This document shows, piece after piece, positions 1 to 64,000 of a DNA stretch of 64,000 nt. The position numbers and the translations under genes are program-made. The stretch comes from Streptomyces sp. 1-11. Its GTDB lineage: Bacteria > Actinomycetota > Actinomycetes > Streptomycetales > Streptomycetaceae. The notes under the pieces are model-generated. The model saw only the letters and a list, made by a program, of their open reading frames with translations. It was not told the DNA's origin and made no database searches. How positions within the stretch are numbered: the first letter of the stretch is position 1; each line of letters opens with the position of its first letter. The stretch lies in NCBI RefSeq assembly GCF_007176755.1, contig NZ_BJTV01000004.1, positions 434,001 through 498,000 on the forward strand, given 5' to 3'.

Positions 1-3000
1 GCCGGGTGCGCCAGACGCGGACGATGTCGGTGACGGTCGGGTCCTCGAGGACGGTCTTGAGCTCGGTCGGGTCGGCGAGCCGGGTGACCTTCAGACCGGG
101 CTCGCCGGCGAGTTCGGCGGCGCGGCCGGCGGCCGGGTCGAGCAGCACGGCGTGCCGTTCGGCGGGGGCGGCGGCGTCGGCGGGCAGGGCCCGGCGGATC
201 CACTCGGGGCGGTGCAGGAAGCGGCGGCGGCCGGTGCGGTCCTCGGGGCGGGCCAGCCGGACGCCGAGGAGCTCGGCGACCGGGTCGCCGCTCTCCAGCA
301 GCAGCACGTCGGCGAGGCGGCGGTCCTGGTCGCCGCGGATCCGGGCGAGGACGCGCAGGTCCTCGCCGCGCGGCTTGCGGAAGTGCCGCACGGAGGCGAT
401 CTCGCGGGGCACGAACACCGGGCCCTCGGGGTCGAGGACGACCAGCGCCTGGGCGGCGGCCTCCAGCAGCTCCGCCGGGACGTGTTCGACGGCGGTGGCG
501 TCGCGGCCGGTCAGTTCGCCGGTGACGACGCCGTCGCCGTGCCGGGTGACGTGCTGGAGCAGCCGCATGCGGGGGCCGGCGGGGCGGCCGACGGAGGCGA
601 GGTCGGTGTAGATGTCCTCGTCGTCGATGCGCTGCCCGGCCGGGGCCAGCGCGGCCTCCAGCTCGGCCAGTTCGGACACCGGGACGAGCGCCTCGCGTTC
701 GGCGGCGATCACGGCGGTGGCGTGCGGGTTCTCCTCGCCGCCGACCACGGTGAACACCTCGATGTCGGCGCCGCCCGCGGGGCGCGGCCGCCAGCGGGTG
801 GTCAGGGTCAGGGTGGTCTCGGCGGGCAGCTCCAGCGGGGCGAGCAGCCTGAGGTCGCGGATCGCGGAGCGGGCGTGGCCCTGGACCGCGTCCTGCGCGG
901 CGAGCAGCAGGTCGACGTAGGCGCCGGCGGGCAGGGTGGCGCGGCCGCCGTCGGCGAGGTCGGCGAGCGCGCCGAGCTCCTCGGCGGTGAACTCGGCGGT
1001 GAACTCCCGCACGCCGCTGGCGAACCGCTCCTCGGTGCCGAGCAGCAGGTGCCGGGCGCTGCCGCCGGCGGCGGACCGCCGGGGGGTGACGGAGGGCAGC
1101 CAGTAGCGCTTGCGCTGGAAGGCGTACGTGGGCAGGTCCACCTTGGCCGGGGTGGCGTACCCGGCGTGGTAGCCCTGCCAGGAGACGCCGAGCCCGGCGG
1201 CGTAGTAGTCGGCGAGCGCGGTCAGGGTGGTGCGCGTGGTGGTGTCGCGGCGGCGCAGGCTGGCCAGCCACAGGTGGTCCTCGACGGTGACGCCGCGGCG
1301 GGCGAGCGCGGTGAGCGCGGCCTGCGGGCCGACCTCGATCAGGGCGTGCCGGCCGCGCTTGGCGACGGCGCGGATGCCGTCGAGGAAGCGGACGGGCTCG
1401 CCGATGTGCCGCACCCAGTAGTCGGCGTTGCCGATCTCGCGCAGGCGGGCCAGGCGGCCGGTGACGTTGGAGATCAGGCTGATCTTCGGCTCGTGGAAGG
1501 CGATGCCGTCAAGGGCGGCCCGGAAGTCGTCGTAGACCTCGGCCATCAGCGGAGAGTGGAAGGCGTGCGAGACCTTGAGCCGGTCCACCTTGAAGCCCCG
1601 GCCGGCGAGGACGGCGGTGACCTCGTCGAGGGCGGCGGTGGCGCCGGAGACGACGGTCTGGTCGGGGGCGTTGACCGCGGCAAGCGCCAGGTCGTCGCGG
1701 CCCTCCAGCAGCGGGGCGACCTCCTCGGCGGGCGCGGCGACCGCGGCCATGCCGCCCTCGGCGCGCACCGCCTGCATCAGCCGGGCGCGGGCGGCGACCA
1801 GCTTCACGGCGTCGGGCAGGGTGAACAGGCCGGCGACGGCGGCCGCGACGACCTCGCCGATGCTGTGCCCGATGAGCACGTTCGGGCGTATCCCCCAGGC
1901 CATCCACTGCTGGGCGAGGGCGTACTCCAGGGTGAACAGGGCGGGCTGGGTGTACTCGGTGCGGTCGATGGCCTCCGGGTCGGCGGCGGTGCCGAGCAGC
2001 AGCTCGCGCACCGAGCGGCCGAGGTGGCCGGCGAAGAGGCGGTCGCACTCGTCGACGTGGTCGCGGAAGACGGGCAGCGCCTCGTAGAGGGCGGCGCCCA
2101 TGCCGGCGTACTGCGAGCCCTGCCCGGTGAACATGAAGGCGGTCTTGCGGATGCCGGCGGGGCCCTCGTGCTCGGCCTCGGCGGCCCGGTCCAGCAGCCG
2201 GGTGAGCGCGGCGCGGTCGGCGACCGGGGCGGCGACGCGGTAGGGGTGGTGGGTGCGCGCGACGTTGGCGGTGTACGCGAGGGCGTCTACCGGCAGGTCC
2301 GGGTCGTCCTCCAGCAGTCGCCGGTAGCGGCCCGCCTGTTCGCGCAGGGCGCCGGCGCTCTTCGCCGACAGGGTGAACACCGGGGCGGCGTGCGGGAGCG
2401 CGGACTCCTCGCGCCCGGCCGGCTCCGGCGCCTCCTCCAGCACGACCGCGCCGATGGTGCCGGCGAAGCCGAAGCTGTTGACCACGGCCCGCTTGACGTC
2501 GGCCTGCCACGGCTCGCACTCGGTGGGCACCCGCAGCGGGTACAGGTCCCAGGGGATGCGCCCCGAGGGGGTGTTGAGGCCCACGTGCGGGTAGACCGTG
2601 CCGGAGCGCAGCTGCAGCACGGTCTTGATGACGCCGACGATGCCGGAGGCCGGCTCCATGTGCCCGAGGTTGGTCTTGACCGAACCGACCAGCACCGGCC
2701 GGTCCTTTGTGTGGGAGTCGACGAACACGTCGCCGATGGCGCCGAACTCGATGGGGTCGCCGAGCGGGGTGCCGGTGCCGTGCGCCTCGACGTAGGAGAT
2801 GTCCTCGGGGCCGAGGTGGGCGGCGGCCAGCGCGCTGCGGATGACCTTCTCCTGGGCGGGGCCGTTGGGCACGGTCAGGCCGGCGCTGTCGCCGTCCTGG
2901 CCGACCGCCGTGCCGCGCACCAGGGCGAGCACGCGGTCGCCGTCGCGTCGGGCGTCGGAGAGCCGCTTGAGGACGACGATGCCGCAGCCCTCGGCGCGCG

Positions 3001-3733
3001 CGTAGCCGTCGGCGGCCTCGTCGAAGGTCTTGCAGTGGCCGTCCGGGGCGAGCATCTGGGCGTTGGAGAACATCACCGGGATGCGCGGGTGGTGCAGGGC
3101 GTTGACGCCGCCGCACAGCGCGATGTCGCTCTCGCCGGCGCGCAGCGCCTGCACGGCCAGGTGCAGGGCGACCAGCGAGGAGGAGCAGGCGGTGTCGACG
3201 CTCATGCTCGGGCCGCGCCAGCCGAGGAAGTAGGACAGCCGGCCGGACAGCGGGAACATGGTGATGCCGGAGGCGAGGTGGCCGTCCAGCTCCTCGTACG
3301 GCAGCGAGTCCAGTTCGAGGGCGTAGTCGATGGAGCTGGCGCCGATGTACACGCCGCCGTTGCCGCGGCGCAGCGGCGCCGGGTCGATACCGGCGTGCTC
3401 CAGGGCCTGCCAGGCGGTCTCCAGCAGCAGCCGCTGCTGGGGGTCCATGTAACGGGCTTCCTTCGGGCTGATGTTGAAGAAGCCGGCGTCGAACAGGTCG
3501 ATGCGGTCGAGGAACCCGCCGGCCGAGGCGATGATCTTGCCCTTGTCGTCGGGCCCCTCGGGCGTGAACGCCTCGACGTCCCAGCGGTCCCGGGGTATCG
3601 GTCCGATCCCGCTGCGGCCCTCCCGCAGGAAGGCGTCGAACTCGTCGGGCGAGCCGCTGCCGCCGGGGAACCGCAGACCGATTCCGACGATCGCGACCGG
3701 CTCGGGCGCCTGCTCTGATTCCGTACGCGGCAT
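1..3733 (-). CDS. Type I polyketide synthase KS-AT-degenerate DH (3' end beyond window)
   Basis: Multidomain polyketide synthase; about 1,244 residues are visible and the rest lies left of the window. The KS (about residues 10-435) has active-site Cys183 in DTACSSS, His318 in HGTGT and His358 in GHME, so it should condense. The AT (about 520-830) has GHSIG with Ser624 and the HAFH motif ending at His726, the pattern associated with malonyl-CoA. A dehydratase-like fold follows, but the catalytic His of HxxxGxxxxP is Leu926 and the expected Asp of the second motif is Glu1091, so it is probably inactive. The last visible part looks like the linker towards a KR. ATG 3733 follows the ACP gene by 11 bp. 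A single cis-AT module with a separate ACP would suit an iterative synthase making the lipid chain, but this is inference. Confidence 0.93.
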   Translation of the reverse strand, partial: MPRTESEQAPEPVAIVGIGLRFPGGSGSPDEFDAFLREGRSGIGPIPRDRWDVEAFTPEGPDDKGKIIASAGGFLDRIDLFDAGFFNISPKEARYMDPQQRLLLETAWQALEHAGIDPAPLRRGNGGVYIGASSIDYALELDSLPYEELDGHLASGITMFPLSGRLSYFLGWRGPSMSVDTACSSSLVALHLAVQALRAGESDIALCGGVNALHHPRIPVMFSNAQMLAPDGHCKTFDEAADGYARAEGCGIVVLKRLSDARRDGDRVLALVRGTAVGQDGDSAGLTVPNGPAQEKVIRSALAAAHLGPEDISYVEAHGTGTPLGDPIEFGAIGDVFVDSHTKDRPVLVGSVKTNLGHMEPASGIVGVIKTVLQLRSGTVYPHVGLNTPSGRIPWDLYPLRVPTECEPWQADVKRAVVNSFGFAGTIGAVVLEEAPEPAGREESALPHAAPVFTLSAKSAGALREQAGRYRRLLEDDPDLPVDALAYTANVARTHHPYRVAAPVADRAALTRLLDRAAEAEHEGPAGIRKTAFMFTGQGSQYAGMGAALYEALPVFRDHVDECDRLFAGHLGRSVRELLLGTAADPEAIDRTEYTQPALFTLEYALAQQWMAWGIRPNVLIGHSIGEVVAAAVAGLFTLPDAVKLVAARARLMQAVRAEGGMAAVAAPAEEVAPLLEGRDDLALAAVNAPDQTVVSGATAALDEVTAVLAGRGFKVDRLKVSHAFHSPLMAEVYDDFRAALDGIAFHEPKISLISNVTGRLARLREIGNADYWVRHIGEPVRFLDGIRAVAKRGRHALIEVGPQAALTALARRGVTVEDHLWLASLRRRDTTTRTTLTALADYYAAGLGVSWQGYHAGYATPAKVDLPTYAFQRKRYWLPSVTPRRSAAGGSARHLLLGTEERFASGVREFTAEFTAEELGALADLADGGRATLPAGAYVDLLLAAQDAVQGHARSAIRDLRLLAPLELPAETTLTLTTRWRPRPAGGADIEVFTVVGGEENPHATAVIAAEREALVPVSELAELEAALAPAGQRIDDEDIYTDLASVGRPAGPRMRLLQHVTRHGDGVVTGELTGRDATAVEHVPAELLEAAAQALVVLDPEGPVFVPREIASVRHFRKPRGEDLRVLARIRGDQDRRLADVLLLESGDPVAELLGVRLARPEDRTGRRRFLHRPEWIRRALPADAAAPAERHAVLLDPAAGRAAELAGEPGLKVTRLADPTELKTVLEDPTVTDIVRVWRTR

Positions 3734-3744
3734 GGAACGACTCC

Positions 3745-4044
3745 TCAAGCGTCCTGGATTTCCTGGGTCAGGTGGTCCACGAGATGGGCGACCGTCGGCT
3801 CGTTGAAGAGCACGTTGGCGTTGATCGACAGGTCCAGGAGCTGCTCCAGGCTCTGCCGTATCTCGGTCAGCCGCAGCGAGGTGAGGCCGAGATCGAAATA
3901 GCTGATGTCGAGGGGAAGTTCCTCGGCATCGTCCATGAGCAGAACCGCCCTGAACTTCTCCAGGACGATTGACTCGATCTCTTCGGCGAGTTCGCTGCGC
4001 GGCAGGTCGCGCAACCGCTGGATCGTGCTGTCGACAGGTGGCAT
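3745..4044 (-). CDS. Acyl carrier protein, 99 aa
   Basis: Discrete carrier protein with phosphopantetheine attachment Ser56 in the motif DLGLTSL, in a helical protein of normal ACP length. It is the first gene of the minus transcript and lies 11 bp upstream of the PKS, so it probably carries intermediates for that enzyme. A TTG start at 4056 would add four residues. I prefer ATG 4044 because no ribosome binding site is visible and a -10-like TTGCAT ends seven bases upstream, which would make the mRNA leaderless. Two 11-bp-spaced SARP-type repeats lie just upstream of that. Confidence 0.88.
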   Translation of the reverse strand: MPPVDSTIQRLRDLPRSELAEEIESIVLEKFRAVLLMDDAEELPLDISYFDLGLTSLRLTEIRQSLEQLLDLSINANVLFNEPTVAHLVDHLTQEIQDA

Positions 4045-4050
4045 GCGGTC

Positions 4051-4082
4051 ATGCAAGCAGCGCCGGCTGACGCCCCGCTGAC
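4051..4082 (-). promoter_or_regulatory. SARP-type operator and -10 for ACP/PKS transcript
   Basis: On the minus strand GTCAG occurs at 4082-4078 and again at 4071-4067, exactly 11 bp apart. This is the spacing of the direct repeats bound by SARP activators. A -10-like TTGCAT at 4056-4051 follows, and the ATG at 4044 sits where transcription would be expected to begin. Confidence 0.6.
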
Positions 4083-4117
4083 AGCGGGCAGCCGGCCGGG
4101 ATGGCCGGAACGGGGCG

Positions 4118-4159
4118 GTCAGTCACGTGTCAGCGCCGGGTCAGATTCCGCTGTCAGGC
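4118..4159 (+). promoter_or_regulatory. SARP-type direct repeats upstream of the azoxy operon
   Basis: GTCAG begins at 4118, 4129 and 4140, giving three repeats in exact 11-bp phase, and again at 4153, which is 13 bp further on. The set lies between the divergent ACP and aldehyde dehydrogenase genes and reads towards the plus-strand operon. The same motif and spacing recur before other genes of this cluster, which supports control by the SARP at 22296. Confidence 0.65.
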
Positions 4160-4205
4160 TCGCATTGCTTCAAGAAATCCACACGCCATATCCGAAAGGC
4201 TGAAG

Positions 4206-5837
4206 ATGCTTCGCGAAGCCACGCAGGAGGAGAGTGCTGAGGCACCTTCCGGATTGAAGAGTTACGACCTCTACATCGCGGGCAAGGACGTGGCCGGCGA
4301 CGGCTGGGTCTACACCGTCAGCGGGCGCTCCCTGCTGGAGGACGTTTTCACGAGCGTCAGCCTGAAGCGCTCCCTCGAACAGGACCCTGAGTCCGAGGCG
4401 GCCAAGCACCCCTACGTCGTGGGGCGCTGCGCGATCGCGGACGACTCCGCGATCGACCTGGCCTCCCAGGCGGCCGCCGCGGCCGCCCCTGACTGGGCGG
4501 CCGTTCCGCTGGAGCGGCGGATGCAGCTCGGCACCCGCTTCCGCGAGGAACTGATCAAGCACCAGGACGAGTTCCTGCGGATGCTGGTCGCCGAGTCCCA
4601 CCCCGTGAAGCTCGCCCGGTGGGAGCTGAGCTGCCTGCTGCAGATCTACGCCCCGGGCTCCCTGCGCTGGTATCTGAAGCAGATGCGGGTGGAGAAGGAG
4701 TACAACGGCCGCAAGCTGATCCTGCACCGCCAGCCGGACGGCGTCGTCGCCTTCAACCCGCCGCAGAACGCACCGCTGCCGAGCGCCGCCCTGTGCGTGC
4801 TGGCGCTGATGGCGGGCAACGCCGTGGTGGTGCGCGCGCCGCGCTCGATCGCGCTGTCGACCATGTGGTTGCTCCGGGACATCGTCGCCCCGCTGCTGGA
4901 GGAGATCGACGCGCCGGCCGGTGTGCTGAACGCGGTGTGCTCCAACCCCAAGCAGACCATGGACCGCTGGATCGCCGACCCGCTGATCGACGACATCTTC
5001 TACATCGGCGGCAGCCAGGAGGGCCTGCGCTTCGAGCAGAGCTGCGTGGCGCACGGCAAGAAGCCGATCCTCGAACTCGCCGGCAACGACGGCATCGTGG
5101 TCTGGAAGGACGCCGACGTGAAGTGGGCGGCCGAGGCCATCACCGAGTCGTTCTACGGCTCCGGGCAGATCTGCATGGTGCCCAACTACGTCCTGGTCCA
5201 CCCGGAGATCGCCGAGACGCTGATCGCCGAGGTGAAGGAGCAGGTCAAGGGCATCAGGCCGGGCCTGCCCGAGGAGGAGGACGTGCTGCTGTCGCCGGTC
5301 AGGCGCAGCGAGCGCTTCTTCCGGCTGCTGCGCCAGGCGCTGGACAACGGCGCCGAGCTGGTCACCGGCGGCAACCGCACCGAGGTCGACGGCACGGTGT
5401 CGGAGACGGGCGTCTTCCTGCAGCCGACGGTGGTGCGGGTGGACGGCCTGGACCGGGCCCGGACGTACGACGTGGTCCGCGAGGAGACGTTCTTCCCGCT
5501 GATCCCGATCGTGGTGCCCGAGCGGGACAACGACGACGCGCTGCTGGAGGCCTTCCTGCAGTTCGTCAACAGCAACGACTACGGGCTGCGCAACTCCCTG
5601 TGGTCGCGCTCGGACCGCATCATCGAGACCTTCGTGCGCCGGGTGGTCAACGGCGGTCTGCTGAAGGTCAACGACTCCCACATCGGCTTCCTGCCATACC
5701 TCCCGAGCCACGGCGGCACCGGCCGCACCGGCGGCGCCTTCGGCGAGGCCAACTACCCGATGCTCAAGACCTCCCACATCCAGGGAGTCAGCATCGCCCG
5801 CGACGTGAGCCCGTACGACGCGGTCTTCGGCGCCTGA
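4206..5837 (+). CDS. Aldehyde dehydrogenase superfamily protein, 543 aa
   Basis: NAD(P)-dependent aldehyde dehydrogenase fold with catalytic Cys323 in GQICMV and Glu290 in LELAGND, spaced as in classical family members. Because Glu is kept, it may oxidise aldehydes. Because the next enzymes need an aldehyde for transamination, it might instead interconvert an acyl thioester and an aldehyde; the sequence does not decide. ATG 4206 is chosen over 4101 because GAAAGGC sits about six bases upstream. First gene of the long operon, 35 bp before the N-hydroxylase gene. Confidence 0.85.
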   Translation: MLREATQEESAEAPSGLKSYDLYIAGKDVAGDGWVYTVSGRSLLEDVFTSVSLKRSLEQDPESEAAKHPYVVGRCAIADDSAIDLASQAAAAAAPDWAAVPLERRMQLGTRFREELIKHQDEFLRMLVAESHPVKLARWELSCLLQIYAPGSLRWYLKQMRVEKEYNGRKLILHRQPDGVVAFNPPQNAPLPSAALCVLALMAGNAVVVRAPRSIALSTMWLLRDIVAPLLEEIDAPAGVLNAVCSNPKQTMDRWIADPLIDDIFYIGGSQEGLRFEQSCVAHGKKPILELAGNDGIVVWKDADVKWAAEAITESFYGSGQICMVPNYVLVHPEIAETLIAEVKEQVKGIRPGLPEEEDVLLSPVRRSERFFRLLRQALDNGAELVTGGNRTEVDGTVSETGVFLQPTVVRVDGLDRARTYDVVREETFFPLIPIVVPERDNDDALLEAFLQFVNSNDYGLRNSLWSRSDRIIETFVRRVVNGGLLKVNDSHIGFLPYLPSHGGTGRTGGAFGEANYPMLKTSHIQGVSIARDVSPYDAVFGA

Positions 5838-5872
5838 CCGTCTTCGCATCCGACGTCTTCCGGAGGTTTCCC

Positions 5873-7015
5873 GTGCGTTCCCTCGATGCTGCCCGGACCG
5901 TGTGCGAGCGGTTCCATCCCGGACTGCTCAAGGAGCTGGAGCAGATCCCGTACGCCGAGCGGGAGCAGCCCGGCAGCCCGGTGATCGACCTGTTCCGCAT
6001 CCACGGCGGTGTGGGCCTGCTCATACCCGAGAGCTACGGCGGCCACGGCGCCGCCCCGCTGGAGGCGCTGCGGGTGCAGCTCGCGCTCGGCGCGCTGTCC
6101 CCGTCGCTGGTCGCCGCCGTCTCCATGCACCACTTCACCGCCGCGATGCTGTACTCGCTGGCGGTCAAGGACGGCCGGCTCACCGGCGCGCAGACCGAAC
6201 TGCTGCACCGGATCGTCCCCGACCAGCAGGTGATGGCCTCCGGCTGGGCCGAGGGCCGCACCGCGCAGAACATCCTCAAGCCGGCCGTGACCGCGCGGCC
6301 CGTCGAGGGCGGCTTCCTGCTGTCCGGCTCCAAGAAGCCGTGCAGCCTGGCCCGTTCGATGAGCCTGCTCACCGCGTCCATCGCCATCCACGGCGAGGAC
6401 GGGGGCGAGCCGGAGCTGGCGCTCGCGCTGGTGCCGGCCGACGCGCCGGGGCTGTCCGTGCACGCGTTCTGGGGCAACGACCTGCTGGCCGGCGCGGAGA
6501 GCGACGAGGTGCGCCTGGAGGACGTGTTCGTCCCCGCGGACATGGTCGTCCGGGCCGGCGCCGACGACCCGACCCGCCTCGACGACCTGCAGTCGGCCGG
6601 TTTCGTCTGGTTCGAGATGCTGATCTCCGCCGGGTACGCGGGCGCTGCCGCCGCCCTGGTGGAGCAGGTGCTGGAGCGGCGGCGGGGCAGCGCCGGCGAC
6701 CGGGCCGCGCTCGCCGTGGACATGGAGGCGGCCCTGTCGCTGCTGGAGGGCGTGGCCCGCGGCACCGGCCAGGAGCCCGGCGACGAGGAGTCGGTGGCCC
6801 GGGTGCTGGTCGCCCGGTACGCCGTGCAGAACGCGCTGCCGGACATCGTGGCGCGGGCGCTGGAGCTGCTCGGCGGCCTGGACTTCATCGTGAACCCGGC
6901 GAGCGCCCAGGTGGCCGCGGCGACCCGCGCCCTCGCCTTCCACCCGCCGTCCCGGCTCGCCGCCGCGGAGCCGCTGCTCGCGTACTTCGACGGGGGACCG
7001 CTGGTCCTGGCGTAG
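5873..7015 (+). CDS. Acyl-CoA-dehydrogenase-fold flavin amine N-hydroxylase, VlmH-like, 380 aa
   Basis: Flavoprotein of the acyl-CoA dehydrogenase superfamily, with the N-terminal helical part, a central beta domain and a C-terminal helical bundle. In the valanimycin pathway an enzyme of this fold (VlmH) is a two-component monooxygenase that turns isobutylamine into the hydroxylamine using FADH2 from the reductase VlmR. A reductase gene of the right type lies in the same operon at 9475. GTG 5873 is supported by GGAGG six bases upstream. The substrate is inferred to be a long-chain amine produced by the aminotransferase next door. A true acyl-CoA dehydrogenase cannot be excluded by sequence reading alone. 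Confidence 0.75.
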   Translation: MRSLDAARTVCERFHPGLLKELEQIPYAEREQPGSPVIDLFRIHGGVGLLIPESYGGHGAAPLEALRVQLALGALSPSLVAAVSMHHFTAAMLYSLAVKDGRLTGAQTELLHRIVPDQQVMASGWAEGRTAQNILKPAVTARPVEGGFLLSGSKKPCSLARSMSLLTASIAIHGEDGGEPELALALVPADAPGLSVHAFWGNDLLAGAESDEVRLEDVFVPADMVVRAGADDPTRLDDLQSAGFVWFEMLISAGYAGAAAALVEQVLERRRGSAGDRAALAVDMEAALSLLEGVARGTGQEPGDEESVARVLVARYAVQNALPDIVARALELLGGLDFIVNPASAQVAAATRALAFHPPSRLAAAEPLLAYFDGGPLVLA

Positions 7016-7016
7016 C

Positions 7017-7037
7017 GCCCGGCCGGACGGGCCGGGC
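7017..7037. terminator. Short GC hairpin after the N-hydroxylase gene
   Basis: GCCCGGCC and GGCCGGGC pair across a five-base loop immediately after the stop codon. There is no T-run, so it may be a processing or attenuation hairpin inside the operon rather than a full terminator. Confidence 0.3.
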
Positions 7038-7133
7038 GGGCGGCCGCGGATCCCTGCGGCACGATCGCGCGGCACCCGGCCGCGGCACCCCACCGACGTT
7101 GTGAACCACCCACACCCTTGGAGTGAGCGACAC

Positions 7134-8438
7134 GTGACCGTCATCCAGGACGCCCCGGCGCCGGCGCCGGCCTCCGCCGCCGACGAAGAGGCGGACATCC
7201 TCAACCTCTACCGGGCCCACCTCAGCAAGGGCCGCGCCACGCTCGCCGAGCTGTTCGGCAGCCACATGGAGACGGCGTCCGAGGGCGCCTGGCTCACTAC
7301 CAGCGACGGCGAGCGCTTCCTGAACGCCGGCGGCTACGGCGTGTTCATCATGGGCGCCCGCCACCCGATCGTCATGGAGGAGGTGGAGCGCCAGCTGCGC
7401 ACCCACCCCACCGCGACCCGCATCCTGCTGGAGCCGACGGTGGCCCGCGCCGCCGAGTCCCTGGTCTCCGTGATGCCGCCCGGCCTCGACCGCGTGCACT
7501 TCGCGCTGTCCGGCGCCGAGGCGGTGGAGACGGGCCTGAAGCTGGCCCGCGCGAACGGGTTCAAGCGGACGGTCTCGATGCGCGGCGGCTACCACGGCAA
7601 GACCCTGGGCGCCCTGTCGGCGACCGCCAAGGACGTCTACCAGGCGCCGTTCCGCCCGCTCGTCCCCGACTTCCTGCACCTGCCGTTCGGCGACGCCGAC
7701 GCGCTGGAGGAGGAGCTGCGGGCCCATCCCGGCGAGGTCTGCGTGATCCTCGAGCCGGTGCAGGGCGAGGGCGGGGTCATCATCCCGCCGAAGGGCTACC
7801 TCAAGCGGGTCGAGGAGCTGGTCCGGGAGTACGAGGGCTTCCTCATCCTCGACGAGGTGCAGTCCGGCTTCGGACGCCTCGGCGAGTGGTGGGGCGCGGA
7901 CGTCGAGGGCGTCGTCCCCGACGTCCTGCTCACCGGCAAGGCGCTCGGCGGCGGGGTGATGCCGGTGTCGGCGGCCGTCGCCACCCGCAAGGCGTTCCGC
8001 CCCTTCGACAAGGACCCCTACGTCCACACCGCCACCTTCTCCGGCCAGCCGGTGCTGATGGCGGCGGTGCAGGGCGCGATCCGGGCGGTCAAGGAGGAGC
8101 GCCTGGTCACCCGCGCCATGGACCTCGGCGCCAGGCTGCTGCCGCGGATCGCGGAGGTCGCCCACCGCAACATCCCCGAGCTGGTCGTGGACGTGCGCGG
8201 CCGGGGCCTGCTCATCGGCGTGGAGCTCGTCGAGGCCGGACTGGCCGGCGAGCTGCTGATCGAGCTGTTCAACCACGGCGTGGTCGCCAACCACTCCATG
8301 AACGGCAGCTCGGTGGTGCGGTTCACCCCGCCCGCCGTGCTGGACGACACCGACGTGGACTTCCTCGTCAACTCCTTCGACCTGGCCACCCGCGACCTGA
8401 TCAAGGGCGCGGCCACAATGCCGGAAGGCGGTAACTGA
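7134..8438 (+). CDS. Class III PLP-dependent aminotransferase, 434 aa
   Basis: Fold-type I, class III (omega/ornithine-type) aminotransferase. The PLP lysine is Lys269 in LLTGKALGGG, and the upstream glycine-rich cofactor loop SGAEAVETG is clear. Enzymes of this class typically transfer an amino group to an aldehyde carbon, which fits making an alkylamine from a fatty or polyketide aldehyde before N-hydroxylation. GTG 7134 is preferred to the upstream GTG 7101 because a GGAG lies before it. The next gene starts two bases after its stop, so translation is probably coupled. Confidence 0.88.
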   Translation: MTVIQDAPAPAPASAADEEADILNLYRAHLSKGRATLAELFGSHMETASEGAWLTTSDGERFLNAGGYGVFIMGARHPIVMEEVERQLRTHPTATRILLEPTVARAAESLVSVMPPGLDRVHFALSGAEAVETGLKLARANGFKRTVSMRGGYHGKTLGALSATAKDVYQAPFRPLVPDFLHLPFGDADALEEELRAHPGEVCVILEPVQGEGGVIIPPKGYLKRVEELVREYEGFLILDEVQSGFGRLGEWWGADVEGVVPDVLLTGKALGGGVMPVSAAVATRKAFRPFDKDPYVHTATFSGQPVLMAAVQGAIRAVKEERLVTRAMDLGARLLPRIAEVAHRNIPELVVDVRGRGLLIGVELVEAGLAGELLIELFNHGVVANHSMNGSSVVRFTPPAVLDDTDVDFLVNSFDLATRDLIKGAATMPEGGN

Positions 8439-8440
8439 TC

Positions 8441-8923
8441 GTGCGGCACGTCGAACTCGATGCCCTGATACCCGCGGAGCAGGCCGAAACGGTCCTGCAC
8501 GCCGTACGGCGCTGGGAGCGCTTCCCCGACCTGGCGCCCCACGTCAACGCGACCACCGTGCACGCCTCCTACCCCGACCCCAAGGCCTCCTCCAGCTGGG
8601 AGCTGCACTTCCGCAGCGGCCTGCTGCGCTGGACCGAGGACGACACGGTGCTGCCGGAGAGCGGCGAGATCCGCTTCGAGCAGTCCGACGGCGACTTCGA
8701 CTCCTTCTCCGGGACCTGGTCCGTCCAGCAGGCCGGGGACGACGTCACCGTCCGCTTCGACGCCGAATTCGACTTCGGCATCCCGAGCCTGGAGGGCATC
8801 CTCGACCCGATCGCCGAGCGGGTCATCAAGGAGACCGTCGCCTGGGCGCTGACCGGCCTGTTCCCGGGTGTGCGCATCCAGGGCGGCATCGAACTCACCG
8901 AACCCGCCGCGGTCGGCGCCTAG
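8441..8923 (+). CDS. SRPBCC (START-like) protein, 160 aa
   Basis: Small protein with the pattern of the SRPBCC/polyketide cyclase superfamily: a WERFPDLAPH-type N-terminal segment, alternating strands and a long C-terminal helix ending near IKETVAWAL. Members bind hydrophobic ligands in a cavity and may catalyse cyclisation or dehydration, or simply carry a ligand. No catalytic residues can be assigned. Its place between the aminotransferase and the membrane protein suggests a role with the lipid amine or hydroxylamine intermediate. Confidence 0.7.
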   Translation: MRHVELDALIPAEQAETVLHAVRRWERFPDLAPHVNATTVHASYPDPKASSSWELHFRSGLLRWTEDDTVLPESGEIRFEQSDGDFDSFSGTWSVQQAGDDVTVRFDAEFDFGIPSLEGILDPIAERVIKETVAWALTGLFPGVRIQGGIELTEPAAVGA

Positions 8924-8944
8924 GACCCTCGCGAGGAGCTGACC

Positions 8945-9478
8945 ATGGACCAGGCGAACCCCTTCGAGACACCACGCACGTACTCGCTGCACCGCGCCGA
9001 GTACCTGGTGGGCCTCGCCGTCACCACCGGACTGATCGTCTACCACTTCGGCGACATCCGCTGGCTGCCGGCGATCGGACTGTTCCTCTACATCGACCTG
9101 ATCGGCTACATCCCCGGCGCCATCGCGTTCAAGAAAAGCGGGGGCCGGCCGATCCACAAGGCCTACTACGTCCTCTACAACGTCATGCACAGCCTCATCA
9201 CGCAGGGCGTGGTGGCCGCGCTGTGGTGCTGGCTGGTCAAGCCGGAGTGGGCGCTGCTGGTACTGCCGTTCCACCTGTTCGGCGACCGCGGCCTGTTCGG
9301 CAACTTCATGAAGTCCTTCGCGCTGCCCTTCGAGCCGGTGCGCCAGCAGGGCTACCTGAGGCTGCTGGACGACCTGGGCCTGCCCCACCCCAAGCCGGTC
9401 GGGCACGCCATGGACCCGGAGCCGGTCGGCCACGTCCCGGCGCGGACGGCCGTCCGGGAGACGGAGGCCGTGGGATGA
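8945..9478 (+). CDS. Small integral membrane protein, VlmO candidate, 177 aa
   Basis: Hydrophobic protein with about four membrane segments in the first 130 residues and a charged C-terminal tail. Histidines and acidic residues cluster at IHKAYYVLYNVMHS and FHLFGDRG, which would suit an active site at the membrane. The valanimycin cluster has a membrane protein, VlmO, that I recall being implicated in N-N bond formation from the O-seryl hydroxylamine. The operon context matches, but I cannot align the two here. SD GAGGAG lies before ATG 8945, and the stop overlaps the next start by four bases. Confidence 0.6.
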   Translation: MDQANPFETPRTYSLHRAEYLVGLAVTTGLIVYHFGDIRWLPAIGLFLYIDLIGYIPGAIAFKKSGGRPIHKAYYVLYNVMHSLITQGVVAALWCWLVKPEWALLVLPFHLFGDRGLFGNFMKSFALPFEPVRQQGYLRLLDDLGLPHPKPVGHAMDPEPVGHVPARTAVRETEAVG

Positions 9479-10026
9479 CCACCGCGACCGATGTACGCGC
9501 CGCCCGGCCGGTCCGCCAGGACCCGGCCGAGCGCCGCCGGGCGCTGTACCACCTGGCGTCCCCGGTGTCGGTGCTGACCACCGGTCCCGAGGACCGGATG
9601 CACGGCACCACCGCGAGCACGGTCACCCTCGTCTCGCGCTCACCGCTGCTGGTGGGCGTGGTGCTGCGGGCGGGCTCGTCGTTCGCCCGGCTGGCCGCCG
9701 CCGAGGGCCGGTTCGCGATCAACGTGCTCGGCGGCGACCAGGCCGACGTGGCCCGGCGGTTCGCGCACAGCGGCCGTCCGGACGGCGACGCGGCCTTCGC
9801 GGGCCTGGCCTGGACGGCGGACCGGTACGCGCACGCCCCGCTGATCGCGGGCGCGCTCGCGCACTACGTCTGCCGGTTCCACTCCGCACACGCCGCGGGC
9901 GACAGCGAGCTGCTGCTCGGCCATGTCGTACGCGCCACGGCCGACCCGGGTCTGCCGCTGTTCAGCTACGCCGGCGGGCTGTACGCCGGCTCCCTGCGCC
10001 CGGCGAAGGAGGCCGCCGCATCATGA
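9475..10026 (+). CDS. Flavin reductase, VlmR-like, 183 aa
   Basis: Flavin reductase-like domain of the HpaC/NmoB split-barrel family, recognisable from the N-terminal SPVSVLTT, the TASTVTLVSRSPLLVGV strand pair and the later FAINVL segment. It would supply reduced flavin to the N-hydroxylase at 5873, as VlmR does for VlmH. ATG 9475 overlaps the previous stop as ATGA, and its own stop overlaps the di-iron protein start in the same way, indicating tight coupling. Confidence 0.85.
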   Translation: MTTATDVRAARPVRQDPAERRRALYHLASPVSVLTTGPEDRMHGTTASTVTLVSRSPLLVGVVLRAGSSFARLAAAEGRFAINVLGGDQADVARRFAHSGRPDGDAAFAGLAWTADRYAHAPLIAGALAHYVCRFHSAHAAGDSELLLGHVVRATADPGLPLFSYAGGLYAGSLRPAKEAAAS

Positions 10027-11003
10027 CCGCACCCGTTGCCCCCGAGGCGGACTGGGACAAGGCCCCCGGTCTGCTCGACGGCGCGAAGGAGCTCACCCTC
10101 GGCCCCGAGGAGTGCGACCTCGCCTACTGGATCACCTCGGTGGCCCAGGGAACCCTGCGCGACCGCGGGGCGACCGGCCACCACGAGAACGCGATCACGC
10201 CCGACTTCCTGAAGGCGCCCGGCCCGCTGCGCGAGGCGCTGGTGCTGGAGTTCGGCTTCCGCGCGCTGGCGGAGGAGCTGGCCACCCGGCTGCTCGGCCA
10301 CTACGTGTCGATCGCGCCCGGCATCCCCGAGATGGAGTTCTACGCCACCCAGCTGATCGACGAGGCCCGGCACGCCCGGGTCTTCCGGCAGCACCTGGTG
10401 GACCTGGGCGTGCCGGCGGGCACCCTGCTCAAGGACATCGACGACATGGCCCGGGACTACCGCAAGCGGGTCCTGGACCCGGTGGTGGACTTCACCCTGG
10501 ACATCGTGCGCGACAAGGCCGACTTCCCCGGCGGCGTCGCGGTGTTCGCCATCATCATCGAGGGTGTGCTCGCCCCGGCCGCCGAGCTGAGCGAGCGCAA
10601 GTGGACCCCGCTGTCCCCGGCGACCGGCGAGATCTCGCGGGGCACCGCGATCGACGAGATCCGCCACCTCACCGTGGCCAGCACCATCCTGCGCGACCAC
10701 GTGATCGCGCACCCGGAGTACAAGCCGCGGCTGCTGGAGATCCTGCGCTCGGGCGTGAAGCTGTGGGACGAGATCCCGGACCGGGAGTTCGTCATCCACC
10801 GCGAGGAGCTGTTCCAGCAGGGCATGTTCGAGCACGCCGACAGAATCGGCGACTACGAGGTGTGGCCGGGCGTGCGGTTGCTCGACACCACCGCCGAGCA
10901 GCGCTACGACATGGCCGAGCAGTGGACCGACGAGATGGCCGAGGTCCGCATGGAGTACATGGGCCTCCCGGTGGAGGTCCTCGCCTCGGAGGCCGGCGCA
11001 TGA
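10023..11003 (+). CDS. Ferritin-like di-iron oxidase, VlmB-like, 326 aa
   Basis: Helical ferritin-like protein with two ExxH metal motifs, Glu114-His117 (EARH) and Glu212-His215 (EIRH), plus further acidic residues on helices (for example in ALVLEFGFRALAEE and IIIEGVL) able to complete a di-iron site. Such enzymes oxidise nitrogen or carbon using O2. In valanimycin the related protein VlmB is tied to late azoxy formation, so oxidation of a hydrazine-level intermediate to the azoxy group is the likely role. The assignment rests on fold plus context. It overlaps both neighbours by four bases. Confidence 0.78.
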   Translation: MTAPVAPEADWDKAPGLLDGAKELTLGPEECDLAYWITSVAQGTLRDRGATGHHENAITPDFLKAPGPLREALVLEFGFRALAEELATRLLGHYVSIAPGIPEMEFYATQLIDEARHARVFRQHLVDLGVPAGTLLKDIDDMARDYRKRVLDPVVDFTLDIVRDKADFPGGVAVFAIIIEGVLAPAAELSERKWTPLSPATGEISRGTAIDEIRHLTVASTILRDHVIAHPEYKPRLLEILRSGVKLWDEIPDREFVIHREELFQQGMFEHADRIGDYEVWPGVRLLDTTAEQRYDMAEQWTDEMAEVRMEYMGLPVEVLASEAGA

Positions 11004-12007
11004 GCACCGGGCGGGCCGCGGTCATCACGGGCATCGGCTCGTACGTCCCGCCCAACGTGGTGACCAACGACGACCTGTCCGAGCGGCTCGACACCTCCGA
11101 CGCGTGGATCCGCTCCCGCACCGGGATCGTCGAGCGGTGCTTCATCTCCCCCGGCACCTCCACCGGCGACCTGGCGGTGGAGGCGGGCCTGAGGGCGCTG
11201 AAGTCGGCGGGCGACGAGCAGGTCGGGGCGGTGGTGCTGGCCACCACCACCCCCGACCAGCCCTGCCCGGCGACCGCGCCGCAGGTGGCGGCCCGGCTGG
11301 GGCTCGGGCAGGTGCCGGCCTTCGACGTGGCGGCCGTCTGCTCGGGCTTCCTGTACGGGCTGGCGTCGGCCGCCGGGCTCATCGCGGCCGGGGTGGCGGA
11401 CAGCGTGCTGCTGATCGCCGCGGACGCCTTCACCACCATCATCAACCCCGAGGACCGCACCACCGCCGTGATCTTCGCCGACGGCGCGGGCGCGGTGGTG
11501 CTGCGGGCCGGCTCCGCCGACGAGCCCGGTGCGATCGGCCCGCTGGTGCTCGGCAGCGACGGCGAGCTGAGCCATCTGATCGAGGTGCCGGCCGGCGGTT
11601 CGCGGCAGCGTTCCACCGACCGGCCGGTCGACCCGGCGGACCGGTACTTCCAGATGCTGGGCCGGGAGACCTACCGGCACGCGGTGGAGCGGATGACCTC
11701 CGTCTCCACCGAGGCCGCCGAACGCGCCGGGTGGCGTCTGGAGGACGTCGACCGGTTCGCCGCGCACCAGGCCAACGCCCGGATCCTCGAAGCGGTGGCC
11801 AAACGCCTCGGGCTGCCCGAGGAACGGCAGTTGAGCAACATCGACCGGGTCGGCAACACCGGTGCCGCCTCGATCCCGCTGCTGCTCGCCGAGGCCACCG
11901 CGGAGGGCCGGCTCACCGCCGGACACCGGGTGCTGCTCACCGCGTTCGGCGGCGGGCTGGCCTGGGGCGCGGGCACCGTCGTCTGGCCGGAGCTGCAGAC
12001 CATCTGA
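11000..12007 (+). CDS. Beta-ketoacyl-ACP synthase III (KASIII), 335 aa
   Basis: FabH-type thiolase-fold enzyme that starts chain synthesis from an acyl-CoA and malonyl-ACP. The catalytic triad is visible: Cys114 in AVCSGF, His in AAHQAN and Asn in NTGAAS. Start ATG overlaps the di-iron gene stop. With the ACP and KASII that follow, it forms a small fatty-acid-type initiation and elongation set. It could instead make the ester or ketone linkage seen in some KASIII-like tailoring enzymes. Confidence 0.9.
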   Translation: MSTGRAAVITGIGSYVPPNVVTNDDLSERLDTSDAWIRSRTGIVERCFISPGTSTGDLAVEAGLRALKSAGDEQVGAVVLATTTPDQPCPATAPQVAARLGLGQVPAFDVAAVCSGFLYGLASAAGLIAAGVADSVLLIAADAFTTIINPEDRTTAVIFADGAGAVVLRAGSADEPGAIGPLVLGSDGELSHLIEVPAGGSRQRSTDRPVDPADRYFQMLGRETYRHAVERMTSVSTEAAERAGWRLEDVDRFAAHQANARILEAVAKRLGLPEERQLSNIDRVGNTGAASIPLLLAEATAEGRLTAGHRVLLTAFGGGLAWGAGTVVWPELQTI

Positions 12008-12075
12008 CCGACCGTCAGTAACTCATACCGAATTCAGCGGTACGCGGGGTGCGTACGCCTTCGAAAGGAACCGAC

Positions 12076-12306
12076 ATGCTGGAGCAGCTCAAGGAAATCC
12101 TGTCCAACAAGCTCAAGGTGTCGCCCGAGTCGATCACTCCGGAGGCCTCCCGGGAGGACATCGAGCTGGACTCGCTCGCCGTGGTGGAGCTGTCGCTGCT
12201 GCTGAAGTCCGAGCTGGACCTGGACATCAGCGACGACGACCTCCTGGAGGCCGAGACCGTGGCCGACATGGTCCGGCTGATGGAGGAGCGGAGCGCGACG
12301 GTCTGA
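12076..12306 (+). CDS. Acyl carrier protein, 76 aa
   Basis: Standard small ACP with attachment Ser33 in DIELDSLAVVEL. A strong AAAGGA lies seven bases before ATG 12076. It sits between KASIII and KASII and overlaps the latter as TGATG, so it is the likely carrier for chains made by these two enzymes. It is the second free-standing ACP of the cluster. Confidence 0.92.
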   Translation: MLEQLKEILSNKLKVSPESITPEASREDIELDSLAVVELSLLLKSELDLDISDDDLLEAETVADMVRLMEERSATV

Positions 12307-13526
12307 TGGCCGGCATGGACATCGCCGTCACCGGACTCGGTCTGGTCACCCCCGGCGGCATCGGGGTCGGGCCGAGCTGGGCGGCGGTCTGCGACGGCAG
12401 GCCGGCCGCCGCCCTCGATCCGGTACTGGCGAACAACCCCGTACAGATCTCCTGCCGGGTGCCCGGCTTCGACCCCGAGACGCTGCTCAGTGCGCGGCGC
12501 GCCCATCGACTCGACCGGTTCGTGCAGTTCGCGCTGGTCGCCGCCCACGAGGCGGTGGCCGACGCGGGTCTGGACCCGCGGACCTGGGACGGCGCACGGG
12601 TGGGCGTGGTGCTGGGCTGCGCCGACGGCGGTCCGGGCACCGTCGAGGAGCAGCACCACGTGCTGCGCGAGCAGGGCGCCGACCGGGTGTCGCCGCTGCT
12701 GCTGCCCATGCAGCTGCCGAACATGCTGGCCGGTCAGACGGCCATCGAGTTCGGGGCGACCGGACCCAACCTGGTGGTGGCCACCGCCTGCGCCTCGGGC
12801 GCGACCGCCATCGGGACCGCCCGCGACCTGCTCGCCCTCGGCCGCTGCGACATCGTCCTCGCGGGCGGCAGCGAGGCCATGATCACCCCACTGGTCATGG
12901 CCGGGTTCGCCCAGATGGGCGCGCTGTCGAAGCGGCACGACGACCCCGCGTCCGCCTCCCGCCCGTTCGACGTCGACCGGGACGGCTTCGTGGCCGGGGA
13001 GGGCGCCGGGATCCTCGTGATGGAACGGGTCGCGGACGCGAGGGCCCGCGGCGCCCACGTGCACGGCCGGATCATCGGCTACGGCGCCACCGCCGACGCC
13101 CACCACATGACGTCGCCGCACCCGGACGGCACCGGCATCGAGGCGGCGGTACGCGCGGCCCTGGCCGACGCGGGAGCCGATCCGGACGACGTGCAGCACG
13201 TCAACGCCCACGGGACTTCGACCCCGTTGAACGACCTGTCGGAGGCCCGCATGATCCAGCGGACCCTGCGCGGGGACCCGCTGGTCACGTCCACGAAGGG
13301 AGTCACCGGTCACCTGCTGGGCGCCGCCGGCGCGGTCGAGGCCGCGTTCGCCGTGCTCAGCGTCGAGCACGAGGTCATCCCGCCCGTCGCGGGCCTGGTC
13401 ATGCCGGATCCGCGGATCGAGATCAAGCTGGCCCAGACCGTCACGTCGATGCCCATCGACCTGGCACTGAGCAACTCGCTGGGGTTCGGCGGGCAGAACA
13501 CGGCCCTGGCGATCGCCCCCGCGTAG
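12306..13526 (+). CDS. Beta-ketoacyl-ACP synthase II (KASII/FabF-type), 406 aa
   Basis: Elongating condensing enzyme with complete Cys-His-His set: Cys162 in ATACASG, His in NAHGTST and His in TGHLLGA. Coupled to the ACP by a TGATG overlap. Together with KASIII, ACP and the InhA-type reductase at 16456 it provides all dedicated type II fatty-acid functions except ketoreductase and dehydratase, which are presumably borrowed from primary metabolism or the PKS. Confidence 0.92.
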   Translation: MAGMDIAVTGLGLVTPGGIGVGPSWAAVCDGRPAAALDPVLANNPVQISCRVPGFDPETLLSARRAHRLDRFVQFALVAAHEAVADAGLDPRTWDGARVGVVLGCADGGPGTVEEQHHVLREQGADRVSPLLLPMQLPNMLAGQTAIEFGATGPNLVVATACASGATAIGTARDLLALGRCDIVLAGGSEAMITPLVMAGFAQMGALSKRHDDPASASRPFDVDRDGFVAGEGAGILVMERVADARARGAHVHGRIIGYGATADAHHMTSPHPDGTGIEAAVRAALADAGADPDDVQHVNAHGTSTPLNDLSEARMIQRTLRGDPLVTSTKGVTGHLLGAAGAVEAAFAVLSVEHEVIPPVAGLVMPDPRIEIKLAQTVTSMPIDLALSNSLGFGGQNTALAIAPA

Positions 13527-13561
13527 GCGCCGCCGGGTCCGGTCCGCCGGCACGTCACAGC

Positions 13562-13593
13562 AGCCGTCCGCCGAGAACTCCCGGCGGGCGGCT
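13562..13593. terminator. GC hairpin between KASII and the permease
   Basis: A 12-bp stem (one G-T pair) with an eight-base loop lies 35 bases after the KASII stop. No T-run follows, so it may reduce rather than end transcription into the permease gene. Confidence 0.4.
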
Positions 13594-13626
13594 GTCCCCG
13601 TCCCTCTCCCCTGTCTCGGAGTCATC

Positions 13627-15105
13627 ATGTCCTCCAGTGGTTCCCCGCCCCCGTCCGGCCGGCTCGGTACCGGGCACATCCTCTTCCTGATCGTCGCCGC
13701 CGCCGCCCCGCTGTCCGCCATGGTCGGCACCGTCCCGCTCGCGTTCGCCTTCGGTGACGGGGCCGGTGTGCCGGCCGCGTTCCTGTTCGCCGGGGTCACC
13801 CTGCTGTGCTTCTCGGTGGGGTACGCGGTCAGCGCCCGCCGCACCGGCGGCTCCGGCGGCTTCTACGCCTCCGTCGCCGACGGACTCGGCCGCCCGCCCG
13901 CGGTCGCCGCCGGCTACGTCGCCCTGCTCTCCTACAACTGCGCCACCATCGGCCTGGCGGGCGCCCTCGGCTACTTCACCCAGCTGGTGCTCGCCGCACA
14001 CGGGCTGACCGTGTCGTGGCAGTGGTGCGCGGCCGTCGGGCTGGTGCTGATGGCGGTGCTCGGCTACCGGGAGATCGCGCTCAGCGCCCGGGTGCTGGCC
14101 CTGCTGATGCTCGGCGAGATCGGGGTGCTGGCCGCGCTGGACGTCGCGATCCTCGTCCGGCACGGACTGCACGCGCTGCCCACCGCGTCCTTCTCCCCGC
14201 ACACCGCCGCCGGACACGGCGTCGGCGTGTCGCTGATGTTCGCGTTCGTCTCCTTCATCGGCTTCGAGTCGGCCGCGCTCTACGGCAAGGAGGCGAAGGA
14301 CCCGCGGCGCAGCGTGCCGCGCGCCACCTATGTGGCCGTCGTGCTGATCGCCGGCTTCTACGCGCTCACCAGCTGGCTGGCGGTCGGCGCGGTCGGCAGC
14401 GACCGGGTGCGCGAGGTCGCGGGCAAGCAGATGGGCGACCTGTTCTTCGTCCTCGGTGACGACTTCCTCGGCAAGGCGGGCAGCACCGGGCTGCAGATCC
14501 TGCTGTGCACCAGCCTGTTCGCGGCGACGCTGGCCCTGCACAGCGCCGCCGGACGGTACGCCCAGGTGCTCGCCGCGGACGGCCTGCTGCCGGGCGCGCT
14601 GGCCGCGGAGCACTCCCGGTACCGCTCCCCGCACCGGGCCAGCCTCGCGCAGAGCGCGCTGACCGCGGTGGTCGTGGCCGGCTTCGCCGTCGCCGGGCTC
14701 GACCCGTACGCCGACCTGACGACCAGCATGCTCGGCCTCGGCACCCTGGGCATCGTCGCCCTGCAGGCGCTGGCCGCGCTGTCCGTGCTCGGGCTGCGGC
14801 TGCGCACCGGCGGCGGGCACTGGTGGCGGGAGACCGTCGCCCCGCTGCTGGGATTCGCCGGCCTGGCCGCCTCGGTGTGGCTGGTGGTCGGCAACTTCGA
14901 CATGCTCACCGGCTCCCCCTCCGCGGTGATCGCCGCGCTGCCCTGGCTGCTGCCGCTGGTCGCCGCGGGCGGCCTGCTGTACGCAGCCCGGCTGCGTTCG
15001 GCGCACCCGGCGCGCTACCGCCTGCTCGGCACCCGGCACACCGCCGCCCCCGCCCCGGCCCCCTCCCCCGTCCTGTCAGGAGACCGTCATGCACGATCCC
15101 AGTGA
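13627..15105 (+). CDS. APC-family amino-acid permease, 492 aa
   Basis: Twelve-segment-type transporter of the amino acid-polyamine-organocation superfamily, with the helix-1 small-residue motif AAAAPLSAMVG and the conserved FIGFESAALYGKEAKDPRR stretch after helix 6. It is the penultimate gene of the azoxy operon and overlaps the seryl-tRNA synthetase gene by 17 bp. Import of serine or another precursor is a reasonable guess, but the substrate cannot be read from sequence. Confidence 0.85.
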   Translation: MSSSGSPPPSGRLGTGHILFLIVAAAAPLSAMVGTVPLAFAFGDGAGVPAAFLFAGVTLLCFSVGYAVSARRTGGSGGFYASVADGLGRPPAVAAGYVALLSYNCATIGLAGALGYFTQLVLAAHGLTVSWQWCAAVGLVLMAVLGYREIALSARVLALLMLGEIGVLAALDVAILVRHGLHALPTASFSPHTAAGHGVGVSLMFAFVSFIGFESAALYGKEAKDPRRSVPRATYVAVVLIAGFYALTSWLAVGAVGSDRVREVAGKQMGDLFFVLGDDFLGKAGSTGLQILLCTSLFAATLALHSAAGRYAQVLAADGLLPGALAAEHSRYRSPHRASLAQSALTAVVVAGFAVAGLDPYADLTTSMLGLGTLGIVALQALAALSVLGLRLRTGGGHWWRETVAPLLGFAGLAASVWLVVGNFDMLTGSPSAVIAALPWLLPLVAAGGLLYAARLRSAHPARYRLLGTRHTAAPAPAPSPVLSGDRHARSQ

Positions 15106-16366
15106 GCTGATCGAGGCCGGCGAGGACGCCGTACGGCGCCTGGCCCGCCGCCGCCACGACCTCGACCTGGACGCCCTCACCGCCGCGCTGCGCGCCCGCT
15201 CGGCCGCGCAGTCGGAGGTGACCCGGCTGCGCACCGAGCTGAACCGCACCGCCAAGGCCCGCCGTTCGGGCCCGCCCACGGAAGCCGAGAAGGAGGCCGC
15301 CCGCGCGCTGCGGGCCGAGGTCCAGCGGGCCGAGGCCACCGCGCGTACCGCGGCCGCCGGGCTGACCGAGCTGCTGCTCGGCATCCCCAACCTGCCCCTG
15401 GACGCCGTACCGGACGGCGACTCGGAGAAGGAGGCGGTGGAGGTGCGGCGCGGCGGTCCGGCGCCGCGTCCGGCGGCCGGCGCCCGGCACCACGCCGAGA
15501 TCGGCGAGGCGCTCGGCATCCTGGACTCCGCCGCGGCGGCCCGGCTGTCCGGCGCCCGGTTCGCCGTCGCGCACGGCGCCGGCGCGCGCCTGGAGCGGGC
15601 CCTCGGCGACTTCTTCCTCGACCTGCACACCGGCGAGCACGGCTACACCGAGCAGTCGGTGCCGTTCCTGGTCAACCGGGACACCATGACCGGCACCGGG
15701 CAGCTCCCCAAGTTCGAGGAGGACCTGTTCCGCACGAAGGTCGCGGACCGGGAGCTGTTCCTGATCCCGACCGCCGAGGTGCCGCTGACCAACCTGGTGG
15801 CCGGGCAGCTCCTGGACGCGCGCACGCTGCCGTACGCCTTCACCGCCCGCACCCCCTGCTTCCGCGCGGAGGCCGGGGCGTACGGCCGGGACACCCGGGG
15901 CGTGCTGCGGCTGCACCAGTTCGAGAAGGTGGAGCTGGTGCGGATCTGCGCGCCGGAACAGGCGCAGGAGCAGCTGGAGCTGATGGTGGGGCACGCCGAG
16001 GAGTGCCTGCGCCGGCTGGAGCTGTCCTTCCGCACGGTCCTGCTGCCGGCGGGCGACATGGGCTTCTCGGCCCGGATGACGTACGACATCGAGGTGTGGC
16101 TGCCCGGCGGCGGCGCGTACCGGGAGATCTCCTCGGTGTCGGACTGCGGCACCTTCCAGGCCCGCCGCGCCGACATCCGGGTGAAGCGCGCGGACGGCCG
16201 CAAGACGCCGGCGGCCACGCTGAACGGCTCGGCGCTGCCGATCGGGCGGACGGTGGCCGCGCTGCTGGAGCAGGGCGTGCGCGACGACGGCTCCGTGGTG
16301 CTGCCCGAGGCGCTGGTGCCGTACACCGGCTTCCGGCGGATCCTGCCGGGCGGCGCCACCGAGTAG
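15089..16366 (+). CDS. Seryl-tRNA synthetase, cluster paralogue (VlmL-like), 425 aa
   Basis: Class II synthetase with the N-terminal coiled-coil arm (about residues 30-100) that recognises the long variable arm of tRNA-Ser, the TAEVPLTN (TxE) serine-binding loop, motif 2 in FRAEAGAYGRDTRG and motif 3 in LNGSALPIGRT. Embedded in a secondary-metabolite operon, it parallels VlmL of valanimycin, which feeds Ser-tRNA to the transferase VlmA. Its likely partners here are the transferase at 20741 and the tRNA-like gene at 21923. SerRS does not read the anticodon, so that tRNA could still be charged. Confidence 0.92.
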   Translation: MHDPSELIEAGEDAVRRLARRRHDLDLDALTAALRARSAAQSEVTRLRTELNRTAKARRSGPPTEAEKEAARALRAEVQRAEATARTAAAGLTELLLGIPNLPLDAVPDGDSEKEAVEVRRGGPAPRPAAGARHHAEIGEALGILDSAAAARLSGARFAVAHGAGARLERALGDFFLDLHTGEHGYTEQSVPFLVNRDTMTGTGQLPKFEEDLFRTKVADRELFLIPTAEVPLTNLVAGQLLDARTLPYAFTARTPCFRAEAGAYGRDTRGVLRLHQFEKVELVRICAPEQAQEQLELMVGHAEECLRRLELSFRTVLLPAGDMGFSARMTYDIEVWLPGGGAYREISSVSDCGTFQARRADIRVKRADGRKTPAATLNGSALPIGRTVAALLEQGVRDDGSVVLPEALVPYTGFRRILPGGATE

Positions 16367-16401
16367 GGCCTGGTGCGCCCTGCCGGCCCCGGAGGCACGC
16401 G

Positions 16402-16445
16402 AAGGGGGCGGGAGCCGAGGTCCATCCCTCGGCTCCCGCCCCCTT
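16402..16445. terminator. Bidirectional terminator between convergent operons
   Basis: Perfect 19-bp inverted repeat with a six-base loop; A/T pairs flank both ends. It lies between the seryl-tRNA synthetase stop (plus) and the enoyl reductase stop (minus), the expected place for a shared terminator. Confidence 0.85.
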
Positions 16446-16455
16446 TGCGGTGCGT

Positions 16456-17223
16456 TCAGGCGCCCATCATGTGCACCCCGCCGTCCACGTGCACGATCTC
16501 GCCCGTGGTCCGCGGGAAGAAGTCCGACAGCAGCGCGACCACCCCGCGTGCGGCCGGCTCGGGGTCAGTGAGGTCCCAGCCCGCCGGGGCGCGGTGGGTG
16601 GTCCACACGTCGGCCAGTTCCGCGAAGCCCGGGATGGACTTGGCGGCCATGGAGCGCAGCGGCCCGGCGGCCACGAGGTTGCAGCGGACGCCGCGGCCCC
16701 CGAGGTCCCGGGCCAGGTAGCGGCTGGTGGACTCGAGGGCGGCCTTGGCGACGCCCATCCAGTCGTAGTGCGGCCAGGCGACGGCCGCGTCGAAGGTGAG
16801 CCCGACGACCGAGCCGCCGCGCCGTTCGAGCAGCGGCAGGCAGGCCGTGGTCAGCGACTTCAGGGAGTACGCCGAGACCTGCACGGCCGTCGACACGTCA
16901 TCCCAGGTGCCGTCGAGGAAGGAGAAGGCGCCCTGGGGGCCGTAGGCGATGGAGTGCACGACGCCGTCGAGGGAGTCGGTGTGCTCGCCGATCCGCTCGG
17001 CGAGGCTGTCCAGGTGTCCCTGGTCGGTGACGTCCAGCTCGATGACGGGTGCGGGCTTGGGGAGCCTGCTCGCGAACCGCTCGATCAGGGAGAGCCTGCC
17101 GAAGCCGGTCAGCAGGACCTCGGCGCCCTCCTCCTGCGCGATACGGGCCACGTGGAAGGCGATGGAGGCGTCCGTGACGACGCCGGTGACCAGGATCCGC
17201 TTGCCGGCGAGGATGCCGCTCAT
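16456..17223 (-). CDS. Enoyl-ACP reductase, FabI/InhA type, 255 aa
   Basis: Short-chain-dehydrogenase-fold enoyl reductase. The NAD-binding segment VTGVVTDASIAFHVA and the downstream LTGF match the InhA-like branch, and the active-site Tyr and Lys are spaced seven residues apart in YDWMGVAK. It would complete the reductive cycle for the cluster's fatty-acid-type enzymes, or be a resistant copy. Start ATG overlaps the ferredoxin stop by four bases. Last gene of the minus operon. Confidence 0.92.
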   Translation of the reverse strand: MSGILAGKRILVTGVVTDASIAFHVARIAQEEGAEVLLTGFGRLSLIERFASRLPKPAPVIELDVTDQGHLDSLAERIGEHTDSLDGVVHSIAYGPQGAFSFLDGTWDDVSTAVQVSAYSLKSLTTACLPLLERRGGSVVGLTFDAAVAWPHYDWMGVAKAALESTSRYLARDLGGRGVRCNLVAAGPLRSMAAKSIPGFAELADVWTTHRAPAGWDLTDPEPAARGVVALLSDFFPRTTGEIVHVDGGVHMMGA

Positions 17224-17549
17224 GCCACCGACACCCCCTTCGGGAGCGCGCCGACCAGCGGCGAGTCGTGGTCCTGGGGGCCGAGGGCGGCGCCCCCGCC
17301 GGGCGAGCCGATACCGGCGAAGAAGGCGGCGTTGGACGCCGCGTGGTCCTCGCCCCACTCCTCGGGCAGGTCGTCCTGGAAGTAGATGGCGTCGACCGGG
17401 CAGACCGGTTCGCAGGCTCCGCAGTCGACGCATTCCTCGGGATGGATGTACAGGGCGCGGCGGCCCTCGTAGATGCAGTCCACGGGGCACTCCTCGACGC
17501 AGGAGCGGTCCTTGACGTCGACGCAGGGCAGTCCGATGACGTAGGCCAT
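17220..17549 (-). CDS. Seven-iron ferredoxin, 109 aa
   Basis: FdxA-type ferredoxin with two cysteine clusters: an N-terminal CVEECPVDC and a second CVDCGACEPVCP, typical of one 3Fe-4S and one 4Fe-4S centre. GAGGAG precedes ATG 17549. It is in the operon with the membrane desaturase, and could pass electrons to that enzyme or to the di-iron oxidase at 10023. Confidence 0.92.
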   Translation of the reverse strand: MAYVIGLPCVDVKDRSCVEECPVDCIYEGRRALYIHPEECVDCGACEPVCPVDAIYFQDDLPEEWGEDHAASNAAFFAGIGSPGGGAALGPQDHDSPLVGALPKGVSVA

Positions 17550-17577
17550 GCTCAACTCCTCGGATTGACGGACAGGT

Positions 17578-18948
17578 TCACTTGACCGGCACGCCGGTGG
17601 TGCGCTCGCCGAGGGTCAGCACGGTGACGGCGAGGACGGCCATGGCGGCGGCGATGACACTGAACAGGGCGCCCGCGCCGTGCCCCTCCAGGACCGGCAG
17701 CAGCACGAACGGCAGTGCGGCGGCGCTGAGTTTGGACAGCGAGTAGGCGGCGCCCGACGCGCTGGCGCGGATCTCGGTGGGGTACTGCTCGGACAGGTAG
17801 ACATGGCTGACGCTGGAGAAGACGTTGCTGAACAGGGTGTAGGCGAACCCGCAGGCCACGATGGCCGCGGCGGAGCCTGCGTAGGCGAAGCCGAGTCCGG
17901 CCACGACCATCGCGCCCGCCGAGAGGGCGACCAGGGTGCGCCGCTCCAGGCGGTCCACCACGGGCAGGACGAGCGCGGAGCCCACCGGATAGCCGAGGAA
18001 GGACAGCGCGGTGAAGCCGAGTCCGGCGACGATGCCGTAGCCCTTGGCGGCGACGATCTGCGGGGCGAGGGTGCCGAAGCCGTAGTAGCCGACGACCGAC
18101 AGCACGCAGAACAGCCACAGCACGAGGGTCCGGCGGAGCATGCCGGGGCGCAGCACGTCCCGCAGCCGGGAGTTCCCGGCGGCCGGCTCCGGTCCGGCCG
18201 GCGCGGGCTCCTCCAGGACCAGTCCGCGCCCCGCGGCCTCCGCCTCCATCCGGGAGACCAGCCGGTCCGCCTCGTCGGTCCGGCCGGCCGCGGCCAGCCA
18301 GCGCGGGGACTCGATGAGCTGCCGGCGCAGCACCCACACGACGGCCGAGCCGAGCGCGCCGAGCACGAACAGCCAGCGCCAGCCGGCCACGCCCAGCGGG
18401 GTCAGCGGCACCAGCCACAGGGCGGCGAAGCCCACCGCGGGCACTCCGCAGAAGGCGAGGGTGTAGGCCCAGGCGATGAACCGGCCGCGCTTGCGCGCCG
18501 GCAGGACGTCGGCCAGGTAGCAGTCGGACAGGGCCTGCTCGGCGCCGATGCCGACACCGGCCAGGAAGCGGGTGACGATCAGCCAGGTGGCGTTCGGGGA
18601 GAACGCGCCGAGCAGCGAGAAGACGGAGTAGATGGCGAGGTTGATCAGGAAGGCCCGGCGCCGGCCGAACCGGTCCGCGATCCGGCCGAGCGTCAGGGAT
18701 CCGATGAACTGGCCGACGAACACGGAGGCCAGGACGAGTTTGAGCGAGGTCGCGCCGAAGGCGAAGTCGCTCTGCAGCACCTTGGCGATGGTGCCCGAGA
18801 GGTTGTTCTCGAAGGTGTCGAAGAACAGGCCGATGCCGATGACCGCGGTGAGTCTGCGGTGCAGGGGAGTGATCGGCATGCGGTCCAGGCGGGCACCGAT
18901 CGGGGCGGGAGCGGTGACGTCACCCACCGCCGCGGTGGTCTGGGACAT
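17578..18948 (-). CDS. MFS transporter, 456 aa
   Basis: Twelve-segment major facilitator protein with the intracellular loop signature GRIADRFGRRRAF after helix 2 and a second copy-like PVVDRLERRT in the C-half; overall it resembles metabolite:proton symporters. In a biosynthetic operon it is probably the product exporter or self-protection pump; the valanimycin cluster also has an MFS efflux protein. The ferredoxin gene follows after 28 bp. Confidence 0.85.
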   Translation of the reverse strand: MSQTTAAVGDVTAPAPIGARLDRMPITPLHRRLTAVIGIGLFFDTFENNLSGTIAKVLQSDFAFGATSLKLVLASVFVGQFIGSLTLGRIADRFGRRRAFLINLAIYSVFSLLGAFSPNATWLIVTRFLAGVGIGAEQALSDCYLADVLPARKRGRFIAWAYTLAFCGVPAVGFAALWLVPLTPLGVAGWRWLFVLGALGSAVVWVLRRQLIESPRWLAAAGRTDEADRLVSRMEAEAAGRGLVLEEPAPAGPEPAAGNSRLRDVLRPGMLRRTLVLWLFCVLSVVGYYGFGTLAPQIVAAKGYGIVAGLGFTALSFLGYPVGSALVLPVVDRLERRTLVALSAGAMVVAGLGFAYAGSAAAIVACGFAYTLFSNVFSSVSHVYLSEQYPTEIRASASGAAYSLSKLSAAALPFVLLPVLEGHGAGALFSVIAAAMAVLAVTVLTLGERTTGVPVK

Positions 18949-19008
18949 GGGGCTGGCTCCTTAGGAGACTCCTGGGGACGGGTGGTGCGTCGCTCCCGGG
19001 AAGGGAAC

Positions 19009-19110
19009 CGCCCGGGCCGCCGACGGGCCCGGGCGTGCGGCCCGGGGGCCGGGGCGTGGGGGAAGGGATGTGGGGGTGTGCGCGTGGGGGAAGTGGGGGG
19101 TGGGCGGGGG
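19009..19110. other. Intergenic hairpin plus G-run tract
   Basis: The 175-bp gap between desaturase and MFS genes holds a 10-bp inverted repeat (19009-19018 with 19026-19035). Next to it on the plus strand is a dense tract of G-runs at 19043-19110, with at least five runs of four or more G. The hairpin could attenuate the operon; the G-runs could form a quadruplex on the template strand of the minus operon. Confidence 0.4.
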
Positions 19111-19123
19111 TCGCCGGCCGGGA

Positions 19124-20236
19124 TCAGGCCGCTTCCATCGCCCGGCGCCGGATCTGCTCCTCCACGTCGCCGCGCCGCACCGGTGCGCTGACCTCGTGCA
19201 GGAAGGAGGCGACCTCGCGGTACGAGGCCCAGAACCCGACCTCGTGGTAGGGCACTCCGCGCTCGGCGCAGTAGGCCATGGTCAGCTCCCGGGCGCGCCC
19301 CAGGTTCTTCTGCGGCATCGCCGGGAACAGGTGGTGCTCGACCTGGTAGTTGAGCCCGCCGTAGAGGAAGTCGACCAGCCAGTTGGGCCGGATGTTGCGG
19401 GAGGTGAGGACCTGGCGCTCCAGCCAGTCCAGGGTCTCCGCCTCGCCGTCGCGCACCTGCATGCCCTTGTGGTTCGGGGCGAAGATCATTCCGAAGTAGA
19501 CGCCCAGGGCGGCGTGCTGGACCACGATGAAGGCGACCGCGAGCGCCGGGGACAGGACGGTGAAGGCGAGACCGAGGTAGACGGCGGTGCGCAGCACGAT
19601 CAGGAAGGTCTCCAGCGCGGGCCGCTTGGTCTTGCCCTGGACGATGGACAGGACGGCCGTCCTGAGCATCTTGAAGCCCTCGAGCACGAGCAGCACGAAG
19701 AACAGCACGCTCTGGTAGCGCACGACGAACTTCTGGGTGCCCGTGCGGGTCGGGTACTGCTTGATGTCGAAGATGGCGGTGCGCCGGCCGATGTCCGGGT
19801 CCATGTCCAGGTGGTTGGGGTTGCTGTGGTGCCGGTTGTGGTGGTTGACCCACCAGCCGTAGCTGACCCCGTTGACCAGGTTGGCGTGGACGTATCCGAC
19901 CGCGGAGGCGGCCTTCTTGCTGCGGAACATCGCCTTGTGGCCGGCGTCGTGCCACATGAACGCCGACTGGCCGCCGCACAGGCCCATCCACACGGCCGTG
20001 AGGAGCTGCCACCAGGAGTCGCCCAGCTCGAAGAAGGCGGCGAACCCGATCAGCAGCAGGACGGTGTTGAGGGCCAGCCTGCCCACGTAGTACCGGGGGT
20101 CGAGGTCCAGCAGCCCCTCGGCCTTGACCCGTTTGAGCAGCTCGGCGAAGGTCGCCGAGGCACCGGTGCGCTGTCCGGCGCCGGCGCCTCCACCGGCGGC
20201 CAGGGCCGCGGCTTCTTGTATGTGCGGACGCTGCAT
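19124..20236 (-). CDS. Membrane fatty-acid desaturase, 370 aa
   Basis: Integral-membrane di-iron desaturase with the three histidine boxes HDAGH, HHNRHH and QVEHH and paired hydrophobic segments between them. It would introduce a double bond into an acyl chain or the lipid-like amine/azoxy intermediate; alkenyl azoxy natural products are known, so this is a good candidate for that feature. No cytochrome b5 domain is fused, so electrons probably come from the ferredoxin in the same operon. SARP-type repeats lie about 255 bp upstream. Confidence 0.9.
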   Translation of the reverse strand: MQRPHIQEAAALAAGGGAGAGQRTGASATFAELLKRVKAEGLLDLDPRYYVGRLALNTVLLLIGFAAFFELGDSWWQLLTAVWMGLCGGQSAFMWHDAGHKAMFRSKKAASAVGYVHANLVNGVSYGWWVNHHNRHHSNPNHLDMDPDIGRRTAIFDIKQYPTRTGTQKFVVRYQSVLFFVLLVLEGFKMLRTAVLSIVQGKTKRPALETFLIVLRTAVYLGLAFTVLSPALAVAFIVVQHAALGVYFGMIFAPNHKGMQVRDGEAETLDWLERQVLTSRNIRPNWLVDFLYGGLNYQVEHHLFPAMPQKNLGRARELTMAYCAERGVPYHEVGFWASYREVASFLHEVSAPVRRGDVEEQIRRRAMEAA

Positions 20237-20491
20237 GCGTTGCTCTCCTTGGGAGAAGTGCCCGGATCGGGCGGCGGCGCCGCTGCCCCGCGGACCTGCG
20301 GGCGCCGCGAGTCGACAAGGCTCCCGCGTGGGTCACCGTCGCGGGATGGGCCCTGTCGCCGTACTCCCGGCGTCCGCCCGGAGGACGGCGGCAGGGCCCC
20401 GCTTCGCCCGGCGGGCCCGGCGACGGGAGCACAGTGCGGTACTCCCGGTCCGGACCGCCGGGCGAACGTGTGTCCAGCGTTCCGTGGAGCG

Positions 20492-20517
20492 CTGATGTGG
20501 CACTGATACCGGTCTGA
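20492..20517 (-). promoter_or_regulatory. SARP-type repeats upstream of the desaturase operon
   Basis: On the minus strand TCAG-containing heptamers start every 11 bp (TCAG cores at 20517-20514, 20506-20503 and 20495-20492). Orientation and spacing match the sets at 4067, 4118, 21841 and 23099. The desaturase start is about 255 bp downstream, so a long leader or an extra promoter is possible. Confidence 0.6.
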
Positions 20518-20558
20518 CCGGGTGTGCGCCGGCGTCCGCCGGCGCGCCCGGCGCCGGC

Positions 20559-20708
20559 TCAGGCGGCCGCCTCGGCGCGCAGCCGCTCGTCGAGGGCGCG
20601 GACGGCCGCGTCGGCGGCCTCGGCGACCGACTCGTCGTCGGGTGCGCCGATGACGGCCATCAGCTGCTCGACCGTGGCGTGCTGGAGTTCTTCGGTGGAC
20701 CGGCTCAT
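20559..20708 (-). CDS. Small acidic protein of unknown function, 49 aa
   Basis: Not recognised. The protein is mostly helix-forming and acidic: MSRSTEELQHATVEQL, then a DDES turn and an Ala/Glu/Arg-rich C-terminal helix. GAGAGGA lies before ATG 20708, and the gene follows the VlmA-like transferase by 32 bp on the same strand, so it is probably co-translated with it. It has no Ser in a carrier-type DSL motif, so it is not an ACP. A small accessory subunit for the transferase is possible. Confidence 0.6.
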   Translation of the reverse strand: MSRSTEELQHATVEQLMAVIGAPDDESVAEAADAAVRALDERLRAEAAA

Positions 20709-20740
20709 CTCGGTGTCCTCTCGTCGTTCGCGGTGGCGGG

Positions 20741-21748
20741 TCAGAAGGCGTTGCAGGCGCGGAAGACGTGCGCGAAGCCGGGCAGCGAGGCCTGCGGCCC
20801 GTCGAAGGCGACGTACTCCGGGATCAGCAGGTCCGGGGCCCACTTCTGCTTGTACGAGAGCTGGGTCTGCGCCGGGTAGAGGGCGGCGCCCTCGGCCCAC
20901 AGGGCGTGCATCAGCCACTGGAACGCCGGGCTGTGGCCGTCGAGTTCGTGGCTCGCGTCCAGGCCGGTGAACGGCGTGAAGCCGAAGTGCAGCCACTCGA
21001 CGCCCTCGGCCCTGAACACCTCGATGGCGTGCGCGTTGATGGCCTCCATCAGGCCCGGGGATCCCTCGGGGATCCGGCGGCTGAGGTCGTGCATCCAGCC
21101 CGCCCGGCTGCCGTACACCGGCGAGTACGAGATGTACGCGACCGGTGCGCCGTCGATGGTGCCGACGAACAGCCGGCGGTGCGCCTGGGCCTCGCCGCCG
21201 ATCTGGCCGACGAGGAACTCCAGTTGCTGGGCGCCGCCCTTGGAGCCGAGCCAGGCCTGGTCGATGGTGGCGATGGCGTCGGCCACGTCGCCGGCGTCGA
21301 CCTCCTGGATCTGCAGGCCGTTGCGCAGCGCGCGGGAGATCTTGTTGCGCAGCTGCATGAACTTGGTGCCGCGCAGGGTGAACTCGCCGAGGCTCACCGC
21401 CCAGGACGCGCCGACCTGGTTGACGGTGAAGCCGAGCTCGGCGTAGCGCTCGGCGTCGGCGCGCTGGAGCTGGATGCCGACGAGCCGCAGGCCCTCGTCG
21501 CGGACGTGGCCGCGGAAGGCGTCGAGCAGGGTGCCGTAGTCCTCCCCGGCGGCGAAGGGGCCGCCGAGCTGGACGGCCCAGCTGCCGGTGCGGCGGTACA
21601 CGATGACACCGTCCGCGCCCGGGACGGTGAACGTACTGTTTCCGCTGTTGAGGGCGAGGAACGCACTCGGGTTCTCACTTGCCGTGTGCGCGCGGACGGC
21701 GTCCAGAACAGGGTTGTCCGTGACGGTCTCGGTGGTGGTGGCGGTCAT
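20741..21748 (-). CDS. Seryl-tRNA-dependent hydroxylamine seryltransferase, VlmA-like, 335 aa
   Basis: Protein of the DUF2156/GNAT-related aminoacyl-tRNA transferase group, related to the catalytic domain of lysylphosphatidylglycerol synthases. Visible hallmarks are the basic FMQLRNKISRALRNG segment, the LHFGFTPFTG stretch and the C-terminal YKQKWAP. In valanimycin, VlmA moves serine from Ser-tRNA onto isobutylhydroxylamine to give an O-seryl ester; a cluster with SerRS, N-hydroxylase and this protein points to the same chemistry on a longer amine. ATG 21748 is chosen over 21778 because GAAAGGGG lies just before it. Confidence 0.85.
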   Translation of the reverse strand: MTATTTETVTDNPVLDAVRAHTASENPSAFLALNSGNSTFTVPGADGVIVYRRTGSWAVQLGGPFAAGEDYGTLLDAFRGHVRDEGLRLVGIQLQRADAERYAELGFTVNQVGASWAVSLGEFTLRGTKFMQLRNKISRALRNGLQIQEVDAGDVADAIATIDQAWLGSKGGAQQLEFLVGQIGGEAQAHRRLFVGTIDGAPVAYISYSPVYGSRAGWMHDLSRRIPEGSPGLMEAINAHAIEVFRAEGVEWLHFGFTPFTGLDASHELDGHSPAFQWLMHALWAEGAALYPAQTQLSYKQKWAPDLLIPEYVAFDGPQASLPGFAHVFRACNAF

Positions 21749-21840
21749 TCCCGTACCCCTTTCGGGAGCGTTTTCCATCGAAAGGAGTACAGCACCGAGA
21801 GGACGTCCGAGAAAAGGGCCGAAAGGAATTCATTGCCTGC

Positions 21841-21869
21841 GTCAGAGGCGTGTCAGCATTCCGTCAGCC
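21841..21869 (+). promoter_or_regulatory. SARP-type repeats upstream of the tRNA-like gene
   Basis: GTCAG starts at 21841, 21852 and 21863: three repeats in perfect 11-bp phase, reading towards the tRNA-like gene that begins at 21923. A -10-like CAATGT at about 21878 would place the RNA start roughly 30 bases upstream of the mature 5' end. It might also influence the divergent VlmA-like gene. Confidence 0.65.
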
Positions 21870-21922
21870 CAGGGTGCCAATGTTGTTCCCGTGAACGGCA
21901 CGGGAAACCGGGCCGGAAACAC

Positions 21923-22016
21923 GGAGAGGTGCCCGGAGTGGCTGATCGGGGACCTGGAGCACGCCTCGAGGTCGGGCCGGCGACGGCCTGCGCAGGTTCG
22001 AATCCTGCCCTCTCCG
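21923..22016 (+). tRNA. tRNA-Ser-like gene with aberrant anticodon arm
   Basis: Acceptor stem: 21923-21929 pairs fully with 22009-22015, discriminator G22016, CCA not encoded. D arm: CCCGG and TCGGG around a loop with the conserved A14, GG and A21 positions. Variable arm: 21974-21978 pairs with 21985-21989 around six bases, the long arm that SerRS recognises. T arm: GCAGG-TTCGAAT-CCTGC, perfect. Between the D and variable arms are 23 bases that do not form a 5-bp stem with a 7-base loop. Instead GACCT (21951-21955) pairs with AGGTC (21969-21973) across 13 bases containing a second GAG/CTC pairing, so no anticodon is presented. The inner CACGCCTCGA resembles the 5' half of a tRNA-Ser(CGA) anticodon arm. 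Likely chargeable by SerRS but unfit for decoding. Confidence 0.75.
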
Positions 22017-22084
22017 CCGAGTCCGGAATTCCGCACGGGGTAATGAAGAAATCGCCGATCCGGCACGCCGATCGATTTCACCCC

Positions 22085-22122
22085 CGTCCGGTGCCGCGCC
22101 AATGGCGGCACGGCACCGGACG
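22085..22122 (+). terminator. Strong hairpin downstream of the tRNA-like gene
   Basis: A 12-bp perfect stem (22085-22096 with 22111-22122) encloses a second small CGCC/GGCG stem. It lies 69 bases after the tRNA-like gene and before the SARP gene, so it probably ends the tRNA transcript. There is no T-run. Confidence 0.5.
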
Positions 22123-22295
22123 CCCCTGAACCGCCGGCCGCCCCCCGTCCCGGCGGAGCAACCGCCCCGGCGGGACGTCCAGGAAGCAGACGCCCGCCGG
22201 GGCGCGGCGCGTTGCAGCACCCGGTTCTTTTCACCGCAGCACCACCCCAGAAAGAAACAACCTTCGCCAGGAATTTTCACCAAAGGGGGGAAGAC

Positions 22296-23081
22296 ATGCT
22301 GAGGTTCTCCGTTCTCGGCGCCCTGCAGATACTCACCGCCGAAGGCCCGGCGGACATCTCCGGTGATCTGCAGCGCACGCTGGTGCAGACGCTGCTGGTC
22401 AGCGAGGGCCAGCCGGTGACCGGTGAGGGGCTGGCCGAGGAGATGTGGGGGGACGCCGTCCCCGACAACCAGGCCAACGCCCTCCAGGCCCACGTCAGCC
22501 GGCTGCGCCGCAGGCTGCGCGAACTGGAGCCGGACCGCCCGTCCTCCCGGCTGACGATGCACCCCTCCGGCTACCGGCTGAGCGTCGGCGAGGGCGAACT
22601 GGACGCGGCCGAGTTCATCAGGGCCGTACGCCTGGCCGAGTCGGCCACCGCGGCCGACGCGGCGCGCACCGCGCGGCTGCTCGCCGACGCGCTCGGCATG
22701 TGGCGCGGCCCGGTCTTCGGCGGGTTCACCGGCGGAACCCTGTGCCAGCTCGCGGGCGCCCGCTACGAGGAGTACCGGATGCGCGCCATGGAACTGCGCT
22801 TCGACGCCGAACTGCGGCTCGGCCGCCATGCCGCGGTCCTCGCCGAACTGGCCGAGGCGCACACCAACCACCCCCTGCGGGAGCGGTTCTGCGAGCAGCT
22901 CATGGTCGCCCTGTACGGCTCCGGGCGGCAGGCGGACGCGCTCGACGTCTTCCACCGGATGCGCCGTCACCTCGACGACGAACTCGGCATCCAGCCCTCC
23001 CCCGCCCTGCGCCGCGTCGAGCACGCGATCCTCTCCCACGACCCCGCCCTGACCGGCGGCGCCCGCCTCCAGCCGGTCTGA
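22296..23081 (+). CDS. SARP-family pathway activator, 261 aa
   Basis: Streptomyces antibiotic regulatory protein: N-terminal OmpR-like winged helix (about residues 1-95, with ANALQAHVSRLRRRLRE as the recognition region) followed by the bacterial transcriptional activation domain (about 100-250). These proteins bind direct repeats spaced 11 or 22 bp just upstream of -10 boxes, and five such repeat sets are found in this cluster. A strong AAAGGGGGG precedes ATG 22296. Valanimycin also has a SARP (VlmI). No ATPase or TPR extension is present. Confidence 0.92.
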   Translation: MLRFSVLGALQILTAEGPADISGDLQRTLVQTLLVSEGQPVTGEGLAEEMWGDAVPDNQANALQAHVSRLRRRLRELEPDRPSSRLTMHPSGYRLSVGEGELDAAEFIRAVRLAESATAADAARTARLLADALGMWRGPVFGGFTGGTLCQLAGARYEEYRMRAMELRFDAELRLGRHAAVLAELAEAHTNHPLRERFCEQLMVALYGSGRQADALDVFHRMRRHLDDELGIQPSPALRRVEHAILSHDPALTGGARLQPV

Positions 23082-23098
23082 CGCGTCCGCGCCGCCGC

Positions 23099-23127
23099 GT
23101 AAGCGGCCCGTCAGTCCCCGGTCAGCC
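23099..23127 (+). promoter_or_regulatory. SARP-type repeats upstream of the carboxylase genes
   Basis: Heptamers begin at 23099 (GTAAGCG, one mismatch), 23110 (GTCAGTC) and 23121 (GTCAGCC), exactly 11 bp apart and followed by GCATTGC. The last repeat is about 75 bp before the carboxyltransferase start. This links extender-unit supply to the same regulator as the rest of the cluster. Confidence 0.65.
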
Positions 23128-23196
23128 CGCATTGCCACGCTCGACGGGCGAGTGGAATCACGGAACCACCACGCCCCTACCCACGGAGGGGGAGAC

Positions 23197-24741
23197 ATGA
23201 GGTCCCAGGTCGAGGAACTGGCCGGCATACGCGAGCGCGTGCTCGCCGGCCCGAGCGAGAAGGCGACCGCCGCCCAGAAGGCCAAGGGCAAGCTCACCGT
23301 GCGCGAGCGGATCGGCCTGCTGCTCGACGAGGGCTCCTTCCAGGAGGTGGAGCCGCTGCGCCGGCACCGGGCGAGCGGGTTCGGCCTGGAGGCCAAGAAG
23401 CCCTACACCGACGGCGTCGTCACCGGCTGGGGCACGGTGGAGGGCCGTACGGTCTTCGTCTACGCCCACGACTTCCGGATCTTCGGCGGCGCGCTGGGCG
23501 AGGCCCACGCCGCCAAGATCCACAAGATCATGGACATGGCCATCGCGGCCGGCGCGCCCCTGGTCTCCCTCAACGACGGCGCCGGCGCCCGCATCCAGGA
23601 GGGCGTCACCGCCCTCGCCGGATACGGCGGCATCTTCCAGCGCAACACCAAGGCCAGCGGTGTCATCCCGCAGATCTCCGTGATGCTCGGCCCCTGCGCG
23701 GGCGGCGCCGCCTACAGCCCGGCGCTCACCGACTTCGTCTTCATGGTCCGCGAGACCTCGCAGATGTTCATCACCGGCCCGGACGTCGTCAAGGCGGTCA
23801 CCGGCGAGGAGATCACCCAGAACGGGCTCGGCGGCGCCGACGTGCACGCCGAGACCTCCGGCGTCTGCCACTTCGCCTACGACGACGAGGAGACCTGCCT
23901 GGAGGAGGTGCGCTACCTGCTCTCCCTCCTGCCGCGCAACAACCGCGAGAACCCGCCCGCCGCGCCGTGCGACGATCCGGCCGGGCGGCGCTGCGAGAGC
24001 CTCGCCGACCTGGTGCCCGCCGACGGCAACCGCCCGTACGACATGACCAGGGTCATCGAGGAGCTCGTCGACGACGGCGAGTACCTGGAGGTGCACCAGC
24101 GCTGGGCGCGCAACATCATCTGCGCGCTGGCCCGGATGGACGGCCAGGTGGTCGGGATCGTGGCCAACCAGCCGCAGACCCTGGCGGGCGTGCTGGACAT
24201 CGAAGCGTCCGAGAAGGCCGCCCGCTTCGTGCAGATGTGCGACGCGTTCAGCATCCCGATCGTCACCCTGCTGGACGTACCCGGCTTCCTCCCCGGCGTC
24301 GACCAGGAGCACGGTGGAATCATCCGGCACGGCGCGAAGCTGCTGTACGCCTACTGCGACGCCACCGTGCCGAGGATCTCGCTGATCCTGCGCAAGGCCT
24401 ACGGAGGTGCCTACATCGTGATGGACTCCCAGTCGATCGGCGCCGACCTCACCTACGCCTGGCCCACCAACGAGATCGCCGTGATGGGCGCCGAGGGCGC
24501 GGCCAACGTCATCTTCCGCCGCCGGATCGCCGAGGCCGACGACCCCGAGGCGATGCGGGCGGAGCTGGTCAAGGAGTACAGGGCCGAGCTGATGCACCCC
24601 TACTACGCGGCCGAACGAGGCCTGGTCGACGACGTGATCGACCCCGCCGACACCCGCCGCGTCCTGATCGGCGCGCTGGCGATGCTGCGCACCAAACACG
24701 CCGAGCGCCCCGCCCGCAAGCACGGCAACCCGCCCCAGTGA
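23197..24741 (+). CDS. Acyl-CoA carboxylase beta subunit (carboxyltransferase), 514 aa
   Basis: Carboxyltransferase subunit of actinobacterial acyl-CoA carboxylases, moving CO2 from biotin to an acyl-CoA. Both oxyanion-hole regions are visible (GGALGEAHAAK; GPCAGGAAYSPALTDF early, and FLPGVDQEHGGIIRHGAKLLYAY late). The specificity position equivalent to PccB Asp422 is Ile407 in GGAYIVM, as in AccB-type enzymes that accept acetyl-CoA as well as propionyl-CoA; this suits a malonyl-using PKS. ATG 23197 follows GGAGGGGGA. No biotinylated alpha subunit gene is nearby, so a housekeeping one must serve. Confidence 0.92.
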   Translation: MRSQVEELAGIRERVLAGPSEKATAAQKAKGKLTVRERIGLLLDEGSFQEVEPLRRHRASGFGLEAKKPYTDGVVTGWGTVEGRTVFVYAHDFRIFGGALGEAHAAKIHKIMDMAIAAGAPLVSLNDGAGARIQEGVTALAGYGGIFQRNTKASGVIPQISVMLGPCAGGAAYSPALTDFVFMVRETSQMFITGPDVVKAVTGEEITQNGLGGADVHAETSGVCHFAYDDEETCLEEVRYLLSLLPRNNRENPPAAPCDDPAGRRCESLADLVPADGNRPYDMTRVIEELVDDGEYLEVHQRWARNIICALARMDGQVVGIVANQPQTLAGVLDIEASEKAARFVQMCDAFSIPIVTLLDVPGFLPGVDQEHGGIIRHGAKLLYAYCDATVPRISLILRKAYGGAYIVMDSQSIGADLTYAWPTNEIAVMGAEGAANVIFRRRIAEADDPEAMRAELVKEYRAELMHPYYAAERGLVDDVIDPADTRRVLIGALAMLRTKHAERPARKHGNPPQ

Positions 24742-24751
24742 CGGAGGTCCC

Positions 24752-24943
24752 ATGAACGCGTCCCCCACTCCCCCCATCCGCGTCGAGAAGGGCCAGGCCA
24801 CCGACGAGGAGCTGGCCGCCCTCGCGGTGCTGCTGCTCAGCCGCACCGCCCTGGCCGGGGCCGGCACCGAGCCGGGCTCCCCGGGCACCACCTCCTGGCG
24901 CCCGCACGCCTACCACGCCCCGCACAGCTGGCAGCGCGCCTGA
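24752..24943 (+). CDS. Acyl-CoA carboxylase epsilon subunit, 63 aa
   Basis: Small AccE/PccE-type subunit with the usual RVEKGQATDEELAALAVLL helix and a C-terminal SWRPHAYHAPHSW motif. It stabilises the alpha-beta complex. It starts 10 bp after the beta subunit gene and ends the SARP-regulated pair. It is probably the last gene of the azoxy cluster. Confidence 0.9.
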   Translation: MNASPTPPIRVEKGQATDEELAALAVLLLSRTALAGAGTEPGSPGTTSWRPHAYHAPHSWQRA

Positions 24944-25002
24944 TCCGGGCGACCGCCGAGTCCCCCCGGCGGCCCGGCGCGTCCGGGCCCCCGGGGCCGG
25001 GC

Positions 25003-25722
<720 letters not shown>

Positions 25723-25778
25723 TCACGGGGTGTGGGGGTTCCACTCGTACCCGCCGCTCCCAGGGCCCTGAGTGACCG

Positions 25779-26198
25779 TCACCCCATCGGTGGCGCGTCC
25801 CCCGGCAGCACCGCGAACCCGTCCAGCTCCACCAGCGCCCGCTCGTCCCACAGGCGTACCACCTGGACGACCGCCATCGCCGGGTAGTCGCGGCCCGCCG
25901 ACTCCCGCCAGACGCGGCCCAGCCAGCGGGCGTCGGCGCGGTAGCCGGCCACGTCGGTGGTGTAGACGGTGACCCGGGCGAGGTCGGCGGGGGTGCCGCC
26001 GGCCGCGCGCAGGGCGGTGAGCAGATTGGCGAGCGCCTTCTCGAACTGCTCGACGAGCGTGTCGCCGGTGACCTCGCCGTCGGCGTCGAGGGCGGTCTGG
26101 CCGGCCAGGAACACCACCCGGGTGCCCGTCGCGACGACGGCGTGCGAGAAACCCGTGGGGGGCGACAGCTCGGGCGGGTTGACGCGTTCGGTGCTCAC
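25779..26198 (-). CDS. RidA/YjgF-family protein, 139 aa
   Basis: Rid-family enamine/imine deaminase fold with the typical FLAGQTALDADGEV, YTTDVAGY and ALVELDGFAVL segments. GTG 26198 overlaps the acyl-CoA dehydrogenase stop as GTGA, so the two are co-translated. Anthranilate degradation through 2-aminobenzoyl-CoA makes enamine/imine intermediates after dearomatisation, and hydrolysis of these is a fitting role. Confidence 0.88.
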   Translation of the reverse strand: MSTERVNPPELSPPTGFSHAVVATGTRVVFLAGQTALDADGEVTGDTLVEQFEKALANLLTALRAAGGTPADLARVTVYTTDVAGYRADARWLGRVWRESAGRDYPAMAVVQVVRLWDERALVELDGFAVLPGDAPPMG

Positions 26199-27334
26199 CG
26201 GTCCTCCCCCTGCCCGGGCCGCGCGGCGTACAGCTCCTTGGCGATGATGCCCCGCTGGACCTCGCTGGCGCCCTCGTAGATCCGCGGCGCGCGCACCTCG
26301 CGGTAGAGGTGTTCCAGCAGGTGGCCGCGGCGCAGCGCGCGGGCGCCGTGGAGCTGGACGGCGGTGTCGACGACGTACTGCGCGGTCTCGGTGGCCAGCA
26401 GCTTGGCCATCGCGGACCGTCCCGGCACATCGGGGGCGCCCTCGTCGTAGGCGCTCGCCGCCGCGTACACCATCAGCCGGGCCGCCTCGGTACGCAGGGC
26501 CATCTCGGCGACCTGGTGGGCGACCGCCTGGAGGTCGCGCAGCCTGCCGCCGAACGCCTCGCGCTCACGGGTGTGTTCGAGCGTGGCGTCGAGCGCCGCC
26601 TGCGCCATGCCGACCGCGAACGCGCCCACGCTGGGCCGGAACAGGTTGAGGGTGCCCATGGCGACGGCGAAGCCGCGGTCGGGCTCGCCGAGCACGTCGT
26701 CCGCGGTGACGGGCACGGCGTCCAGGTGGAGGGCTCCGATGGGGTGCGGCGAGAGCATCTCCAGCGCGGAGCCGGTGAGGCCGGGCCGGTCGGCGGGGAG
26801 CAGGAAGGCGGTCACCCCGCGGGCTCCGGCACGGGGCGTGGTGCGGGCGAAGACGGTGTAGAAGTCGGCCTCGGGGGCGTTGGAGATCCAGCACTTCTCG
26901 CCGGTGAGCCGCCAGCCGGAGCCGCGGTCGGGTTCGGCCGTGAGCGACAGGGCGGCCGCGTCGGACCCGGCCCCCGGCTCGCTCAGCGCGAACGCGGCCA
27001 CCGCGCTGCCGTCGGCCACCCGCGGCAGCCAGCGCTCGCGCTGGGCGGCGGTGCCGTGGGCGTGCACCGGGTGGGCGCCCAGCCCCTGCAGGGCGAGGGC
27101 GGTCTCGGCCTCGGTGCAGGCCTGCGCCAGCGACTCGCGCATCAGGCACAGGTCCAGGGCGCCGGCGGTGAACAGTCTGGCGAGCAGGCCGAGCCGTCCG
27201 AGTTCGGCGAGCAGGGCCCGGTCGACCCGGCCCGGCTCCCCCTTCCGCGCGATCGGGCGCAGCCGTTCGGCGGCCAGGGCGCGCAGCTCGGCGCGCCAGG
27301 CGGTGCGCTCCGGTCCGAGTGAGAATGCGGGCAC
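26195..27334 (-). CDS. Acyl-CoA dehydrogenase, 379 aa
   Basis: Complete acyl-CoA dehydrogenase with the flavin-binding FALSEPGAGSDAAAL and EKCWISNAPEADFYTV segments and the C-terminal ALRRGHLLEHLYREVRAPRIYEGASEVQ. The catalytic base is probably Glu in YEGASE. GTG 27334 has GGAGG(A) upstream. It is divergent from the CoA ligase gene across a short promoter region with a palindrome and likely acts on a ring-reduced intermediate of 2-aminobenzoyl-CoA breakdown. Confidence 0.88.
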   Translation of the reverse strand: MPAFSLGPERTAWRAELRALAAERLRPIARKGEPGRVDRALLAELGRLGLLARLFTAGALDLCLMRESLAQACTEAETALALQGLGAHPVHAHGTAAQRERWLPRVADGSAVAAFALSEPGAGSDAAALSLTAEPDRGSGWRLTGEKCWISNAPEADFYTVFARTTPRAGARGVTAFLLPADRPGLTGSALEMLSPHPIGALHLDAVPVTADDVLGEPDRGFAVAMGTLNLFRPSVGAFAVGMAQAALDATLEHTREREAFGGRLRDLQAVAHQVAEMALRTEAARLMVYAAASAYDEGAPDVPGRSAMAKLLATETAQYVVDTAVQLHGARALRRGHLLEHLYREVRAPRIYEGASEVQRGIIAKELYAARPGQGEDR

Positions 27335-27403
27335 TGCCGGTCCTCCCTCCGGGGCGGGCCGGCGGTGGCCCTCCCGTCCTCCGCCGACGGTATCGCGCAC
27401 AGT

Positions 27404-27416
27404 TGACTGTCGTCAC
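27404..27416. promoter_or_regulatory. Palindromic operator candidate of the anthranilate locus (copy 1)
   Basis: TGACTGTCGTCAC, containing the inverted repeat TGAC-N4-GTCA, lies between the divergent dehydrogenase and ligase genes. The identical 13 bases occur at 33192-33204 before the enoyl-CoA hydratase gene. A role as binding site for the PaaX-type regulator at 29100 is likely. Confidence 0.6.
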
Positions 27417-27491
27417 CAACACGATACGCTCCAGAGGCGAGCGCAGTCAGGACGCCCGTCTCGACGCCGTCAGGCAAGGGGGCGCACCGCC

Positions 27492-29084
27492 ATGAACGTC
27501 TCCGCCCATGTCGACACCTTCACGCGCGACCATCTTCCGCCGCCGGACGAGTGGCCCGAGCTGCGCTTCGACCTGGCGGAGCTGCGTTACCCCGAACGGC
27601 TCAACTGCGCCGCCGAGCTGCTCCGTCACGGCGCCCCGGACCGCCCGGTCTTCCACACCCCGCACGGCCCTTCGTGGACGTACGCCGACCTGCGCGCCCG
27701 CGTCGACCGGATCGCCCACGTGCTCACCGGCGAGCTGGGCGTCATGCCGGGCAACCGGGTCCTGCTGCGCGGGCCGACCACCCCGTGGCTCGCGGCGTGC
27801 TGGCTGGCCGTGCTGAAGGCGGGCGCGGTGGCGGTCACCGTGCTGGCCCAGCAGCGGCCGCACGAGCTGGCCACGATGTGCGAGATCGCCCGGGTCCGGC
27901 ACGCGCTGTGCGACATACGGGCCGTGGACGACCTGGTGAAGGCCGGCGTGCCGGACCTGCGCGTCACGGCCTACGGCGGTGACGCGCCCGACGACCTGCT
28001 GCGCCGCCCGGCGCCGGACCGCCCCTTCCCGGCGGTCGGCACCGCGGCCGACGACGTCGCGCTGATCGCCTTCACCTCGGGCACCACGGGCCGCCCGAAG
28101 GGGTGCATGCACTTCCACCGGGACGTGCTGGCCGTCGCCGACACCTTCTCCGCGCACGTGCTGCGGCCCCGGTCCGACGACGTGTTCGCCGGCAGTCCCC
28201 CGCTCGGTTTCACCTTCGGTCTCGGCGGTCTGGTGATCTTCCCGCTGCGGGCGGGCGCCGGCGCGCTGCTCATGGAACAGGCGGGGCCGCGCCAACTGCT
28301 GCCGGCCATCGCCGAGCACCGGGTCTCGGTGCTGTTCACCGCGCCCACCGCCTACCGGGCGATGCTGGAGGCCATGGACGGCCATGACGTCTCCTCGCTG
28401 CGCCGCTGCGTGTCGGCGGGCGAGAACCTGCCCGCGGCCACCTGGCGGGCCTGGCACGAGCGCACCGGCCTGCGCATCATCAACGGCATCGGCGCCACCG
28501 AGCTGCTGCACATCTTCGTCTCCGCCGCCGACGAGCGGATCAGGCCCGGCACCACGGGCGTGCCGGTCCCGGGCTGGCAGGCCCGGATCCAGGACGCCGA
28601 CGGCGAGCCGGTGCCGGACGGCGAGCCGGGGCTGCTGGCCGTCCGCGGCCCGGTCGGCTGCCGTTACCTGGCCGACCCGCGCCAGCGGGAGTACGTGCGC
28701 GACGGCTGGAACGTCACCGGCGACACCTACGTCCGCGACGGCGACGGCTACTTCCGCTATGTGGCACGCGCGGACGACATGATCATCTCGGCCGGGTACA
28801 ACATCGCGGGACCCGAGGTGGAGGACGCCCTGCTGCGCCACCCCGACGTGGTCGAGACGGCGGTGGTCGGCCGCCCCGACGAGGTGCGCGGCCAGGTGGC
28901 GGTGGCGTACACGGTGCTGCGGGACGGGGTGGCGCGCGACCCCGAGCCGCTGCGCGCCTTCCTCAAGTCCGAGCTGGCGCCGTACAAGTGCCCGCGCGAG
29001 TTCGTCTTCCTCGACGCGCTGCCCCGCACGGCCACCGGCAAGCTGCAGCGGTTCCGGCTGCGCACCGCCGGTGACCGGCGCTGA
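27492..29084 (+). CDS. Aryl-CoA ligase, 2-aminobenzoate-CoA ligase type, 530 aa
   Basis: ANL-superfamily adenylate-forming enzyme with P-loop TSGTTGRPKG, the NGIGATELL adenine-binding motif, GDTYVRDGDGYFRYVARADD hinge region and the C-terminal catalytic Lys in PRTATGKLQR. Closest in pattern to benzoate and 2-aminobenzoate CoA ligases. The neighbouring 2-aminobenzoyl-CoA monooxygenase/reductase-type enzyme makes anthranilate the best substrate guess. The PaaX-like regulator gene follows 15 bp downstream on the same strand. Confidence 0.88.
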   Translation: MNVSAHVDTFTRDHLPPPDEWPELRFDLAELRYPERLNCAAELLRHGAPDRPVFHTPHGPSWTYADLRARVDRIAHVLTGELGVMPGNRVLLRGPTTPWLAACWLAVLKAGAVAVTVLAQQRPHELATMCEIARVRHALCDIRAVDDLVKAGVPDLRVTAYGGDAPDDLLRRPAPDRPFPAVGTAADDVALIAFTSGTTGRPKGCMHFHRDVLAVADTFSAHVLRPRSDDVFAGSPPLGFTFGLGGLVIFPLRAGAGALLMEQAGPRQLLPAIAEHRVSVLFTAPTAYRAMLEAMDGHDVSSLRRCVSAGENLPAATWRAWHERTGLRIINGIGATELLHIFVSAADERIRPGTTGVPVPGWQARIQDADGEPVPDGEPGLLAVRGPVGCRYLADPRQREYVRDGWNVTGDTYVRDGDGYFRYVARADDMIISAGYNIAGPEVEDALLRHPDVVETAVVGRPDEVRGQVAVAYTVLRDGVARDPEPLRAFLKSELAPYKCPREFVFLDALPRTATGKLQRFRLRTAGDRR

Positions 29085-29099
29085 CACCGACGACCTAAA

Positions 29100-29927
29100 A
29101 TGATCAACGTGTCCGAGCAGCACGCCCCCAGGTCCCTCATCGTCACGCTGTACGGCGCGTACGGCCGCTTCATGCCGGGCCCGGTGCCCGTCGCGGAGCT
29201 GATCCGGCTGCTGGCCGCGGTCGGGGTGGACGCGCCCTCGGTGCGTTCCTCGGTGTCCCGGCTCAAACGCCGCGGGCTGCTGCTGCCCGCCCGCACCCCT
29301 GCCGGCGCCGCCGGATACGAACTCTCCGCCGAGGCACGCCAGTTGCTGGAGGACGGCGACCGCCGCATCTACGCGACGGCGCCCTACGAGGACGAGGGCT
29401 GGGTGCTGGCGGTGTTCTCCGTCCCCGAGTCGGAACGCCAGAAGCGGCACGTCCTGCGCTCCCGGCTGGCCGGCCTGGGCTTCGGCACGGCGGCGCCCGG
29501 GGTGTGGATCGCCCCGGCCCGGCTGTACGAGGAGACCCGGCACACCCTGCGCCGCCTGCGCCTCGACCCGTACGTCGACCTCTTCCGCGGCGAGCACCTC
29601 GGCTTCGCCGCCACCGCGGAGGCCGTCACCCGCTGGTGGGACCTGACGGCGATCGCCAAGGCGCACGAGGGCTTCCTGGACGCCCACGCGCCCGTCCTGC
29701 ACGCCTGGGAGCAGCGCACCGACACCCCGCCCGAGGAGGCCTACCGGGACTACCTGCCGGCTCTGGACTCCTGGCGGCACCTGCCGTACACCGACCCGGG
29801 CCTGCCCGCCCGGCTGCTGCCCGCCGACTGGCCGGGGGTCCGCTCGGCGCGGGTGTTCCGGGGGCTGCACGAGCGGCTGCGGGACGCGGGGGCCGCGTTC
29901 GCGGGGACGGGGCCCGCGCAGGGGTGA
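29100..29927 (+). CDS. PaaX-family transcriptional regulator, 275 aa
   Basis: PaaX-type repressor: N-terminal winged-helix (RSLIVTLYGAYG, then VRSSVSRLKRRGLL recognition helix), central PaaX domain (WVLAVFSVPESERQKRHVLRSRL, GVWIAPARL) and C-terminal domain. PaaX proteins respond to aryl-CoA thioesters such as phenylacetyl-CoA. Placed just after the CoA ligase gene, it probably senses the CoA ester of this pathway and binds the shared palindrome at 27404 and 33192. Confidence 0.88.
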   Translation: MINVSEQHAPRSLIVTLYGAYGRFMPGPVPVAELIRLLAAVGVDAPSVRSSVSRLKRRGLLLPARTPAGAAGYELSAEARQLLEDGDRRIYATAPYEDEGWVLAVFSVPESERQKRHVLRSRLAGLGFGTAAPGVWIAPARLYEETRHTLRRLRLDPYVDLFRGEHLGFAATAEAVTRWWDLTAIAKAHEGFLDAHAPVLHAWEQRTDTPPEEAYRDYLPALDSWRHLPYTDPGLPARLLPADWPGVRSARVFRGLHERLRDAGAAFAGTGPAQG

Positions 29928-29987
29928 GCCCCGCGCGTCACGGGCGCCGCGGCCGGGCGCGCGGCCCGCACCGCGCGGGTCCCGCGG

Positions 29988-32273
29988 TCACCGGCCGCCG
30001 AGCGACAGCCGGGGTTTCGGCGCGTCCGTGCGGCCGGTCTGCGGTGGCCGGCTGCCCGCCCGGTAGGGGTCGGGCCACGCCACGCCGGGACCCTCGTAGC
30101 CCTGCTCGGCGGCCGCGTGCAGCGTCCAGTGCGGGTCGTACAGGTGCGGCCGGGCCAGCGCGCACAGGTCCGTGCGGCCCGCGAGGATCAGGGAGTTGAC
30201 GTCGTCCCAGGAGGAGATCGCGCCGACCGCGATCACCGGGACCCCCACCTCGTGCCGGATGCGGTCGGCGAACGGCGTCTGGTACGACCGCCCGAACTCC
30301 GGCCGCTCCTCGGCCACCACCTGCCCGGTGGAGACGTCGATCGCGTCGGCTCCGTGCGCGGCGAAGGCCCGGGCCATCCCGACCGCGTCCTCGGCGCCGG
30401 TGCCGCCCTCGGCCCAGTCGGTGGCGGAGATCCGCACCGTCATCGGCCGCTCGTCCGGCCACACCGCGCGCACGGCGTCGAACACCTCCAGCGGGAACCG
30501 CAGCCGGTTCTCCGGCGAACCGCCGTAGGCGTCGGTGCGCAGGTTGGTGAGCGGGGAGAGGAAGCCGGAGAGCAGATAGCCGTGGGCGCAGTGCAGTTCG
30601 AGCAGGTCGAAGCCGGCCCGGGCGGCCCGGACGGCGGCCGCGGCGAACTGCTCCCGGATATCGGTGAGCTGGGCGCGGGTGAGGGCGCGCGGGGTCTGGC
30701 CGCCGGGCCTGTAGGGCAGCGGGGAGGCGGCCACCACGGGCCAGTTGCCCTCGGGCAGCGGCTCGTCCATCCCCTCCCACATCAGCCGGGTGGAGCCCTT
30801 GCGGCCGCTGTGGCCGAGCTGGACGCCGATCGCGGTGCCCGGCGACCGCCGGTGCACGAAGTCGGTGATCCGCCGCCACGCCTCCGCCTGCCGGCCGGTG
30901 TAGAGGCCGGCGCAGCCAGGGGTGATCCGGCCGTCCTCGCTCACGCACACCATCTCGGTCATCACCAGGCCGGCCCCGCCGAGGGCGCGGGCGCCCAGGT
31001 GGACCAGGTGGAAGTCGCCGGGCACCCCGTCGGCGGCCGAGTACATGTCCATGGGGGACACCACGACCCGGTTGCGCAGGCTCAGGCCGCGCAGCCGGAA
31101 CGGGGTGAACATGGGGGGCGTGCCAGGCGGGCAGCCGAACTCGCGCTCCACGGCCCCGGTGAAGTGCGCGTCGCGCAGCCGCAGGTTGTCGTGGGTGACC
31201 CGGCGACTGCGGGTGAGCAGGTTGAAGGCGAACTGGCGGGACGGCTGGCCGAGGTAGAGCCCCAGGTTCTCGAACCACTCCAGGCTGGCCCGGGCGGCCC
31301 GCTGGGTGGAGGCGACGACGGGCCTGCGCTCCGCCTCGTAGGCGGCCAGCGCGCGGGGCACGTCGGGTTGCTCCTCGACGCACGCGGCCAGCGCCAGCGC
31401 GTCCTCCACGGCCAGCTTGGTGCCGGAGCCGATGGAGAAGTGGGCGGTGTGGGCGGCGTCGCCGAGGAGGACGACGACGCCGTGCGACCAGCTCTCGTTG
31501 ACCACCGTGCGGAAGGTCGTCCACGCCGACTTGTTGGAGCGCAGCGGCCGCCCGCCGAGCGCGTCGGCGAAGATCTTGGCGCAGCGCTCCACCGACTCCT
31601 GCGGTCCGGCCTCGTCGAACCCGGCGGCCCGCCAGACCTCCTCGCGCATCTCGACGATCACGGTGGAGGCGTCGGCCGCGTAGGGGTAGGCGTGCAGTTG
31701 CATCACGCCGTGCTCGGTCTCGGCGATCTCGAAGCGGAAGGCGTCGAAGGCGAAGTCGGCCGCCAGCCAGATGTAGCGGCAGCGGTGGGCGGTCACCGTG
31801 GGCCGGAAGGCGTGGGCGAAGGCGTCGCGGGTGCCGCTGTGCACTCCGTCGGCGGCGACGACCAGGTCGTACTCCGCGGCGAGCCGGGCGGCCGGCGGCG
31901 CCTCGGTGCGAAAGCGCAGGTCCACGCCCAGGGAGCGGCAGCGCTCGTGCAGGATCTCCAGCAGCCGGCGCCTGCCCAGCGCGGCGAAGCCGTGGCCCCC
32001 GGAGGTGTGGCGGGTGCCACGGTGGACGATGTCGATGTCGTCCCAGCGGACGAAGTCGCGCCGCAGGGCCTCGTGGACCACCGGGTCGGCGTGCTCGATG
32101 CCGCCCAGGGTCTCGTCGGAGAGGACCACGCCGAAGCCGAAGGTCTCGTCGGGGGCGTTGCGCTCCCAGACGGTGATCTCCCGCTCGGGGTCCAGCCGTT
32201 TGAGCAGCGCGGCCGCGTAGAGGCCGCCCGGGCCTCCGCCGGTGACCGCCACGCGCAGGGGCCACCCGGTCAC
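29988..32273 (-). CDS. Bifunctional flavin monooxygenase / old-yellow-enzyme reductase (2-aminobenzoyl-CoA monooxygenase/reductase type), 761 aa
   Basis: Fusion of two flavoenzymes. Residues about 1-390 are a class A aromatic monooxygenase with the FAD motif GGGPGGLYAAAL, the VVAADGVHSGTRD segment and GDAAHTAHFSIGSGTKLAVEDA. Residues about 400-750 are an NADH:flavin oxidoreductase (old yellow enzyme barrel) with MFTPFRLRGLSLRNRVVVSPM, ELHCAHGYLLSGFLSPLTN and YGGSPENRLRFPLEV. This arrangement is known for 2-aminobenzoyl-CoA monooxygenase/reductase, which hydroxylates and dearomatises the ring. GTG 32273 follows GGGGGAGGT, six bases after the hydratase stop. Confidence 0.88.
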   Translation of the reverse strand: MTGWPLRVAVTGGGPGGLYAAALLKRLDPEREITVWERNAPDETFGFGVVLSDETLGGIEHADPVVHEALRRDFVRWDDIDIVHRGTRHTSGGHGFAALGRRRLLEILHERCRSLGVDLRFRTEAPPAARLAAEYDLVVAADGVHSGTRDAFAHAFRPTVTAHRCRYIWLAADFAFDAFRFEIAETEHGVMQLHAYPYAADASTVIVEMREEVWRAAGFDEAGPQESVERCAKIFADALGGRPLRSNKSAWTTFRTVVNESWSHGVVVLLGDAAHTAHFSIGSGTKLAVEDALALAACVEEQPDVPRALAAYEAERRPVVASTQRAARASLEWFENLGLYLGQPSRQFAFNLLTRSRRVTHDNLRLRDAHFTGAVEREFGCPPGTPPMFTPFRLRGLSLRNRVVVSPMDMYSAADGVPGDFHLVHLGARALGGAGLVMTEMVCVSEDGRITPGCAGLYTGRQAEAWRRITDFVHRRSPGTAIGVQLGHSGRKGSTRLMWEGMDEPLPEGNWPVVAASPLPYRPGGQTPRALTRAQLTDIREQFAAAAVRAARAGFDLLELHCAHGYLLSGFLSPLTNLRTDAYGGSPENRLRFPLEVFDAVRAVWPDERPMTVRISATDWAEGGTGAEDAVGMARAFAAHGADAIDVSTGQVVAEERPEFGRSYQTPFADRIRHEVGVPVIAVGAISSWDDVNSLILAGRTDLCALARPHLYDPHWTLHAAAEQGYEGPGVAWPDPYRAGSRPPQTGRTDAPKPRLSLGGR

Positions 32274-32278
32274 CGCGG

Positions 32279-33106
32279 CTACCTCCCCCGCCACTTCGGC
32301 GGGCGCTTGTCCCGGAAGGCGGCGTGGAACTCCGCGTAGTCCTCGCCGTTCATCAGCAGGGCCTGGGTGGCGGCGTCCAGCTCGACCGACGCGGCCAGCG
32401 GCATGTCCAGCTCGGCCGTGAGCAGCGCCTTGGTCTGGGCGTAGGCCAGGGCCGGTCCGTCGGCCAGGCGGCGGGCCAGCTCCAGCGCCGTGGCGTCCGT
32501 GTGGCCCTCCTCGGCCGGCACGCTGATCAGTCCGATCCGCTCGGCCTCCGCCGCGCGCACCGGCTCGCCCAGCATCAGCAGCCGGGTCGCGTGGCCGAGC
32601 CCGACGAAGCGGGGCAGCAGATAGGCCGCGCCCATGTCGCCGCCGGAGAGGCCCACGCGGGTGAACAGGAAGGCGAACCGGGCCGAGGGGTCGGCGACGC
32701 GGAAGTCGGCCGCCAGGGCGAGCACGGCGCCGGCGCCCGCCGCCACGCCGTGCACGGCGGCGATCACCGGGAACGGGCACTCCCGGATCGCCCGGACCAC
32801 CTGCCCGGTCATCCTGTTGAAGTCGAGGAGCAGGGCGGTGTCCATGGACAGGGTGGCGCCGATGATCTCGTCCACGTCGCCGCCGGAGCAGAAGCCGCGG
32901 CCCTCGCCCGCCAGCACCAGGGCGCGGACCGAGCGCTCCCGGGACAGCTCGGCGAGCAGGTCGCGCAGGTCGGCGTAGGCGCCGAAGGTGAGCGCGTTGA
33001 GCTTGTCGGGGCGGGCGAGGGTGACGGTGGCGACACCGTCGTCGAGCTCGACCCGCAGGTGCTCCCACGAGGAGGTGCGGGCGGCGGAGCCGGTGAAGGG
33101 ACTCAT
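32279..33106 (-). CDS. Enoyl-CoA hydratase/isomerase family protein, 275 aa
   Basis: Crotonase-fold enzyme with oxyanion-hole segments around GEGRGFCSGGDVDEI and VHGVAAGAGAVLALAADFRVAD; the position of the first catalytic Glu of hydratases is not obvious, while VGLSGGDMGA suggests a Ring-1,2 or hydrolase-like variant. TAGGAGG precedes ATG 33106. It is the first gene of the operon with the monooxygenase/reductase and probably acts on the dearomatised CoA ester. Confidence 0.88.
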   Translation of the reverse strand: MSPFTGSAARTSSWEHLRVELDDGVATVTLARPDKLNALTFGAYADLRDLLAELSRERSVRALVLAGEGRGFCSGGDVDEIIGATLSMDTALLLDFNRMTGQVVRAIRECPFPVIAAVHGVAAGAGAVLALAADFRVADPSARFAFLFTRVGLSGGDMGAAYLLPRFVGLGHATRLLMLGEPVRAAEAERIGLISVPAEEGHTDATALELARRLADGPALAYAQTKALLTAELDMPLAASVELDAATQALLMNGEDYAEFHAAFRDKRPPKWRGR

Positions 33107-33420
33107 GACGTGCGGCCTCCTAGGGGGGCGGTGCCTCACGTTGCGCGGTGATGCCTCACGGTGCGTACCCCATGAAGCTATCACTTGTTTGTGACTGTCG
33201 TCACGATGGCGCGACAACACCGTCCGGGCCGGCCGGCTCCCGTCACACGCGTCACCGGTCGTCCACAGCCGCGTAACAGTGGGCCCGCCGGGGCGAGGCG
33301 GGGCGTGCGGCGGGGTAGGCCGCCGGTGGCGGGGCCGAGGCGTCCCGCACGGTGCCCGCCGAAGATCGCCGCGGCCGGGCCCGTACCATCTCTACGGTCG
33401 AAAGCAGGACAGCCTGCTCC
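33107..33420. other. Intergenic region with operator, otherwise unremarkable
   Basis: This 314-bp gap separates divergent genes. It holds the palindrome at 33192-33204 and, further right, GC-rich sequence without a convincing ORF or terminator. I see nothing else in it. Confidence 0.6.
33192..33204. promoter_or_regulatory. Palindromic operator candidate of the anthranilate locus (copy 2)
   Basis: Exact second copy of the 13-base palindrome found at 27404-27416, about 85 bp upstream of the enoyl-CoA hydratase start. It ties the minus operon 33106-29988 to the same control as the divergent promoter at 27.4 kb. Confidence 0.6.
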
Positions 33421-33873
33421 ATGAACGGACTCGCCTTGTACGAACGCCCCGCCGAATCGGCCTCCTGGCGCATCGCGCTGCCGCACACCACCGCGGCGGT
33501 GCCCGTGGCGCGCGCGCTGGTGCGGTCGGCGCTGGCGGAGGTGGAGCACGCGGCCGACTGCGACACCGCCGAGCTGCTGACGGCGGAGCTGGTGGCCAAC
33601 GCGGTGGAGCACACCGCCGGGCGCGGCCCGATCGAGCTGGTGGTGGAGCTGCGGCCGGGCGGCTGCCAGGTCGAGGTGCACGACCCCGACCCCGCGCCGC
33701 CCGGGCATCTCACCCGTCCGGTGATCGAGGAGCCCGACCCCTGGCAGGAGGGCGGCCGCGGGCTGCTGCTGATCCGCGCCCTCAGCTCCTCCTGCGGTCA
33801 CCGCCCGACCGCTTCGGGCAAGGCGGTGTGGTTCAGACTGCCAGTGGTTCCCGCTCAGCGGCGTCCGGCGTGA
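33421..33873 (+). CDS. ATP-binding anti-sigma-type (RsbW-like HATPase) protein, 150 aa
   Basis: Small GHKL ATPase of the kind common in Streptomyces. The N box is ELVANAVEHT, the G1 box is the VHDPDP region, and the G2 region is EGGRGLLLIRALSS. These proteins act as anti-sigma factor kinases or signalling modules. Its 3' end overlaps the convergent permease gene by 41 bp. Partner unknown. Confidence 0.85.
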   Translation: MNGLALYERPAESASWRIALPHTTAAVPVARALVRSALAEVEHAADCDTAELLTAELVANAVEHTAGRGPIELVVELRPGGCQVEVHDPDPAPPGHLTRPVIEEPDPWQEGGRGLLLIRALSSSCGHRPTASGKAVWFRLPVVPAQRRPA

Positions 33874-35278
33874 CCCCGGCGGGCGCCTGGGCGAGCGTGG
33901 AGTGCCGGCGGCCGTAGGCGAGGTAGACCAGCAGGCCGGCGGCGAGGAACACCGCGAACTGGATCCAGGTGTGCCAGCCGGTCTCGTACATCAGGTACAG
34001 GCAGAAGCCGACGCCGAGCAGCGGCACGACCGGGTAGAGCGGCACCCGGAAGCTGCGGCCGAGGCCCGGCTCGCGGCGGCGCAGGGCGATCACCGCGATG
34101 TTCACGGCGGCCATGATGGCGAGCGTGCCGATGGTGCACAGGTTCATCACGGCGTCCAGCGAGGCGAAGGCCGCCGGGACCGCGAAGACGACGGCGACGA
34201 TCAGCGTGCCGGCCACCGGGGTGGAGGTGCGCGGCGAGACCTTCTCGAAGACGCGCGGGATCAGGCCGTCCCGGGACATCGACATCAGGATGCGGGTCTG
34301 GCCGTACATCACGGCGAGCACCACGGAGGCGATGGCGACGACCGCGCCGAAGGCGATGACACCGCCGCCGACGGCGGAGCCGGTGACCTCGTTGACGACG
34401 TACGACAGCGCGGCGGGCCGGCCGGCGACCTGCTCGCCGCCGATGGCGCCGATCGCGGCGAGCGCGACCGCGCAGTACAGCAGGGTGACCAGGCCCATGC
34501 AGACCATGATCGCGACCGGGATGTCCCGGCGCGGGTTCTTCGCCTCCTCACCGGCCGTGGTGATCGCGTCGAAGCCTATGTAGGAGAAGAACGCGGCGGT
34601 GGTGCCCGCCCCGATGCCGCCGAGGCCGGCCGGGGAGAACGGGGTCAGGTTGCCGTGCTTGAAGGCGCTGTAGCCGACGGCGCAGAAGGCCAGCAGGATG
34701 ACGAGCTTCACGGCGGCCATCGCGGCGGTCGCCCGGGCGCTCTCCCGCACCCCGCGCACCAGCAGCACGGACGCCATGGCGATGACGATCACGGCGGGCA
34801 GGTTCACGATCCCGCCGTCGCCCGGGCCCGCGGACAGCGCGGCGGGCAGTTGCAGGCCGGTGAGGCTGTGCAGCAGCTCGTTGACGTACTCGCTCCAGCC
34901 GACCGCGACCGCGGAGATGGAGACGCCGTACTCCAGCAGCAGGCACCAGCCGACCAGGAAGGCGGTGGACTCGCCGAGGCCCGCGTAGGCGAAGGAGTAC
35001 GAGGAGCCGGAGACCGGGATCGCGCCGCCCAGCTCGGCGAACGAGAACGCGGTGAAGACGCAGGTGATCGCGGCGAGGACGAAGGAGACGACGACGGCGG
35101 GGCCGGCCTGGGCGACGGAGTCGGAGAGGCCGACGAAGATGCCGGTGCCGACGATGGCGCCGACACCGAAGCAGATGAGCTGGAAGAGGCCCATCGTGCG
35201 CTTGAGGCCGTGGCCCTCGCGGTCGGCGCCGGACTCGGCGACGAGCAGGTGCGGGGACTTGATGCGGAGAGCGGGCAT
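33833..35278 (-). CDS. Cationic amino-acid permease, APC superfamily, 481 aa
   Basis: Twelve-segment transporter with FGVGAIVGTGIFVG in helix 1, SGSSYSFAYAGLGE, and SYIGFDAITTAGEEAKNPRRDIP, the signature of bacterial CAT-type basic amino-acid transporters. It lies on the same strand as ornithine carbamoyltransferase and arginine deiminase genes, so arginine, ornithine or lysine transport is likely. Confidence 0.88.
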   Translation of the reverse strand: MPALRIKSPHLLVAESGADREGHGLKRTMGLFQLICFGVGAIVGTGIFVGLSDSVAQAGPAVVVSFVLAAITCVFTAFSFAELGGAIPVSGSSYSFAYAGLGESTAFLVGWCLLLEYGVSISAVAVGWSEYVNELLHSLTGLQLPAALSAGPGDGGIVNLPAVIVIAMASVLLVRGVRESARATAAMAAVKLVILLAFCAVGYSAFKHGNLTPFSPAGLGGIGAGTTAAFFSYIGFDAITTAGEEAKNPRRDIPVAIMVCMGLVTLLYCAVALAAIGAIGGEQVAGRPAALSYVVNEVTGSAVGGGVIAFGAVVAIASVVLAVMYGQTRILMSMSRDGLIPRVFEKVSPRTSTPVAGTLIVAVVFAVPAAFASLDAVMNLCTIGTLAIMAAVNIAVIALRRREPGLGRSFRVPLYPVVPLLGVGFCLYLMYETGWHTWIQFAVFLAAGLLVYLAYGRRHSTLAQAPAGVTPDAAEREPLAV

Positions 35279-35416
35279 GCGGGGTGGTGCTCGTTTCTGG
35301 TGGTGCGGGCGCCCCGGTGGGGGCGCGGCGGCGGCCGGGAGGGGGTGGTCCGGGCCGCCGTTCAGGATAAGGCCAGGTGAAGCGGGTGGGGCAAGTGCCG
35401 GCCGGGGCCGGGGAGG

Positions 35417-36424
35417 TCAGGCGAGGGTCGCGACCAGGACCGCCTTGATGGTGTGCAGCCGGTTCTCCGCCTCGTCGAAGACGACCGAGTGGGCGGACTC
35501 GAACACCTCGTCGGTCACCTCCAGGGAGGTCAGCCCGTGGGACTCGAAGATCTCCTGGCCGACCTTGGTGCCGAGGTCGTGGAAGGCGGGCAGGCAGTGC
35601 AGGAACTTCACGTCCGGGTCGCCGGTGGCGCGCAGGACGTCCATGGTCACGGCGTAGGGGCCGAGGGCGGTGATCCGCTCGTCCCAGACCTCCTTGGGCT
35701 CGCCCATGGAGACCCAGACGTCGGTGGCGACGAAGCCGGCGCCCGCGACCCCCTCGGCGACGTCCTCGGTGAGGGTGATCCGGGCCCCGCTGGACTCGGC
35801 GAGCCCGCGGGCGTGGTCGACGATCTCCTGGGCGGGCCAGTAGGACTTCGGCGCGACGATCCGTACGTCCATGCCGAGCAGGGCGCCGGTGACCAGGTAG
35901 GAGTTGCCCATGTTGAACCGGGCGTCGCCGAGGTAGGCGAAGGCGGTCTCCCGCAGCGGCCGGGTGCTGTGCTCGGCCATGGTGAGCGCGTCCGCCAGCA
36001 TCTGGGTGGGGTGCCAGTCGTCGGTGAGCCCGTTGTAGACGGGCACGCCCGCGTACGCGGCCAGCTCCTCGACCTTGGCCTGGCTGTCGCCCCGGTACTC
36101 GATCGCGTCGAACATCCGGCCGAGGACGCGGGCGGTGTCCTTCACGGACTCCTTGTGCCCGATCTGCGAGCCGGCCGGGTCCAGGTACGTCGTGGCGGCG
36201 CCCTGGTCGGCGGCGGCGACCTCGAACGCGCAGCGGGTGCGCGTCGAGGTCTTCTCGAAGATCAGCGCGATGCTGCGGCCGCGCAGGTACTGGGTCTCGG
36301 TCCCGGCCTTCTTCGCCGCCTTCAGTTCCGCGGCCAGCTCCACCAGGCCGCGGAACTCGGCCTCGGTGAAGTCCAGCTCCTTGAGGAAGTGGCGCCCGGC
36401 GAGGGCGGTCGGGACAGTCGCCAT
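35417..36424 (-). CDS. Ornithine carbamoyltransferase, 335 aa
   Basis: Carbamoyl-phosphate binding motif STRTR, ornithine-binding HCLPA, and [12 protein letters not shown] are all present in a full-length protein. Next to arginine deiminase it is more likely the catabolic enzyme of the deiminase route than the biosynthetic one, though no carbamate kinase gene is seen in the window. Confidence 0.93.
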
Positions 36425-36452
36425 GGGGGCGCTCCAGAGGTACGGGTGTCAG

Positions 36453-36466
36453 GACTTATGTAAGTC
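36453..36466. promoter_or_regulatory. Perfect palindrome in the ornithine carbamoyltransferase promoter
   Basis: GACTTATGTAAGTC is a 14-bp perfect palindrome about 30 bp upstream of the start at 36424, in an unusually AT-rich stretch. TCTATAC occurs at 36465 and again at 36485. It is a probable operator; the regulator is unknown. Confidence 0.45.
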
Positions 36467-36485
36467 TATACGATGCTCCACATTT

Positions 36486-37709
36486 CTATACAGGCGCTCG
36501 CTCCACCGGGCAGCTCATGCAGCGCGGCCCGCCCCGGCCGCGGCCCAGCTCGCTGCCCGGGATCTCGATCACCTCGATGCCCTGTTTGCGCAGGTGGGTG
36601 TTGGTGGTGGAGTTGCGTTCGTAGGCGATGACGACACCGGGCTCGACGGCCAGCACGTTGCAGCCGTCGTCCCACTGCTCCCGCTCCGCGGCGTGCACGT
36701 CCTGGGTGGCGGTGAGCACCCGGATCTCGCCGAGCCCCAGCGCGGCGGCGATGGCGCGGTGCATGTGCTCCGGCGGATGGTCGGTGACCTTGAGCTCGCG
36801 CTCCCCGTCGCCCGGCTCGATGGTGTACGAGCGCAGCATGCCGAGCCCCGCGTACTGGGTGAAGGTGTCGCCGTCGACCATGGTCATCACCGTGTCGAGG
36901 TGCATGAAGGCCCGGCGCTTGGGCATGTCGAGCGCGACGATGGTGTGCGCGGAGCCCGCCGCGAACAGCTTGTGCGCCAGCATCTCCACCGCCTGCGGGG
37001 TGGTGCGCTCGCTCATGCCGATCAGGACGGCGCCGTTGCCGATCACCAGGACGTCGCCGCCCTCGATGGTGGACGGGTAGTCGGCCTGCCCCCTGGACCA
37101 CACGTGGAACGCCTCGCCGCGGAACAGCGGGTGGTGCCGGTAGATCGCCTCGAAGTGCACGGTCTCCCGCTGCCGGGCCGGCCGGCGCATGGCGTTGATG
37201 GACACGCCGTCGTAGATCCAGGCCGAGGTGTCCCGGGTGAAGAGGTGGTTGGGCAGCGGGCGGAGCAGGAAGTCGTCCAGGTCCATGACGTGGAAGCGGA
37301 CGGAGGCGGGCTCCGCGTGCCCGTCCAGGAACTCGCGCTTGGTCATGCCGCCGACCAGCGCCTCGGCCAGCTCGCCCGAGGACATCCGGTCGAAGGAGGC
37401 CCGCAGGTGGCCGGTGGCGAGGGGACCGTACTCCTTCTCGTCGAAGACGCGGTCCAGGACGAGGGCGCGGGCCTCGGGGATCTCCAGTGTCTCGGTGAGC
37501 AGGTCGCCGAAGAGGTGGACGGCGACCCCCCGGTCGCGCAGGACGTCCGCGAATCCGTCGTGCTCGGCGCGCGCCCGGCGCACCCAGAGCACGTCGTCGA
37601 AGAGCAGGGCGTCCTTGTTGCTGGGGGTGAGCCTTTTGAGCTCGAGGTCGGGCCGGTGCAGGATCACCCGCTGCAGCCGCCCGGCCTCGGAGTGGACGTG
37701 GTATGCCAT
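36486..37709 (-). CDS. arcA: Arginine deiminase, 407 aa
   Basis: Guanidino-group hydrolase converting arginine to citrulline and ammonia. The catalytic Cys lies in the C-terminal CMSCP motif, with the conserved [18 protein letters not shown] and [11 protein letters not shown] segments carrying the Asp/Glu/His residues. Full length. It precedes ornithine carbamoyltransferase on the same strand with a promoter-like gap, consistent with an arginine deiminase locus. Confidence 0.93.
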
Positions 37710-37811
37710 GTCTCCATCCTGGCCACCGATGTCCGCCTTCACGCTCCTCTCGGCCGTTTCCGCCGCTTCCTGTTTCCGTTCCGCCCGCCGGCGGGGCCCC
37801 GGGACGCCGGC

Positions 37812-38190
37812 TCACAGCCGCGGGTCGACCGGCTCCGACTCCAGGGCGAGCACCCCGAACACCGCCTCGTGCACCCGCCACAGCGGCTCACCGTCCGCGA
37901 GCCGGTCCAGCGCCTCGAGGCCGAGGGCGTACTCGCGGATCGCCAGCGACCGCTTGTGCCCCAGGGAGCGGCCGCGCAGGCGGGCCAGGTTGTCCGGGCG
38001 GGTGTACTCCGGGCCGTAGACGATCCGCAGGTACTCGCGGCCCCGGCACTTGATGCCGGGCTGCACCAGCCGGCCCTCGCCGTCGCGCACCAGCGCGCCG
38101 AGCGGCTTGACGACCATGCCCTCGCCGCCGCGGCCGGTCATCTCCAGCCACCAGTCGACACCGGCGCCGACCGACTCGGGGTCGCCCGTG
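37812..38190 (-). pseudogene. 3' fragment of polynucleotide kinase-phosphatase (Pnkp)
   Basis: Reads as the C-terminal ligase-domain tail of bacterial Pnkp: GGEGMVVKP, GIKCRGREYLRIVYGPEY, LGHKRSLAIREYALGLEALDR and the terminal VFGVLALESEPVDPRL. A full protein would be roughly 850 residues; only about 125 remain and homology stops near 38190, where element sequence begins. The matching Hen1 start survives at 42874-43017 on the same strand, so the operon was broken here. Confidence 0.8.
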
Positions 38191-38353
38191 CGGCATCGTC
38201 CCCGGGCCTCTCGCATGCCCGCCGGTCCTCTGGCCCCGGGCCGCCCCCTCGTGTGCTCCGACCCCACGGAAGCCCGGGACGGGGCCCGCACGATCCGGCC
38301 ATTCCGTCGGATGGCTATACAGACTGGCGCATTCCGCTCTTATGATCCTCACC

Positions 38354-38665
38354 ATGACTTCACAGAACCCCAACCGTCCCTGCGCCTGCGGCAGTTATGC
38401 CTTCGAGGTGCTCATCCACGAGAACGTCGGTGGCGACAAGGTGTGGCAGCAGAAGACCACCGGCTGCGGCGCGACGACCCAGAGCACGTTCGCGCCTGGA
38501 CACGACGCCAAGCTCAAGTCACTCCTCATCGCCGCAGGTGTCGGCGGCCACCAGGTGCGCCAGACCACGCGCGACACGGTGGTGGTCAAGGACGCCTTGA
38601 GGGTGGCCGCCGACCTCGGATGGGAAGACCTCGTCGGCGAGGCCATCGCCAAGGGCAGCAGCTAG
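38354..38665 (+). CDS. Hypothetical element protein, 103 aa
   Basis: Small protein beginning with a Pro/Cys-rich CACGSYAFEV segment and a third Cys in TTGCGATT, which could bind a metal; the second half is helical (KLKSLLIAAGVGGHQVRQTT, ALRVAADLGWEDLVGEA). Two ATG codons are possible (38342, 38354); the second is taken. Not recognised. It is convergent with the next small gene, overlapping by four bases. Confidence 0.6.
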   Translation: MTSQNPNRPCACGSYAFEVLIHENVGGDKVWQQKTTGCGATTQSTFAPGHDAKLKSLLIAAGVGGHQVRQTTRDTVVVKDALRVAADLGWEDLVGEAIAKGSS

Positions 38666-38838
38666 TACCGCCGCGTCGACGCCTCACCCTGGCAGCGGTG
38701 GCACTGGCACAGTGGCCATCGCGCGTCGATGAGCGGCAGGTTCGGGAGGGTGTCCATCGACCACTCCCGCGCGCTGACCTCCTCGGTCTTCCCGGTCTCG
38801 CCGTCGATCCGATACACCCGAATGCTTAACCCGGTCAT
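38662..38838 (-). CDS. Small CxCxxC protein of an integrative element, 58 aa
   Basis: Begins MTGLSIRVYRIDGETG and ends with WPLCQCHRCQGEAS, a Cys/His cluster that suggests zinc binding. GAGGGGGCT precedes ATG 38838. Codon 4 is TTA, a rare leucine codon in Streptomyces that needs the bldA tRNA. Small proteins of this shape are common beside regulators in actinomycete integrative elements; the role is unknown. Confidence 0.6.
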   Translation of the reverse strand: MTGLSIRVYRIDGETGKTEEVSAREWSMDTLPNLPLIDARWPLCQCHRCQGEASTRRY

Positions 38839-38867
38839 TGGAGCCCCCTCATCGGTCTGACCAGTAG

Positions 38868-38906
38868 GTATCGCGGTATCACGATATCGCGATCTCGCGT
38901 TATCGC
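38868..38906. promoter_or_regulatory. Clustered TATCGC/ATCGCG operator-like repeats
   Basis: Overlapping copies of TATCGC and ATCGCG, including the palindromes CGATATCG and ATCGCGAT, lie between the small minus gene and the GntR gene. This is a likely autoregulatory site for the GntR protein. Confidence 0.5.
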
Positions 38907-38953
38907 ATAAGACTGCGGTAGCGCGGGTGACTGCGTGGTCATACGTTCGCGAT

Positions 38954-39187
38954 GTGAGTGACCTTGATCGTTCCCGCCCGGTGTGGCGGCAGGTGGCCGA
39001 GAGAATCAGTAAGCGGATCGCCGACGGGACCTATCCGCCCGGCAGCCGGGTGCCGGGCATCGTGGAGCTGAGCGCCGAGTTCGGCATCGCGGCCAGCACC
39101 GCCCAGAAGGCCCTGGCGCACCTGCGGGAGACCGGCGAGGTGCGCACGGAGTTGGGCCTCGGCACGTTCGTCAGCGACTCGAAGTAG
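38954..39187 (+). CDS. GntR-family regulator, DNA-binding domain only, 77 aa
   Basis: Winged-helix protein with the GntR pattern PVWRQVAERISKRIADGTYPPGSRVPGIVELSAEFGIAASTAQKALAHLRETG. It has no effector domain, as seen for KorSA-like and related short regulators of integrative elements. GTG 38954 is preferred to 38927, which would reach into the repeat region. Confidence 0.82.
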   Translation: MSDLDRSRPVWRQVAERISKRIADGTYPPGSRVPGIVELSAEFGIAASTAQKALAHLRETGEVRTELGLGTFVSDSK

Positions 39188-39289
39188 CCGGCCAACGTCG
39201 ACCGGTCCGAAGATCGGCCAGTGTCGGCTCCTGACGCTAACCTGAGGCGTGTTGATACAGGGTCACTTCACGCGGACGGGGCGAGTGCG

Positions 39290-39955
39290 ATGACGGGGAA
39301 GGCAAGCGGGGTCGCTTACGAAATCGCAGGCGCCATTGGTGCGCAGTTGGCCCGGCAGGCAGCGGAAGCCGTTGCCTCACGTGTGTGGCGAGCCATCAGC
39401 CAACCCCGGGGTGAGCAGCAGGCCGAACGGGTCATTCAGATCCAGAACGTCTTCGTCGATCAGCCCAAGGGGCTTGCCGAGAAGCGGCAGGACTTCCAGT
39501 TCGCCGTCCTGAACCACACTCTGAAGCAGTCTGAGTGGACCTTCCGCCTGAGTGTGGGTTTCATGGCGGGTGGTGCGGCGATCGTCCTGACGGGGGCAGC
39601 GCTGGCGTTGGTGCACGCAGGGAAACCCGACCGCAATTACGTACCGCTTGTGACGGGCTTGACGGGCGTGTTCACAGGTGGTGTCGGCGGCGCGCTGGCG
39701 CTCCACTCGAAGCGGGCTAAGGCCGACCTGCTCAAGGCGGCCGAAGACAACGAGAAGAAGATCGACACCGATCGCAACCACGAAGCGGCGATGGCGTTCA
39801 TTGACCGTGTGGAAGACCCGCAGACCAGGGACCGCCTCAACTCGGCCGCCGCGTTGAAGGCGCTGGGCATGGAGGCGCAGCCAGAGATGATGGCCAACCG
39901 GCTGCTCCCCGACCAGCAGCCAAAGCAGATCGAGCCGGGCGACTCAGCGGGTTGA
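39290..39955 (+). CDS. TRADD-N-associated two-TM membrane protein, 221 aa
   Basis: A soluble N-terminal part of about 85 residues is followed by KRQDFQFAVLNHTLKQSEWTFRLS, two membrane helices (about 95-120 and 125-150) and a charged helical tail ending DRLNSAAALKALGM. This layout matches the TRADD-N-associated membrane domain described in bacterial conflict systems. No effector domain is visible at the N-terminus. A defence or signalling role is possible but unproved. ATG 39290 is chosen; an upstream in-frame ATG exists at 39221. Confidence 0.65.
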   Translation: MTGKASGVAYEIAGAIGAQLARQAAEAVASRVWRAISQPRGEQQAERVIQIQNVFVDQPKGLAEKRQDFQFAVLNHTLKQSEWTFRLSVGFMAGGAAIVLTGAALALVHAGKPDRNYVPLVTGLTGVFTGGVGGALALHSKRAKADLLKAAEDNEKKIDTDRNHEAAMAFIDRVEDPQTRDRLNSAAALKALGMEAQPEMMANRLLPDQQPKQIEPGDSAG

Positions 39956-40066
39956 TCCGCACGAGGCCAGGGATGGTGTCTCCCGTGGCCTCTCGGTGCG
40001 GGCTGCGCCGGTGGCCCCGGGGCGGGCTCTCGTGCGGCGGAAGACCCCACGGGAGCCCTCCCCGGC

Positions 40067-40270
40067 CTATACGGCGGCAGGTGGCTTCTGCTGGTCGTCC
40101 GCCGGGGGTGGCAGCTCGGGCCTGCGGAATCGTCGCCACGCGTCGCGTGCCTCCGTGGCTGAGTCGAGAACTTCAGGGACCTCGTCCAGAAGTCTCTTCA
40201 CGGAGGACAGCGACCGGGAGACCACGCCAGCGATGGCGAGAATGAAGAGGAGGATGACTGTTGCGTCCAT
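40067..40270 (-). CDS. Small single-TM protein, 67 aa
   Basis: Begins with a hydrophobic helix (ATVILLFILAIAGVV) and continues as an amphipathic helix (VKRLLDEVPEVLDSATEARDAWRRFRR) with a Pro-rich end. Not recognised. A weak CAGGG lies before ATG 40270. Moderately likely to be real because the composition is coherent while other frames are not. Confidence 0.5.
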   Translation of the reverse strand: MDATVILLFILAIAGVVSRSLSSVKRLLDEVPEVLDSATEARDAWRRFRRPELPPPADDQQKPPAAV

Positions 40271-40658
40271 CGACCCTGATCCTGACCTTCTCTGTCATGG
40301 TTCGGATCGGTGGGTCTGCGCGCAGGCAGCCTCGATCCAAACCCATACCGGGTTGGACCGAGACACCTGCGCGCGACGCACGGCAGCGCAAATGTTCTCG
40401 GGTGGGCTAACGATCAGCCCAGGTTGTGAAAGTAAAACCCATTCGGCGACTGCTCCGTCTTCATAGCCTGTGCGTCAGACCCCCTGTCGGACTAGGGGGT
40501 CCAGCTCCAACGGTGCAGCGTCCTGGTTCGGCGTCATACGCAGAGACACCCAGGTGCGGAGAGCCGCCGAGCGGCTCCCCGCACCGATAGTAGCGCAGAC
40601 CGATAGATGGTGTGTCCACGGCGTCTGCTGACGGATCGTTGGGTAGGTGGGCCGGCGG
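40271..40658. other. Non-coding stretch within the element remnant
   Basis: A 388-bp region without a convincing gene; a minus ORF at 40475-40717 overlaps the next gene and has no protein-like composition. I see no repeats or RNA gene here. Confidence 0.5.
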
Positions 40659-41234
40659 TTACCGTCGCCCTGCCGACGGGACCCCGAGCGATGCGGCCTC
40701 CCGCAGCGCGGTGGCAAGGCGTTCGTCGGCGGCCTTGGCCTCCTCGATAGCCCGAGTGGCGACGGCCACCGCCGCGTTGATGTTTCGTTGCCGCCTCGGC
40801 CGGTCGCTCTCCGGGCCGGTCCCCGCTAGAGCCAGTTCCACCCTCTGGATGCCGAGCAGCGACTTCATGAAGGCCGCGTTCGAGTCCTGGTACGCCTTCA
40901 CCAGTTCAGGCGTGGTGTACAGCATCAGCTTGGTGACGACCAACCGAAACTGCTCGGTCTGGTGATCTGGGTCGAGGTCCGCAGGGCTCAGGCCCGAAGG
41001 CAACTGCCTGCGAGCCCAGGCGAGGTCACGCGCGTTCGCGAGGGCAAGCATCTTCCGGTGCGCTTCCTCGATGGCATCGGCTCGACGCTCCCACACCTTG
41101 AAGGCGCTCTCACGGTCACGGGTCGCTCGCTGCGCCATCGTTGTCGATGCGATGGTGCCCACCATCCCGAGGACGGCGCCAAGCACGGTGGCCCCGATAC
41201 CGAGGAGGGCGAGGGCAACAGGCGTGATCGTCAC
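40659..41234 (-). CDS. Hypothetical protein with N-terminal TM helix, 191 aa
   Basis: An N-terminal membrane anchor (about residues 5-32, Gly-rich) is followed by a long helical, charged region (RATRDRESAFKVWERRADAIEEAHRKML) and a second helical segment near the C-terminus with Arg-rich RPRRQRN. Not recognised. The layout is a membrane-anchored coiled-coil protein. Confidence 0.65.
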   Translation of the reverse strand: MTITPVALALLGIGATVLGAVLGMVGTIASTTMAQRATRDRESAFKVWERRADAIEEAHRKMLALANARDLAWARRQLPSGLSPADLDPDHQTEQFRLVVTKLMLYTTPELVKAYQDSNAAFMKSLLGIQRVELALAGTGPESDRPRRQRNINAAVAVATRAIEEAKAADERLATALREAASLGVPSAGRR

Positions 41235-41322
41235 ATCGTGAGCGTAGGCGCGGACGCCGGGCCATGGGCCAGATCTCGCGAGGTCCCGGAGGCTGTGCAG
41301 ACCCTCCGGGACCTTCGAGGGT

Positions 41323-41520
41323 TCAGAACACGCCGAGCGCCGACAGCACGACCATGCAGAGCGTCAGCGAGCCGCCGAAGACGCCACCGCCGTACAAGAA
41401 CGACGGGCCCTTAGGCGTGGTGGGCTTGTGGTGGATGAGGCCAGCCACGATGCCGACGATGACGGAGATCAGGGTGCAGATCACGAAGATCAGCAGCTTG
41501 ACTGCGAGAGAGAGATTCAA
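41323..41520 (-). CDS. Small two-TM protein, 65 aa
   Basis: Two hydrophobic helices separated by HHKPTTPKGPSF. A longer frame opens at 41634, but its extra N-terminus is not protein-like; TTG 41520 with GGGAAGG eleven bases upstream seems a better start. Function unknown. Confidence 0.5.
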   Translation of the reverse strand: MNLSLAVKLLIFVICTLISVIVGIVAGLIHHKPTTPKGPSFLYGGGVFGGSLTLCMVVLSALGVF

Positions 41521-41801
41521 CGGTCCGCGTACCTTCCCGGTGGTTCGGACCGTTGGTGCGCAGCGCTCAGCCCGACCACGACGTACATACGTGTGATCAA
41601 GCTGAGGCCATGCCGACGTACAGGACTCAGACATTGCCGGGTCAGGACCGCTTGCGGTGACCCTGCACTACCTACCCCCCACTCGGAGGCTCTGTGGGAA
41701 CGGACTTGGGGCAACCCCATGTCCTACCTGGACGTCGGACTCAGGCCCACGGCTTCACGTCGATGAGCGACAACTCTACAAGAACGGGCTCGTGTTGATG
41801 G

Positions 41802-42119
41802 TTAGCGCCTGCCCGCGTCGACCTCTCGCTTCACGAGCACGAGGACGATGTACCAGGCGACTGCGCCGATGATCGAGGCCACGCCGATGAACGTCATGGC
41901 GAACCCCACCCATGCAACCACGGAGAGGGCCGGATCGCCCGCCTTGGACGGGTCGTCACACGTCACCGCTGAATCGCCGTCAAGGGGACAATTGATGGCG
42001 TCACTGCCGACTGTGAACAGGATTATCCCAACGAACAGGTTCACGAACATGGAGGCCCATAGCGCTAACGCTCGCTTGGGATGTTGGGCCGCCCATCGTT
42101 GCAACGCTGTCTGCCGCAC
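41802..42119 (-). CDS. Small two-TM protein with cysteine loop, 105 aa
   Basis: Two membrane helices (about 17-38 and 65-95) flank an extracellular-type loop holding two Cys (INCPLDGDSAVTCDD), which might form a disulfide. The basic tail is cytoplasmic by the positive-inside rule. Not recognised. Confidence 0.6.
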   Translation of the reverse strand: MRQTALQRWAAQHPKRALALWASMFVNLFVGIILFTVGSDAINCPLDGDSAVTCDDPSKAGDPALSVVAWVGFAMTFIGVASIIGAVAWYIVLVLVKREVDAGRR

Positions 42120-42158
42120 CGAGTCCCCCTCTTAAACGCGTTGGGCACATTAAAGCCT

Positions 42159-42873
42159 GTGAGTCCCGAGACAGGAGCTCCCTGGGCCTCATCTGGAGAT
42201 CTACGGCCGGACGCCCCGCGCGGGCACGAGAGGCCGCCGGAGACCCCACGGGCCGAGGCGTTCGACGCGACGCCGTTCGCGCGCACCGAGCTGCTGCGGC
42301 AGATCAACCGCGCACGAACCGAGGAGAAGGCGAAGGTGTTGGCCGCGCCCGACAACAAGGAGTTGGGGCGGCCCTCTCGTCGGAAGGACTGCACCGGGGT
42401 GGTCTACGACACCACCGCGCCGGGCCTGTTCATCCAGCCGGGGTGGATCACGCTGTTCATGGCCGACTACGAGGTCGGCAAGACCATGCTGGCCTACTCG
42501 CTGGCGGCCGAGCGGCTGCGCAAGGGCGAAGAGGTCGTCGTGATCCAGGAGGACGAGGCCGCCGACCAGACGTGGGGCAAGCTCGATGCCTTCTGCCTCA
42601 CCGAGGAGGAGGGAGATCGCTTCCAGCCGTACAACTACCAGGGGTAGAACCTGGTGGCGACGCCCGAGATGCTCGACCGGCTAATGGAGAGGCACCCGCG
42701 CACGACGCTGCTGATCGTCGACTCGATCATGAAGATCACCAAGCTGGCCGGGCTGGAGGAAGACAACCCCGGTGTGGTCGCGCTGTGGACCGTCTTCGAG
42801 CGGTTCGCGGCAAAGTACCCGCAGGTGGCCGTCCTGCTGATCGACCACCAAGGGCGCAACGGCGGGGGCCACG
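42159..42873 (+). pseudogene. RecA-like ATPase of the element (RepA/helicase type), disrupted
   Basis: P-loop ATPase with Walker A ADYEVGKT in GWITLFMADYEVGKTMLAYSLAA and, further on, a Walker B-like LLIVDSIMKI and VLLIDHQGR, as in plasmid RepA/AAA_25 proteins. An in-frame TAG at 42645-42647 interrupts it between NYQG and NLVATPEM, consistent with a Trp-to-amber change, and the 3' end is cut where Hen1 sequence begins. Start GTG 42159 is tentative. Confidence 0.7.
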
Positions 42874-43017
42874 CTCGTCCGCCCGCGGGTAGAACACGTG
42901 GGCGGTGCCGTGGGACGTGGAGAAGGTCTGCGCCTTGCCGGGGTGCTTGTGCAGCAGGTAGCCGAGGTCGGTGGCCGGGTGGGCGGCGTCGCCGCGCGTG
43001 GAGATGGTCAGGAACAC
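42874..43017 (-). pseudogene. 5' fragment of RNA 2'-O-methyltransferase Hen1
   Basis: Encodes the characteristic Hen1 N-terminus (MFLTISTRG, then PATDLGYLLHKHPGKAQ, GTAHVFYPRADE) and then changes abruptly to unrelated sequence. Hen1 protects repaired RNA ends by methylation and works with Pnkp. About 48 of the usual 450-500 residues remain. The Pnkp tail 4.7 kb away in the same orientation shows that one insertion/deletion removed the middle of the operon. Confidence 0.8.
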
Positions 43018-43073
43018 ATGTCCGAGTCTCCCCGCTGCCGCGCGCTGCCGACCAGTGGTTTTCCGCGGTCCCG

Positions 43074-43107
43074 CGGCCCCTCCGCCCGGTTCGGGGCGGA
43101 GGGGCCG
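43074..43107. terminator. Hairpin after the F420-type oxidoreductase gene
   Basis: A 14-bp perfect inverted repeat with a six-base loop lies 29 bases after the stop at 43136. It is GC-rich and lacks a long T-run, the common actinobacterial form. Confidence 0.6.
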
Positions 43108-43135
43108 TGGGGCCGGGGCCGGGTCAGGGGCCGGG

Positions 43136-44059
43136 TCAGGAGAGCCGGCTCTGGACCTGGGAGGAGATCAGTTCCAGGTGGTCCAGGTCGTCCAGGTCGA
43201 GGATCTGGAGGTAGATGCGGGTGGAGCCGGTCTCGGCGTAGCGGCCGATCTTCTCCACCACCTCGGCCGGGGAGCCGGCCAGGCCGTTGGCCTTCAGCTC
43301 GTCCACCTCACGGCCGATCGCGGCGGCGCGGCGGGCGACCTCCCGGTCGTCCCGGCCGACGCACGCCACGAGCGCGTTGGAGTAGGTGAGGGCGCCGGCG
43401 CCGCGGCCGGCCTCCTCGGCGGCGGCGCGCACCCGGCCGAACTGCCGCTCGCTGTCCTCGACGGAGGCGAACGGGATGTTGAACTCGTCGGCGTACCGGG
43501 CGGCCAGGCGCGGGGTGCGGGTGGCGCCGTGGCCGCCGATGAGCACCGGGATCCGGTGCTGGGCGGGCTTGGGCAGCGCGGGCGAGTCGGTGAGGTCGTA
43601 GTAGGCGCCGTGGAAGTCGAAGGTCTCGCCGGTCTTGGTGGCCCACAGCCCGGTGACGATCTCTAGCTGTTCCTCCAGGCGCGCGAACTTCTCCTTGGGG
43701 AAGGGGATGCCGTACGCCTTGTGCTCCTCCTCGAACCAGCCCGCGCCGAGGCCCAGTTCGACCCGGCCGCCGGACATCTGGTCGACCTGGGCGACCTGGA
43801 TGGCCAGCACGCCGGGCAGGCGGAAGGTGCCGGCCGTCATCAGGGTGCCGAGGCGGATGCGCTTGGTCTCACGGGCCAGGCCGGCCAGCGTGATCCAGGC
43901 GTCCGTGGGGCCGGGCAGGCCGTCCGTGTCGCCCATCCGGAGGTAGTGGTCGGAGCGGAAGAAGGCGTCGAAGCCGAGGTCCTCGGTGGCCTTCGCCACG
44001 GTGAGCAGGGTGTCGTACGTGGCCCCCTGCTGGGGCTCGGTGAAAATTCGAAGGTCCAT
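43136..44059 (-). CDS. LLM-class F420-dependent oxidoreductase, 307 aa
   Basis: Luciferase-like monooxygenase fold with LGFDAFFRSDHYLRMGD, RLGTLMTAGTFRLPGVLA, GGRVELGLGAGWFEEEHKAYGIPFP and PVLIGGHGATRTPRLAARYADEFN, typical of F420-dependent members. ATG 44059 begins at MDLRIF; upstream in-frame starts are not needed. The substrate is unknown. Confidence 0.88.
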   Translation of the reverse strand: MDLRIFTEPQQGATYDTLLTVAKATEDLGFDAFFRSDHYLRMGDTDGLPGPTDAWITLAGLARETKRIRLGTLMTAGTFRLPGVLAIQVAQVDQMSGGRVELGLGAGWFEEEHKAYGIPFPKEKFARLEEQLEIVTGLWATKTGETFDFHGAYYDLTDSPALPKPAQHRIPVLIGGHGATRTPRLAARYADEFNIPFASVEDSERQFGRVRAAAEEAGRGAGALTYSNALVACVGRDDREVARRAAAIGREVDELKANGLAGSPAEVVEKIGRYAETGSTRIYLQILDLDDLDHLELISSQVQSRLS

Positions 44060-44177
44060 ACACCCATCCTGCACGGCACCGGCCGCGCCGGCCTCACCGG
44101 TACCGGGGGCGCGGCCGTCCCCGATCAGGTGAATCCCTTGGGTCACGGGCGCGGAGAGTCGGCGCCGGCCCGGCCGG

Positions 44178-44663
44178 TCACACGCCCGACGGACTGTCCT
44201 CCGCGCCCTCGGGTAACGCCGCCACCCGGGCGGCCAGTTTGCGCAGCATCTCCAGGACCCGGTCCCGGGACTCGTCGGCCGCGTCGATGGCCTCCATGCA
44301 CTGCCAGTACGCCGTCTCGTCGGTGGCGGAGCTGGCCATGGCGACCAGCGCCATGCCGACCTCGCCGAGCAGGCTGTCGAGGCAGAGCAGGGTCAGCCGG
44401 GCGTCGTCCAGTTCGGTGAGCTGGGCGGCGCGCAGGTCGCCCGGGTCGAGTTCCGGGGCGTCCAGGACGCCGCAGCCCCGGCCCGCCAGTTCGGTCAGGC
44501 CCAGTGCCTCGCCCCGCAGCTCCGGCGGGCCGGACACCGCGAGGCGGCTGCCGATCGCCTGGGCCAGGGCCTGCGCCTGCCACACCTCGGCCATGATCTC
44601 GGGCCGGTCGGCGCCCAGGGCCAGGGCCCGCCTGCTCGTCCCGATGAGTCGCACCGCATCCAT
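44178..44663 (-). CDS. DUF6099-like protein, 161 aa
   Basis: Helical conserved Streptomyces protein: MDAVRLIGTSRRALALG, EVWQAQALAQAIGSRLAVSGPPELRGEA and AYWQCMEAIDAADESRDRVLEMLR match what I know as DUF6099. No function is known. Monocistronic by position. Confidence 0.7.
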   Translation of the reverse strand: MDAVRLIGTSRRALALGADRPEIMAEVWQAQALAQAIGSRLAVSGPPELRGEALGLTELAGRGCGVLDAPELDPGDLRAAQLTELDDARLTLLCLDSLLGEVGMALVAMASSATDETAYWQCMEAIDAADESRDRVLEMLRKLAARVAALPEGAEDSPSGV

Positions 44664-44842
44664 GCGCTGCCCCCGTCCAGTCCGCCGTGCGTCCTCGCAC
44701 GCCCGCGTGAACTTCCCTGTTCACTACCCAGAGTGAGGGTCCCTGAGACGTAAAGCCAGAGGAAGACGGGAAATTGTGGACAACAATTCGGATTCGGGGC
44801 GCGATGCGACTCCACAGAGTGATAGCGGAGGATGACACTCCG

Positions 44843-45187
44843 TCAGTCGCCGGCGCCCGGCCCCGGCGCCGGGAAGCGCCGCTCGTTGCGGTCGATCTTG
44901 GCGGAGAGCGCGGCCAGCGGGTCGACGCCGAGGACCTCGCAGAACTGCAGCAGGTAGGCGAGGACGTCGGCGACCTCGTCCCGGACCCGGTGCGCGGTGC
45001 CGGGGTCGTCCATCACCCGGGCCGACTCCTCGGGCGTCAGCCACTGGAAGATCTCGACCAGTTCGGAGGCCTCCACGCTGAGCGCGGACACCAGGCTCTT
45101 GGGGGTGTGGTAGGGCTGCCAGTCGCGCGCGGCGGCGAACTCGGCCAGTCTGCGCTGGAGTCCGGCCAGGTCCTGGTGTTCCGTCAC
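44843..45187 (-). CDS. MazG-like nucleotide pyrophosphohydrolase, 114 aa
   Basis: All-alpha NTP pyrophosphatase fold with the metal-binding pattern SVEASELVEIFQW and DEVADVLAYLLQFC (ExxE then ExxD). Such enzymes clean up non-standard nucleotides. GTG 45187 overlaps the stop of the ATPase gene by four bases, so the two are coupled. Confidence 0.88.
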   Translation of the reverse strand: MTEHQDLAGLQRRLAEFAAARDWQPYHTPKSLVSALSVEASELVEIFQWLTPEESARVMDDPGTAHRVRDEVADVLAYLLQFCEVLGVDPLAALSAKIDRNERRFPAPGPGAGD

Positions 45188-46464
45188 GGCCTCAGGTGTA
45201 CCACGGTGACGCCCTCCGTCCCCACGGCCCAGGAGGCGTCGCTCACGGCGCCCACGCAGCGGATGTGGCCCCGCTCGCCCATCCGGGCCGCCGTCAGCAG
45301 CAGCGCGCGCCGCTGGGCGGGGTCGAGGCCGCGGTCGAAGCCGTCGGTGAGCACGGTGAGGGTGCGCAGCGCGTCGGGCACCTCGCCGGGTGTGTCCACG
45401 GCCAGCACGCCGGGTCCGGTCAGCAGCACCAGGGCGAGCGCGACGTAGCGCAGCTCGCCGTCGCCGAGCCGGGCCAGCTCGGTGCGGAAGCCGTCGCCGC
45501 GGTCGAGCAGCGCCCCGACGGTGCCGTCGGCCAGTGGTTCGGCGGCCAGGTCGGCCACCGGGCCCGCGCAGCCGCCGCGCAGCGTCTCGACGAGCAGGGC
45601 GTGCCGGCGGCCGCACTCGGACCGGGTGCGCCACAGCACGTCGGCGAGGTTGTCGCAGCCGGGCAGCAGCCGTCCCGATCCGGTGGGGACGGGGGCGCGC
45701 ATGCGCTCGGGGCGCGGGTCGCAGGCGAAGACCGAGCGCAGGGCGACGACCGTCTGCTCGGCGGCGGCGAGCACCCGCCGCTGCCCGTCGGTCTTGCCGG
45801 CCACCCGCAGCGGCAGCAGCGGGGTGCCGAGCCGGTCGTCGGGCAGTGGGGCACGGGTCACCGGGGAGGCGCCCGCGGTGTGCCAGGCGGCCTGCACCGC
45901 CCGGCGGCCCGGGTCGCGCAGGGCGGTCTCCAGCAGGACCACGCCGTCCGCGGTGAGCCGTTCGCCCACGATCCGCAGCTCCGGCTCGGCCTGCACGGCG
46001 ACGTCCAGCCGGACCGGCCCCTCGGCGCCGTCGGCCGTGCAGCCGATCCGGAAGCCGCGCCGGCGCTGCGCGTCGGGCCGCGCCCGCTCCGGCACCCAGG
46101 CCGCCGGCTCCGGGAACACCTCCTCGAGCGGCGCCCCGCCGCCTAGCCGGGCGAGCGCCTCGTACGCCGCGAGCGCGGTCGACTTGCCCGACCCGCTGGG
46201 CCCGGCGAACAGGGTGACGGCGCCCAGCGGGAACGCGGCCCGCCGGTGCCCGGCGAAGGCGGACAGCCGCAGCTCGGTCACCCGGGCGCGCACGTCGAGA
46301 GCGCCGGCGGACCGCTCCCCCGGCCCGCCCGCGAGCAACCCGCCCTGCCCCGGCACCCGGTGGGAGGCGTCCGCGGAGGCGGGCGGCGGCCCGGGCGGCG
46401 CGGCGGGCGGTTCCAGGGATGCGGAGGTCGGTGCGGAACAGGTGGACACGGGTGGGACGGCCAT
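45184..46464 (-). CDS. AAA ATPase, SMC/RecF-like, 426 aa
   Basis: A Pro/Ala-rich N-terminal 55 residues is followed by an ATPase core with Walker A GPSGSGKST, the signature-like RLGDGELRYVALALVLL, and Walker B GVLAVDTPGE. It resembles single-chain ATPases that cut or guard DNA (OLD/RecF type) without an attached nuclease. The coupled MazG-like gene might act with it. Function unproved. Confidence 0.75.
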   Translation of the reverse strand: MAVPPVSTCSAPTSASLEPPAAPPGPPPASADASHRVPGQGGLLAGGPGERSAGALDVRARVTELRLSAFAGHRRAAFPLGAVTLFAGPSGSGKSTALAAYEALARLGGGAPLEEVFPEPAAWVPERARPDAQRRRGFRIGCTADGAEGPVRLDVAVQAEPELRIVGERLTADGVVLLETALRDPGRRAVQAAWHTAGASPVTRAPLPDDRLGTPLLPLRVAGKTDGQRRVLAAAEQTVVALRSVFACDPRPERMRAPVPTGSGRLLPGCDNLADVLWRTRSECGRRHALLVETLRGGCAGPVADLAAEPLADGTVGALLDRGDGFRTELARLGDGELRYVALALVLLTGPGVLAVDTPGEVPDALRTLTVLTDGFDRGLDPAQRRALLLTAARMGERGHIRCVGAVSDASWAVGTEGVTVVHLRP

Positions 46465-46559
46465 ATGTGGACGTTAGGCCTCCGCCGGGACGGCGAACCG
46501 TTTTGCCCGCCGCACCTTCCTACGATCGGGGGAGCGCCCGCGCGCCGCGTGCGGGCGGC

Positions 46560-46949
46560 TCAGCCGCCTGCCATCCCCGCGCCCTCCATCAGCCCGCTGA
46601 CCTCGGTGCCGGGCGGCGTCAGCAGGAAGACGTTGCGGTCGACCCGGTGCATCCCGCTGCCCAGGCCGAAGACGACACCGGTGCTGAAGTCGAGGACGCG
46701 CTTGGCGACGTCGCCCTCCGCGCCGGACAGGTCCAGCAGCACCGGCACCCCGGCCATCAGCGTCTCGGCGACCTCCCGGGCGTCGGCGAAGACGTCGACC
46801 CGCAGGACCACGAAGCGGCGGCGCGTCTCGGTCTCGGCGTCCGGCAGCGAGCGGTGGCCCACCGCGGACGGCCAGGCGTCCCGGCCCCGCAGCGGCACGA
46901 CCTGGGCGAGCCCCTCCCACTGTTCATCGGTGACGTCGTAACGGCTCAC
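46560..46949 (-). CDS. SepF-type cell-division protein, 129 aa
   Basis: SepF core (RRFVVLRVDVFADAREVAETLMAGVPVLLDLSGAEGDVAKRVLDFSTGVVFGLGSGMHRVDRNVFLLTPP) links FtsZ to the membrane. The N-terminus is short and lacks an obvious membrane-binding helix, unlike main SepF, so it is probably one of the extra actinomycete paralogues. GTG 46949 follows a GGGGGAG. Confidence 0.85.
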   Translation of the reverse strand: MSRYDVTDEQWEGLAQVVPLRGRDAWPSAVGHRSLPDAETETRRRFVVLRVDVFADAREVAETLMAGVPVLLDLSGAEGDVAKRVLDFSTGVVFGLGSGMHRVDRNVFLLTPPGTEVSGLMEGAGMAGG

Positions 46950-47163
46950 CGGCTCCCCCTGACCTGACTCGTACCAATTGCCTGCACCAGCCAATTCTTA
47001 CGCCAAGTCACCCGTTCAGCCCAACAACGACACACTGCGCGACCGCTCAAGCGTCCTGTTCCATGGGGCACATGTACGAAAAAACCCCTTCTTACCGCCC
47101 TCACACCGGTCTCTTCATGTCGTTCCCCGCCTCACTCACCGGCCGCCACTAGCGTCCGGTGCC

Positions 47164-48939
47164 GTGCACTTGGCAGAAACTCAGCAGGTGGCACCCGGGC
47201 GGTGGACACGGCCGGCGGTGTCCACCGCCCCGGGACGTCACACCGAAGAAGTCCGCGGCCCCGCGCAGTGGCACCGGGTCCTGACCCTGCTCGCCGACGT
47301 GAGCCTGTTCATCGGGACCCGGTCACTGTGGTCCCAGGCAGCGACCCACAACCTCTTCGTCACGGCGGTGGTGTCGGTCTGCTACGTCTCGATCCTGGCC
47401 GGCGGGGTCCTCGCGCTGACGGTCCGCCGGACGCGCTCGCTGGCCCGGGTCGACCTCATGGTGCTGCTCACCGCGCTCACGCTCACCGGCTGCGCCTGGT
47501 GGCTGAACCACGCCGGTGGCGACGAGGCGATGCTCACCGCCCAGGCCGCGCGCGAACTGGTCGCCGGGCACGCGGTCTACGGGCAGCCCTGGCCATGGCT
47601 GTTCCACGGCCCGAACGTCGCCGTGACGCCGACGATAGACGGGGGGTACGACTTCACGTACGGCTATCCCCCGCTGGCCCCGCTGCTGGCCGCGCCCCTG
47701 CTGTGGGTGGGCGGCGGCGGCGCCCCGGCGACGGCGGCGGCGACGGTCGCCCTGCTCACCGGTGCGGTGCTGCTGTGGCGGATGCTGCCGGCGCCCTACC
47801 GCTCGGCGGCGACGATGGCGTGCCTGGGCTTCGGTTTCCTGCCGGGGTACGCCCGTTCGGGCTATCCGGCGATCGAGGCGATGGTGCTGCTGATCCCGGT
47901 GGTGGTGGGCTGGTCCCGCATCGGCAGGGGCGGCCGGCTCGGCACGCCGGGCATCGCCCGGGCCGTGTGCCTGGGCGCCGCCTGCGCCACCCAGCAACTG
48001 CCGTGGTTCGTCGCCCCCTTCCTGCTCGCCGGCATCCACGCGGTGCGCCGCGGCGAACTGGGCGGACGCGCGGCCACCGCGGTCTGCGCGCGGCTTCTGG
48101 GGATCGCCGGGGCGACCTGGCTGCTGCTCAACGCCTACTTCATGGTGCGCGAACCGGGTCCCTGGCTCGACGGCGTCGCGCTGCCCCTCACCCAGGGCGC
48201 GGTGCTGCACGGCCAGGGCCTGGTGGACGTCTCGCTGTACTTCACGCACGGCAGCGACCGCCTCGACTGGTACGGCCACGCCAGCGTCCTGCTGGCCGCC
48301 GCGCTGCTGGCGCTGTACGTGCTGTTCGTACGGCGGCTGGGTCCGGCGGCGACGGTGCTGCCCTGGTGCGCCTTCTGGCTGGCGACCCGGTCCCAGGACG
48401 GCTACTACCTGATGATGACCCCGCTGTGGCTCGCGGCGGCGGTCACCGTGCCGCTGCCGGACTTCGCGAACGCCTGGCAGCCGCGCCCCCGCCGGCTCAG
48501 GGGCCCGCGCCGCCGGCTCGCGCTGGCCGGCGCGGCCGCGCTGCTGGTGCTGCCCGCGCTGGTGAGCGCGGCCCTCGCGGCGACCGGCCGGCCGCCGCTG
48601 CGGATGGACGTCACGGCGGCCCGGCGGGCCACGGCGCAGTCGCTGTCCGGCTTGAGCCTGCGGGTGACCAACACCGGCGGCACCGCGCTCACCCCGCACT
48701 ACATGCTCACCACCAGCCACGGGGCGAGCAGATACTGGTCGCTGACGCGCGGTCCGGCCACGATCGCCGCGCACACCACGGCCTCCGTCGAACTGCGCGC
48801 CCCGTCGGGCAGGTTCGCGCTGCCGGCGCAGGCGGGCGCCCGGTTCCGCCTGCGCGCCTTCACCGGGGACCCGCAGACGCTGTCCACCCGGGACCTGCGG
48901 CCGGCCGACCTGGGCCGTGAGCAGTCACCCGAACGGTAG
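47164..48939 (+). CDS. Polytopic membrane protein, glycosyltransferase-like, 591 aa
   Basis: About eleven membrane helices, with an early acidic motif in NHAGGDEAMLTAQAARELVAG and the FTYGYPPLAPLL loop, as in GT-C/GT87-type mannosyltransferases. The C-terminal 120 residues form an extracytoplasmic beta-rich domain. The start is taken as GTG 47164; the frame is open to 46978 but the extra part is not protein-like. Confidence 0.7.
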   Translation: MHLAETQQVAPGRWTRPAVSTAPGRHTEEVRGPAQWHRVLTLLADVSLFIGTRSLWSQAATHNLFVTAVVSVCYVSILAGGVLALTVRRTRSLARVDLMVLLTALTLTGCAWWLNHAGGDEAMLTAQAARELVAGHAVYGQPWPWLFHGPNVAVTPTIDGGYDFTYGYPPLAPLLAAPLLWVGGGGAPATAAATVALLTGAVLLWRMLPAPYRSAATMACLGFGFLPGYARSGYPAIEAMVLLIPVVVGWSRIGRGGRLGTPGIARAVCLGAACATQQLPWFVAPFLLAGIHAVRRGELGGRAATAVCARLLGIAGATWLLLNAYFMVREPGPWLDGVALPLTQGAVLHGQGLVDVSLYFTHGSDRLDWYGHASVLLAAALLALYVLFVRRLGPAATVLPWCAFWLATRSQDGYYLMMTPLWLAAAVTVPLPDFANAWQPRPRRLRGPRRRLALAGAAALLVLPALVSAALAATGRPPLRMDVTAARRATAQSLSGLSLRVTNTGGTALTPHYMLTTSHGASRYWSLTRGPATIAAHTTASVELRAPSGRFALPAQAGARFRLRAFTGDPQTLSTRDLRPADLGREQSPER

Positions 48940-49047
48940 GAAACCGGGCCGCCGGGGCCGGGCGAGGTGCAGGTCACAGCCGCAGAGAGGGAAACGTCAC
49001 AGCTCTCGCTCTGCTGTCACATGAGCGCCCTGCCCTAGCATCCGAGC

Positions 49048-50865
49048 ATGACGGTCCTGCCTGACGACGGGCTCTCACTGGCCGCCGAGTTCCCTGACGC
49101 GACGCACGAGCAGTGGCACCGCCTGGTCGAGGGTGTGCTGCGCAAGTCGGGCAAGGAAGTCTCCGGCGCGGCAGTCGAGGACGCCCTGTCCACGACGCTC
49201 GAGGACGGGCTGCGCACCCGGCCCCTCTACACCGCGCGCGACGCCGCGCCCGACCCCGGCCTGCCCGGCTTCGCGCCCTACGTGCGCGGCGGCCGCCCCG
49301 AGGGCGGCACGGCCGGCGGCTGGGACGTACGGCAGCGGCACACGGCGCTCGGCGGCGGCGCGGAGGGCGCGGTGCTGGCCGACCTGGAGAACGGCGTCAC
49401 CTCGCTGTGGCTGGTGCTCGGCGAGGGCGGCATCCCGGTCTCCGGACTGGACCGGGCGCTCGACGGCGTGTACCTCGACCTGGCCCCGGTCGTGCTGGAC
49501 GCCGGCCGCGACACCGAGGCGGCCGCCGAGGCGCTGCTGCGGCTGTACGAGGCGAGGGGCGTGGATCCCGGGGCGGTGCGCGGCGGCCTCGGCGGCGACC
49601 CGCTCGGCCACGAGGCCCGCACCGGCGTCCCGCTGGACGTCGCCCCCTTCGCCGCCCTCGCCGGGCGCTGCGCCGGGACGTATCCCGGCCTGCGCGCGCT
49701 GACCGTGGACGCGCTGCCGTACCACGAGGCGGGCGGCTCGGCCGCGCAGGAGCTGGGCGCCTCCATCGCCACCGGCGTGGCCTACCTGCGGGCGCTGACC
49801 GAGGCCGGGCTGCCGGTCGAGACGGCCTGCGCCCAGCTCGAGTTCCGCTACGCGGCCACCGCCGACCAGTTCCTGACCGTCGCCAAGCTGCGCGCGGCCC
49901 GCCGGCTGTGGGCGCGGGTCGCCGAGGTGGCCGGGGCGCCGGGCGCGGGCGCGCAGGTCCAGCACGCGGTGACCTCGCCGGTGATGCTGACCCGCCGCGA
50001 CCCGTGGGTGAACATGCTGCGCGCCACGGTGGCCACGCTGGCCGCCGGGGTCGGCGGCGCCGACGCGGTGACCGTGCTGCCGTTCGACCACGCGCTGGGC
50101 CTGCCGGACGCGTTCGCCCGCCGTATCGCGCGCAACACCTCCACGATCCTGATGGAGGAGTCCCACCTGGCCCGGGTGATCGACCCGGCGGGCGGCTCCT
50201 GGTACGTGGAGCGGCTGACCGAGGAACTCGCCCAGGCCGGCTGGGCGTACTTCCGGTCCGTGGAGCGGGACGGCGGCCAGGCGGCCTGCCTGCGCTCGGG
50301 CCGGATCCGCACGGACCTGGCGACGACCTGGGCGGAGCGTTCCAAGAAGCTCGCCAAGCGGCGCGAACCCATCACCGGCGTCAGCGAGTTCCCGCTGCTG
50401 GGCGAGAAGCCGGTGGAGCGCGAGCCCGCGCCCGAGCCGCCGTCCGGCGGACTGCCCCGGGTGCGCCGCGACGAGGCGTTCGAGGCGCTGCGCGCCCGCT
50501 CCGACGCGCACCTGGCCGCGACCGGCTCCCGGCCCAGGATCTTCCTGGCCACCCTCGGCTCCCCCGCCGAGTACACCGCGCGCTCCACGTTCGCCGCCAA
50601 CCTGTTCCAGGCGGGCGGCATCGAGCCGGTCACCGGGGGCGCCTTCGAGGACAGCGGGGCCACCGAGGCCGTGCTGTGCTCCAGCGACGCGCTCTACGCC
50701 GAACGGGCCGCGCAGGCCGCCGAGTCGCTGCGCGCGGCCGGCGCCCGGCACGTGTTCCTGGCCGGCCGCCCGGCCGAGCACCCGGGCGTCGACTCGTACG
50801 TCTTCGCGGGCTGCGACGCCATCGACGTGCTGTCCGCGACCCTCGACCGCATGGGAGTGTCCTGA
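49048..50865 (+). CDS. mutA: Methylmalonyl-CoA mutase small (beta) subunit, 605 aa
   Basis: Homologous to the large subunit but without the B12-binding motif; retains the TIM-barrel features ([30 protein letters not shown]). It pairs with the catalytic subunit whose start overlaps its stop (TGATG). The enzyme interconverts succinyl-CoA and methylmalonyl-CoA, so it can feed methylmalonyl extender units. Confidence 0.93.
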
Positions 50866-53039
50866 TGGGAATCCCCGACTTCGCCGGCATCGAGCTGGGG
50901 ACGCCGGCCGCCGACGGCAGCGCCGAGGAGTGGCGCACGGCCGTGAAGCGGGCGACCGGGAGCGAGGAGCCGCTGTGGGAGACCCCGGAGGGCATCGGGG
51001 TCAAGCCGCTGTACACCGGCAGTGACCTGGAGGGCCTGGACTTCCTCGGCACGTTCCCGGGCATCGCGCCGTACCTGCGCGGCCCGTACCCGACGATGTA
51101 CGTCAACCAGCCCTGGACGATCCGCCAGTACGCGGGCTTCTCCACCGCCGAGGAGTCCAACGCGTTCTACCGGCGCAACCTGGCGGCCGGCCAGAAGGGC
51201 CTGTCGGTCGCCTTCGACCTGCCCACGCACCGGGGCTACGACAGCGACCACCCGCGGGTGACCGGTGACGTCGGCATGGCGGGCGTGGCCATCGACTCGA
51301 TCCTCGACATGCGGCAGCTCTTCGACGGCATCCCGCTGGACAGGATGACCGTGTCGATGACGATGAACGGCGCGGTGCTGCCCGTCCTGGCGCTGTACAT
51401 CGTGGCGGCGGAGGAGCAGGGCGTACCGCCCGAGAAGCTGGCCGGAACCATTCAGAACGACATTCTGAAGGAGTTCATGGTCCGCAACACCTACATCTAC
51501 CCGCCGAAGCCGTCGATGCGGATCATCTCCGACATCTTCGCGTACACCTCGCAGCGGATGCCCCGCTACAACTCCATCTCCATCTCCGGGTACCACATCC
51601 AGGAGGCGGGGGCGACGGCCGACCTGGAGCTGGCGTACACCCTCGCGGACGGTGTGGAGTACATCCGCGCGGGCCGCGAGGCCGGTCTGGACGTGGACGC
51701 GTTCGCGCCCCGGCTGTCGTTCTTCTGGGCGATCGGCATGAACTTCTTCATGGAGATCGCGAAGCTGCGCGCGGCCCGGCTGCTGTGGGCCAAGCTGGTC
51801 GCGCAGTTCGAGCCGAAGAACACCAAGTCCCTGTCGCTGCGCACGCATTCGCAGACCTCGGGCTGGTCGCTGACGGCGCAGGACGTGTTCAACAACGTGA
51901 CGCGCACATGCGTCGAGGCGATGGCGGCGACCCAGGGCCACACCCAGTCGCTGCACACCAACGCCCTCGACGAGGCCCTCGCGCTGCCCACCGACTTCTC
52001 GGCCCGCATCGCCCGCAACACCCAGCTCCTCATCCAGCAGGAGTCGGGCACCACCCGGGTCATCGACCCGTGGGGCGGCAGCGCGTACGTGGAGCGGCTG
52101 ACGTACGACCTCGCGCGCAAGGCCTGGGCGCACATCCAGGAGGTGGAGCAGGCGGGCGGCATGGCGCAGGCCATCGACGCCGGCATCCCCAAGCTGCGCG
52201 TGGAGGAGGCGGCGGCCCGCACCCAGGCCCGCATCGACTCCGGGCGCCAGCCGGTGATCGGCGTCAACAAGTACCGGGTGGACAGCGACGAGCAGATCGA
52301 GGTCCTGAAGGTCGACAACTCCTCGGTGCGCGCCCAGCAGATCGAGAAGCTGCGGCGGCTGCGCGCCGAGCGGGACGAGCAGGCCTGCCGGGACGCGCTG
52401 GACGCGCTCACCCGGGCCGCCGGCGGCGACGGCAACCTGCTGGAGCTGGCCGTGCACGCGGCCCGCGCCAAGGCGACCGTCGGGGAGATCTCCGACGCCC
52501 TGGAGAAGGTGTACGGGCGGCACGCGAGCCAGATCCGTACGATCTCCGGCGTGTACCGCAACGAAGCAGGCCAGTCGCCGTCCGTGGACCGCACCCGCGC
52601 CCTGGTGGACTCCTTCGAGGAGGCCGAGGGCCGCCGGCCGCGCATCCTGGTGGCCAAGATGGGTCAGGACGGCCACGACCGCGGCCAGAAGGTGATCGCG
52701 ACCGCCTTCGCCGACCTGGGCTTCGACGTCGACGTCGGCCCGCTGTTCCAGACGCCGGAGGAGGTCGCCCGGCAGGCGGTCGAGGCCGACGTGCACGTGG
52801 TCGGGGTGTCCTCGCTGGCCGCCGGCCACCTCACGCTGGTGCCGGCGCTGAAGGAGAAGCTCGCCGAGGAGGGCCGCGAGGACATCGTGATCGTGGTCGG
52901 CGGGGTGATCCCGCCGCAGGACGTGCCGACGCTGCTGGAGATGGGCGCCGCGGCCGTGTTCCCGCCCGGGACGGTGATCCCGGACGCGGCGTACGACCTG
53001 GTGAAGCGGCTGTCGGCCGGCCTCGGCCACGAGCTGTAG
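50865..53039 (+). CDS. mutB: Methylmalonyl-CoA mutase large (alpha) subunit, 724 aa
   Basis: Catalytic subunit with N-terminal TIM barrel ([24 protein letters not shown]) and C-terminal B12 domain with the base-off motif DGHDRG plus GVSSLAAGH and [10 protein letters not shown]. Full length. Co-translated with mutA and followed six bases later by meaB. Confidence 0.96.
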
Positions 53040-53045
53040 CCGCGT

Positions 53046-54050
53046 ATGGCAGCGATCGATCTCGACACGTATGTGAAGGGTGTGCTCGACGGCAGGCGGG
53101 CCCTGGTGGCCCGGGCCATCACGCTGGTGGAGTCCACCCGCCCGCAGCACCGGGCGCTGGCGCAGGAGCTGCTCACCGAGCTGCTCCCGCACAGCGGCCG
53201 GGCGCGGCGGATCGGCGTCAGCGGCGTGCCGGGGGTCGGCAAGTCGACGTTCATCGACGCGTTCGGCACGCTGCTGACCTCGCAGGGCCACCGGGTGGCC
53301 GTGCTCGCGGTGGACCCCTCCTCCACCCGCACCGGCGGTTCAATCCTGGGCGACAAGACCCGGATGGAGCGCCTCGCGGTCGACCCGGACGCCTTCGTGC
53401 GGCCCTCCCCCAGCGCGGGCACGCTGGGCGGGGTCGCGAAGGCCACCCGGGAGTCGATGGTGGTGATGGAGGCCGCCGGGTACGACGTGATCCTGGTGGA
53501 GACCGTCGGCGTCGGTCAGTCGGAGACGGCGGTCGCCGACATGGTCGACTCCTTCCTGCTGCTCACCCTGGCCCGCACCGGCGACCAGCTCCAGGGCATC
53601 AAGAAGGGCGTGCTGGAGCTGGCCGACGTGATCGCCGTGAACAAGGCCGACGGCCCGCACGAGCGGGACGCGCGGGCGGCGGCACGCGAACTGGCGGGCG
53701 CGCTGCGTCTGATGCACGGCAAGGACGCGTTCTGGACCCCGCCGGTGCTGAGCTGCAGCGCCCGTGAGTCGGCCGGCCTGGACGTGGTCTGGGAGCGGCT
53801 GGAGCAGCACCGGACGCTGCTGGACTCCACCGGCCGGCTGGCCGCGAAGCGGCGGGACCAGCAGGTCCACTGGACCTGGTCGATGGTCCGGGACGAGCTG
53901 CTGGGCCGGCTGCACGCGGATCCGGCCGTGCGCGAGGCCGCCCCGGCGCTCGAACAGCGCGTCCGGGAGGGCACGCTGACGGCGACCCTGGCGGCGGAGG
54001 GCATCCTGCGGGCGTTCGGGCAGCGGCGGGACACGGCGCCTGGGCGGTGA
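53046..54050 (+). CDS. meaB: MeaB-type GTPase chaperone of methylmalonyl-CoA mutase, 334 aa
   Basis: SIMIBI GTPase with P-loop [28 protein letters not shown] and the NKADG guanine specificity motif. It protects and reloads the B12 cofactor of the mutase encoded just upstream. Confidence 0.95.
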
Positions 54051-54121
54051 GTCCGCGGCGGTCGCGGCGATCCGCACGGGAAACAGGCCGCATCACCCCT
54101 TCGTATCCGGGTAGTCCGAAT

Positions 54122-54517
54122 ATGAACCTTTTGGTCTCAGAGGGGAGATGGACAGCCGTGGGGATGTCCCACTCACTCGACCGGGGCGTGCTCGTCGTCA
54201 CGGTGCACGACGATCCCGGCACCGGCGGCCGGACGGCACTGCACGAACGGATCGGCGCCCTGGTCGAGGGGCACAGGCCGGTCTCGCTCGTCGTCGTCCT
54301 GGGCGACGACGCGGAAGCGGACGCGGCGGTCGGCGCGGTGCTGCGCAGCCACCGGCTGTGCAGCCGGCTCGGTCTGGTGATGTCGGTGGCCGCCCACAGC
54401 GCCCCCGTGCGGCGGCTGCTCGAGGCGAACGCCGACCCGGACGGCACCCGGCTGGTCATACACGCCCGCGCCGACACCGCGATCGCCACCGCGACGGCGC
54501 TGACGGCGGCGGCGTGA
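54122..54517 (+). CDS. Hypothetical protein, 131 aa
   Basis: Alternating beta/alpha pattern (GVLVVTVHDD, PVSLVVVLGDDA, SRLGLVMSVAAHSAPVRRLLEAN, RLVIHARADTAI), similar in shape to STAS/anti-anti-sigma folds but without a recognisable phospho-acceptor Ser motif. Unknown function. ATG 54122 is chosen as the first start after promoter-like sequence. Confidence 0.6.
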   Translation: MNLLVSEGRWTAVGMSHSLDRGVLVVTVHDDPGTGGRTALHERIGALVEGHRPVSLVVVLGDDAEADAAVGAVLRSHRLCSRLGLVMSVAAHSAPVRRLLEANADPDGTRLVIHARADTAIATATALTAAA

Positions 54518-54616
54518 GGCCCCGGGCCCGCCCGCGGCCGGCGCGCGGCTGAGCCGGGGCGGCGCGGGTACCCGGACGGCGGACTCACAGGTGGCCGACG
54601 TGTGGAGGTGTCGACA

Positions 54617-55012
54617 GTGCGCACCGGACTACTGCGGATCATCGGGGCGGCGACACTCGCCTACGGAGCCGCGACGGCCCGCCGGCCGGGGCTGCTCGCC
54701 CGGCCCTGCGGGCTGACCGGCCCGGACGGCGAGGTCGGCCCGCGCACCGAGACGGTGCTGCGCCCGCTGGCGGTGCGGGACGCGGTGAGCGGTCTTTCGA
54801 TGGCCGTCGCGCCCCGGGGCCCGGCGCTGGTCACGGCCTCCGCCGTGCGTATCGCCTCGGACATCGGGGACGCCGTCCTCTTCGGCACCGCGCTCCCCGG
54901 CAGGGTCCGCCGGGCCGGGGCGGCTGTCACGGCCCTGGGCTGGGCCGCCCTGACGACCGCCGCCCTGATCGCCCCCGAGCCCGCGCACCGCGCCGCGCGG
55001 AAGCCAGGGTGA
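54617..55012 (+). CDS. Small membrane protein, DUF4267-like, 131 aa
   Basis: Three to four hydrophobic segments; it begins RTGLLRIIGAATLAYGAATARRPGLLARP and has RPLAVRDAVSGLSMAVA in the middle. GTG 54617 is preferred because GGAGGTG lies just before it; another GTG is at 54602. Function unknown. Confidence 0.6.
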   Translation: MRTGLLRIIGAATLAYGAATARRPGLLARPCGLTGPDGEVGPRTETVLRPLAVRDAVSGLSMAVAPRGPALVTASAVRIASDIGDAVLFGTALPGRVRRAGAAVTALGWAALTTAALIAPEPAHRAARKPG

Positions 55013-55040
55013 GGCGCCCCGCCGGGAACGCCGGGGTGGT

Positions 55041-55143
55041 CACGGGGTGCGGAACCCGCGGAAGGTCACATACTCGCCGGTCGTGAATCATGCGGCCACG
55101 GGGTGCGGAACCCGCGGAAGGTCACATACTCGCCGGTCGTGAA
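55041..55143. repeat. 47-bp direct repeat at the 3' end of the GNAT gene
   Basis: Positions 55041-55087 and 55097-55143 are identical over 47 bp, separated by nine. The copy nearer the gene is read through in frame, so the protein gains about ten residues (after FRTP) before stopping; in the outer copy the same frame would meet TGA straight after FRTP. Confidence 0.9.
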
Positions 55144-55800
55144 CCCCAGGCGCTCGTAGAGCGCGATCGCGCCGGTGTTCGCCTCCGCCACGTGCAGGAA
55201 GGGACGTTCGCCGCGTGCCAGGACGCGCGCGACGAGCGCCTCGATCAGCCGGGCGGCGTGTCCCCGGCCGCGTGCCTCGGGAGCGGTGCAGACGGCGCTG
55301 ATCTCGGTCCAGCCCGGGGGCCGCAGCCGCTCCCCCGCCATCGCCACCAGCCTGCCGTCGTCGCGGACGCCCAGGTAGGTGCCGAGTTCCGGGGTGCGCG
55401 GCCGGAACGGCCCGGGCCGGGTCCGCTCGACGAGGTCCAGCATCTCGGGCACGCTCTCCGGGCCCAGTTCGACCACGCCGGTCGCCGCGTCGGGCCCGGC
55501 CGGACCGGACGGGCCGGTGCCGGACCAGGTCATCCGGCGGCCCTCCAGGGTGAAGACCGGCTCCCAGTCCGGCGGCGGGGTGACCGGGCGGCTGAACAGG
55601 TCGGCGAGCTGACCGGGGCCGAGCAGCCGGGCCAGGTCGGCCCACTCCGCCGGGCCGGGGTCGGCGGGGACCGCACAGAACGTCGCCACGTCCGGCAGGT
55701 AGCCGGCGGCCCGGCCGAGCCGGCGGGCCAGATGGGCGTGGTGGCCGCGGAGCGAGGCGCCCACCGGGTCGTCGAGCACCGCGGCCTCGTGGTTCACCAT
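55066..55800 (-). CDS. GNAT-family N-acetyltransferase, 244 aa
   Basis: C-terminal GNAT domain with acetyl-CoA loop CTAPEARGRGHAARL and the later NTGAIALYERLGF; an N-terminal region of about 110 residues is of unknown role, as in the GNAT group with FR47-like domains. The C-terminus is altered by the 47-bp duplication (ends WPHDSRPASM). Substrate unknown. Confidence 0.88.
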   Translation of the reverse strand: MVNHEAAVLDDPVGASLRGHHAHLARRLGRAAGYLPDVATFCAVPADPGPAEWADLARLLGPGQLADLFSRPVTPPPDWEPVFTLEGRRMTWSGTGPSGPAGPDAATGVVELGPESVPEMLDLVERTRPGPFRPRTPELGTYLGVRDDGRLVAMAGERLRPPGWTEISAVCTAPEARGRGHAARLIEALVARVLARGERPFLHVAEANTGAIALYERLGFTTGEYVTFRGFRTPWPHDSRPASM

Positions 55801-56030
55801 CGTGCTGTCCCTCTCCTCCGGCGCGCGGGTCGGGTGCCCCGGGCAGCGATCATAGGCAGCCGCGCGCCGGGTTCGCGGGCGGCCCGTACGGGGGCGGGGT
55901 GCCCGGGCGGCCCCGGGCACCGCCGGGCCGGGCCGAGCCGGACCAGGCCGGACCGAGTCGGGCCAGGCGAGCCGAGCCGGGCCGAGCCGGACCGGGCCGG
56001 ACAGAGCGAGCCGGACCGGACCGAGCTGGG

Positions 56031-56075
56031 CCGGATCGAGCTGGACCGGATCGAGCTGGACCGGATCGAGCTGGG
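56031..56075. repeat. Three tandem 15-bp repeats in a low-complexity gap
   Basis: Three near-identical 15-bp units (CCGGATCGAGCTGGA) end a roughly 150-bp tract made of degenerate GAGCC/GGACC words (55900-56090). It lies between the GNAT gene and the end of the trans-AT cluster. The rest of the 55801-56100 gap shows no gene. Confidence 0.85.
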
Positions 56076-56100
56076 CCGGACCAGCCCGGGCGCCGAGGTG

Positions 56101-59100
56101 TCAGCTGGTCCGGTGGAAGGCGTTCAGGCGGGTGGTGAGGTGGGCGGCCGCGCCCTCCATCAGGGTGTCGGCGACGGCCTCCACCGTGCGCGCGGACCAC
56201 TGTTGCAGGCCGGTGCCCTCGACCACCTGGTTGAAGGCGCCCATCGCCGGTCCGCAGTGCACCAGGTAGTCAACCCGGTGCCGGTCGTCGCCGGTCACCG
56301 CGAGCCGGAAGCCGCGGGTGAAGTAGGCCCGGAAGAAATCCGCCAGCTCCTGCTTCGGGTCCGCGCCGGGCGCCCCGGGCGCGGGGTGCGCGCCGCCCAG
56401 GTAGCGGTCGAGGATCTGGGTCTTGGTCTCGTCGTCCAGCTCGGCCGCCGAGACGTGCCGGCGCCACAGCTCGTGCAGCCGGGTCGCCCGCGCCGGGAAG
56501 AACAGGCCCCGTTTGAGGTAGCGGGCCCGGGTGCCGAACTCGAACAGCTCACCCCACGGCGCGGTGTCCACGTCGTACTCGCGCGCGGCCTGCAGGACGT
56601 CCTTCACCTCGGCGCTGGTGGCGGCCTCGACCGAGCACTGGTTGACGGAGCCGGTCAGCACGAACTCCGCGCCGAGCAGGAACGCCGCCGCCACCGCCTC
56701 CGGGGTGCCGAGGCCGCCCGCGCAGCCCACGTGCACCCGCTCGCCGGGCAGGGCGGCGCCGTCGCGCAACCGCAGCACCGCGGGGAGCAGGGTCAGCAGG
56801 TCGGCGCTGCTGGTCAGCCAGCCGCCGTCGGCCTCGACGCACAGGTCGTCCGCCATGGGCCGGCCGGCCGCGGCGCGTGCCTCCTCGGCGGTGACCTCAC
56901 CGGTCTCCACCAGCCTGGCGACCAGCCGCTCGGGCGGCGGGGCCAGGAACTCGGCGGCCACGTCGGTGCGGCCGACCTTGGCGATGATCCGGCCGCCCTT
57001 GAGCCGGAACCGCACCAGGGCCGGGGTGATCAGCGGGAAGCCGGAGGCCTCCACCAGGTCGATGCCGTGCCGCAGCAGCAGGTCCACCAGCGCCGACTCC
57101 TCCTGCGGGGCGCCGTGCCGGTAGAGCAGGTTGACGCCGAAGGCGCCGCCGAGGCCGAGGTCGCCGGCCAGTTCGCGCAGCCTGCCGTCGATCTCCTCCA
57201 GGGTCAGCCCCCCGGTGCCGAGGAAACCGAGCAGGCCGGCCTTCGAGGCGGCGCCCAGCATCTGGCGGCCGGAGATCCCGCCGTACAGGGAGCCCAGCAG
57301 GTAGGCACGGCGCAGGCCGTACCGCTCCCGGAAGGTCGCGGCGCCCAGGGTGTCGGCGGTGACCGCGGCGGCGGCCACGGCGGTGTCCGCGGCGGTGTCC
57401 GGCGCCTGTGCGGCGGCCGCCGGGGTCGCGGCCGGGGACGCCGGGGCCGGCCGCTCGGGCGCCGGGGCGCGGCGCGGGGCGGGGGCGGGCAGCGGCTGCG
57501 CGGTGTTCCTGATCTTCGCGACCAGGTTGGTCAGCACTCGGCCGGGCCCGATCTCCACGAAGTCGAAGTCGCCGTGGCCCATCAGCCGTCGCACCGTGTC
57601 GGTCCAGCGGACCGGCGAGACGATCTGCGCGGTCAGCGTCTCCTTGACCGCGTCCGGGTCGTACGGCTGCCCGTCCACGTTGGCCAGCACCGGCACGGCG
57701 GGCGCCCGCAGGGTGAACCCGTCGAGGAAGCGGGCGAACTCCTCGGCCGTCGCGCGCATGTAGCGGGAGTGGAAGGGGGCGCTGACGTTGAGCCGCACCG
57801 CTCGGGCGCCCGCGGCCTCCACGGCGGCGCGGGCCGCCTCGACGGACTCGCGCGGGCCGGAGACGACGAGCTGGTCCGGCGCGTTGTGGTTGGCGATGTC
57901 GAGGTCCTCGATGCCCGCCTCGGCCAGCACCCGCGGCAGCTCCGTCTCGTCCAGGCCGACCACGGCCGCCATGCCGCCGCCGCCGGCCTCGGCCATCAGG
58001 GCGCCGCGCCGCTGCACCAGGCGCAGCCCGGTCTCGAAGTCGAAGACGCCGGCGGCGAACAGGGCCACGTACTCGCCGAGGCTGTGGCCGACCAGGTAGT
58101 CGGCCGGCACCGGGTCCGCGGCCTGCCGCTCCAGGTATCCGAGGGCGCTCACGGCGAACAGCGCGGGCTGCGTGAACTGCGTCTCGCCCAGGCGCCGCCC
58201 GGGGTCGTCGAGGCACAGCTCGGCGAGGGAGTGGCCGAGCACGCGGTCGGCGGTGGTGGTGTGCTCGGGGTACTTCTCGAAGAGCTCCCGGCCCATACCC
58301 CGTACTTGGGAGCCCTGGCCGGGGAAACCGTAGACCTTCATGCGTTGTGCCTTCCTTGGTGTCTTCGCCCGGTTCGGTGTCGCCGGGGCGGCCAGTTCCC
58401 GCGCCCTGTCCAGCACGCCCGGGTCGTGGCCGAACGGGCTGAGGAGGGCGAGCGACCTCGATCGCGTGCCCGTCGGGAGGTTGCCTCGTACGAAGTTGTG
58501 CAGGGTGCCCGAAGGGCCGAGGTCCAGGTAGAGGAAGTCGCCCCGGGCCCGCATCCGGTCCATGGTGCGCTGGAACTCGATGGGCCGGCGGGCCACCTGC
58601 CAGAAGTGCTCGGCGCCCGGCCGCTCCACCGGTTCCCCGTCCACGCAGGACACCCAGGGCAGGCGGGGCGGCGCGAACTCGGCCTCGTCCAGGGAGGCCC
58701 GGCACGCGCCGAGCACCTCGTCCATCAGGCGGGAGTGGTAGGCGTACTCGACCGGGACGCGCTGGTGCAGCACGTCGGCGCGGCGCAGCGCGGCCTCGGC
58801 CCGGTCGAGGTCGTCGTCCGTGCCGGCGACCACGAAGTGGCCGGGGTAGTTGCGGGCGGCGATCTCGCAGGCCCGCAGCTCCGGCACCCGGTCCAGTACG
58901 TCGGTCCGGGCGAGCACGGCGAGCATGCCGCCGCGCGGCCCCGCCCCGAGCCCCTCGGCCTGGCGGACCAGCAGCCGCAGGCAGGCGTCAGGGGCGATGC
59001 TGCCGGACACGGCGGCCGCCGCGTACTCGCCCAGGCTGGAGCCGAGCAGGTGGTCGGGCTCCACCCCGGCCGAGCGCAGGGTCTCGGCGAGGGCCAGTTC

Positions 59101-59352
59101 GATCATCACGATCGCCGGGTGGGTGAGCCGGGTGTCGGTGAAGGGGTCGTTGCGGCGCCGGTCCGGGTCGAACAGCCGGGCGAGCACGGACTCGCCCAGC
59201 TCCTCGGCCACGACGGCGTCGTGGCGGCGCAGCGCCGCGCGGAACACCTCGTTCTCGGCGAAGAGCTCCCGGCCCATCCCGTAGTACTGCGAGCCCTGCC
59301 CGGAGAACATGAAGACGACGGGCAGCGGCCCCTGGCCGCCGGTCCCGCTCAC
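56101..59352 (-). CDS. Trans-acting acylhydrolase-acyltransferase-enoylreductase (AH-AT-ER), 1083 aa
   Basis: Three domains. Residues about 8-290: AT-fold with GSSLGEY; the malonate-binding Arg is Gln (LVRQAEG), typical of the PedC/PksD-type acylhydrolases that clear stalled chains. Residues about 338-625: a malonyl-type AT with GHSLGEY, the Arg kept (QRRGALM) and PFHS. Residues about 680-1083: FMN enoyl reductase of PfaD/PksE type (FGVNLLYRHGAPQE, VHVGCAGGLGTPEA). GTG 59352 overlaps the PKS stop as GTGA. An internal ATG at 58341 begins the AT and has a strong AAGGAAGG nine bases upstream, so a separate AT-ER product may also be made. Confidence 0.9.
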   Translation of the reverse strand: MSGTGGQGPLPVVFMFSGQGSQYYGMGRELFAENEVFRAALRRHDAVVAEELGESVLARLFDPDRRRNDPFTDTRLTHPAIVMIELALAETLRSAGVEPDHLLGSSLGEYAAAAVSGSIAPDACLRLLVRQAEGLGAGPRGGMLAVLARTDVLDRVPELRACEIAARNYPGHFVVAGTDDDLDRAEAALRRADVLHQRVPVEYAYHSRLMDEVLGACRASLDEAEFAPPRLPWVSCVDGEPVERPGAEHFWQVARRPIEFQRTMDRMRARGDFLYLDLGPSGTLHNFVRGNLPTGTRSRSLALLSPFGHDPGVLDRARELAAPATPNRAKTPRKAQRMKVYGFPGQGSQVRGMGRELFEKYPEHTTTADRVLGHSLAELCLDDPGRRLGETQFTQPALFAVSALGYLERQAADPVPADYLVGHSLGEYVALFAAGVFDFETGLRLVQRRGALMAEAGGGGMAAVVGLDETELPRVLAEAGIEDLDIANHNAPDQLVVSGPRESVEAARAAVEAAGARAVRLNVSAPFHSRYMRATAEEFARFLDGFTLRAPAVPVLANVDGQPYDPDAVKETLTAQIVSPVRWTDTVRRLMGHGDFDFVEIGPGRVLTNLVAKIRNTAQPLPAPAPRRAPAPERPAPASPAATPAAAAQAPDTAADTAVAAAAVTADTLGAATFRERYGLRRAYLLGSLYGGISGRQMLGAASKAGLLGFLGTGGLTLEEIDGRLRELAGDLGLGGAFGVNLLYRHGAPQEESALVDLLLRHGIDLVEASGFPLITPALVRFRLKGGRIIAKVGRTDVAAEFLAPPPERLVARLVETGEVTAEEARAAAGRPMADDLCVEADGGWLTSSADLLTLLPAVLRLRDGAALPGERVHVGCAGGLGTPEAVAAAFLLGAEFVLTGSVNQCSVEAATSAEVKDVLQAAREYDVDTAPWGELFEFGTRARYLKRGLFFPARATRLHELWRRHVSAAELDDETKTQILDRYLGGAHPAPGAPGADPKQELADFFRAYFTRGFRLAVTGDDRHRVDYLVHCGPAMGAFNQVVEGTGLQQWSARTVEAVADTLMEGAAAHLTTRLNAFHRTS

Positions 59353-62300
59353 CGGTACGTGTCCCAGAACAGGCCCGTCGGCGCGGGCTCGGCGGGCGGT
59401 ACGGGTCCGGTGGGCGCCGTCGACTCGGCGGGTCCGGCGGGGCCCCGTACGACGGTCCTGCGGTCGAGCGGCGGGCCGGGCAGCGGGGCGCGGGCGGCGA
59501 GGTGGTCCGCCGGGGCGGGCGCGAGCAGCAGGTGCGCGTTGGTGCCGCCGTCCGCGAAGCAGTTGAGCGCGGCGGCCTCGGCGGCGGCCGGCCAGGGGGC
59601 CGCCTGGCGCGGGAAGTACAGCGCGGAGGCGTCCAGGTCGAAGTGCGGCAGCGGCTGCTGCCCGGAGCGGAACGGCACCTGGGTGCGGTGGTGCAGCATC
59701 AGCACCACCTTGATGAACGCCGCGATGCCTTCGGCGGCCAGCGGGTGGCCGATGTTCGGCTTCACGGAGCCGAGGGCGACGGGCGAGGAGCGGGTCGCGG
59801 CGGCGCCGTAGACGCCGTCGATCGCCTTGAGTTCGAGCAGGTCGGTGACGGCGGCCCCGGTGCCGTTGGTCTCCACCCAGCCGATGTCGCCCGGGGCGTG
59901 GCCGCTGCGGGCGAGCGCCTCGGTCATCACCGCCTTCTGCGCCTGGAGGTTGGGGGTGGCCGGTCCCGCCGTGCGGCCGTCGTTGTTGACGGCGATGCCG
60001 CGCAGCACCGCGAGCACCCGGTCGCCGGCGGCGCGGGCGGCGGCCAGCGGCTTGAGGACCACGACGCCGACGCCCTCGCCGAGGACGAGTCCGGCGGCTC
60101 TGCGGTCGAAGACGTGGAACTCCGGGCCCGGGTTCAGCAGTCCGCGCCGGCCGAACACCTGGTGCGCCCGGTCGTCGGCGAGCAGGCTCACCCCGGCGAC
60201 GACCGCCGCCTCCACCGATCCGGTCCGCAGCGCCTGGACGGCGGTGTCCATCGCGACCAGGGCGGAGGAGCAGGCGGTGTCCACGACCAGGCTCGGGCCC
60301 TGGAAGTCGAAGAACTGCGAGACGTTCGCCGCCAGGTAGTTCTGCCCGGTCACCACGACCGGGTTCTTCGAGCGTTCCAGCGCGTCCGGGTCGGGGGTGT
60401 GGGTGGCGCGTCCGCCGACGTACACGCCGACCTTGCGCCCCTTGAGCTCGGCGGGCCGGTAACCGGCGTGGTGGACCGCGTTGTTCACCTCTTCGAGCAG
60501 CAGCAGCGCCTGCGGGTCCATGGCCGCCACGTCCGCCTCGGAGAGCAGGAACGCCTCCGGGTCGAACCGCAGCACGCCCGGCAGCAGGCCGGCGTGGTGA
60601 CCGAGCGGGCGGCCGAAGCGCTCGTCGGGGACCGGCCGCAGCGCCGAGCGGCCCTGGCGCAGCAGCTCCCAGTAGGCGTCGGCGGAACCGGCGTCCGGGA
60701 AGCGGCAGGACAGGCCCACGACCGCGATGTCCGGCGCCGCCGGACCGGCCGCGGGCGCCGGGGACGCCGGTGCGGTGTCCAAGCCGCGCGGGGAGCCGGC
60801 CGCCGGGGTGCCGGCCGGGGCCGGGGCGGGGCCGGTGTCCGCCGCCGGAGCGCCGAAGACGGCCAGGAGTTCCGTGCGGTGCGCCTCGGCCAGGTGCCCG
60901 GCGAAGGCGTCGACGGTCGGGTGTTCGAGCAGCGCCGAGGGGTCGACGGAGACGTCCAGGCGCTTGGCGACGGACTGGACGAGCTGGGACACCATGATCG
61001 AGTCCATGCCGTAGTCCTGGACCGGTACGTCGCCGGCGAGCCGGGCCCGGTCGAAGCGCAGCTCCTCGGCGAGCCGGTCGAGCAGCCAGGAGGCGGCCGC
61101 GCCGACCGCCGCGCGCACCCGGGCGTCCTCGTCCGGCCCCGCGGCGGGCGCCGCGGCCAACGGGGCGCCGGGGACCGCGGGCGCTTCCGTGGCCGGGGCG
61201 GTGGCCGAGATCGCGGGCCCGGCGGGGGCCGGGACGGCGGCGGGCGCGGTGGCGGTGGGCGGGGCCGGGTCCAGGCGGCGGGCGGTCAGGCGGGCGGGGT
61301 CGAAGCCGGCGTCCGGGCGCGGCACCACCGGCATGACCACCCTGGCGCCGCTGCCCAGCGCCCGCTCCAGCAGGGCGAGTCCCTGTTCGTCGGAGAGCGC
61401 CGCCAGCCCGGAGGCCCGGTAGGCGGCGCTGCGGGCCTCGCCCATGCCGGTGTCCTTCCAGCTCGGCCACTCCACGCTGACCACGGGCAGCCCGTACGGG
61501 CGGTGCCGGGCGACGGCGTCCAGGTAGGCGTTGGCCATGGCGTAGTCGCTCTGGCCGACCGCGAGGGCCGGCACGGCGGCGGCGACCGAGGAGTACACGA
61601 CGAACAGGCTCAGCGGCTCGTCGCGGAACACCTCCAGCAGGGCGTCGAGGCCGAACACCTTCGGGCCGAGGACGCGGGCGACGCCCGAGTGCGGCTTGCG
61701 CACGAACGCCGGGTTCTCGAAGTCGGTGACGCCCGCGCTGTGCACCACGCCGCCGACCGGTCCGAGCCGTCCGCGGACGTCGGCGAGGGCCTTGGCGAGC
61801 GCCTCGCGCTCCTCCAGCGGCACCGCGACGACCTCCAGTTCCACCCCCTGGGCCGCCAGTTCGGCCAGCGGGCGGAGCTTGCGGCCCAGCGGGCCGTCCT
61901 GAGCGATGTGCGCGGCCCACTCGGCACGCGGCGGCAGTTCCTCGCGTCCGGTGAGGACCAGCTTGCGCACCCCGTGCGCGGCGACGAAGTGCCGTGCGGT
62001 CAGCAGCCCGATGCCGCGCGTGCCGCCGGTGACCCAGAGCACGTGGCCGGCCGGGAAGCGCGGCGCCTCGCCCGCGCCGCCCGGCTCCTCAGCCAGCCGG
62101 GCCAGGTGCCGGACGCCGTCGCGGTAGGCGACCTCGGCGGGCTCGTCGTCGTAGCTCAGTTCGTCGGCCACCCAGCGGCACAGCCGCTCGTCGCCGGCCG
62201 CGCCGTCGATCTCCAGGTGGCGGGAGCGGACGTGGCGGTACTCGCTCTGCAGCATCCGGTACAGGCCGATGCGGGCCGCGCCGCCGAGGCCGGGCGTGTC

Positions 62301-64000
62301 GTCGGGGGCGACCCGGGTGACCAGCAGGGCGCGCAGGTCGCGGCTGCCGCGGTCGACCAGGTGCTGGAGCCAGCGCAGCCAGGTGGGCAGCGTGGTGTGG
62401 TCCGGGGCCGGGCCGGCATCGGCGCAGCCCGCCAGGTCGACGACGGCGTCGAAGCGGTCCCAGCGGGTGCCGTCGGCGGCGAGTTCGGCGTCCAGCCGGT
62501 CGGCGGTGAGCACCTCGGCGGCGGGCAGCACGGCGGCGAGCCGGGCGGCCAGCGTCTCTGTGCCGGGGGCGGCGAGGACGGCGGTCAGGGCCGGGCGCGC
62601 GGTGCGGGAGGCGGGCGGGGCGGGCGTCCAGCGCCGGGTCAGGAGCATGCCGCCGTCGGCCGGCCGGCCGGTGAGGGCGGCCAGTTCGGCGTCGGCGGCG
62701 GCGAGCCAGACGCGGTCCCCGTCGAAGGGGTAGCCGGGCAGCGCCACCGGGCCGGGGCTGCCCGCCGGGTGCAGGACCGTCCAGTCGACGCCCTCGCCCC
62801 GGGTCCAGGCGGCGGCCAGGGCGGCGGGGTCCGCGGGCAACTCGGTGCCGGGGGCCGGGCGGCGCGGGTCGACCACACCGGTCCAACTGCCCGCCGGGCT
62901 GCCGCCGGCCGCGAACTCCTTCAGCTTCGCAGCGAGTTCGGGCAGTCCCTCGAAGAGGACGGCGAACCGGTGGGCCATGGCCTCGCGTCCGGTCTGCAGG
63001 GTCCAGGCCACCTGCTGGGGCGTCGCCCCGCCCGTCTCCGCGCGCAGGTGGCCGGCCAGACGCCGGGCCTGCGCGCGCAGCCGGCCGGCGTCCCGGGCGG
63101 AGAGGACCGCCAGCCGGCCGCCGGCCGGGGCGGCCGGGGCGGGCGTGTCCGGCCCGAGGTGCTCCTGGAGGATGATGTGGGCGTTGGTGCCGCCCGCGCC
63201 GAAGGAGCTGACACCCGCGGTGCGCGGCCGGACGGTGCCGTCCTCCCGCACCCGGCGCGGCCAGGGCGCCCGCTCGCGCTGGACCTCGAACGGGGTCGAC
63301 GTGAAGTCGATGTTCGGGTTGAGACGGTCGGCGTGCAGGGACGGGACCAGCTCGCCGTGCCGCATCTGCAGCAGCACCTTGGTGATCGCGGCGATGCCGG
63401 CGGCCGACTCGGCGTGCCCGATGTTGGACTTGACCGAGCCGATGGGCAGCCGCTCGGGCAGGTCGCCCTCGAACGCCCGCAGCATGCCGTTGACCTCGAC
63501 CGGGTCGCCGAGCGCGGTCCCGGTGCCGTGCGCCTCCAGGTAGTCGAGGTCGCCGGGGCGCAGTCCGGCGCGCTCCAGCGCGGACCGCACGAGGTCGCCC
63601 TGTGCCCGGGGGTTGGGGACGCTGTAACCGGCGCCCGCCCCGCCGTGGTTGACGGCGGACGCCTTGACCACGGCGAGCACGCGGTCGCCGTCGGCGACGG
63701 CCGCGTCCAGGCGCTTGAGCAGCACGGCGCCGGACCCCTCGGCCGGGACGTAGCCGGTGCCGCCCTCGCCGAAGCTGCGGCAGCGGCCGTCCTCGGCGAG
63801 GAAGCCCCGCTGGGCGAGCTGGAGGAACTTCACCGGGTGGCTGGAGATGTTGACGCCGCCCGCGACCGCGACGTCGCAGTCGCCGTTGCGGATGGCCAGG
63901 CAGGCCTGGTGGATGGTGACCAGCGAGGAGGAGCACATGGTGTCCAGGGCGACGCTGGGACCGGTGAAGTCGAAGAAGTACGACACCCGGTTCGCGACGG
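59349..64000 (-). CDS. Trans-AT polyketide synthase KS-KR-ACP-KS0 (5' end beyond window)
   Basis: The N-terminus lies right of the window; about 1,550 residues are visible. KS1 is complete from VANRVSYFFDF with DTMCSSS, HGTGT and SNIGH, a trans-AT type. No AT follows. The KR (about 62080-61400) has WVTGGTRGIG, YSSV and the catalytic Tyr in SDYAMAN. The ACP carries Ser in YGMDSI (60999-61001). KS2 has DTACSSA and PNIGH, but the HGTGT His is Asn (NGTGA; codon 59865-59867), marking it as a non-condensing KS0. The protein ends soon after KS2 without a thioesterase, so the chain must pass to another protein. Confidence 0.92.
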   Translation of the reverse strand, partial: VANRVSYFFDFTGPSVALDTMCSSSLVTIHQACLAIRNGDCDVAVAGGVNISSHPVKFLQLAQRGFLAEDGRCRSFGEGGTGYVPAEGSGAVLLKRLDAAVADGDRVLAVVKASAVNHGGAGAGYSVPNPRAQGDLVRSALERAGLRPGDLDYLEAHGTGTALGDPVEVNGMLRAFEGDLPERLPIGSVKSNIGHAESAAGIAAITKVLLQMRHGELVPSLHADRLNPNIDFTSTPFEVQRERAPWPRRVREDGTVRPRTAGVSSFGAGGTNAHIILQEHLGPDTPAPAAPAGGRLAVLSARDAGRLRAQARRLAGHLRAETGGATPQQVAWTLQTGREAMAHRFAVLFEGLPELAAKLKEFAAGGSPAGSWTGVVDPRRPAPGTELPADPAALAAAWTRGEGVDWTVLHPAGSPGPVALPGYPFDGDRVWLAAADAELAALTGRPADGGMLLTRRWTPAPPASRTARPALTAVLAAPGTETLAARLAAVLPAAEVLTADRLDAELAADGTRWDRFDAVVDLAGCADAGPAPDHTTLPTWLRWLQHLVDRGSRDLRALLVTRVAPDDTPGLGGAARIGLYRMLQSEYRHVRSRHLEIDGAAGDERLCRWVADELSYDDEPAEVAYRDGVRHLARLAEEPGGAGEAPRFPAGHVLWVTGGTRGIGLLTARHFVAAHGVRKLVLTGREELPPRAEWAAHIAQDGPLGRKLRPLAELAAQGVELEVVAVPLEEREALAKALADVRGRLGPVGGVVHSAGVTDFENPAFVRKPHSGVARVLGPKVFGLDALLEVFRDEPLSLFVVYSSVAAAVPALAVGQSDYAMANAYLDAVARHRPYGLPVVSVEWPSWKDTGMGEARSAAYRASGLAALSDEQGLALLERALGSGARVVMPVVPRPDAGFDPARLTARRLDPAPPTATAPAAVPAPAGPAISATAPATEAPAVPGAPLAAAPAAGPDEDARVRAAVGAAASWLLDRLAEELRFDRARLAGDVPVQDYGMDSIMVSQLVQSVAKRLDVSVDPSALLEHPTVDAFAGHLAEAHRTELLAVFGAPAADTGPAPAPAGTPAAGSPRGLDTAPASPAPAAGPAAPDIAVVGLSCRFPDAGSADAYWELLRQGRSALRPVPDERFGRPLGHHAGLLPGVLRFDPEAFLLSEADVAAMDPQALLLLEEVNNAVHHAGYRPAELKGRKVGVYVGGRATHTPDPDALERSKNPVVVTGQNYLAANVSQFFDFQGPSLVVDTACSSALVAMDTAVQALRTGSVEAAVVAGVSLLADDRAHQVFGRRGLLNPGPEFHVFDRRAAGLVLGEGVGVVVLKPLAAARAAGDRVLAVLRGIAVNNDGRTAGPATPNLQAQKAVMTEALARSGHAPGDIGWVETNGTGAAVTDLLELKAIDGVYGAAATRSSPVALGSVKPNIGHPLAAEGIAAFIKVVLMLHHRTQVPFRSGQQPLPHFDLDASALYFPRQAAPWPAAAEAAALNCFADGGTNAHLLLAPAPADHLAARAPLPGPPLDRRTVVRGPAGPAESTAPTGPVPPAEPAPTGLFWDTYR

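Follow-up and report, generated by a model that had tools for sequence, protein, structure and literature searches.

This locus raises the question of what a tRNA-Ser-like gene without a usable anticodon is doing inside an azoxy gene cluster, and whether its product is a tRNA dedicated to metabolism rather than to translation. It lies within the 64,000 nucleotides of Streptomyces sp. 1-11 DNA analysed here (the window), next to genes predicted from their homologies to include the hallmarks of aliphatic azoxy biosynthesis, with relatives of VlmA, VlmH, VlmO and VlmB occurring together. VlmA transfers the serine of seryl-tRNA to a hydroxylamine, and completion of the azoxy group falls to VlmO and VlmB (PMC11705231, PMC9379638, PMC12945691). 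The genes on which the argument turns are the following.

4101..5837, + strand, aldehyde dehydrogenase family gene (fatty aldehyde formation; PF00171, 4.9e-61)
5840..7015, + strand, VlmH-like N-hydroxylase of the acyl-CoA dehydrogenase type (homologue by nearly all VlmA loci examined)
7101..8438, + strand, class III aminotransferase (amine formation; PF00202, 2.7e-79)
8945..9478, + strand, VlmO-like membrane protein of the N-N bond forming family (weak match to DUF4260, PF14079, E 0.08)
10023..11003, + strand, VlmB-like diiron oxygenase (weak AurF match)
15089..16366, + strand, cluster seryl-tRNA synthetase (SerRS), VlmL-like (TIGR00414 serS, 402 bits)
20741..21778, - strand, VlmA-type seryl-tRNA:hydroxylamine transferase (LPG_synthase_C, 4.7e-67; VlmA tree)
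21923..22016, + strand, non-decoding tRNA-Ser-like RNA (94 nt, discriminator G73, CCA not encoded)
22296..23081, + strand, SARP regulator just downstream of the RNA (Trans_reg_C and BTAD domains; BTAD 7.8e-48)

The VlmO-like and VlmB-like proteins have weak Pfam matches, and their identification draws also on a constant position next to VlmA in other loci. Extra, duplicated fatty-acid genes are found at 11003-13526, 16456-17490 and 23152-24741 (KAS III, KAS II, a FabI-type reductase and a carboxyltransferase); they could serve either for chain supply or as resistant enzyme copies. A match to mir-H20 at 16401 was dismissed as chance.

The presence at 21923-22016 of a tRNA-Ser-like RNA with a hairpin in place of the anticodon arm is confirmed. 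Its parts are, in order:

21923..21929, + strand, 5´ strand of the acceptor stem, GGAGAGG (pairs with 22009-22015; invariant in 25 diverse sequences)
21932..21950, + strand, D arm, CCCG-GAGTGGCTGAT-CGGG (4 bp in 100% of cells; compensatory change at two pairs)
21951..21973, + strand, hairpin in place of the anticodon arm, GACCTGGAGCACGCCTCGAGGTC (23 nt)
21974..21989, + strand, long variable arm, the main serine identity feature (from the fold; changes on both sides in 4/5 pairs)
21992..22008, + strand, T arm, GCAGG-TTCGAAT-CCTGC (identical in 88/97 copies)

The RNA conforms to the class II tRNA-Ser cloverleaf, with a 7-bp acceptor stem, D and T arms and a long variable arm, and folds with a minimum free energy of -50.7 kcal/mol. 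The preliminary description had taken these four arms to be intact, which the fold, Rfam and ARAGORN bear out, G73 included. It had also proposed a search with tRNA models, and both programs find a tRNA-like gene here: the Rfam tRNA model (RF00005) gives 28.4 bits on the + strand, just short of its gathering score of 29, and ARAGORN assigns the label 'tRNA-Val(cac)', a meaningless anticodon. Our covariance model R1 scores the same RNA at 89.8 bits. The claim that a 23-nt replacement of the anticodon arm cannot present an anticodon stands, whereas the 13-nt loop on 5 bp drawn for it does not, as the hairpin folds into helices of 5 bp and 3 bp, separated by a G-G mismatch and closed by a 5-nt loop. 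The distance to the transferase gene, earlier put at 175 bp, is 144 bp, measured from the start of the RNA to the start of the gene at 21778.

This RNA is one member of a conserved, previously undescribed RNA family. By BLAST, relatives occur in most of 83 VlmA loci, usually 150-250 bp upstream of vlmA and commonly in tandem arrays of 2-5 copies, and the same altered arm, for which a search beside VlmA homologues had been proposed, recurs there. We gathered 97 distinct homologous RNAs, far beyond chance, and a near-identical tRNA body is seen at loci of Streptomyces, Actinokineospora, Salinispora, Sphaerisporangium and Rhodococcus. All copies have discriminator G73, G1-C72 and G2-C71, together with a long variable arm, and all aligned copies have the 7/5 acceptor/T branch. 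The acceptor and T stems are invariant in an alignment of 25 diverse sequences, and the T arm and the 3´ acceptor strand are identical in 88 of 97 copies, an invariance that is inflated because part of the collection came from a pattern demanding acceptor and T-arm sequence. The bias is limited, since a freer scan of VlmA loci and the covariance model gave near-identical arms.

The replacement arm behaves quite differently from this body. Among the relatives it is 14-35 nt long and has 70 distinct sequences, some capped by UUCG, GAAA or UUUU loops. A 5-bp/7-nt anticodon arm is found in none of the 97 distinct copies, as scored by a simple arm-finding script that left 13 cores unresolved; the 7-nt loop of one plasmid copy (L078) has neither U33 nor a purine at 37. 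In the 25 diverse sequences the outer stem of the hairpin has compensatory changes in 4/5 pairs. Since the arm covaries and yet takes no canonical form, it appears to be kept as a helix and not as a decoder. For want of a 5-bp/7-nt arm, U33 and an anticodon in any of the 97 copies, we do not file the family as a decoding tRNA-Ser.

The conservation of the body and the loss of the arm bear on two other readings. A tRNA that works in translation despite an unusual anticodon loop, perhaps as a suppressor or by recoding a gene of the cluster, would agree with the fact that ARAGORN reports anticodons, but these differ at random from one relative to the next, with Val, Cys, Ala, Ile, Leu and His among them. 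Together with the lack of a canonical arm this led us to reject a real decoding tRNA, and we give such a role next to no credence. Hardly more probable is a decaying tRNA pseudogene, such as the relic of an integrated element. A score below the Rfam threshold and the loss or remnant state of the vlmA-side copy in some relatives are what decay would produce, but the tRNA body is near-identical across five genera, the promoter is conserved and the copies are amplified in tandem. Given 97 distinct intact relatives, we reject both a pseudogene and a sequencing error. An error whose correction restored a normal arm had been named beforehand as a possible refutation; instead, independent genomes carry the same replacement.

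If the RNA belongs to the pathway, it should follow VlmA from genome to genome. A sample of 393 Streptomyces genomes comprised 80 with VlmA and 313 without. The RNA pattern was found in 39, every one of them among the 80, and in none of the 313 VlmA-free genomes; a reversed control pattern had no matches in the 393. The hypergeometric p for this co-occurrence is ~1e-31, a value that assumes independent genomes, which Streptomyces genomes are not. Covariance model R1, with which family members score 75-98 bits against ~50-54 bits for housekeeping tRNA-Tyr, finds the RNA in 10 further VlmA genomes that the pattern had missed, and in 80 VlmA-free control genomes its top score was <=56.5 bits. With these additions the VlmA tree requires 4 changes instead of 8, which fits one gain and three losses. 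No other tRNA-like gene was found near VlmA in 20 scanned loci of pattern-negative genomes.

Four VlmA entries from three lineages (L192, L193, L194 and L066) are nested among RNA-positives without a detectable RNA, so that VlmA seems able to work without it; such lineages presumably draw on ordinary aminoacyl-tRNA. Their VlmA may represent a reversion to this substrate or a switch of amino acid. Some absences can be artefacts of draft genomes, because assemblies break at RNA arrays: in L043, L044, L050 and L231 the contigs end inside or beside the array, as is expected of a dispersed, near-identical repeat.

In a phylum-wide sample the pattern occurred only in the genome studied here and in one other Streptomyces, which has VlmA, and in an order-wide sample the RNA was found in 24 of 246 genomes, all Streptomyces. 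Among 72,556 plasmids it was present on 12, all from Streptomyces; VlmA is encoded on 9 of the 12 as well. Near VlmA or in VlmA genomes it was further found in Actinokineospora, Salinispora, Rhodococcus and two Streptosporangiaceae.

A second link to the pathway is provided by the promoter. In SARP promoters the direct repeats are spaced by 11 bp and the 3´ one lies 8 bp from the -10 element (PMC10936776), and both spacings recur in the promoter of the RNA. The elements found in the window are:

4118..4144, + strand, SARP-type triple repeat where the aldehyde dehydrogenase gene region begins (0 mismatches; one of 8 genome sites)
20492..20518, - strand, SARP-type triple repeat before the desaturase-like gene at 19124-20236 (window and genome repeat scans)
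21841..21867, + strand, SARP-type operator of the RNA, made up of three GTCAG repeats at 11-bp intervals (0 mismatches; one of eight perfect genome sites)
21878..21883, + strand, probable -10 element CAATGT (8 bp past the last heptamer)
23099..23125, + strand, SARP-type triple repeat before the carboxyltransferase gene at 23152-24741 (1 mismatch)

Given the position of the repeat at 4118, the true start of the aldehyde dehydrogenase gene is probably downstream of it. Near-matches to the array number 5 in the window against 0.22 expected. Perfect TCAG triple repeats are rare, with only eight in the 7.85-Mb genome: five precede RNA copies, two precede cluster genes of the window and one lies ~10 kb before the window. 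The arrangement extends to the family, as 63 of 75 first copies are preceded by three (G)TCAG repeats spaced by exactly 11 bp and another 9 by two. No more than one repeat is seen before any of the 30 follow-on copies in tandem arrays, which would agree with co-transcription with the copy ahead. On the basis of their common triple-repeat arrays, the RNA genes and the cluster are predicted to form one regulon. The perfect repeat outside the window, at G000:C4:423578-423603, suggests that this putative regulon reaches beyond the window.

The copies next to vlmA are only part of the complement. The genome of Streptomyces sp. 1-11 holds ~10 copies of the RNA, 8 perfect and 2 slightly degenerate, and other genomes have up to 15 (13-15 in some). 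Copies elsewhere in the genome also accompany loci L033, L036, L034, L060, L069 and L072, and some close relatives have lost the vlmA-adjacent copy yet keep others. In two of these loci (L034 and L060) the lost copy has left a degenerate trace of its T arm and acceptor end, GCAAGTTCACATCTTGGCCTCTACG, upstream of vlmA, with many copies remaining elsewhere. The genes adjoining dispersed copies are unrelated to one another, and no special function is apparent among them. In the one dispersed copy compared, similarity is restricted to promoter and RNA, about 190-210 bp.

Such compact, multicopy dispersal (10 copies here, 13-15 elsewhere) among unrelated neighbours is what one would expect of a self-spreading, tRNA-derived repeat resembling a bacterial MITE or SINE, in which case the link with VlmA would be mere hitch-hiking; the restricted similarity of promoter plus RNA is also in keeping with it. 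A mobile repeat should, however, spread past the hosts of the pathway, and the RNA is absent from the VlmA-free genomes examined. Moreover, promoter and tRNA body are under selection and the stems have compensatory changes, which makes this origin improbable.

The synthetase of the cluster is a less faithful companion than VlmA. A SerRS at least 68% identical to that of the window is found in 24 of the 393 genomes, all RNA-positive. Among the VlmA genomes, 28 of the 39 with the pattern and 1 of the 41 lacking it encode a second SerRS of 58% identity or higher (p 1.5e-11; counted before the ten covariance-model additions). The other 11 RNA-positive Streptomyces genomes are without one, so the housekeeping SerRS can apparently serve the RNA. 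The suggestion that the cluster SerRS is its partner thus does not generalise, though the window itself has one, and a strict dependence on a dedicated SerRS is ruled out. From these distributions, a dedicated SerRS is common but apparently not needed for the RNA. Conversely, in 29 VlmA-free Streptomyces genomes without the RNA pattern there is a second SerRS with 58-62% identity to that of the window; here the enzyme may belong to another pathway or to resistance. Both sets of genomes show that the RNA tracks VlmA more tightly than SerRS.

Whichever enzyme is involved, the RNA should be chargeable. Serine identity resides mainly in the long variable arm and is independent of the anticodon (PMC9976931), and the identity set of G1-C72, G2-C71, G73 and long variable arm is present throughout the family. 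Kept features of SerRS recognition, and SARP-type control, would equally suit a regulatory or buffering RNA that binds SerRS or the sensors of uncharged tRNA, or that is charged to take up serine as a sink, thereby modulating translation or the stringent response during activity of the pathway and donating nothing to VlmA. Such a decoy, however, would have no need of an unvarying acceptor end. Its occurrence should also follow SerRS, whereas the RNA is tied to VlmA, being undetected by the pattern in the 29 genomes with a second SerRS and no VlmA and present in the 11 that lack the second enzyme. We consider a buffering role unlikely, if the least so of the alternatives discussed here.

The body of the RNA may further discourage its use in translation. 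The family has A51-U63, with G-C at pair 49-65, and 4/5 of the tRNA-Ser of the same genome have G51-C63; the A51-U63 pair may weaken binding to EF-Tu, as in the tRNA-Gly set of Staphylococcus aureus (PMC4052509), although the comparison is only suggestive. Two quite different tRNA-Ser(GCT) genes (L144 and L154) are present in this genome.

Taken together, co-occurrence with VlmA, a common SARP-type promoter, loss of the anticodon and retention of tRNA-Ser features give strong, if indirect, support to the proposal that the azoxy cluster has a tRNA dedicated to metabolism. Most probably, judging from comparative sequence data, the RNA is a non-decoding tRNA-Ser that has left translation and carries serine solely for the aliphatic azoxy pathway. 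The cluster SARP would bind the 11-bp-spaced repeats before the RNA genes, both the vlmA-side and the scattered copies, and turn them on together with the pathway genes. The transcript would be trimmed and receive CCA as a tRNA does. SerRS, reading the acceptor end, G73 and the long variable arm and not the anticodon, would then charge it with serine, the enzyme being that of the cluster where present and otherwise the housekeeping one, as the identity features and the co-occurrence suggest. The charged RNA should be unable to decode a codon because a mere hairpin replaces the anticodon arm, and VlmA, in keeping with its known chemistry, would transfer the RNA-borne serine to the alkylhydroxylamine. 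The pathway would thereby gain a serine pool of its own, enlarged by gene copies, and spare protein synthesis. The more far-reaching reading, which we regard as probable but hold with less assurance, is that of a tRNA class permanently out of the genetic code, in which an anticodon-free seryl carrier, SARP, SerRS and VlmA make up a closed amino-acid transfer channel of specialised metabolism, found in at least five actinobacterial families and with its promoter-plus-RNA cassettes amplified.

Chargeable tRNA-like molecules without an anticodon are known in the form of tmRNA. This is charged with alanine, is much longer and acts on the ribosome, whereas the RNA described here is a complete 94-nt cloverleaf with G73 and no reading frame, for which neither ARAGORN nor Rfam makes a tmRNA call. 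Serylated tRNAs with non-canonical cloverleaves are found among the allo-tRNAs and tRNA-Sec (PMC7609411), but these have an 8/4, 9/3 or 13-bp branch and keep the anticodon, in contrast to the 7/5 branch and replaced anticodon arm of the present RNA. A closer parallel may be offered by the non-proteinogenic tRNA-Gly isoacceptors of Staphylococcus aureus, which are set aside as donors for a non-ribosomal transferase in the synthesis of the peptidoglycan bridge and made less available to EF-Tu by changes in the body (PMC9976931, PMC4052509). In these, D and T elements are altered and loss of the anticodon arm has not been reported, whereas here the whole arm is replaced; the window RNA differs also in its SARP-type pathway control, its multiple, dispersed copies and its presumed place in specialised metabolism. 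Valanimycin biosynthesis uses the same pair of enzymes, the SerRS VlmL and VlmA, and the same serine-donor chemistry as the window cluster, but no dedicated tRNA has been reported for it. Searches of the open-access literature brought up no biosynthetic cluster with an anticodon-less tRNA. The family thus lies closest to the dedicated donor tRNAs, with a reasonable chance of meriting a separate class.

The mechanism by which Ser-tRNA is diverted from translation into valanimycin has been stated to be unknown (PMC4052509), as have the tRNA identity elements used by such enzymes (PMC9976931). The family offers a testable answer to the question of diversion, namely that the pathway makes its own, non-decoding tRNA. 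The RNA would serve as a marker for finding azoxy clusters, where annotators mislabel or miss such genes, and SerRS, tRNA and transferase would, if the proposal is true, constitute a ready orthogonal module for engineering. It would also mean that these actinobacteria possess a natural tRNA that has been freed from decoding.
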